IMG/VR virus record: IMGVR_UViG_3300032896_000014
Span: 1 to 22,441 of that record
Length of the DNA: 22,441 bases
DNA from: a virus
Direction: 5' to 3' (one strand)
In this document: one piece after another, positions 1-22,441 of the stretch
How positions within the stretch are numbered: the first letter of the stretch is position 1
Layout: each line of letters opens with the position of its first letter
Notes under the pieces: generated by a model
The model's input: only the letters and a program-made list of their open reading frames with translations
What the model was told of the DNA's origin: nothing
Database searches by the model: none
Program-made: the position numbers and the translations under genes

Positions 1-599
1 TTGCCGTTGATCGTTTCCGTGTAGGGCGCGGCGGCGTAGGGTGGCGCCACGCGGTGACGACCGAGGATGACCGGTATAGGCGCCCACTGCGCAGCCTGGT
101 TGCGGCTGCCGGCGATCGAATAGCTGACCTTTGGAGCTTCAAGCTTCTGGGGGTCCTGTGGCTTCGGTGCGAACAGCTTGTTCAGCAGGAACTTCGCGCC
201 GAACGACAGACCAGCGAGCAGCAGCTTGCCGAAGAACCCCATGGCCGCGACCGCTTGGCCGAAGGCTCCCACCGCGCCGATGATCGCGCCAATGATTGCC
301 GTTATCGGTTCCTGCGCCACAGGACGAAGCGCCAGCGTCGTCGAGGGCTTGAGGCGGACACGATGCCACCGATCGGCGGGGATGACTTGACCGTCGATAT
401 AGGCGACGAAGTCTCGAGCCTCGTATTTCGTCGCGACCGATGCCCGCGCCGTCGCGACGATCTCGGCGATCGTCATGCCCGCCGGCAGGCGCAACGTCTG
501 CGTCTCATGACGCATCGGATGCGTAGCGACGATCACCTTCACGTCATCGGCATGCGTCAACACCTCGCCGTCGAGGATCTTCGGAACGAGAGCGTTCAT
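1..599 (-). CDS. Tail tip / host-specificity protein (lambda J-like), 3' part beyond window
   Basis: The reading frame opens with ATG at 599 and stays open to position 1, giving about 199 residues of a longer protein cut by the window edge. It begins MNALVPKILDGE and continues with a small folded N-terminal part (to about residue 85). A strongly hydrophobic Gly/Ala/Ile-rich stretch follows (about residues 97-145, containing AIIGAIIGAVGAF and GKLLLAGLSFGAK). Then comes the segment SYSIAGSRNQAAQWAPIPVILGRHRVAPPYA, cut here as it reads SYSIAGSRNQ then WAPIPVILGRHR, which is typical of the start of central tail-tip proteins. ATG overlaps the stop of the NlpC/P60 gene by 4 bp (ATGA), so translation is coupled. 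The order NlpC/P60 hydrolase then J-like tip matches lambda K-I-J. Identification as the tip protein is good; the receptor-binding part is not visible. Confidence 0.82.
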   Translation of the reverse strand, partial: MNALVPKILDGEVLTHADDVKVIVATHPMRHETQTLRLPAGMTIAEIVATARASVATKYEARDFVAYIDGQVIPADRWHRVRLKPSTTLALRPVAQEPITAIIGAIIGAVGAFGQAVAAMGFFGKLLLAGLSFGAKFLLNKLFAPKPQDPQKLEAPKVSYSIAGSRNQAAQWAPIPVILGRHRVAPPYAAAPYTETING

Positions 600-988
600 C
601 GGCTTTCGTGCCTTAGGAAACCGAGCACGCGACGGCGCAGCCTGGGCGAATTGAGCGGCTCGATAACCGCCCCCGACTTCCGATCCGTATGCAGGACCAT
701 GTCGCCAGACGCAGCGATGCCCAGGTGGCAAGGGCGGCCCGCCAGAGCGAGCAGGACGACGTCACCGGGCTCGGGAGCGTCCACAGGTCGCCAGCAGTCC
801 TTGCCGCCGTCGATAAGGGCGCTGATCGCTTCTCGATCCTGCGTTGTGACATAGTCTTCCGAATAGCTCGGAAGGATGATGCGGAAGACGTCCTCGTAAA
901 CGATGCGCAGCAGGCCGTAGCAGTCGGCCCCGTCGCGGTCCCGGCCGCGCTCGACAAAGGGCACGCCGACATAGGCGGACAGGTTCAT
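596..988 (-). CDS. NlpC/P60 family tail hydrolase (lambda K-like)
   Basis: This 130-residue protein has the NlpC/P60 papain-like arrangement. The nucleophile is Cys23 in DGADCYGL, the catalytic His is most likely His88 in CHLGIA, and His100 in MVLH lies in the region of the third polar residue. DAPEPGDVVLL (about 70-80) is the usual strand-loop before the His. In siphophage tails this enzyme sits near the tip and cleaves peptide cross-links in peptidoglycan during DNA entry. It lies between a DUF1833 minor tail protein and the J-like tip, overlapping the first by 1 bp and the second by 4 bp. It is a single-domain version; lambda K also carries an N-terminal JAB/MPN domain, which is absent here. 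Confidence 0.88.
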   Translation of the reverse strand: MNLSAYVGVPFVERGRDRDGADCYGLLRIVYEDVFRIILPSYSEDYVTTQDREAISALIDGGKDCWRPVDAPEPGDVVLLALAGRPCHLGIAASGDMVLHTDRKSGAVIEPLNSPRLRRRVLGFLRHESR

Positions 989-1491
989 CAGAACAGCCCT
1001 GGGAAGCCGCTCGGTGCAAAGACGCCAGCGGGAAAAGGTTCATCCGTCAGACTGTCGAGTCCAAGCTCCAGCGTGAGGCTTTCGGCATCGCCACGGAAGC
1101 CACGAATATCAAACTCCGGCGTGTCGTATTCGACGTCATTTGGCGAGGACGACAGCACCACCTGGATCGAGGCAGTGCCCGGTGTCGTCACGCTGCGCGC
1201 ACGCTCGACAAGTTCCCGGCTGACGTTCTCGATCACGATGCGGGCCATGGGCGCACGCTCGCCGACATCGTCGGGTAATTGCACCGACATAGGCGCGAAC
1301 AAGTATATATGCCCATTGCTTTCCGTGCCGTAGCGCAGGGGTGTTTCCGACAGCCGTTCGGTCGGATCGCTGGACAGGCGCGCGATGCCCGGAATGTCAG
1401 GGTGCTGGAGGGTGATCAGGACAACGGGAAACTTGTCGGTCTCCTGATCATAGGACGCCTGCCGGAATGTCAGGCTCACGGTTCGGCTCAT
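988..1491 (-). CDS. DUF1833 family minor tail protein
   Basis: The 167-residue product starts MSRTVSLTFRQASYDQET and contains PVVLITLQHPDIPG and a middle segment ARIVIENVSRELVERAR, the hallmarks of the DUF1833 phage family as I recall it. These proteins sit in the lambda L position, between the tape measure/M-like protein and the NlpC/P60 hydrolase, and are thought to build the tail tip collar. Start ATG overlaps the stop of the upstream gene by 4 bp (ATGA at 1488-1491). No signal peptide or membrane segment is seen. Function beyond a structural tail-tip role is not known. Confidence 0.82.
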   Translation of the reverse strand: MSRTVSLTFRQASYDQETDKFPVVLITLQHPDIPGIARLSSDPTERLSETPLRYGTESNGHIYLFAPMSVQLPDDVGERAPMARIVIENVSRELVERARSVTTPGTASIQVVLSSSPNDVEYDTPEFDIRGFRGDAESLTLELGLDSLTDEPFPAGVFAPSGFPGLF

Positions 1492-1844
1492 GGCAGCACC
1501 TCAAGATCGAGCGTCACCGAGTAGTTGTCTGCGCCGAGCGGTGACCATGACGGCAGCGAGCCGGCGAACCGGACAAGCATCGTCGAGCCGTCGATCGGGT
1601 CCGGCATTTCAAAGGGCAGGCTGCCGCCTATGAGCGTCGCCTGAACGAAGTCGCGCAGATCGGCGAGCTGATCGCCGTCCATGATCATGCGACCCCTCAG
1701 AGGGCGAGGCGCTGCCGTCGAGCGCGGCCGCACCTTTGCAGGTCCGGTTTCCATCGGCGAGATGAGGCGGTTGTCGCCCATCGCATCCGAATAGCCGTCC
1801 ATCTGCCAATAGTCGGGCAGGGACGCGGGCCAAGCATCAGCCAT
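1488..1844 (-). CDS. Minor tail protein (lambda M-like position)
   Basis: A 118-residue protein beginning MADAWPASLPDYWQMDGYSD. The motif WPxxLPDYWQxDGY followed by a Pro/Arg-rich middle (TGPAKVRPRSTAAPRPLRG) is common in small siphophage tail-tip proteins encoded just after the tape measure gene. It begins one base after the tape measure stop and overlaps the DUF1833 gene by 4 bp, so it belongs to the tail-tip cluster. By position it would cap the tape measure protein at the distal end of the tail. I recognise the pattern but cannot assign a named family with certainty. Confidence 0.75.
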   Translation of the reverse strand: MADAWPASLPDYWQMDGYSDAMGDNRLISPMETGPAKVRPRSTAAPRPLRGRMIMDGDQLADLRDFVQATLIGGSLPFEMPDPIDGSTMLVRFAGSLPSWSPLGADNYSVTLDLEVLP

Positions 1845-1845
1845 C

Positions 1846-4800
1846 CTATCGACCCTTCAGCGCGCCAGTCGTGCGCAGCGCCCGGTTTGCGGCCGTGCCA
1901 CGGTTGCTCAGTTTGTCGGCGATCATCTGATCGATGATGACGTCCAGCTCGACAGTGCCCTCAGGCCCCTGCCGTTCCTGCGTGCGGACCTGAGCGCCGG
2001 CATTGTTGATCACGTTCAGGGTGACGCGCGCGCCGCCGCCATGCATCGCCACGCCGAGCCCACCGTCCGGCCCTCGACGAAGCGGCATGATTGCTTCCGG
2101 CCCGGCCTCGCCCATGAGGCCGACGCCCTGGGCAAAAGGGAAGATGGTCGGACGGTTGACGATGCCGCCTTGTGCGAACGGGATAAGCCCGCGATCGAAC
2201 ACACCACCCTTCGCAAAGAGTCCCCAACTGCCCGAGATGATGTCCAACGTCGCGGCCGGCGAGATCGCGTTCATGAAGCTGAACGCCCCACCGATTCCGC
2301 CGAAGCTGCCGATAAGGCCCTGAAACCAGTTCGAGCCGCCGCCCATGGGGTTCGCCAGAAACTGCTGCATGCCCTGGCTGAAATTCGACATGCCGGCCGA
2401 CATCTGACTGACTGAGCCCGCGGCACGGGAAGCGCTTACACCGGTTTGACCGAGCCCACTGGCCGCCTGCTTTGCCGTGTTGGTGACGCGATCAACCGAG
2501 CCGCCGAACTTGCCCAGCGCTTCCTCTGCACCGCGCAGGCGGCCAGTGAAGTTATGCGCGGCCTCAGGGTTGTCTTCGCTCCACCCGAGCGGGCGTTCAA
2601 AACCAGCAAATGCCGCCGTGGCCCCGCGAACGTCTCTCGATGCCAGCAGGCGATCGAAAGCCGGGCGTTCAGAGGATTGCAGTTCCTTCCAGGCGAGATT
2701 GAGCTGAGCATTCGTATCGCCCAGCATGTGAGCGCCACCGCCGCGGTTGCTCCAGTGCTGGAACAGTCCGAATGCCTTGCCAGCGTCGCCAACGGCGCTC
2801 GGGTTGAACGCGGACTCGGCGCTGATATTGCCCATGATGCCCGCGATCTGATGCGGGGCAAGGCCCTTGCCGGCGAAGAAATTCCAGACCTGCCCCTCGA
2901 CGCCGCCGGCGCTGGTGAGCCCGGCAGCCACGTTGCTGTTTGCAGGTGAGAAGATGCGTGAGACGTTCGAGCCAGCGCCGCCCAGGAACTCTGTCAGAGT
3001 CGTGTTCGCTTTGAAGCTGGACGCCGCCGACGCCCCGCCGTTGAACAATTGGCCGATCCATCCGCCAACAGACGCGCCGCTGCCTGCTGCCGGCGCAGTG
3101 CCAAAGAATGCGGCGAAGGGACCTTGTCCGAGCAACAGTGCCTGGAGCACGGCATCCGCCAGCGCAGAGACAACACGGCGTAGCGCACGCTCGGCGCCAT
3201 CGGCCCCGGATGCGAGATCGTCGAGCACGCCCATTGCCAGCCCACCGAAGAACTCGGCGCGCTCGTTTACTTCGTCCTGCTGCCGGGCGAGATCGGCAAG
3301 GCGCAGCTTGTATTCGGTGATCTGCTCAGCATTGGCGCGCAGCGCATTGGCTTCCTCACCATGCAGGTCGATACCCATGCGGCGGATATCCTGCTCCACC
3401 TGCATCTGAGAGACGGCACGGGCGCGGGCCGCATCCGTCTGTCCGATCACACTGGCCTCGAGCCTGAGCGCGTCGATCTGTTCGAGCTGTGTCTTCAGCA
3501 TCTCCCGTGCGCGGTCGACGCGCGGGTCTGCCTCCATCTCGATCAATGGGCGCGGCGTCGGCGTCGGTATGCCGATCGATTCACGCTCCAATTGCTCGCG
3601 CTGTCGGCGGTACTCTTCGATTTGCTGTAATGTCTGGAACGGCGTGCTGTAGAAGCCGCCGAGAGGATCTAGCCCTGGCAGGACGGAACGCTGATTGAGA
3701 AGCTGCCCTCCGAGAATACTTGCCCCTTCCTGAAGGAACTGTGCTTCCGTCCGCAATTCGCCGGCACGTTTTGCCGCTGAACCAAGCTGTTGAGCGAGTT
3801 CTTCGAACTGGTCGGCATAGTCCTGGATGACCGGAATGCCGGTCTGCTCCATCAGTTTGTTCAGTTCGCTCTGGACGCGCTGCGCGTCTTCGGCCGTCGC
3901 TGTGCTCGCTGCGATCTTGCTGTCGAGTATGTCGTATGCGTCCTGCAATGGCACGAGCAGGCTTTTGTTGGCTCCCTCGGCCGCGCGGAGCTGTTCGATC
4001 AGTGTTGCAAAGTCGATGGATAGATCGCCGCGGCCGCCTCGCGCATCGTCGTATTGCTCGCGGGCGAGATTGTTGCCGACGGCAAGGCGGTCCTGAATAT
4101 CTTTCTGCCGCTGGAGCTCATCGTTGTAGTCGCGCAGCTTGGGCATAGCATCGCCCCAGCGCGCGGCGACCCGCGCAATGAGTTCTGCTTGCTCCTTTAG
4201 AGCCGTTTCCGATTCGTCGGCCGCCTCACCCCATGAGGCGAAATACTGGATGGCTGCGGCCGCCGCACCGGTCAACCCGACCGCGATGATGCTAACCGGA
4301 CTGACGAGTCCGAGCAGGGCAGCGCCGAGCGCGCGGGCAGCGCCGGCCGCACCGAGAGGTCCCAGTGCTCCGGCAAGCTGTGTGCCCTGCTGGACGGCCG
4401 TCACAAGCGGCGCCTGGCCGGCCATCGCCATCATGCCGATGTCCTGGAGTTGGAACATCGCATTTTGCGCAACGAAACGGTTGTTGTCGTTGGCGATCGA
4501 CGGCGTATCGTTCAGGCGAATTTGCGCCTGCCTGACGCGCTCGATGTCGGCGATCTGCCGGCTGCGCAATGCCTCGATCTGGGCGGTGGCATTGACCTGC
4601 GTGGTGACGCCGAGCATGACCGCCTTGTCGACCAAGGCGAGCGCCCGCGTCATTTCCCGCTCAGCGGCGAGCTGAGCCTTGACGACAGGATCGATCGCTC
4701 CGCGCAGCCGATCATAGGCTCGCGTGACCCGATCAACGCTCGTCGGTATCTCGTCGAATACCTTGCCGGCTGAACGGCGCAGCTCTTCCGCCTTGGCGTG

Positions 4801-4890
4801 CGCGCCGTCCATTGCCCGCTCATACGCGGCCAGGCCAGCCTGAGCGCCACGGGCGTCGACTGTGAGTTCAGTTACCGCTGCTGCTGCCAT
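1846..4890 (-). CDS. Tail tape measure protein with embedded tail lysozyme domain
   Basis: The largest ORF in the window, 1014 residues, in the tape measure position after the tail assembly chaperones. It has an alpha-helical, Glu/Ala/Arg-rich N-terminus (1-130), a hydrophobic Ala/Gly/Leu/Val block around 165-225 (GAALLGLVSPVSIIAVGL), long coiled-coil stretches (about 330-560), and a Gly/Phe-rich C-terminus with FAKGGVFDRGLIPFAQGG and VGLMGEAGPEAIMPL, typical of tape measure C-termini. Residues about 660-795 form a phage tail lysozyme-like domain: VWNFFAGKGL, IAGIMGNISAESAFNP with the probable catalytic Glu, and KAFGLFQHW. The protein sets tail length and its lysozyme part probably opens the cell wall. 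By the usual 0.15 nm per residue rule the tail would be about 150 nm. Confidence 0.93.
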   Translation of the reverse strand: MAAAAVTELTVDARGAQAGLAAYERAMDGAHAKAEELRRSAGKVFDEIPTSVDRVTRAYDRLRGAIDPVVKAQLAAEREMTRALALVDKAVMLGVTTQVNATAQIEALRSRQIADIERVRQAQIRLNDTPSIANDNNRFVAQNAMFQLQDIGMMAMAGQAPLVTAVQQGTQLAGALGPLGAAGAARALGAALLGLVSPVSIIAVGLTGAAAAAIQYFASWGEAADESETALKEQAELIARVAARWGDAMPKLRDYNDELQRQKDIQDRLAVGNNLAREQYDDARGGRGDLSIDFATLIEQLRAAEGANKSLLVPLQDAYDILDSKIAASTATAEDAQRVQSELNKLMEQTGIPVIQDYADQFEELAQQLGSAAKRAGELRTEAQFLQEGASILGGQLLNQRSVLPGLDPLGGFYSTPFQTLQQIEEYRRQREQLERESIGIPTPTPRPLIEMEADPRVDRAREMLKTQLEQIDALRLEASVIGQTDAARARAVSQMQVEQDIRRMGIDLHGEEANALRANAEQITEYKLRLADLARQQDEVNERAEFFGGLAMGVLDDLASGADGAERALRRVVSALADAVLQALLLGQGPFAAFFGTAPAAGSGASVGGWIGQLFNGGASAASSFKANTTLTEFLGGAGSNVSRIFSPANSNVAAGLTSAGGVEGQVWNFFAGKGLAPHQIAGIMGNISAESAFNPSAVGDAGKAFGLFQHWSNRGGGAHMLGDTNAQLNLAWKELQSSERPAFDRLLASRDVRGATAAFAGFERPLGWSEDNPEAAHNFTGRLRGAEEALGKFGGSVDRVTNTAKQAASGLGQTGVSASRAAGSVSQMSAGMSNFSQGMQQFLANPMGGGSNWFQGLIGSFGGIGGAFSFMNAISPAATLDIISGSWGLFAKGGVFDRGLIPFAQGGIVNRPTIFPFAQGVGLMGEAGPEAIMPLRRGPDGGLGVAMHGGGARVTLNVINNAGAQVRTQERQGPEGTVELDVIIDQMIADKLSNRGTAANRALRTTGALKGR

Positions 4891-5260
4891 CTGTCTTTTC
4901 GCCCTCTCGGGGCTTGCCGTGCTCGGCGAGGAAGATCACGTCGAGCCGTTCGATCATCTCGATCTCCCAGGGCGTGAACCGAAACCCGGTCACGCGCTGG
5001 AAAGCGTCGATGTCGGAATAACTGATGAAGCCGAGACCGAACCCGTTCGTCGATCGCCTGTTCGAGAGGCGGACGAACTTGTTCCACAGGTAGACCGCAT
5101 GCCGCGGGAGAGGCGGCAGCGCGAGTTCGGCTTCAAGTTCCTCGCGCCGCTTGTCGGTCCGCGCTCGGTCGCGCAGACCTTCGATGTTCTTTCGATCTTC
5201 GGCGCTCAGCGAAAAGTACGCCCTCGCGTGAGCCTCTAGGCCGTCTGCGAGGGTTTCGTA
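4868..5260 (-). CDS. Tail assembly chaperone T extension, reached by -1 frameshift from G
   Basis: Reading the minus strand in the -1 frame relative to the upstream chaperone gives an open frame of 130 codons to the TGA at 4868. It lacks any ATG, GTG or TTG near its upstream end, so it cannot start by itself in a normal way. The translation is clearly protein-like: YETLADGLEAHARAYFSLSA, then LWNKFVRLSNRR, then ISYSDIDAFQRVTGF, then PWEIEMIERLDVIFL. The last segment resembles tail assembly chaperone C-terminal (T) parts. The switch from the G frame probably occurs at the TTTT run at 5260-5263, so the fusion reads ...DERSF then YETLADGL, 5682 down to 4868. There is no canonical X XXY YYZ heptamer, so the exact slip site is uncertain. 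It overlaps the tape measure start by 23 bp. Confidence 0.75.
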   Translation of the reverse strand, partial: YETLADGLEAHARAYFSLSAEDRKNIEGLRDRARTDKRREELEAELALPPLPRHAVYLWNKFVRLSNRRSTNGFGLGFISYSDIDAFQRVTGFRFTPWEIEMIERLDVIFLAEHGKPREGEKTDGSSSGN

Positions 5261-5682
5261 AAAGACCGCTCGTCGCCGATCACGTCGATCAACTGCGCAA
5301 CGACCCAGCCCATTTTCGCGTGGCCGAGAACCTTGGTCGCGTTCTCGTCCGAGTAGGCGAGCGGCTCAGGCGAGATGAAGTCGATCTTGACCGGCGTCCA
5401 GCCGATCACGCGGCTGCATACCCATGCGATGTTATCGCGGCGCTGCTCTTCCGGGTCCCGCTCGTCGGGCTTGATCTTGCGGCCGTTCAGTTGCTGCGCC
5501 TCGATCGCGGCCTGGCGTTTTGCGCCCTTGCGCGCGGACTCGTTCACCCATGCCTGGGCCTTCGGGTGATCCACATAGGCGATGTCGATTTTCCAGCCGC
5601 TGCCGATCTGCGTGCCGGGCTTCAAAACCTCGTAGGTGATGCTGTCCAACGGGACAATTGCACCGATGTCGGTGACTTCCAT
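5236..5682 (-). CDS. Tail assembly chaperone G-like protein
   Basis: A 148-residue protein starting MEVTDIGAIVPLDSITYEVL. I chose the ATG at 5682 because AAGGAA lies about 8 bases upstream and because the longer frame, back to 5934, only reads through the previous gene in another frame with Arg-rich nonsense. The sequence contains ITYEVLKPGTQIGSGWKI, a Lys/Arg-rich helix (SARKGAKRQAAIEAQQLNGRK) given here as its parts SARKGAKRQ and AAIEAQQLN, and a C-terminus ending KPSQTA. It lies between tail tube and tape measure, the lambda G position; such chaperones coat the tape measure protein while the tail tube polymerises. A second frame continues from its 3' end (T extension). Confidence 0.78.
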   Translation of the reverse strand: MEVTDIGAIVPLDSITYEVLKPGTQIGSGWKIDIAYVDHPKAQAWVNESARKGAKRQAAIEAQQLNGRKIKPDERDPEEQRRDNIAWVCSRVIGWTPVKIDFISPEPLAYSDENATKVLGHAKMGWVVAQLIDVIGDERSFTKPSQTA

Positions 5683-5710
5683 GGCCGTGTTCCTTTTGCC
5701 GGAAAGGTGG

Positions 5711-5736
5711 GGCGGCGGGACCGGCATCCCGCCGCC
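5711..5736 (-). terminator. Strong hairpin between small tail gene and chaperone G
   Basis: GGCGGCGGGA (5711-5720) and TCCCGCCGCC (5727-5736) form a perfect 10-bp stem with a 6-base loop. On the minus strand it is followed by CCACCTTTCC, a weak T-tract, so it may be an attenuator or a processing/stability structure rather than a full terminator. A separate perfect 12-bp palindrome, TTCTGCGCAGAA, lies just before it on the minus strand (5741-5752). The position, after the tail tube gene and before chaperone and tape measure, would reduce expression of the low-copy proteins. Confidence 0.55.
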
Positions 5737-5783
5737 TTTCTTCTGCGCAGAAGCGCTACCCACTGCCGGGCGGGGTTCGATCG

Positions 5784-6035
5784 TCACTTGGCTTTCGCCA
5801 CGACCTTGTCGACGGCCTTCTGGGCTGCCGAGCCGGCCTTGTCGACCGTCGAGGAATCGACGTTTCCAGCCACCGCCACGGTCACCGATGCCTTTGCCGT
5901 CTCGCTGACAGGAATGGCATCGAGGTCGCGCCAATTGGCCGGGAGCGTGGTGCGATAGCCGGCCTTCTCAGCCTCACCGATCGCTGACTTGAGTGCGGAA
6001 GCTGCCTCCCGCACTGCCTTCTCATGGTTTTTCAT
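5784..6035 (-). CDS. Small Ala/Lys-rich protein after the tail tube gene
   Basis: An 83-residue protein beginning MKNHEKAVREAASALKSAI and ending in an Ala/Lys-rich tail (AAQKAVDKVVAKAK). The start has a good ribosome binding site (AAAGGA about 8 bases upstream of ATG at 6035) and the gene lies 18 bp after the tail tube stop. The N-terminal half is a predicted amphipathic helix; ANWRDLDAIPV may be a short ordered segment. I do not recognise a family. Its place, between tail tube and tail assembly chaperone, suggests a small tail accessory protein. No cysteine and no membrane segment are present. Confidence 0.65.
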   Translation of the reverse strand: MKNHEKAVREAASALKSAIGEAEKAGYRTTLPANWRDLDAIPVSETAKASVTVAVAGNVDSSTVDKAGSAAQKAVDKVVAKAK

Positions 6036-6053
6036 TGGGGGGTCCTTTCCCGG

Positions 6054-7295
6054 TTACGATGCGTTGCTCACCTGGAGCTTCACCATGCAGGGATCGAACG
6101 CGCCGCCAGCGCCGTCGATGCCCACAAGTGCAGGCGGGATCGAGATCGACTGCGTGCGCGGCCCGCCTTCCTTGGCGAGCGCGGACTTGTCGACCGAGCC
6201 CAGGGTGAAATTCGGCACGAAGAGCGAGAAAAAGTCCGCAGGCGCCGTCTCGTTCTCAGAGGCCATGACATGCAGCGATAGCGGCGTCTCTGCGATGAAG
6301 TCGGCCACGGCGAGCAGGTCCTTGCGCAGCATGGACAAATTCATCGAGACCATCATCGAGCCATTGAAGACGTCGGCGACGAATTTCGACGCCGAGCCGA
6401 AGGTGTCCGGCGCGGACGGACGGATATCGACCGTGATGTCGAGTGACGTCAGGTCGACAATGTCCGTCGTTCCCATGCGGATCGCCGCCTCGACGACAGC
6501 GAGCGGAACGCTCGTCGTGGTGCTCGGCGTGGTGAAGTGCGGGGACGAGCCAGAGGCTGCTGCATCGAACTGGCCGGTTCCGACCCAACTGGTGTCCAGC
6601 ATGATATTGCTGTTCGGCTGCATCGAGAGGCGGAATGAGCCCCAACTGCAGTCGGTGAACAGTTCCGACCGGTCCAGATCATATTCATGCTCTTCGATCG
6701 TGAAGTAGCGCTTCACCAGCGAGCCGGCAGCCGGATTGATCAGCACGCGGCCGGGGCGGGTGATCGTGAAGGCGGTATCGGCGACCGCGTTCAGGGTGAG
6801 CGTCTCGGCTACGGTGATCGTCGTGGCGGTCAGCCCGGTGATGCGCAGGTTGCGGCTGTTGTTGCCCGCCGTCGAATGGCCGGTGAGGCGGATGACGTCG
6901 CCGACACGCAGGCCGACGGTGATCCATGAACCGGTGTTGCCGACGATCGTGCTGGCCGTCGTCGTGATCTCGGTCGGACCGCCAGACGTCGCTTCGGTGA
7001 TCGCGAGATCGGCAGAGCCGAACGTGCCACGCATGACAGCTTCGAAAATGTCATCGAAGGTGCCCATGGACAGTTCGCTGGTATAGTTGCCGTTCGAGCG
7101 CTGCAAACCGTGACGGCCGCGCGTCGACATGCCGTCCCGGCGAACTTCCCGGCTCTCGATAGCGGCCTTGGACATGCGACCGCCCTGGCCGCCAGTCTGC
7201 CGCAAAACCTTGGCCCCCGAGCCGTTCGCCTGGGTGCCTTTCGCGGACTGCACTTTGAACGCCGCGAAGCCGTTCCACTGTTCCGAGTATGCCAT
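6054..7295 (-). CDS. Major tail (tube) protein
   Basis: A 413-residue protein starting MAYSEQWNGFAAFKVQSAKG. The N-terminus (GFAAFKVQSAKGTQA, then SREVRRDGMSTRGRHGLQRSNGNYTSELS, here split as REVRRDGM and GNYTSELS) is typical of siphophage tail tube proteins that receive a long C-terminal extension. Thr/Ser/Val-rich beta regions fill 100-340, including an inserted stretch around 95-190 rich in threonine (ITTTASTIVGNTGSW, ITGLTATTITVAETL) that could be an Ig-like or decoration domain. It lies between the tail terminator and tail assembly chaperone, the standard tail tube position. It should be among the most abundant virion proteins. Confidence 0.88.
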   Translation of the reverse strand: MAYSEQWNGFAAFKVQSAKGTQANGSGAKVLRQTGGQGGRMSKAAIESREVRRDGMSTRGRHGLQRSNGNYTSELSMGTFDDIFEAVMRGTFGSADLAITEATSGGPTEITTTASTIVGNTGSWITVGLRVGDVIRLTGHSTAGNNSRNLRITGLTATTITVAETLTLNAVADTAFTITRPGRVLINPAAGSLVKRYFTIEEHEYDLDRSELFTDCSWGSFRLSMQPNSNIMLDTSWVGTGQFDAAASGSSPHFTTPSTTTSVPLAVVEAAIRMGTTDIVDLTSLDITVDIRPSAPDTFGSASKFVADVFNGSMMVSMNLSMLRKDLLAVADFIAETPLSLHVMASENETAPADFFSLFVPNFTLGSVDKSALAKEGGPRTQSISIPPALVGIDGAGGAFDPCMVKLQVSNAS

Positions 7296-7320
7296 TGTCT
7301 GGGCTCCTTACTTTTGCGGG

Positions 7321-7773
7321 TCAGCCGCGGTGCCAGTAGGTGAAGTCGACGGCCAGGGTGACGCGAAACCAGTTCCCGTCGTCGTCCGATGTCGCGCCGC
7401 CGTCGACCTGGGGATTCAGCGTTCGGACATATGAGCCGAGCCCGTCGTCGTAGAACTTCGCTGCTCGGAAGAGTTCGCCGATCGTGACGGCGTATTGCTG
7501 CGCCTGGGCGAGGCCAGACCCGACAGGGACAAAGACGTGCACGTAGATCATGCCGTCATAGCGCCAGCCCCGCTGTCCGACCGTGCCGAACGTCCATAGC
7601 CTGCTGCCGAGTCCGGCCACCTCCAGATGAACCCATGGCTGTAGAACGCTGTCGCCATCCACCGGGGGCCACGGCTGAGCCGGGGTTTCGTTCTGGAACG
7701 ATATCCTCGTCGTGAGCCAATTCGTTTCGAGCCGCGAACGGATCGCAGCAACGGCGCCAGCGTAGTCGGCCAT
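7321..7773 (-). CDS. Tail terminator-like protein (DUF4128-like)
   Basis: A 150-residue protein starting MADYAGAVAAIRSRLETNW. I use the ATG at 7773: it follows the stop of the upstream gene by 4 bases, and the longer frame up to 7836 encodes only an Arg/Cys-rich stretch inside the previous gene. The pattern is AIRSRLETNW...TRISFQNE at the N-terminus, PWVHLEVAG, and a C-terminal strand ending FRVTLAVDFTYW. It matches the small tail terminator proteins found between the HK97 gp10-like gene and the tail tube gene. Such a protein caps the tail tube and joins it to the head connector. Family assignment rests on pattern and position. Confidence 0.78.
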   Translation of the reverse strand: MADYAGAVAAIRSRLETNWLTTRISFQNETPAQPWPPVDGDSVLQPWVHLEVAGLGSRLWTFGTVGQRGWRYDGMIYVHVFVPVGSGLAQAQQYAVTIGELFRAAKFYDDGLGSYVRTLNPQVDGGATSDDDGNWFRVTLAVDFTYWHRG

Positions 7774-7777
7774 GGTC

Positions 7778-8341
7778 TCAGCGTTCCCTGATGAGCATCG
7801 CCGGCGCGCGGCCCGATCTGAGGTTGCGATAAGCAAAGCGGATATCGACCAGCCGGCCGTGAGTGGATCGCATCATGCGAACCGCCTCCAGGTAGACCTG
7901 ATCGGTCCCCGGCACCCGCATGCGCATCAGGCCTATTTCGATCTTGCGCGCGTAGGGCATGGGGTTCGCGATGAACACCTCGTCTCCAGGCTTCCATCCG
8001 TCCAGATCGGTGACGGGTTGCCCGTTCAGGAACATCGTATGCAGGTCGCGGTAGTGACCGCGCTCGACAGGACCGAGCGGGGAGCGCGCCTTCAGCACTT
8101 CGATCGCGTCGCGCGCCACTTCCTCAAGCCGGTGATAGATGTAGTGAATGACACCGTTCAGCCGGACCGCGTCTTCCCGAGCGCCCTCGACACCGTCGAC
8201 AAAGCGCGTGAAGGACTGAGGCCGCGGCTCAGCCGAAAGGATTTTCCCATGCTCCCGCTTGGCGAAAGCCGCGATCTGCTTACGCACCTCGTCGGCCGTC
8301 GCGTTCTTCGCGGCCTGAAAGCTGAAGGCGAGGGCGGTCAT
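7778..8341 (-). CDS. HK97 gp10-like tail completion / neck protein
   Basis: A 187-residue protein. Residues around 70-110 (VARDAIEVLKARSPLGPVERGHYRDL in pieces: ARDAIEVLKARSP, GHYRDL) and the following NPMPYARKIEIG correspond to the gp10 pattern, in which a helix ending in a Pro/Gly-Lys-Lr motif is followed by a Tyr-Ala...Glu-Gly strand. The N-terminal extension MTALAFSFQAAKNATADEVRKQIAAFAKR (AFSFQAAKNATADEV) is longer than in the minimal family. It overlaps the upstream gene by 4 bp (ATGA at 8338-8341). The protein probably acts at the head-tail interface. It ends in a basic tail (RNLRSGRAPAMLIRER). Confidence 0.78.
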   Translation of the reverse strand: MTALAFSFQAAKNATADEVRKQIAAFAKREHGKILSAEPRPQSFTRFVDGVEGAREDAVRLNGVIHYIYHRLEEVARDAIEVLKARSPLGPVERGHYRDLHTMFLNGQPVTDLDGWKPGDEVFIANPMPYARKIEIGLMRMRVPGTDQVYLEAVRMMRSTHGRLVDIRFAYRNLRSGRAPAMLIRER

Positions 8342-8655
8342 CCGCGTAACTGCAACTCATGGCGAACGATCGAGCCGGCAAGCCGGACGATGTTCACCGA
8401 GATGATGCGGCGAGGCGTCCCGCCGACGACGAGATAGCCGTTCTGGACAGGGACCGCCCCCAAGCCTGTCGGTGAAAGTATCGCCTTGCTGTCGCCCTGC
8501 TGGATGATGCCGACGATCTCGTCGGGGCGGTATCCTCGAACGAAGGCGTTCGTCGCAACTTCGCCGACGGCACTGTTTCCCGTGCGCAGCTTGACCGCTT
8601 CGCCATGGTCCGCGATCTGCGCGTCGAGCGAGCCGATGATCTCTGCCGGCGTCAT
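8338..8655 (-). CDS. Small head-tail joining protein
   Basis: A 105-residue protein starting MTPAEIIGSLDAQIADHGE. It has a short N-terminal helix followed by beta strands (EIVGIIQQGDSKAILSP, GYLVVGGTPRRIISVN) that resemble the small beta-barrel head closure (stopper) proteins found between the gp6-like connector and the gp10-like protein. Both ends are translationally coupled: ATGA overlaps at 8652-8655 and 8338-8341. I recognise the position and fold pattern rather than a specific family. Confidence 0.72.
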   Translation of the reverse strand: MTPAEIIGSLDAQIADHGEAVKLRTGNSAVGEVATNAFVRGYRPDEIVGIIQQGDSKAILSPTGLGAVPVQNGYLVVGGTPRRIISVNIVRLAGSIVRHELQLRG

Positions 8656-9290
8656 ACCGTGTAGACCCTCAGGCCGGACAGCAGCCGGTCCGTCATCTGC
8701 CGGATGATCACGTTCGCCTGATCGCTCACGACATATTGGCGCATACCGATTCCCTCGACCTGATCGGATCGCAGGAACAGGTTTTCTGTTCGAAAGGTCG
8801 ACTTCAAATGCTGCACGGTCGCAATGATCGCCTGCCGCGCCCGCTCAGGCACCGGCCCCGTGCCGCCTTCGTTTGAGGCGTCCTCGTCATTGTACCCGGC
8901 CTGGTATTCGATCCTGAGGGCGTCGGGTGCGCATGACAGGCTCGGGAACGAGAAGCCGGCCGCGAACCAGATGCGATCGTCGACCATCCGCCAGGCGTCG
9001 TCGGGGACACTGAACTCATTATCGGCCGCATCGAGGTAGGCGATGTTTTCCACCTCGATCACCGGGCCATAGGGCAGCAGCATGTTGCGGCCACAGAAAC
9101 TATCCTGGGTGAGGCGCAGGACCTGAGGCCCGAAACACCGGCCCAGCCAGCCGGACGGCCCGTCTATGTCCTCGGTGACCGCCTGGATCAGCGCAGCGAC
9201 TGCCGGATCGTTTGCCGCGTGGCTGCCGACGATATCTGCCGGCGTCACAATGGCTTCAGGCGCTGAAATGACGCGTACCGTTTGCTTCAT
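8652..9290 (-). CDS. Head-tail connector (HK97 gp6 / phiE125 gp8-like adaptor)
   Basis: A 212-residue protein starting MKQTVRVISAPEAIVTPADI. The run of features is that of gp6-like adaptors: an N-terminal helix beginning with an acidic/hydrophobic pattern (DPAVAALIQAVTEDID), the segment GWLGRCFGPQVLRLTQDSF, then PYGPVIEVENIAYLD, DALRIEYQAGY with the conserved YxAGY motif, and the helix RARQAIIATVQHLKS. The C-terminal GLRVYTV is the typical end. It forms a ring under the portal. RBS AGGA lies about 9 bases upstream of the ATG. It is preceded by a 78-bp spacer containing a long inverted repeat. Confidence 0.9.
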   Translation of the reverse strand: MKQTVRVISAPEAIVTPADIVGSHAANDPAVAALIQAVTEDIDGPSGWLGRCFGPQVLRLTQDSFCGRNMLLPYGPVIEVENIAYLDAADNEFSVPDDAWRMVDDRIWFAAGFSFPSLSCAPDALRIEYQAGYNDEDASNEGGTGPVPERARQAIIATVQHLKSTFRTENLFLRSDQVEGIGMRQYVVSDQANVIIRQMTDRLLSGLRVYTV

Positions 9291-9303
9291 GGGGGGGTCC
9301 TGC

Positions 9304-9360
9304 TGTCACGCCGAAAGGGCCGGAATGAGCAAGCTCAAACCAGCCCCCGGTAGCGTGACA
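9304..9360. repeat. Inverted repeat with inner hairpin upstream of connector gene
   Basis: TGTCACGC (9304-9311) and GCGTGACA (9353-9360) are perfect 8-base arms 41 bases apart. Inside, GAGCAAGCTC (9327-9336) is a second small hairpin. In RNA these would form a closed stem with a nested loop in the spacer between the 122-residue gene and the connector gene. It has no T-tract for the minus strand, so it is not a standard terminator; a leader structure or processing site is possible. Confidence 0.45.
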
Positions 9361-9368
9361 TTTCCGGC

Positions 9369-9737
9369 TTAGGAGATGTGGACGCGAAACTTGCCCGACT
9401 TCACGTTGCCGCCTTGCGCGATCACGATCTTGACGCGCGAGACGATCGCGATTTTGTCGCGAACAGCTTCACCGCCAGACGCGTAAAGCCCGCCGGCGCC
9501 TGCCTGGGTATGAACCGCGCCGCGCGGCCGAACGATCTCGGATGCGTTGATGTTGGTGTCGGTCCACAGGCTTTCGCCGGTGAGCTCGTCCGTGATTGTG
9601 AAGTCGACGCCGTCTGCGAAGTCGACCTTCTCATAGCCGATGGACTCCAGCAGGCCGCGGCACTTGCCGGCGGACGGCAGATAGGCGGTGGCGCTGCCAT
9701 CGGCAGCAGTAGTCACAGTCACCTCGTAAAGGCGCAT
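9369..9737 (-). CDS. Conserved phage head-region protein, unknown function
   Basis: A 122-residue protein starting MRLYEVTVTTAADGSATAYLP. The order of elements (an opening beta strand with VTVTTAADGSAT, DGVDFTITDELTGESLW, NINASEIVRPRG, VHTQAGAGGLYASGG, and a closing strand IVIAQGGNVKSGKFRVHI) is one I have seen in several phage head gene clusters as a small hypothetical protein. It looks like an all-beta domain and might decorate or stabilise the capsid. A ribosome binding site GGAGAA lies about 6 bases upstream of the ATG. It lies between the CBM/collagen-like protein and the connector. No enzymatic motif is visible. Confidence 0.72.
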   Translation of the reverse strand: MRLYEVTVTTAADGSATAYLPSAGKCRGLLESIGYEKVDFADGVDFTITDELTGESLWTDTNINASEIVRPRGAVHTQAGAGGLYASGGEAVRDKIAIVSRVKIVIAQGGNVKSGKFRVHIS

Positions 9738-9796
9738 ATTCGTTCTCCGTTTTAAGGAACCTGAGGGCAGAGCCCCGAACTGCCGGACAGCCGGCC

Positions 9797-10636
9797 CTAC
9801 TGCTTGAGCCTCGACAGCAGCGGGTAGAGATCGCAGGTGATCTGCGTCCCGTCGCCGTTGGTGAGGATCAGCAATGCTTCGTCGGTGATCGACATATCGA
9901 CGACTGGTTCGCCGTCCTTGCCGCGATCACCCTTCAACTTTTCGCCGCGCGGGCCTGGCCGTCCTGGCTTGCCCTGCGCCGATATCATCTGCCAACCTTC
10001 GCCAGGGCAGGGGCCGGGTTCATCCCTACGGGCAACGAAAGCAGCGCCATTGAGTGCGACGACGTCGAGCGCCTCATAAGCGGGCTGCCCGTTCGCGAAT
10101 GCCTCAGGATCGAACGTGCCACGGATTCGGAACGACCGGCCGGGCTTCCCATCCACACCGCCCCGAGCAATGCAGTTCCAGTCGTCATGAGGTGGCGCGC
10201 GGCCGGTGTCCTTGTTCGCCTGGAACGTTGACCCCTCATGAGTGACGACGTCGCCTTCGTAGTGGACGCGATCCTCCCACGCTTTGACGATCGGCAGCTT
10301 TCCGTCCTTGCCCGGCTCGGGCGGGGGCAATTTGGACACCGCCTCGTCGACCATTGAACGGATGACCTCGGGATCGGCGTCGGCGCCGTCCTTCAACGTC
10401 GCGAGACGCTCAGCCACTTGCCGTTCGAGGTCCGCAACAGCAGCGATGCGGGTGTCCAGCAACGCGAGACGTTCGCGGTGCTCAGTATCGCGGGCGTCCT
10501 TCTCAGCTTGAGCGGTGCGGCGCAGCTCGGCGATCTCTCGCGCGATCGCATCGGTGACCGCATCAGTGAAGGAGCGCAGAGACGCGGGCATCGAGTTCGC
10601 GGGTGTAGTCGTCATAGCTGCGCCCTGCGTCGTCAT
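9797..10636 (-). CDS. CBM5/12-like and collagen-like virion protein
   Basis: A 279-residue protein overlapping the portal gene by 74 bp. I keep the ATG at 10636 because GAGGA lies 7 bases upstream; the internal ATGs at 10615 and 10591 lack one. Residues about 15-95 form a charged coiled coil. Residues about 115-155 (AWEDRVHYEGDVVTHEGSTF, given as VHYEGDVV and FQANKDTG then DDWNCIARGG) look like a carbohydrate-binding module 5/12 repeat. A second copy follows (YEALDVVALNGAAFVA, then PGEGWQMIS). A short collagen-like stretch GKPGRPGPRGEKLKGDRGKDG then leads to a beta C-terminus. The domains suggest a surface-exposed head or neck appendage that binds glycans. Function is inferred. Confidence 0.75.
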   Translation of the reverse strand: MTTQGAAMTTTPANSMPASLRSFTDAVTDAIAREIAELRRTAQAEKDARDTEHRERLALLDTRIAAVADLERQVAERLATLKDGADADPEVIRSMVDEAVSKLPPPEPGKDGKLPIVKAWEDRVHYEGDVVTHEGSTFQANKDTGRAPPHDDWNCIARGGVDGKPGRSFRIRGTFDPEAFANGQPAYEALDVVALNGAAFVARRDEPGPCPGEGWQMISAQGKPGRPGPRGEKLKGDRGKDGEPVVDMSITDEALLILTNGDGTQITCDLYPLLSRLKQ

Positions 10637-11954
10637 CGTTTTCCTCGTCCTGTTCCGCTGGCGCGGGCTTCGCCGCTGCGCCTGCCTTGTCAGACGGTTT
10701 CATGTTCGCGCCGTAGCTGAGCGGAACGACCTGTTCCTGCACGCGCGGCTCTTTGCCGACGCCGCCTGCCGATGCGGGAAGATCTTCCTCGGCGCGGGCT
10801 TCATCCGAACTGTGAATGCCGCTTGTGACGCTGCGCGCCAGCGCTTCGATACGATCCTTGAACGCGCTGCGCTGGAGCGCCTTGGTATCGAACTCGAGAT
10901 ACTCTTCCGGCATGCCCCTGAGTTCGAATAGCTGGCCGAACGCTTCCTCGATGTGGTTCAGCGCGAAGCCGAGTCCGGTTGCGATCCATGACTGCATGAG
11001 CGCTTCGGTTGACGCGAAAGCGCTCTTCTCGCCCATGCCAAGGACCTGCAACGGCATGCGGAAGGCGAGGGCGACATTTTGATCGGTCATCTTCAGCAGT
11101 TCGGCCAACTGCCCGTCGCGTGCGCTTGCCTTGATTTCTTTCGCCTTGAGGCCCCAGGTGAGGATCGGCGTGCCGCCGGCGTTCTCGCCGCGCGTCTGTT
11201 CGTTCCAGTGCTCGCGAAGCTCCTGGGCTTGCTGCTTGTTCAGCTTTTCGTCCGTTTCTAGCATAAAGCTCGGACGCGCTTGATTCAGGTAGAACACCAC
11301 CTGCTGGCTGAGTGCCGCGCCGGACATGGCGAGGTCCAGCGTCGCGGCGAGGATCGGTGAGACACCTTTCAGCGGATGCTGCGGCGTATGAAGGCGGACA
11401 TGCAGCACGTCACGCGCCGGCACGGGCAAGGAGAAATTGAACCGCTGCTCGGCTACTTCGTTGCCGCTCAGGCTGTAGAAGATCGAGCCATCAAGTGCGA
11501 TGCGAGCGCGGCCATTCCGCATCAAATGCAGCTCGACGATCTCTTCTCGGCCGTTGCGCACGGCATAGGCGAACGCCTCGCCCTTATCGTAAAGCCGACG
11601 GGTGAGATTCAGCAAAAGGTCCGACCCGGACTGATAGTCGTTCGGACGCTTGAGAACGCGCGAGAGGGCTGAGTTCAGTCGGGTGCGTCCGCCGTCGGCA
11701 TTCTTCTGCCAGTGCCCAGGAGGGCACATTGCGACCGTCTGCGAATAGGCAGAGATGCACGCCTCGACCATGGCATTCGCCTGACCGTATGGCTGAACCG
11801 AGTAGCCCATCTGCCACCAGTTCAGAAACTTGCCGGCGGCCGCCGACAGGTAGCCGTCGGAAAGCAGATATGGACCCGGACGATATTCGCCTTCCTTCGC
11901 GCTGCGCGTCGACAGCCAGGACGAAGGCATCATCCGGGTGAGAAAGTTCGCCAT
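10563..11954 (-). CDS. HK97-family phage portal protein
   Basis: A 463-residue protein. Recognisable HK97 portal elements are: AMVEACISAYSQTVAMCP (about 61-78) in the first helical part, LLLNLTRRLYDKGEAFAY, the strand-loop ELHLMRNGRARI, VLHVRLHTPQHPLKGVSPI, the helix QQVVFYLNQARPSFML, and the downstream MPLQVLGMGEKSAFASTEA with the LMQSW helix. The C-terminus is acidic and disordered (AEQDEENDDDAGRS). It makes the dodecameric DNA entry channel. It starts 4 bp after the 73-residue gene and its last 74 bp overlap the next gene. It is placed after, not before, the capsid gene. Confidence 0.95.
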   Translation of the reverse strand: MANFLTRMMPSSWLSTRSAKEGEYRPGPYLLSDGYLSAAAGKFLNWWQMGYSVQPYGQANAMVEACISAYSQTVAMCPPGHWQKNADGGRTRLNSALSRVLKRPNDYQSGSDLLLNLTRRLYDKGEAFAYAVRNGREEIVELHLMRNGRARIALDGSIFYSLSGNEVAEQRFNFSLPVPARDVLHVRLHTPQHPLKGVSPILAATLDLAMSGAALSQQVVFYLNQARPSFMLETDEKLNKQQAQELREHWNEQTRGENAGGTPILTWGLKAKEIKASARDGQLAELLKMTDQNVALAFRMPLQVLGMGEKSAFASTEALMQSWIATGLGFALNHIEEAFGQLFELRGMPEEYLEFDTKALQRSAFKDRIEALARSVTSGIHSSDEARAEEDLPASAGGVGKEPRVQEQVVPLSYGANMKPSDKAGAAAKPAPAEQDEENDDDAGRSYDDYTRELDARVSALLH

Positions 11955-11958
11955 AGTC

Positions 11959-12180
11959 TTAGACGGACTTCATCTCGCGATTGCCGTAAGTGCCCGCCCG
12001 CATCGCGTCCAGATCGGCCTGGGACGGGAAGGGTGCCTCGGGGGTTGCGTCGGTTGCCTTCGCCTTTGCCGCCTTGTCAGCGGCCTTTGCGGTGGCTTCG
12101 TCGGTCGATTCCGAACGGATGTCATCGGCCTTCGCCTGGCTCGGGACCGGCTTGGCCGTGCTCTTCGGTGCCTTCGTCAT
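11959..12180 (-). CDS. Small Ala/Lys-rich protein between capsid and portal genes
   Basis: A 73-residue protein starting MTKAPKSTAKPVPSQAKADD. The first 50 residues are low complexity (Ala, Lys, Asp, Thr) and probably disordered. The C-terminal 23 residues, PFPSQADLDAMRAGTYGNRE then MKSV, look conserved: this Pro-xx-Gln-xx-Asp-x-Met-Arg-x-Gly pattern is familiar from small proteins in alphaproteobacterial phage head clusters. The gene lies 4 bp before portal and 69 bp after capsid, downstream of a terminator hairpin. Ribosome binding site GGAGAT is about 7 bases upstream. Function unknown; a capsid or portal assembly accessory is plausible. Confidence 0.68.
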   Translation of the reverse strand: MTKAPKSTAKPVPSQAKADDIRSESTDEATAKAADKAAKAKATDATPEAPFPSQADLDAMRAGTYGNREMKSV

Positions 12181-12196
12181 GGTGATCTCCGTTGAA

Positions 12197-12228
12197 CGAA
12201 AAAGAGGGCGAGGCGCGGACGCCTCACC
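12197..12228 (-). terminator. Intrinsic terminator after capsid gene
   Basis: On the minus strand GGTGAGGCG, loop TCCG, CGCCTCGCC form a 9-bp stem with one G-T pair (plus-strand 12207-12215 and 12220-12228), followed immediately by CTCTTTTTCG. This is a textbook Rho-independent terminator in the 69-bp spacer between the capsid gene and the small gene before portal. It would let most transcripts end after capsid, favouring capsid over portal. Confidence 0.8.
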
Positions 12229-12249
12229 CCATGGCTTGCTCAGGTCCGA

Positions 12250-14181
12250 TTAGGCCGAGTAGGTCCAGTCGGCGCCGTCGATCCACTGGACCATGCCGTC
12301 GCGGCGCATCGCCCAAGTCACGTCGAGCAGCATGCGCAGTGCGATGCTTGCCGTCTGGAACATGGAAATGACCGGGGCAGAGACAGTGTTCGGCGAACCC
12401 GCCGCGCTGATCTGCGCCGGGGACGTATCCTCGGCATGGATCACCGCCTGCTCGCTCGCATCGAACTCCGGCTGATCGCCGGCAGCCGCTGCGAAGTCTG
12501 CCGCGTCGATCATGACGAGGCGTCCTGCCGTGACGTTCACCGATGCGATCGGCGTGATGCCGGCGTCGGTGAGAAGCTGGCGCATCGAGCCGAGCTTATC
12601 GTCCGGACCGGGAACAAAGCTCAGCTTGCGGGCTTCGCGCTTGTTCATGAGCAGGACGAGATTGCGACCCGCCTTTGCCGTATCGAACGGCGAGGCCAGA
12701 GTCTCGATGTCTTCCATGATCGCGGCCCAGCCGCCGGCGGTCGATGCCGTCAGCGCCGAGATGCCATTGAGAAGGCCTGCGGGACGCGTCGCCGAACCGG
12801 CAGTAGTATCGATCAGCAGGGTGTCGATGGTGTCCGCGGTGTCGCCGCGGATTTCCTGACGGAGCAGGTTTTCGATCTGCGGATTCGAATACTTCGCGAT
12901 CTCCTTCGTGAAGTAGGAGATCACGCCCATCTTGTGCGGGCTCAGCGTCTTGCTGGTGAGGCCGAACCGGCGGACCGGGATCGGTGCGCCTTCAGCGACG
13001 AAGGAACCCGAGATCGACGGGGTTGTCGCACGGGACGGCACTTTCAGCGCGCCGCGACCGACACCGAACTGCAGATTGGTGCCCATACCTGCGAGGCGCG
13101 GGAAGAACGAGATGTCGCGCAGCGTTTCGAGGAACGCCACGGTCTCAGTCTCGATCAGTTCCGACGCCCAGCCCTGGACAGACGTCTTTGCCGGATCGAC
13201 GGCAGCGCGGACGAAAACGTTCGTCGCTTCGTGATCGCGGTAACGCTCTTCCAGGATCGCGATCGGATCGCGCTGGGTGACCTGCGCCATGATGGTGCAG
13301 ACACCAGCACGGATCACCAGATCGCCCGGCTCCGGCTCGCGTTCCTTGATGCTGAGCGGGCGGCGGTTGTGCTTCGTGCCGCGCTCGCCACCTTCACCAC
13401 CATTGCCGCCGCCGTTGTTCGGCAGCGTGGTAGCGGCGAGGGCGCGTTCGGCATCCTTCAGCGAGGTGAGGCGAGCCTGGCGCTCTTCCATCTCGGTCTT
13501 GAGGGTGTCGGCCTGTTCCATGTCGAAGTCGTCGACCGCGACGTGGTTCTGATAGGCATCGCGGGCAGTCGTGTAGGCAGTGTTCGCTGCGGCAATGCGC
13601 TGTGCGAGGGTGCTCATGTTCTTTGCTTTCATGTTCGGAGGGTTGGCGGCGTGCTCGCCGGTGCGCACGTGCCGCTCGCCTTGTTCGGCATGCTCGCCGA
13701 AGACGGTGCGGATCGTGGATTCGGAGATGTTCAGGGACCGCGCCATCGACAGCGCGTTCTTGTTGGAAGGGACCGAGACGAGCGACACTTCCAGCAGCTC
13801 GGTCTCTTCGAAGTCGAAACCGCCCTGGGCAGGGTTGCCCATCTTGATCGGGTTGAAGCCTACAGAGACGGCGCGGATGATGCGCTGCTCGATCATGCTG
13901 CGCAGTTCGTCGATGAACGCCGCGGTTCCCTGCGCAGCTAGGACGAGGCGGCCAACAAGCTTGTTGCCCTCGACGCGGACATTCTCCCAGCGTCCGATCG
14001 GCCGCGTGCCCCAGGCCGGATCGCGACCATGCGCCCAAAGCGCCTGAGGGTTGCGGCGGAAGCGGCTCAGCTCCCAGCCTTTCGGGTTGAAGCGCGTCCC
14101 GTGGTTGTCGAGACTGCCATCCGAGATGACAAAGTCCATGCCATCGCCGGCCGAAACCGTCGCTCGGTAGTGCATCGTCAT
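12250..14181 (-). CDS. Fused HK97 prohead protease and major capsid protein
   Basis: One 643-residue frame combines two proteins that are separate in HK97. Residues 1-150 are the S78-type prohead protease: ALWAHGRDP with His51, IIRAVSVGFNP with the nucleophile Ser106, and LLEVSLVSVPSNKNA. A linker (150-190) leads to a helical delta-like scaffold (190-250), a Gly-rich hinge NNGGGNGGEGGERG (255-268), and the HK97-fold capsid (about 300-643) with FVAEGAPIPV, GVISYFTKEI, PAGLLNG, and the C-terminal WAMRRDGMVQWIDG. I looked for an internal start at Met184 or Met189 but no Shine-Dalgarno motif precedes either, so a fused precursor that cuts itself is favoured. A terminator follows the gene. Confidence 0.93.
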   Translation of the reverse strand: MTMHYRATVSAGDGMDFVISDGSLDNHGTRFNPKGWELSRFRRNPQALWAHGRDPAWGTRPIGRWENVRVEGNKLVGRLVLAAQGTAAFIDELRSMIEQRIIRAVSVGFNPIKMGNPAQGGFDFEETELLEVSLVSVPSNKNALSMARSLNISESTIRTVFGEHAEQGERHVRTGEHAANPPNMKAKNMSTLAQRIAAANTAYTTARDAYQNHVAVDDFDMEQADTLKTEMEERQARLTSLKDAERALAATTLPNNGGGNGGEGGERGTKHNRRPLSIKEREPEPGDLVIRAGVCTIMAQVTQRDPIAILEERYRDHEATNVFVRAAVDPAKTSVQGWASELIETETVAFLETLRDISFFPRLAGMGTNLQFGVGRGALKVPSRATTPSISGSFVAEGAPIPVRRFGLTSKTLSPHKMGVISYFTKEIAKYSNPQIENLLRQEIRGDTADTIDTLLIDTTAGSATRPAGLLNGISALTASTAGGWAAIMEDIETLASPFDTAKAGRNLVLLMNKREARKLSFVPGPDDKLGSMRQLLTDAGITPIASVNVTAGRLVMIDAADFAAAAGDQPEFDASEQAVIHAEDTSPAQISAAGSPNTVSAPVISMFQTASIALRMLLDVTWAMRRDGMVQWIDGADWTYSA

Positions 14182-14201
14182 TTCTGGCTGTCCCTAAGCT
14201 T

Positions 14202-15833
14202 TCAGGCGACCATCGCCATGATGTCGAGGGTCGGGGTCCCGTCCTCGAATTTCTTTGCCGTACTCACCGCCATGAGGGCGGCGACGAGGCCGTCGATCCG
14301 AACCGTCGCATTCCGATTCGAGCGTTCCTTGTCGACCTTCAGATTTCCGGCCGGGTCCTTCACCGTCACCGCATTTGCAACGCAGGCGTTCAGCACCGGA
14401 TTGCCGTCGTGTTTCAGTCGCCCCGAGAGTGCCAATTCGACGAATTGCTCGATCGCCGGGGACATATCCTTGAAGCCTTGGCCGTGGGGATCGAGCGGCA
14501 GGTCGACACCCTCGTCGGCCAGGTCGACCTTGAAGTCGTCGATCCGCCAGCGGTCATAGCCGATCGCGCGAACATCGAAGTCGCGGAGAAGATCCCCGAG
14601 CTGCGCGGCGATGTAGCGATATTTGATGACGGGGCCGGGAACGGCAGTGATGAAGCCCTTCGATATCCAGACGCGGAAAAGGTCGCGCTCTTTTTCGCGC
14701 CTCGCTTCCATCTGGCCCTCAGGTGTCCAGAAATACGACAGCAGGTCATAACCTGGTTCCGGCTCGTCATCCGGGAAAGCCAGCACCAGCGCCGACAGGT
14801 CATCCTTGCCCGACAGATCGAGCCCGCCGAAACACCGTCTCCCCTTCAGGTCCGCCACGTCGAGACTTGCCTTGCAAGCTTCCCAGATCGGCCGCGTCAC
14901 GATGCGGGCCTCAGCGTTTCCGTCGATCCGCTGATTAAGCCGCAGGTTCCTGTAGCGCGCTTCGAAAGCTGGGCTGCGTCGCGCGCGCTCGGCTTCCGTG
15001 ACGATGTCGCTGACATCGAGAAAGATATCGGCGGCCGGGTTGCACGCTCTGATCGTTTTCGGATCGAACGGGTCCGCATCGAGCGGGGCCGTTTCGAGCA
15101 CCAGCACTGTCGACGGGTCCGCTTCTGCGTCGTCAATGAGCAGCGACAGCGGATGATCATCGTTCGGCGCCTGCGTCGAGAGGATCATTCCCAGACAGGC
15201 CGTCCGCTTGCCGGCGGACGCGATCAGGTTTTCCAGCAGTTCGCCGTCCCGCGCCTGGGCGAGCTCGTCGTAAACCCAGAACGAGGGTGCACGGCCATGC
15301 GCCTTTCGGGCATCGGCTGACAGAGCCTCGTATGTCGACCCGTCCCCATCGCCAGACAGCACCTCGATTCGCTTGTGGAACCGCACGCAGTTGGTGCGCG
15401 CCGCAAACTCGGGAATGGCAACGATGATCGCTTCCATTTCCCGATAGACCAGCGCCGCCATGTCGCGGTCGATCGAGGCCGAGTAGACCTCGCCACGCGG
15501 TTCCGATTCCGGTCCGAGCAGGTGACAGAGCGCCAGGCCGGCGACGAGCCCGGTTTTTCCATTCCCTTTCGGTTCGGACTTGATCGCAAGACGCTTCCGC
15601 TTTTTGCCGGTCGGTTTGTAGACCCGCCGAATGAAGTCCCGTTGCCCAGGCAGCAGCTTCATCCGCTTGCCCTGCAATTTGCCTTTCGTGATCGGCAGGA
15701 ACTCCAGGAAGGCGATGACGCGCGCGACGCGGTCCAGCCCCGTCTTTTCCCACGGCAACGGCCGCGGCGCTTCGTCGTCCAGCCTCTCGCGCGCCAATTT
15801 TGCTCGCGAAGCGCCGGGACCTCTCAAGCCCAT
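14202..15833 (-). CDS. Phage terminase large subunit
   Basis: A 543-residue packaging ATPase-nuclease. The N-terminus MGLRGPGASRAKLARERL and FLPITKGKLQGK..LLPGQRDF is typical of the Terminase_1 family. The Walker A-like loop is EPKGNGKT (87-94), the Walker B is FWVYDE (185-190, with catalytic Glu190), and LILSTQAPN-type motif III appears as GMILSTQAPN. The RNase H-like nuclease begins GGLDLSGKDDLSAL (Asp339 and nearby Asp344-345) and ends near RIDGLVAALMA. The start is the ATG at 15833; 91 bp separate it from the HNH gene. No small terminase gene is seen on either side. Confidence 0.96.
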   Translation of the reverse strand: MGLRGPGASRAKLARERLDDEAPRPLPWEKTGLDRVARVIAFLEFLPITKGKLQGKRMKLLPGQRDFIRRVYKPTGKKRKRLAIKSEPKGNGKTGLVAGLALCHLLGPESEPRGEVYSASIDRDMAALVYREMEAIIVAIPEFAARTNCVRFHKRIEVLSGDGDGSTYEALSADARKAHGRAPSFWVYDELAQARDGELLENLIASAGKRTACLGMILSTQAPNDDHPLSLLIDDAEADPSTVLVLETAPLDADPFDPKTIRACNPAADIFLDVSDIVTEAERARRSPAFEARYRNLRLNQRIDGNAEARIVTRPIWEACKASLDVADLKGRRCFGGLDLSGKDDLSALVLAFPDDEPEPGYDLLSYFWTPEGQMEARREKERDLFRVWISKGFITAVPGPVIKYRYIAAQLGDLLRDFDVRAIGYDRWRIDDFKVDLADEGVDLPLDPHGQGFKDMSPAIEQFVELALSGRLKHDGNPVLNACVANAVTVKDPAGNLKVDKERSNRNATVRIDGLVAALMAVSTAKKFEDGTPTLDIMAMVA

Positions 15834-15924
15834 GCCGGTTCGACCTGCTGAAAACTAATTCTGCGCGACAGCCCAGGGCGGTGTCCGGCCCAGTCGGCTC
15901 AGACTTTTCGACCCCGCCCCCCGG

Positions 15925-16197
15925 TCACTCGATCGGCCAGCCATCAAGTCCGATCTCCGGTCTGGGTGCCCTCGTGCCGAATTGCTCGGCTGTCCTGATG
16001 CGGTGATGTCGATCGCAGAGGCAGCGGACATTCTCGTCGACGTCCTCGCCGCCCTGTGCGAGCGGCAGTATGTGATCCGGCACGGTAGCCAACACCAGCA
16101 GCCCGTCCTGCTCTTTGCAGTCTCGACAGAACGGCTCATTGGCTAGACGCCGGGCGCGAAGCTTCACGCCTCGACGGCCTCGGATGCGTTCACCCAT
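15925..16197 (-). CDS. HNH endonuclease of the packaging module
   Basis: A 90-residue protein from the ATG at 16197: MGERIRGRRGVKLRARRL. It has a zinc-binding CRDC (Cys24, Cys27) paired with CDRH (Cys61, His64), and the HNH catalytic core VPDHILPLAQGG (Asp41-His42), Asn56 and His65. The C-terminus RPEIGLDGWPIE is typical of the phage HNH family that lies next to terminase and is needed for cos cleavage in HK97-like phages. A TTG nine codons upstream would extend it, but it would place the start inside the AACGTT repeats and lacks homology-like sequence. It is the first gene after the noncoding control region and probably the first late gene. Confidence 0.9.
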   Translation of the reverse strand: MGERIRGRRGVKLRARRLANEPFCRDCKEQDGLLVLATVPDHILPLAQGGEDVDENVRCLCDRHHRIRTAEQFGTRAPRPEIGLDGWPIE

Positions 16198-16220
16198 GTT
16201 CAGGACCCTGCGCGGACGCC

Positions 16221-16250
16221 GCAAACGTTAGAAAACGTTGGCAAACGTTT
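16221..16250. repeat. Three 10-bp AACGTT repeats upstream of HNH gene
   Basis: GCAAACGTTA, GAAAACGTTG and GCAAACGTTT follow each other with an exact 10-bp period; the palindromic core AACGTT sits at 16224, 16234 and 16244. The array is 27-53 bp upstream of the HNH start and downstream of the terminator, so it would be transcribed in the leader of late mRNA. Sites on one face of the helix suggest binding of a protein in tandem. Confidence 0.7.
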
Positions 16251-16265
16251 CAGGCGGCGCGCTCT

Positions 16266-16301
16266 AAACGAAAAGCCCCGCCGGATTGCTCGGGCAGGGC
16301 T
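16266..16301 (-). terminator. Intrinsic terminator in the late leader
   Basis: On the minus strand AGCCCTGCCC (16301-16292), a loop, and GGCGGGGCT (16282-16274) make an imperfect GC-rich stem followed by TTTTCGTTT. It lies about 20 bases downstream of the expected start of the TTGACA promoter and 70 bases before the HNH ATG, so late transcription must pass it. Confidence 0.72.
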
Positions 16302-16327
16302 CCAGTCGCATTACTGCGAATGGTTTT

Positions 16328-16356
16328 CATCTAGGGTATTCGTGCCATGATGTCAA
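16328..16356 (-). promoter_or_regulatory. Candidate late promoter
   Basis: Minus strand TTGACA (16356-16351) matches the sigma-70 -35 consensus exactly. It is followed after 17 bp by TAGATG (16333-16328), a 3 of 6 match to the -10 box. Transcription would begin near 16321 and meet the terminator at once, the layout of lambda pR' and tR'. No other credible promoter is seen just before the late genes. Confidence 0.55.
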
Positions 16357-16374
16357 CAACTTGCGCGGAGTCAG

Positions 16375-16420
16375 GCGAGCGCTCGCTATAGGTGGTGCTC
16401 TTGGACAGGTGCGGTGTCCA
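16375..16420. promoter_or_regulatory. Two perfect dyads upstream of the late promoter
   Basis: GCGAGCGCTCGC (16375-16386) is a perfect 12-bp palindrome. TGGACA and TGTCCA (16402-16407 and 16415-16420) are perfect 6-base arms around 7 bases, an operator-like dyad about 46 bp upstream of the -35 box. Position suggests binding of an activator or of the late regulator. Confidence 0.5.
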
Positions 16421-16446
16421 TGGACGGTCGCGTGACTGTTCTGGGA

Positions 16447-16468
16447 CAGGGGTTACCCAGGGGTTATC
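16447..16468. repeat. 11-bp tandem repeat CAGGGGTTAYC
   Basis: CAGGGGTTACC (16447-16457) and CAGGGGTTATC (16458-16468) are head to tail with one mismatch. Slightly further right, TGCATTG (16500-16506) and CAATGCA (16541-16547), and GGCTATGCC (16528-16536) and GGCATAGGCC (16550-16559), form overlapping inverted pairs. Confidence 0.6.
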
Positions 16469-16592
16469 CCTAGCACGTGCTCAGCATTTGCTTGGCACCT
16501 GCATTGCAGATGCATCGGCACTGCCACGGCTATGCCGGCGCAATGCATTGGCATAGGCCACCGCCAGTGTTTTCAACAGCTTAGGTGAGGGG

Positions 16593-16714
16593 CTGTTTCG
16601 CTGCCTGTCTCGGTAGCTGTCTCGCCGGACGCAAGCTCGGGGCAGATATCCCCGCCATTTCATGGGCTTCCGCCGAATTGCTCTGTCTCAGGTTCTGTTT
16701 CGGCGGCCGTTTCG
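16593..16714. repeat. Two triplets of CTGTYTCG with 12-bp period
   Basis: CTGTTTCG, CTGTCTCG, CTGTCTCG start at 16593, 16605 and 16617. CTGTCTCA, CTGTTTCG, CCGTTTCG start at 16683, 16695 and 16707. Within each triplet the period is exactly 12 bp and the triplets start 90 bp apart. Between them CGGGG and CCCCG (16638-16654) form a small inverted repeat. Confidence 0.7.
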
Positions 16715-16724
16715 CAGAAGCCGG

Positions 16725-16770
16725 GCTTGAGCATTGCTTGAGCATTGCTAGTTCGGAACTGGTTCCGAAC
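16725..16770. repeat. 11-bp duplication and 20-bp perfect dyad
   Basis: GCTTGAGCATT occurs twice head to tail (16725-16746). Directly after it GTTCGGAAC, TG, GTTCCGAAC (16751-16770) is a perfect dyad with 9-base arms, the form of an operator for a dimeric repressor or activator. Confidence 0.7.
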
Positions 16771-16774
16771 CGGT

Positions 16775-16868
16775 GTCACGCTCTGTCACGCGTGACGCCT
16801 TGTGACGTAACGGTGACGTTACACCGCCGTCACGTGATGTCACGTGAGCGGGGCCGGTTTCACGTGAC
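16775..16868. repeat. Cluster of GTGAC/GTCAC sites
   Basis: GTCAC or GTGAC occurs at 16775, 16785, 16792, 16802, 16813, 16829, 16839 and 16864, many 10-11 bp apart. It contains a perfect 12-bp palindrome GTCACGCGTGAC (16785-16796), GTAACG/CGTTAC arms around GTGA (16807-16822), and a 10-bp tandem GTCACGTGAT, GTCACGTGAG (16829-16848). The density far exceeds chance for 94 bp. Confidence 0.75.
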
Positions 16869-16875
16869 ACCCATC

Positions 16876-16895
16876 GCGCTAGCATGCGCTAGCAT
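16876..16895. repeat. 10-bp duplication GCGCTAGCAT
   Basis: GCGCTAGCAT is perfectly repeated head to tail. Each copy contains the palindrome GCTAGC, and the junction makes GCATGC. Confidence 0.7.
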
Positions 16896-16984
16896 TTGGT
16901 TGCGGTTTGGCTCGGCTAAGGCGTTGTTTTTGTTGCATCCGGGGATCTTTTTCGGCGAGAAAAACTAGCTGAAAAGCCGCCGTT

Positions 16985-17058
16985 TTCCGCGGACTTCCGC
17001 CGACTTCTGCGGATTCGCCCTTGGGGCTCGGCTGCGTTCGGCTCGTCGAGCGTTCGGC
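16985..17058. repeat. 10-bp triplet TTCYGCSGAY and 9-bp repeat GCGTTCGGC
   Basis: TTCCGCGGAC, TTCCGCCGAC and TTCTGCGGAT (16985-17014) follow each other with a 10-bp period. GCGTTCGGC occurs at 17034-17042 and 17050-17058, 16 bp apart, ending just before the stop codon of the DUF6456-like gene. Confidence 0.6.
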
Positions 17059-17060
17059 GA

Positions 17061-17711
17061 TCACGCGGCGAATTGCAGCTCTTTCGCCAGTGCGCGCAAG
17101 TCCTGGTGCAGCACCGCCGCCATGTCGCGTTTGTTCGCGTCGCAGCCCTGGGCGATCTCGTCGGCGGTTTTTCCCTCGACGCAGTAGCTGATCAGGCGCT
17201 CGGTCGACGCGTGGCCGAGTCCGGCCAGCGCTTTCAGCTTGTCGATCGCCGCGATCCGGCCTTCGGCCATATCCGTCATGTGGCCCGAGCTCGTGCCGCG
17301 CAAAAAGTCGGCCGAACTGGCGATCGTCATGCCGGCGCGTTCGCAGAGCCGCGCGAATTGGCTGCCCGCATGGTAGAGCGCGCTCTGCGCGTTCCGGCCA
17401 TATCGCCACTCGAAACTGCCCGGCCGCGACCGGATGGTTTTCCGGCCGGTCATGTTGCCCGCCAGGCGGGTCCGAACTGTCGTCAGCTTCGTGCCGTCCT
17501 TGCCGCCGTCCTCCCGGCGCAATCGATCGACCTTTCGCGCCGCCGCGACGCGTTTTTTTAGGTCCTCGGCAACGTTCGCCGGTTCAGCCCGGTGCTCGGC
17601 GACTGCTTTCAGCAGCGCCGCCTGCCGCGCCCGCCGAATTTTCAGGTCGATCCGCTTCCCGTTGACCACCCGGATGCCCGGTTCGCGGGGCTTGTCTTTC
17701 CGCCTTCTCAT
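17061..17711 (-). CDS. DUF6456-like protein, possible late gene regulator
   Basis: I start this 216-residue protein at the ATG at 17711 (MRRRKDKPREPGIRV). The longer frame to 17894 only reads the DUF6074 gene in another frame. The first 75 residues are very basic (RIDLKIRRARQAALLKAV). The middle, YGRNAQSALYHAGSQFARLCERAGM (as GRNAQSALYHAG and FARLCERAG), and the C-terminus, IDKLKALAGLGHASTERLISYCVEGKTADEIA with LHQDLRALAKEL, follow the DUF6456 pattern: an entry helix, a link, then a helical bundle resembling a sigma-like helix-turn-helix. It is the last early gene and lies before the late control region, the position of lambda Q. A role in late gene activation or antitermination is inferred only. 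Confidence 0.65.
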   Translation of the reverse strand: MRRRKDKPREPGIRVVNGKRIDLKIRRARQAALLKAVAEHRAEPANVAEDLKKRVAAARKVDRLRREDGGKDGTKLTTVRTRLAGNMTGRKTIRSRPGSFEWRYGRNAQSALYHAGSQFARLCERAGMTIASSADFLRGTSSGHMTDMAEGRIAAIDKLKALAGLGHASTERLISYCVEGKTADEIAQGCDANKRDMAAVLHQDLRALAKELQFAA

Positions 17712-17733
17712 GCCCGCCGCACCTTTCCTGGTT

Positions 17734-18027
17734 TCAGGCCGCGTCGCTCGGGCCGCGATCGCGGTAGCCGTGCGCAAGCTCTGCCTGCACCGCATCAGCA
17801 AACGCGCGCAGTTGGGTGTCGGCCTCTGCCTTCGGCAGGCCGATCCGCTCAAAGTGCCTCTCCGCCGCCGATATGACTTGGCGCCAGTAGGCATCGGCGT
17901 CCGCGCCGTTTTTTCGGGCCAGAATTTCGGCTGTCCGCCGAATTTTGCCGACCCGCCGGTTCATCGGGAATGGGACCACCGCACAAGGCGGGGCCCACGC
18001 CTCTGTCGTTTCGAGTTTTCGCTTCAT
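17734..18027 (-). CDS. DUF6074 family protein
   Basis: A 97-residue protein. The motif CAVVPFPMNRRVGKIRRTAEILARKNG, seen here as VVPFPMNRRVGKIRR and DAYWRQVISAAERHFERIGL (as YWRQVI and ERHFERIG), is the DUF6074 signature of short alphaproteobacterial proteins, common in prophages and in Rhizobiales genomes. The rest is an amphipathic helical C-terminus. Function unknown. It overlaps the initiator candidate by 4 bp (ATGA at 18024-18027) and is followed after 22 bp by the DUF6456-like gene, so it belongs to the early operon. Confidence 0.82.
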   Translation of the reverse strand: MKRKLETTEAWAPPCAVVPFPMNRRVGKIRRTAEILARKNGADADAYWRQVISAAERHFERIGLPKAEADTQLRAFADAVQAELAHGYRDRGPSDAA

Positions 18028-18656
18028 GCCGCCTTCCTCTTGTGGCGGGAGGGGTCAGGCTGGCCGGGCCGCTTTTCGCTCCCTCCCTGTGGTATATTAT
18101 ATGTGGGTGACGTGGGCACCCCATTCATGTTGGCTACATCGGCCATTTCGGGTGACGTAGGCATCCCATTCGGGTGCTGTCGTCCCCCCATGTCCTTCTT
18201 GATCGGGTGATGTCGTCCCCTCATTGGGGTGCTGTCGTCACCCCGCGCTGTTGCCGGGGGTTGCCAGCGCATGAACTCTTTCGTCGGACCGGACAACACC
18301 TTGAGCGGATAGTCGACGGCGTGTTCGGTAAGAATGTAGGTGCTGGACCGGCTGCCGCCTTCCTTGCGCCATTTCCAGTCGAAATGCCCGATAGCTGCCC
18401 GCTTGATGAAGCCGCGCTCTATGAGCGTCCGCAGGGCGCGATCAGCAGGCTTGTTGCTGCAATTCAGCGCCGCGCGCATCTCTTCGCCACTAAAGCCGAT
18501 GTTGCCGTTGTTCGAGCCGTTGTAGCGCTGCTTGAACTCGATATAGAGCGCGCGCTCGTACACATCGAGGGAGCGCCAAGCAGCGCTGCGCGTGAACCAT
18601 TCGTACAGCCTGAGGTGACGTGGCTCGCCACCTGTGCGGCTATTCTTTTTCGTCAT
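18024..18656 (-). CDS. Winged-helix replication initiator candidate (lambda O-like role)
   Basis: A 210-residue protein. Residues about 25-115 form a winged-helix-type domain: AWRSLDVYERALYIEFKQRYNG (as SLDVYERALYIEF), NGNIGFSGEEMRAALNCS, ALRTLIERGFIKRA with the recognition helix, and a beta wing with STYILTEHAVDYP. KEFMRWQ follows. The C-terminal 75 residues are Pro/His/Gly-rich, repetitive and probably disordered. The DNA for this part contains five iteron-like repeats and an AT-rich stretch (18093-18248). A DNA-binding head plus an origin inside the gene is the arrangement of lambda O. It overlaps the topoisomerase-like gene by 4 bp upstream and DUF6074 downstream. Initiation function is inferred. 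Confidence 0.72.
   Translation of the reverse strand: MTKKNSRTGGEPRHLRLYEWFTRSAAWRSLDVYERALYIEFKQRYNGSNNGNIGFSGEEMRAALNCSNKPADRALRTLIERGFIKRAAIGHFDWKWRKEGGSRSSTYILTEHAVDYPLKVLSGPTKEFMRWQPPATARGDDSTPMRGRHHPIKKDMGGRQHPNGMPTSPEMADVANMNGVPTSPTYNIPQGGSEKRPGQPDPSRHKRKAA
18093..18248. repeat. Candidate replication origin: five iterons and AT-rich stretch inside the initiator gene
   Basis: Five related units on the plus strand start at 18105 (GGGTGACGTGGGCACCCC), 18150 (GGGTGACGTAGGCATCCC), 18172 (GGGTGCTGTCGTCCCCCC), 18205 (GGGTGATGTCGTCCCCTC) and 18227 (GGGTGCTGTCGTCACCCC). Start spacings are 45, 22, 33 and 22, close to whole helical turns. The last unit is a perfect dyad, GGGGTG N7 CACCCC. The AT stretch TATATTATAT (18093-18102) flanks the first unit. 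The units fall in three reading frames, which argues for selection on DNA. Confidence 0.72.
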
Positions 18657-21055
18657 TCTGCGACTCCGTTTCTATTGGTGAGAACTCTTTCAAGCGCTTC
18701 CTCCCAAGGCAGTGTCTGATCGCTTTCAAATTCCCGCCGAACCTTGTCAGCGAGATCGGCCGGCAACCCCACTCCGGCCGCATAGTCTCGAGCCGCCCTT
18801 TCCAGATCGGCGACCGTCTTTTTCAGGTGGTGACGGCCAATGATCTGCCGTGCGCAACGCTCCAGGCTGTCAGCGTCCGGGACGACCTTTTCAACACCAT
18901 GATCGCGCAGCCCTTGTTCGATCCAGGCGACGAAAACGTCTGAGGGCATGGCATTGAGTTCAACACGCTCGCCCCCGGCAATGAAGTGCAACTCGTCGGG
19001 TGTCGCGCCGTGCTCCCGTAGGCCGTCCAAGATGCGCCGGTGATCGCCTTCGATCTCCTGTCGCTCAGCCTGTAGCTTCATCGCATCGGCCTGGGCGTAG
19101 GTGAGCCCGAGACGCCGGATATCGGGCTCATGAGTGAACCGGTAGCGCGCGCTGTCGCTGCCGAGCGTCCCGAAAATGCGGATGCCGGCCATGTCGAGAT
19201 CGTGAGCGACAAGGATCTTCGCTCCAGCCGCTGAAATGCGGTCTACCATCTTGCGCGCCGCGATAACCGACATGCCCTTGGTCGACATGACGCCGATGTC
19301 GAAACGCTCGGCGATCTGCGCGGCACGGATCAGCGGCTCGAAGCCTTCCTTCTCGATGAACAGGACAGCCCCATAGCGGTCACCGGGTCCGTCGGTGGCG
19401 CTGAGGCCGCTGGTGGTCGAAATGAGCGCCGTATCGACGCGCGGACGGCGCTGGAGGTATTCCCGGACCTGGATAGTGCCCAGGGGCACGCTGCTGCCCG
19501 TGTGAGGCTCTACAAAGTGGCCGCGCGCATCATAGACGACGTCCCAGTCGGCCGTGATGTCTGGGAACTCTTCCATGAAGGCAGGAAGCAGGTTCTGCGT
19601 GAAGTAGGCGTCTTTCAGCTTGCTGGAACCGGTGCGCTGCAGAATGATCGGGCGAGCGGCGTACATGATCTGACGGGCATTTGCAGGAAGGGTTCCGCCG
19701 GCGCTGGCTTTCAGATAGGCATCTTCCATCGCATCGAAGGCAGCAACCTTGATGGACACCGACTTGCTGACAGGCCGGTGCGCCCGCCGAAGGGCTGAGC
19801 CTATGCAGGATGCGAGGGCATGTCGGAAGGGAGCCAGGTCTGGCGTCTTGCCGTCACTGATCAGCGCGATCGCGGGGGTGGTGATCGCTATCTTGACCCC
19901 ATAGGACCCCTTGGCCACGACGCCGATTGACGTCGCTGGCATTCCGCAACCTCGAACGATGGAGCTGCCGCCGATCTGGATATCGATCTCTGCGACGGCA
20001 GGGGTGCGGTTGACGATCAACTGCGGCCAATACTGCGTACCCTTGCCGCTGTGATACTCAGTCGCCCATACCTGCACGATCGCGGGGACCTTGGCTCCAG
20101 CTATCTCAGCTTCGATCTTCTCAGCCTTATAGGCCCCGTCGAACATGTCTTCCGCGATGGCGATCAGTTTCGGCGGCTTCGGCGCCAATGACTTGAGAAG
20201 GTCGAGCGACAGGCTGCGCGCTGCCCCGTCCGGGTCGATGTCACGCTTGGGTGTGCCTGATTGAGCCTGCTCACCACGACCGCGTAGAGCGTGACGCAGG
20301 TCGACGCCGAAAAGGCCAGCGAGGTCCTGGGCGGTGCCCTGAGCGGCTTCCACCATCTCCCTGAACGCGGGCTCAGAATACCAGCTTGGGTGCGTCAGCA
20401 TGGGCGTGGCGGCGTCGCCGGCAAGCTGAATGGCTGTGTCGCCCCAAGCCGTCGAATATTCGTCCCGCGGCAGGGCCGGGCCAAAGCGGATCGTGATCTT
20501 GGTGCCGGCTGTTACTGCGCTCGCCGCTCGCGCGGTGACGATCGTATCTCCCGTGGTGCGGTCGAAGGACAGTTCCTGCCGCGTCCCCATGCTTTCAACG
20601 ATGAGGGAGCCGCCACTCGCGAAGGCAGCGCCAGCTACAACGCGGTTGCCATTTCCGACCATGCCGCGCGTCGGCCGGCGTATCAGCTTCGATGACATCA
20701 TCGGCCGCGTGACTGAGAACATCGTCGCCACCTTCGCGGGATCGATGCCTGGGCCAGTGTCGGTTACAATGAAGGTGTCCTCGTCGAGGGCCGTGAGAGT
20801 TGCCGATGGCCCGGCGTCGAGGGCGTTGTCGACGAGCTCTTTCAGCGCCATACGCCGGAGTTCGCGCTTGGACGCGCCAGCCTTCTGGCTCAGCCGGTCC
20901 GGGTGCAGGAATAGGCTGGCATCCGTCCGAATGAACTCGATCGATGCCGCGACCGATTCCCGAGCGCGCTGGCGGCGCTTCCGCTCACGGGCGAGGTCCC
21001 GCACCGACGAGGCGGGGCTAGAACTTGCGCTAACGGCCCTGGCAGCGTCGCTCAT
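18653..21055 (-). CDS. Topoisomerase VIII-like protein: TopoVI-B-type ATPase fused to TopoVI-A/Spo11-type part
   Basis: An 800-residue protein. The GHKL ATPase has the N-box ELVDNALDAG (Glu73, Asp76, Asn77), G1 DTGPGID (99-105) and the ATP-lid GMVGNGNR (131-138). A transducer-like domain follows (about 210-440), with Lys403 in SDGKTPD a candidate switch lysine. Then comes a winged-helix part with RQIMY (461-465), matching the R-E/D-I-Y-Y motif whose last Tyr (Tyr465) cuts DNA in TopoVI-A/Spo11. The Toprim domain has FIEKEGF (Glu568), STKGM (591-595) and HDLDMAG (Asp619, Asp621). All key residues are present, so it should be an active type IIB-like enzyme. The B-then-A order in one chain is the topoisomerase VIII layout. 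It is coupled to both neighbours by ATGA overlaps. Confidence 0.85.
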   Translation of the reverse strand: MSDAARAVSASSSPASSVRDLARERKRRQRARESVAASIEFIRTDASLFLHPDRLSQKAGASKRELRRMALKELVDNALDAGPSATLTALDEDTFIVTDTGPGIDPAKVATMFSVTRPMMSSKLIRRPTRGMVGNGNRVVAGAAFASGGSLIVESMGTRQELSFDRTTGDTIVTARAASAVTAGTKITIRFGPALPRDEYSTAWGDTAIQLAGDAATPMLTHPSWYSEPAFREMVEAAQGTAQDLAGLFGVDLRHALRGRGEQAQSGTPKRDIDPDGAARSLSLDLLKSLAPKPPKLIAIAEDMFDGAYKAEKIEAEIAGAKVPAIVQVWATEYHSGKGTQYWPQLIVNRTPAVAEIDIQIGGSSIVRGCGMPATSIGVVAKGSYGVKIAITTPAIALISDGKTPDLAPFRHALASCIGSALRRAHRPVSKSVSIKVAAFDAMEDAYLKASAGGTLPANARQIMYAARPIILQRTGSSKLKDAYFTQNLLPAFMEEFPDITADWDVVYDARGHFVEPHTGSSVPLGTIQVREYLQRRPRVDTALISTTSGLSATDGPGDRYGAVLFIEKEGFEPLIRAAQIAERFDIGVMSTKGMSVIAARKMVDRISAAGAKILVAHDLDMAGIRIFGTLGSDSARYRFTHEPDIRRLGLTYAQADAMKLQAERQEIEGDHRRILDGLREHGATPDELHFIAGGERVELNAMPSDVFVAWIEQGLRDHGVEKVVPDADSLERCARQIIGRHHLKKTVADLERAARDYAAGVGLPADLADKVRREFESDQTLPWEEALERVLTNRNGVAE

Positions 21056-21252
21056 GCGTTCAGGGGCTTCCTGATAGCCGAGAGGGCGGCAGCCTCGTCA
21101 ACGACGATGTAGCCGTAGCCTGTCGGGTTTTCTTTCACACCCGGCAGAACGCCGGCTCGGGCATCGCGGATGATCTCGCCGTAATGGCGGCAGTCGCGCT
21201 TATGCAGGTGCCACAAGTTGGCCAGGTTGCGGGGAGGGGCGGCGACAGCCAT
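21052..21252 (-). CDS. Small protein of early operon, possibly DNA-binding
   Basis: A 66-residue protein starting MAVAAPPRNLANLWHLHKRD. It contains IIRDARAGVLPGVKENPTGYGYIVVDEAAA; the Arg-x-Ala-Arg-x-Gly-x-Leu-Pro-Gly-Val pattern with a following beta strand resembles the wing of excisionase/MerR-like small proteins. I cannot name a family. It overlaps its upstream neighbour by 1 bp (TGATG) and the topoisomerase-like gene by 4 bp (ATGA at 21052-21055), so it is strictly co-translated with the large gene. A His and Cys near the N-terminus (HLHKRDCRHYG) might bind metal, but no clear pattern is seen. Confidence 0.62.
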   Translation of the reverse strand: MAVAAPPRNLANLWHLHKRDCRHYGEIIRDARAGVLPGVKENPTGYGYIVVDEAAALSAIRKPLNA

Positions 21253-21761
21253 CAGCGACCCCCGATCCGAAAGGTTGTGAAGTCATAGCGCTCGGCGAAC
21301 GACTTCCGGCGCGCTGGCGCAGCGGGTTCTGTTGGCTCTTCCGGCTCGCGCATGACGAGCGGGGCTGGTTTCACGCGGTCGCGGACAAACTCCCGAACGT
21401 CGGCGCCGTCCTTCCGAAGGCGTGCCAGATCGGCCTTGAACTCGTCGTCGGACCGGCAGTCCTTTTCGTGCGTCTTACGGTTGTTTTCGAACCGGGCGAT
21501 CTTCCACCAGCCCAATGAAGCCGAGCCGCCTTCCACCCACCAATATTCCCAATGGACCCTGACAGCCGTCGGCCTGAAACGGCCCCCGTCTCGGGTGCGG
21601 CGCTTGAAAGCATCGGTGTTGTCGCGGCCTAGAAGGCTCTCGGCCATGCGCTGCTGCTGCGCGTTGTCGAAGACCGGCTTTTGAGCAGGGCGATCGTTCG
21701 CCCACTTCTCTCGCAAATGGCGCTCAAGCGCCTCTGTGTCGATGTCGGCTTCCTCGATCAA
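21252..21761 (-). CDS. Unknown protein of early operon
   Basis: A 169-residue protein with no family I recognise. It is highly charged. The N-terminal half is helical (TEALERHLREKWAND, QQQRMAESLLGRD). The middle has aromatic strands VRVHWEYWWVEGGSASLGWWKIARF (as VHWEYWWVEGG and LGWWKIARF), suggesting a small beta sheet. A Lys/Asp-rich helix follows, then a Pro/Glu-rich linker and a basic C-terminus (KSFAERYDFTTFRIGGR). The start is TTG at 21761, overlapping the stop of the AlpA gene (TTGA); the next ATG, at codon 38, would cut into the helical part. It is part of the same coupled operon. Confidence 0.6.
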   Translation of the reverse strand: MIEEADIDTEALERHLREKWANDRPAQKPVFDNAQQQRMAESLLGRDNTDAFKRRTRDGGRFRPTAVRVHWEYWWVEGGSASLGWWKIARFENNRKTHEKDCRSDDEFKADLARLRKDGADVREFVRDRVKPAPLVMREPEEPTEPAAPARRKSFAERYDFTTFRIGGR

Positions 21762-21979
21762 GCGGCCACACTATCGCGGCCGGAGATACGGTCCTCGATC
21801 CACTTGTCGATCTCATGTTCAACAAATGCAATGCGGCCTTCACTGAGTTTGCAGGGGCGAGGAAAGGTGCCGGCCTTCACGCGGAGATAGATAGTCGCTC
21901 GGGAAAGACTGGTACGCCGACAGGTTTCGCTCTGCGAGATGAGGCGGCTGGGCGCTGCCTGGGGTTCACTCACATTCAT
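21758..21979 (-). CDS. AlpA-family excisionase / regulator
   Basis: A 73-residue protein with a MerR-like winged helix-turn-helix: RLISQSETCRRTSLSRATIYLRVKAGTFPRPCKLSEGRIAFVEHEIDKWI, recognised by SLSRATIYLRV (recognition helix), GTFPRPCKLSEGRIAF (wing) and EIDKWIEDRI. This is the standard AlpA pattern for phage excisionases. It lies just downstream of integrase and would bind att sites to direct excision, and might also control int or the early operon. The ATG at 21979 follows a promoter candidate by about 25 bases. Confidence 0.9.
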   Translation of the reverse strand: MNVSEPQAAPSRLISQSETCRRTSLSRATIYLRVKAGTFPRPCKLSEGRIAFVEHEIDKWIEDRISGRDSVAA

Positions 21980-22011
21980 GCGGGGACAACCTCGAATATC
22001 AGGTATCCCGT

Positions 22012-22040
22012 AATATAACCCTCAAACCCTTTGCATCCAA
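22012..22040 (-). promoter_or_regulatory. Candidate early promoter before alpA-type gene
   Basis: Minus strand TTGGAT (22040-22035), a 17-bp spacer and TATATT (22017-22012) resemble a sigma-70 promoter. It lies in the 103-bp spacer after integrase. Start of transcription would be near 22005, giving a short leader of about 25 bases. The AT-rich DNA around it (22011-22070) contrasts with its GC-rich surroundings. Confidence 0.55.
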
Positions 22041-22082
22041 GCGGTTAATGCTGAAATTACCGTTATCCCCACCACGGTTTGT

Positions 22083-22441
22083 TCACGGTCGCCGTTTTTT
22101 CGAACCTACTGACATTTTTGTGATCTTGCGGTCGATCGCGGCGATCTTCGCATCCCATAGTTTCAGGGCGGCGAGTTTCTCGGCGTCATACTGGTGCCGG
22201 TTGTAGATGCCGGCGACGCCGGAACGGAATCCGCTGATATGGTTCAGCACCACCTCGACGACATGCGGCGCCACACCGAGCGCAGACATGCCTGTTGCAA
22301 CGGTCCGGCGCAGATCGTGCGGCGTCCAGCCTTGGTTCATGTCCTTGAGGTTCTGCAGCTTGAGCCTCACCGCCTGGGCAACGGCGTTGCTTTCGATCGG
22401 TCCTTCACCAGTGCGGGTAAACAGGTGCGCTTGCTGTCCCC
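22083..22441 (-). CDS. Tyrosine recombinase integrase, C-terminal 118 residues (5' end outside window)
   Basis: The frame is open from the window edge at 22441 to the TGA at 22083; the GTG at 22370 is internal, not the start. Readable residues run GQQAHLFTRTGEGPIESN then VAQAVRLKLQ. The catalytic core is visible: TPHDLRRTVAT gives the His-x-x-Arg, EVVLNHISG gives the second His, and GIYNRHQY gives the Tyr nucleophile. The C-terminal tail is basic. It belongs to the P4-type integrases that are common in alphaproteobacterial prophages. It is transcribed in the same direction as the excisionase and all other genes. Any attP site would lie outside the window. Confidence 0.93.
   Translation of the reverse strand, partial: GQQAHLFTRTGEGPIESNAVAQAVRLKLQNLKDMNQGWTPHDLRRTVATGMSALGVAPHVVEVVLNHISGFRSGVAGIYNRHQYDAEKLAALKLWDAKIAAIDRKITKMSVGSKKRRP

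Follow-up and report, generated by a model that had tools for sequence, protein, structure and literature searches.

Origins of replication that lie inside initiator genes are known in principle from lambda gene O (PMC7466680) and SPP1 gene 38 (PMC6316719). The lambdoid O-protein iterons are repeated initiator sites within gene O (PMC7466680), and the 22-bp iterons in a putative initiator gene of the phage studied here (18024-18656) follow the same plan. The stretch that is our subject (16198-17060) is unlike lambdoid in-gene origins in that it is non-coding, is built from 10-12 bp units with about ten words, and has no AT-rich tract. In SPP1, oriL lies in gene 38, oriR lies ~13 kb away, and gp38 binds both (PMC6316719); here, too, a candidate origin in the initiator gene is accompanied by a second repeat region elsewhere, but whereas both SPP1 origins bind one protein, the second region here lacks the phage's own iterons. 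Lambda iterons cloned on a plasmid, together with OOP RNA, exclude lambda (PMC3349717). This replicative inhibition (IP), in which iteron DNA in the cell blocks an incoming phage, resembles the proposal made below; however, it involves laboratory plasmids and lambda's own iterons and needs OOP RNA (PMC3349717), whereas here several foreign-type words occur in a natural phage. The literature searched yielded no natural phage decoy of such a kind.

The window (22,441 nt, the whole stretch of viral DNA analyzed) is a fragment of a phage whose relatives occur in soil bacteria such as Aminobacter. Based on the ORF list, ~860 bp of non-coding DNA at 16198-17060 separates the early from the late genes. 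The first-pass annotation had these coordinates right: the stretch is non-coding from its left border, the likely HNH start (ATG 16197), to its right border, the stop of gene 17061-17894. The HNH ORF is open as far as TTG 16224, an alternative start, and the TerL that follows is HK97-like (38% to HK97). Three other readings of the stretch were rejected: a single gene, as ORF 16585-16968 has no family match; a decayed initiator gene, as TBLASTN with ten initiators as queries identified no initiator domain in the stretch; and an RNA element, as Rfam matches were at chance level only. Related phages carry no conserved gene through this stretch. The fold z-score of −4.4 for the region is expected because of its palindromes, and DNA similarity to phages and plasmids consisted essentially of the terminator stem, plus chance-level pieces. 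Feature coordinates are collected in Table 1.

Table 1. Features in and around the non-coding stretch (window coordinates).
Feature	Coordinates	Strand	Basis or counterpart
HNH endonuclease gene, first late gene, ahead of TerL	15925-16197	−	Pfam HNH E=1.1e-4; ORF list
AAACGTT x3, 10-bp spacing, between terminator and HNH start	16223-16249		TRF, lag runs
Intrinsic terminator AGCCCTGCC..GGCGGGGCTTTT	16270-16302	−	Fold, alignment, DNA similarity of stem to other phages
Short leader hairpin TCGCAGTAATGCGA, conserved as GCAnnnTGC	16306-16319	−	Alignment
Putative late promoter TTGACA-N17-TAGATG	16328-16356	−	Alignment with 7 relatives
CAGGGGTTA x2, 11-bp spacing	16447-16466		Lag-run analysis
TGC..GCA array, 11-bp register, ~7 degenerate units	16470-16557		Matches Rhizobiales DUF1376 initiator linkers and L001 slot
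CTGTYTCG (=CGARACAG) x3, 12-bp spacing	16593-16624		In-gene counterpart L213 (phrog_2514 type)
Second CTGTYTCG group, 12-bp spacing, degenerate final copy	16683-16714		By eye and script
GCTTGAGCATT x2.3, 11-bp; reverse strand AATGCTCAAGC	16725-16749		TRF
GTTCGGAAC/GTTCCGAAC, 11-bp spacing	16751-16772		TRF; MARIRSIHPGL-type initiators carry counterparts
GTGACG/CGTCAC and TCACGTGA half-site array, 10-11 bp	16774-16868		Lag runs, script
GCGCTAGCAT x2, 10-bp	16876-16895		TRF
45-bp stretch, 80% identity to linker DNA of Rhizobiales DUF1376 initiator L260	16912-16956		E=7e-4; E=6e-4 (the latter computed against a small initiator set only)
TTCCGCSGAC x3, 10-bp	16985-17013		TRF, lag runs; similar words in L002 slot
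DUF6456-like gene, candidate late regulator, sigma-4-like HTH hinted	17061-17894	−	Alignment
Putative replication initiator / DnaD-like helicase loader	18024-18656	−	phrog_186 E=0.0036, weak
Five in-gene iterons GGGTG(AC/CT/AT)GTNGKC.CCCC, own origin candidate	18105-18244		Spacings 45, 22, 33, 22

Tandem runs of 8 or more bases at lags of 10-12 numbered 6 in 16225-17060, compared with 0.05 in dinucleotide shuffles (0/1000). Such runs averaged 0.18 (maximum 2) in other segments of the window and 0.14 (maximum 4, in L061) in related loci, for which the background comprised 1544 equal-sized, half-overlapping segments. Against the same background, with a lag-11 self-matching excess of −0.007 ± 0.018 (maximum 0.065), the stretch reached 0.099, ~6 standard deviations higher. 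Palindromes of 8 or more bases were also in excess (11 vs 4.1 expected, a number attained by 7 of 1000 shuffles), and of the short arrays with periods of 10-16 identified by TRF, seven fell within the stretch, compared with 14 for the remaining 21.6 kb of the window. The first-pass annotation had reported many one-turn repeat families of 10-12 bp, together with perfect dyads, and had named shuffled sequence in advance as a possible refutation; shuffling did not reproduce the arrays, and both reports hold.

By eye and script, we distinguished at least nine different words, about ten in all, many of them palindromic and mostly in 2-3 copies each. The families, with their periods, are AAACGTT (10), CAGGGGTTA (11), TGC..GCA (11), CTGTYTCG (12), GCTTGAGCATT (11), GTTCSGAAC (11), GTGACG/TCACGTGA (10-11), GCGCTAGCAT (10), and TTCCGCSGAC (10). 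Because AACGTT, GACGTT, and CACGTG have a common ACGT core, there may be fewer families than is apparent. The stretch has several copies of short words in helical register, as an iteron-type initiator-binding region would; a single-operator intergenic region would have one repeated motif, not about ten words.

When viral contigs were scanned for the window's words, arrays turned up within phage replication genes, which come before DnaB- or DnaC-like genes and belong to families annotated as DnaD-like loader, primosomal protein, or replication initiation protein. In these word-directed searches, arrays of CGARACAG, CTCAAGCAATG, GTTCSGAAC, and AACGTT elsewhere lay largely in initiators, and counterparts of the GCTTGAGCATT/AATGCTCAAGC array were identified in initiators L232, L238, L243, and L249. 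Because these searches were directed by words, we also assembled 41 initiator genes by protein similarity or HMM, with no word used. This set contained 75 one-turn runs vs 6.7 in shuffles, spread over 32 of the 41 genes, with far fewer runs at other lags; arrays with this spacing thus typify in-gene origins. All four members of Rhizobiales phrog_2514 had 12-bp in-gene arrays. Within these genes the units are often spaced 11 bp apart; as 11 is no multiple of three, the spacing is imposed at the DNA level. Each single-unit slip at 11 bp would lose the reading frame, so these in-gene arrays did not arise by single in-frame slips, and in these genes at least, their one-turn spacing is under selection; expansion by simple slippage, as proposed in the first-pass annotation, is accordingly disfavored. 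Arrays of this kind mark the origin in a large proportion of phage initiator genes, offering a simple origin finder, and a search for them could also locate non-coding copies of origins in phage genomes.

In the linkers of several unrelated initiator families (L212-L225, L259-L272, L365-L448), arrays of 10-12 bp words are common, and the words change from phage to phage. Arrays of AACGTT and of GTGACGTCAC/GTCACGTGAC occur together in one initiator linker at L329:4080-4190, L317:285-345, and L295:5420-5500; these words have a common ACGT core, so words may drift within an array.

We compared the TGC/GCA array with Rhizobiales DUF1376 initiator linkers collected by HMM, and four of them matched at E≤0.05 (L391, L390, L262, and L414), with weaker matches to others. 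The reversed region gave 0 matches, and 1 of 25 shuffles gave one. Doublets of GCAATGC were present in 12 of 112 initiator loci, and doublets of the reversed word in 0. Judged by its sequence, the window's TGC/GCA array uses the vocabulary of Rhizobiales DUF1376 initiators. Caution is needed with single matches, as another 863-bp segment of the window, which is coding DNA, likewise matched the initiator set 4 times. For all window words against the word-independent initiators, sharing was not significant (18 vs 13.8; 48 of 500 shuffles), nor was it for array words only in the word-independent sample (2 vs 0.73, p=0.17). AACGTT, TTCSGAA, GCTAGC, and GGGGTTA were unsupported as initiator words in the word-independent initiator loci, and TTCSGAA was unused in 17 MARIRS-type initiators that had been gathered with no word as a guide. 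Triplets of AAACGTT were absent from 179 Rhizobiales-order genomes, and the DUF1376 initiator of G002 did not match the L002 slot array in the same genome. A broad vocabulary common to the window and initiators is thus not supported: word-independent evidence for other words was absent or weak, and only the TGC/GCA array was retained.

The phage's own iterons begin at 18105, 18150, 18172, 18205, and 18227, with spacings of 45, 22, 33, and 22; they are of the 22-bp type and in register. They are not enriched in the non-coding region (6 weak core hits vs 5.2 expected), and the region has fewer 8-mers in common with the own initiator linker than average. Because the own initiator gene carries this different 22-bp iteron, most of the arrays look non-self. 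No DUF1376 protein is encoded in the window, which is a 22-kb fragment of the phage, so a second phage initiator may exist outside it. A DUF1376 protein is also absent from the whole genome holding L001, though L001, an Aminobacter prophage, has a DUF1376-type array; its early region contains no second GCAATGC array and no initiator that we recognized by eye.

These results bear on whether the stretch is an accessory origin of the phage itself, fired in SPP1-like fashion by its own or an unrecognized initiator. The array architecture is origin-like, SPP1 provides a precedent for two origins, and arrays occur in the same slot in L001 and in a second Aminobacter prophage, L002, the former with no initiator recognized by eye in its early region. 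Besides the lack of enrichment of own iterons, however, there is no AT-rich unwinding element in the stretch (A+T ≤52% in every 50 bp), and L003, L084, L089, and L090 have no arrays at the same place. We regard an accessory origin as unlikely, though as the foremost of the alternatives.

Our preferred but tentative reading is that the stretch is a mosaic of arrays for the binding of initiators, mostly non-self ones, and may act as a decoy or as an opportunistic origin. The arrays would be iteron-type sites, bound cooperatively by initiators on one helix face, and as the phage genome multiplies they would capture initiators of co-resident or superinfecting phages. Drawing foreign initiators from their own in-gene origins would amount to interference; firing of a foreign initiator at the stretch would make it an opportunistic origin. 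Titration of rival initiators and opportunistic firing are the two explanations that rank highest. We consider it rather unlikely that the stretch is a multi-specific sponge by which a temperate phage, on replicating its genome, starves incoming or co-induced phages of several rival lineages or borrows their initiators. If the arrays do bind foreign initiators, they would form a layer of phage competition that works through DNA sites only, involves no protein for annotation, and would escape gene-based defense searches.

The stretch also contains a promoter-hairpin-terminator module that went unnoticed in the first-pass annotation. Its promoter elements, on the minus strand, are TTGACA (16356-16351) and TAGATG (16333-16328), separated by a 17-bp spacer that is conserved as CACGAAACCCC and reads CACGAATACCC in the window. 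The alignment with seven relatives has 13 invariant columns; the putative promoter (16328-16356) was missed by a generic sigma-70 scan. In the seven relatives, the homologue of the 17061 gene is followed by TTGAC-N-CACGAAACCCCCTAT, a short GCA..TGC hairpin, and mostly a terminator, with a terminator equivalent in L001, L002, L003, L084, and L089 and no clear one in L085 and L090. The window's terminator folds at −25.1 kcal/mol for 16255-16310, with a z-score of only −1.7. The DUF6456 match of the adjacent gene has E=4e-4 in relatives, under the curated cut-off, and the structure model of its product was too poor for use (mean pLDDT 55). A conserved promoter, a leader hairpin, and a terminator, the parts of a late-control module, are all present. 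In lambda, the late promoter pR' is followed at once by a hairpin and the terminator tR', beside a regulator gene, and the window has the same succession beside its DUF6456-like gene; unlike in lambda, the candidate regulator is DUF6456-like with a putative antiterminator role, and the module also occurs in array-free relatives.

Might the arrays themselves be operators or enhancers for the DUF6456-like protein and for phage or host regulators, serving the promoter at 16328-16356? The presence of the conserved module after the DUF6456-like gene, the AAACGTT triplet just ahead of HNH, and the many palindromic words are consistent with late control. The module is nevertheless conserved in relatives without arrays (L003, L084, and L089) and is therefore separate from the arrays, about ten words would demand about as many regulators, and in L001 and L002 the arrays come after the terminator rather than ahead of the promoter. 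We find this role for the arrays improbable, on a par with the multi-specific sponge. The first-pass annotation had suggested a composite of late control and packaging (cos): a late-control neighbor is supported by the aligned module at 16356-16270 after the DUF6456-like gene, whereas the packaging part is not supported, as detailed below.

To the right of the late module lies a variable slot that in relatives holds toxin-antitoxin or other genes, nothing, or arrays. After the late module, L001:6060-7224 and L002:6037-6662 are cargo sites with toxin-antitoxin-like genes on the opposite strand, assigned by eye. The L085 slot holds other-strand genes, one of them kinase-like, the L084 slot holds a helix-turn-helix gene, and the L089 slot has almost nothing ahead of HNH. 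In L001 and L002, one-turn arrays stand directly behind the terminator (L002 autocorrelation 0.504 vs 0.284; 0/300 shuffles), and their words resemble window types (GCATTGC/GCAATGC, GCTAGCA, and TTCCGCGG); an alignment of the L001 array to the TGC/GCA array of the window gives 81% over 36 bp. Arrays therefore recur in the slot, while content and position turn over.

Such turnover is also consistent with relics of in-gene origins left by initiator exchanges, or with neutral growth by short duplications, neither having a present function. The resemblance of the 45-bp stretch to the linker DNA of initiator L260 extends past the array words, and in one prophage a DUF1376 initiator adjoins a topoisomerase gene, a stretch of which is 72% identical to its counterpart in the window; initiators therefore differ between relatives, and the relic explanation gains some weight. 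Against it, the stretch shows no initiator-domain trace, the arrays abut with gaps within ~10 bp, and 11-bp in-gene arrays elsewhere are impossible by single in-frame slips. We consider relics or neutral growth doubtful, and less probable than either an accessory origin or late-control operators. The window's own topoisomerase gene (18653-21055, minus strand) encodes a single chain of 800 aa that combines a GHKL ATPase part with a Topo VI-A/Spo11 Toprim part, and its predicted product resembles a fused topoisomerase of type IIB, similar to Topo VIII. The chain had no match among 50,697 phage records; a relative of 804 aa occurs in a Rhizobiales prophage.

HK97-like TerL proteins are of the HNH-associated cos type, and the stretch lies directly upstream of HNH and TerL, as a packaging region with cos and binding repeats for terminase or HNH would. 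No TerS-like or cos feature was found, terminase relatives lack neighboring arrays except for L061 with its one word, and the multitude of unrelated words does not resemble a cosB site, so we judge packaging very improbable. At L061:4174-4470, one-turn GGTGACGCAC arrays in both orientations occupy the same gap before HNH-TerL, and they differ from the window's in using one word only and in adjoining a VirE-like helicase gene (assigned by eye).

Several different one-turn words also occur in other non-coding stretches of phage contigs: at L347:13550-14302 after a repressor-like gene, at L327:700-870 before terminase-like genes, and at L360:5500-6100. The window is thus an extreme case of a wider pattern.

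Follow-up and report, generated by a model that had tools for sequence, protein, structure and literature searches.

Topoisomerase VIII (Topo VIII) performs Mg2+-dependent relaxation and decatenation of DNA. It is usually encoded as one fused chain, with the B part preceding the A part (PMC8185306), and is usually a homodimer with a short C-terminal extension (PMC7614492, PMC8185306, PMC8084294). The plasmid-borne enzyme of Paenibacillus polymyxa relaxes supercoils (PMC7614492) and several Topo VIIIs both relax and decatenate (PMC8084294); those tested were weak, one being active without ATP and one only cleaving DNA (PMC7614492). According to reviews, Topo VIII occurs on plasmids and integrated elements, and phages are credited only with the truncated form Mini-A; the role of Topo VIII is left open (PMC7614492, PMC8185306, PMC8084294).

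Here we describe a Topo VIII gene in a 22,441-base virus contig (the whole stretch analysed, hereafter the window), a fragment of a temperate siphophage of rhizobial type. As an enzyme it is an ordinary Topo VIII; its location in a tailed temperate phage is the feature that the reviews do not describe. Prophage-borne copies may already figure in the original Topo VIII survey, which we know through the reviews.

An intact single-chain topoisomerase VIII

The gene occupies 18653..21055 as 800 codons with an ATG start and no internal stops. It lies on the minus strand, which a preliminary description had not named; reading 18653-21055 on the plus strand gives 12 stops. Sequence comparison and modelling confirm the predicted 800-aa product as a single-chain Topo VIII with all catalytic residues, as that description had claimed, with agreement among Pfam, tblastn, an alignment of 54 single-chain homologues and an AlphaFold model.

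The chain consists of a B half followed by an A half. At its N-terminal end, a GHKL ATPase domain (approximately residues 41-190; 20486..20935, minus strand) is marked by a HATPase_c match, invariant residues and a Topo VI-B fold. The motifs quoted earlier for this domain are all correct in sequence and numbering, namely ELVDNALDAG (Glu73, Asn77), DTGPGID (Asp99) and GMVGNGNR, and its residues include Gly101, Gly103 and the GNG of 134-136. An H2TH-like helical part and the transducer follow (approximately residues 200-432; 19760..20458, minus strand), assigned from alignment of the AlphaFold model to Topo VI-B and from Lys403 of an SDGK motif. The AlphaFold model has helices at 203-290 between ATPase and transducer that the Topo VI-B alignment covers, and the H2TH boundary is placed from these helices.

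The A half opens with a winged-helix/CAP part (approximately residues 433-535; 19451..19759, minus strand) recognized by alignment to the archaeal R..YY motif and a match to 1d3y. The RQIMY motif lies here, with the catalytic Tyr465 (codon 19661-19663) aligned to archaeal Topo VI-A R..YY. In the Toprim domain (approximately residues 560-680; 19016..19378, minus strand), delimited by Pfam TOP6A-Spo11_Toprim at 564-681 and by columns common to Topo VI-A, Glu568 (19352-19354), Asp619 (19199-19201) and Asp621 (19193-19195) are, like Tyr465, at the positions first given for them. These four residues share columns with the Tyr, Glu, Asp and Asp of ten archaeal Topo VI-A sequences. Across the 54 single-chain homologues, Glu73, Asn77, Gly101, Gly103, Lys403, Glu568, Asp619, Asp621 and Glu699 are invariant, and Asp99, Arg461 and Tyr465 are at least 90% conserved. 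Both Pfam matches score above the curated cut-offs (HATPase_c, residues 68-168, 1e-6; TOP6A-Spo11_Toprim, residues 564-681, 3.6e-6).

The last part of the chain, residues 721-800 (18656..18895, minus strand), is a C-terminal extension that Topo VIII has and that Topo VI-A and Mini-A of phage NP1 lack. The latter two end near window residue 720-730, and Topo VIII runs on to 800 with a shared Trp784. The C-terminal motif reads RVELNAM here, where Topo VI-A has EQQA and Mini-A has ELDAL; we take the RVELNAM stretch to be the published discriminating C-terminal motif of the Topo VIII subfamily.

The AlphaFold2 model, built from the homologue alignment, has a mean pLDDT of 86.2 and a pTM of 0.54, the latter leaving the relative placing of the B and A halves uncertain. 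Its residues 37-432 match Topo VI-B (9o0g, 1z5a, 1mx0 and 2q2e; Z ∼21-23) and residues 432-720 match Topo VI-A (1d3y; Z 16.7), so that the winged-helix plus Toprim fold proposed for the A half is upheld. In Topo VI-A, the Tyr of one protomer acts with the Toprim metal site of the other. The active site thus forms between two protomers, and Tyr465 need not lie near Glu568 and Asp619 in a model of the monomer.

Values of dN/dS between the window Topo VIII and its relatives are ∼0.10-0.20 (with dS saturated for window pairs), and between close relatives within its clade they are 0.22-0.27. Together, the open frame and the low dN/dS speak for an intact enzyme under purifying selection. Other Topo VIII loci are broken into frames (L017, L018, L021 and L080), and many Topo VIIIs appear decayed (PMC7614492).

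Assignment relative to topoisomerase VI and Mini-A

With a B-like half, an A-like half, B-A fusion, a C-terminal extension, grouping in the tree and a mobile element as its setting, the protein has the features of Topo VIII. Topo VI has separate A and B subunits, unlike this single chain, and the protein falls far below the cut-offs of the NCBIfam models for Topo VI-A (28.6 versus 424 bits) and Topo VI-B (21.4 versus 274 bits). Mini-A is an A subunit alone of ∼300 aa, compared to 800 aa with a full B half here. The A-half tree puts the window protein with Topo VIII, split from Topo VI with support of 100/100. Mini-A sits on a very long branch in this tree, where it cannot be placed.

Searching plasmids by tblastn, we obtained matches in seven records, among them P. 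polymyxa pPPM1a, two Pseudomonas megaplasmids, a 34-kb Methylobacterium plasmid, a Synechococcus plasmid and a Halalkalicoccus plasmid; plasmid-borne homologues align over most of the protein length at E values of 1e-30 to 4e-33. Foldseek against predicted viral structures returned gyrase-type enzymes and RIIA at low TM, with matches to the ATPase only; a full-length single-chain A+B match was absent among the matches listed.

The two halves differ in their best-scoring relatives. The A half scores best with one Topo VIII branch (planctomycete, Synechococcus and two-gene forms; 38-50% identity), the best scores of the B half fall in the other branch (29-36% across 400 aa), and quick trees seemed discordant. 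We considered and rejected a chimera of A and B halves: AU tests support no conflict (A half, p = 0.066; B half, p = 0.82, with the constrained tree better), so a chimera is not needed and unequal rates suffice.

A phage early operon with a variable slot

Genes in the window run in the order int-alpA-orf-orf-TopoVIII-wHTH-DUF6074-orf-HNH-TerL-capsid-portal-tail, all on the minus strand from int to tail and with even G+C. The contig end cuts the tyrosine integrase gene, of which the C-terminal part remains (22083..22441; 59-62% identical to the integrases of L184 and L185). It is followed by genes for an AlpA-type excisionase/regulator (21758..21979; Pfam PF05930, 1.6e-12), a 169-aa protein with no family match (21252..21761), whose start overlaps the alpA stop, and a 66-aa protein (21052..21252), whose stop overlaps the Topo VIII start (ATGA). 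At the other end, the Topo VIII stop overlaps the start of a gene for a 210-aa winged-helix-like protein (18024..18656; again ATGA), and this gene in turn overlaps that for a DUF6074 protein (17734..18027; Pfam, 2.5e-25). The 210-aa protein weakly resembles DnaD/O-type initiators (phrog_186, 3.6e-3; phrog_270, 0.08); relatives of it neighbour DUF6074 in phage L216 and follow Topo VIII in L067.

Between this early module and the terminase lies a gene for a 277-aa conserved phage protein (17061..17894), whose relatives in seven phage contigs are 42-55% identical to it; in two of those contigs TerL lies ∼3 kb downstream. An HNH endonuclease gene (15925..16224) adjoins that for the terminase large subunit (14202..15833; Pfam TerL_nuclease, 4.6e-35; phrog_9, 1e-109), whose presence indicates that the element packages DNA. 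A head protease/capsid fusion (12250-14181; phrog_617, 1e-70), a portal (10563-11954; PF04860, 5e-68) and a tail region with tape measure and GTA-like tail genes complete the siphophage setting, which had been recognized from the start. We saw no clear direct repeats that might mark attachment sites in the window, where the contig is cut within the integrase gene, or in L010, L023, L024 and L044; a 25-bp repeat pair in L034 does not bracket the Topo VIII module.

Comparison with sister phages shows that Topo VIII is embedded in a phage module, where it is an accessory gene occupying a variable slot. L185 and L187 have the integrase (62%), AlpA (50%), DUF6074 and a relative of the 277-aa protein, then TerS and TerL; L216 has the winged-helix protein and DUF6074 as neighbours ahead of TerS/TerL. 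Topo VIII is absent from L184, L185 and L187 despite their shared int, alpA and downstream genes, and for this reason we regard it as accessory, not core. In L184 the variable slot holds a 371-aa primase-polymerase-like protein, recognized by eye from its N terminus. The preliminary description had called Topo VIII a core early gene of a siphovirus prophage; its early-module position near integrase and AlpA in a temperate siphophage stands, and "core" does not. A relative (E ≤ 1e-20) turned up in just 2 of the 397 genomes sampled from the host order, and one of these was the genome on which the sample was centred.

Distribution and neighbouring genes

Among the 50,697 records of INPHARED, no phage matches any of four different Topo VIII queries. 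In viral contigs, a single-protein scan likewise found none, and alignment-based searches were needed to find Topo VIII. Other IMG/VR contigs then showed Topo VIII in the vicinity of genes for helicase, primase, terminase, capsid or portal. L016 has, in order, a DnaB/RepA-like helicase, a two-gene Topo VIII, TerS, capsid and portal; L019/L020 have primase, prim-pol, Topo VIII, recombinase, neck protein, TerL and capsid; L211 has a two-gene Topo VIII, S49 head protease, O-like initiator, DnaB, TerS and serine integrase; and in the cut contig L215, Topo VIII is followed by TerS and TerL.

The nearest relatives (64-72%) come from Rhizobium, Metarhizobium and Corticibacterium; there, an integrase lies close to the gene, accompanied in L024/L034 by AlpA. 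In L010 and L034 the following gene, which overlaps the Topo VIII stop, is for an O-like replication initiator, and in L044 for a RepA/DnaB-like helicase; on the Halalkalicoccus plasmid a P4-type primase is beside Topo VIII. Neighbours in several independent elements thus support the replication link suggested earlier for the enzyme. Over all Topo VIII loci, neighbour sets are mixed both upstream and downstream and include many non-replication genes, so the link through neighbours is suggestive, not statistical. Across 50 cellular genomes, a portal (PF04860, PF05136) was never near Topo VIII, a result limited by fragmented assemblies; anywhere in the genome, PF04860 occurs in 17 of the 50 and PF05136 in 8 of 50 records.

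Proposed role and alternatives

We think it probable, from sequence and model, that the protein is a homodimeric single-chain type IIB topoisomerase that would carry out ATP-dependent duplex passage during replication of the excised circle. In the presumed dimer, one duplex would be enclosed when ATP closes the B-part gate, the gate duplex would be cut by the two Tyr465 residues, each acting with the Toprim site of the opposite chain, and the other duplex would pass before the break is resealed. Its position suggests that Topo VIII is made with the early operon after induction and that, during replication of the excised circular phage DNA, it would clear positive supercoils and catenanes, either alongside host gyrase and Topo IV or as a substitute for them. 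Since the slot holds a DNA-replication gene in a sister phage, Topo VIII probably helps to copy and separate the circular phage DNA. The fold, catalytic residues, intact frame, low dN/dS and overlapping-codon operon favour this replication role, as do the primase-polymerase-like protein in the L184 slot, replication genes beside Topo VIII in separate elements, and the relaxation and decatenation recorded for other Topo VIIIs (PMC7614492, PMC8084294). Against it, the Topo VIIIs assayed so far were weak, one cleaving only, and many seem decayed (PMC7614492), sister phages manage without Topo VIII, its neighbours are mixed, and the window's winged-helix protein is only weakly initiator-like.

The A half is a Spo11/Topo VI-A nuclease module, and Topo VIII of Ammonifex degensii gave ATP-independent cleavage only (PMC7614492). 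The enzyme might accordingly make covalent, regulated double-strand breaks that start recombination (e.g. recombination-dependent replication or exchange with host DNA) with no duplex passage. We judge this improbable given that a full ATPase site, a transducer with its invariant Lys and a complete B half are kept under selection, whereas the B partners of Spo11 show reduced ATP use and loss of the H2TH domain (PMC11302465); moreover, no recombinase or exonuclease gene was found beside Topo VIII in the window. It also seems unlikely that Topo VIII is an accessory cassette gene of integrative elements that hitch-hikes here, serving competition between elements or defence, not phage replication. 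Such cargo would explain its sporadic presence, the sister phages without it and nearest relatives in integrative elements without portal genes, and the Toprim part weakly resembles JetD of a defence system (E 0.017). That match covers 46 Toprim residues only, and translational coupling within the early operon and the repeated adjacency of replication genes tell against cargo.

We give very little credence to the idea that the gene is not a phage gene and that an integrative element adjoins an unrelated prophage in the window contig. The nearest relatives are indeed in integrative elements, and the cut inside the integrase gene hides the attachment site. Yet the flanks on both sides are in phage order, with int-alpA-...-DUF6074-(277-aa)-TerS-TerL in L184, L185 and L187 and wHTH-DUF6074-...-TerS-TerL in L216, and the genes from int to tail share one strand and an even G+C. 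More broadly, and with rather low confidence, Topo VIII with an initiator or helicase might constitute a portable replication cassette shared by tailed phages, phage-satellite-like integrative elements and plasmids, bringing an enzyme for duplex passage that does not depend on host gyrase and Topo IV; alternatively, in phages, the enzyme might make Spo11-like breaks that launch replication.

An intact, selected Topo VIII in a phage early operon, with sister phages that lack it, offers a simple plus/minus genetic system for the role of the enzyme. The finding is relevant, too, to the proposal that type IIB enzymes moved between viruses and other mobile elements, and that Spo11 did so by way of them.

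Comparison with known systems

The protein WP_014600290.1 on pPPM1a, which we take to be the characterized P. polymyxa Topo VIII of the reviews, has the single chain, domain order, catalytic residues and C-terminal extension in common with the window protein and is ∼29% identical to it across the whole length. It resides on a 367-kb plasmid, whereas the window copy is in a phage, and in the A-half tree the plasmid protein falls on the other large branch. Closer are the fused Topo VIIIs of rhizobial integrative elements (L044, Corticibacterium; L023, Metarhizobium; L024/L034/L010, Rhizobium), with 64-72% identity. These elements resemble the window in having an integrase near Topo VIII, and L010, L034 and L044 have a replication gene with overlapping start after it; unlike the window, they have no portal gene nearby on the contig, although two carry a lone phage-type S49 head protease.

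The two-gene Topo VIIIs of phage L016 and of L211 also stand beside phage genes, and their A halves are 41-45% identical to that of the window protein, but B and A are separate overlapping or adjacent genes and the B half is hardly alike. Archaeal Topo VI (A2B2) shares the fold and catalytic residues of both halves, and differs in its two subunits, its lack of such a C-terminal extension and its separate clade. Mini-A of Pseudomonas phage NP1 has the same nuclease module and is phage-encoded; at 300 aa it comprises the A part only, whereas the phage protein described here adds to that module both a B half and the C-terminal extension.

One-gene and two-gene forms of topoisomerase VIII

Topo VIII is encoded by two overlapping or adjacent genes, B preceding A, in loci that include L016, L027, L033, L063, L064, L067, and L211, among others. 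On the branch nearest to the window by the A half (the Topo VI-A-like part) this two-gene form is common, whereas the window lineage carries the fused form; fusion or fission of Topo VIII is more than one event. For the window, the rhizobial integrative elements L044, L023, and L034, and a further locus, L025, the A half is nearest to one Topo VIII branch and the B half (the Topo VI-B-like part) to the other. We considered recombination between the halves in these five cases, which AU tests do not require. Six other loci (L017, L018, L021, L080, L084, and L096) have broken Topo VIII genes spread over several frames, consistent with decaying copies.

Phage genes in Topo VIII-bearing elements

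In three different elements, Topo VIII has an S49 head maturation protease of the phage type (phrog_53 at E about 1e-82) within about 0.2–4 kb: L023 (14212–15498), L044 (16574–17815), and the virus contig L211 (7152–8144). The portal gene is absent from the contig in two of the three, and such elements may be phage satellites or remnants. In the window, a single 643-aa chain (12250–14181; phrog_80 and phrog_617) joins the head maturation protease to the major capsid protein. The 836 bp that separate the HNH gene from the gene for the 277-aa protein (16225–17060) show no convincing minus-strand gene and may contain a cos site, a promoter, or a small gene.

After the portal gene, the window encodes a protein of 279 aa whose GXY stretches resemble those of collagen or tail fibres (9797–10636), and a similar gene occupies the same place in L016, a virus contig. 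The tail genes (596–4890), as read from the sequence, are arranged as tape measure, DUF2460-like, DUF2163-like, and NlpC/P60-like, which is also the tail gene order of alphaproteobacterial gene transfer agents.
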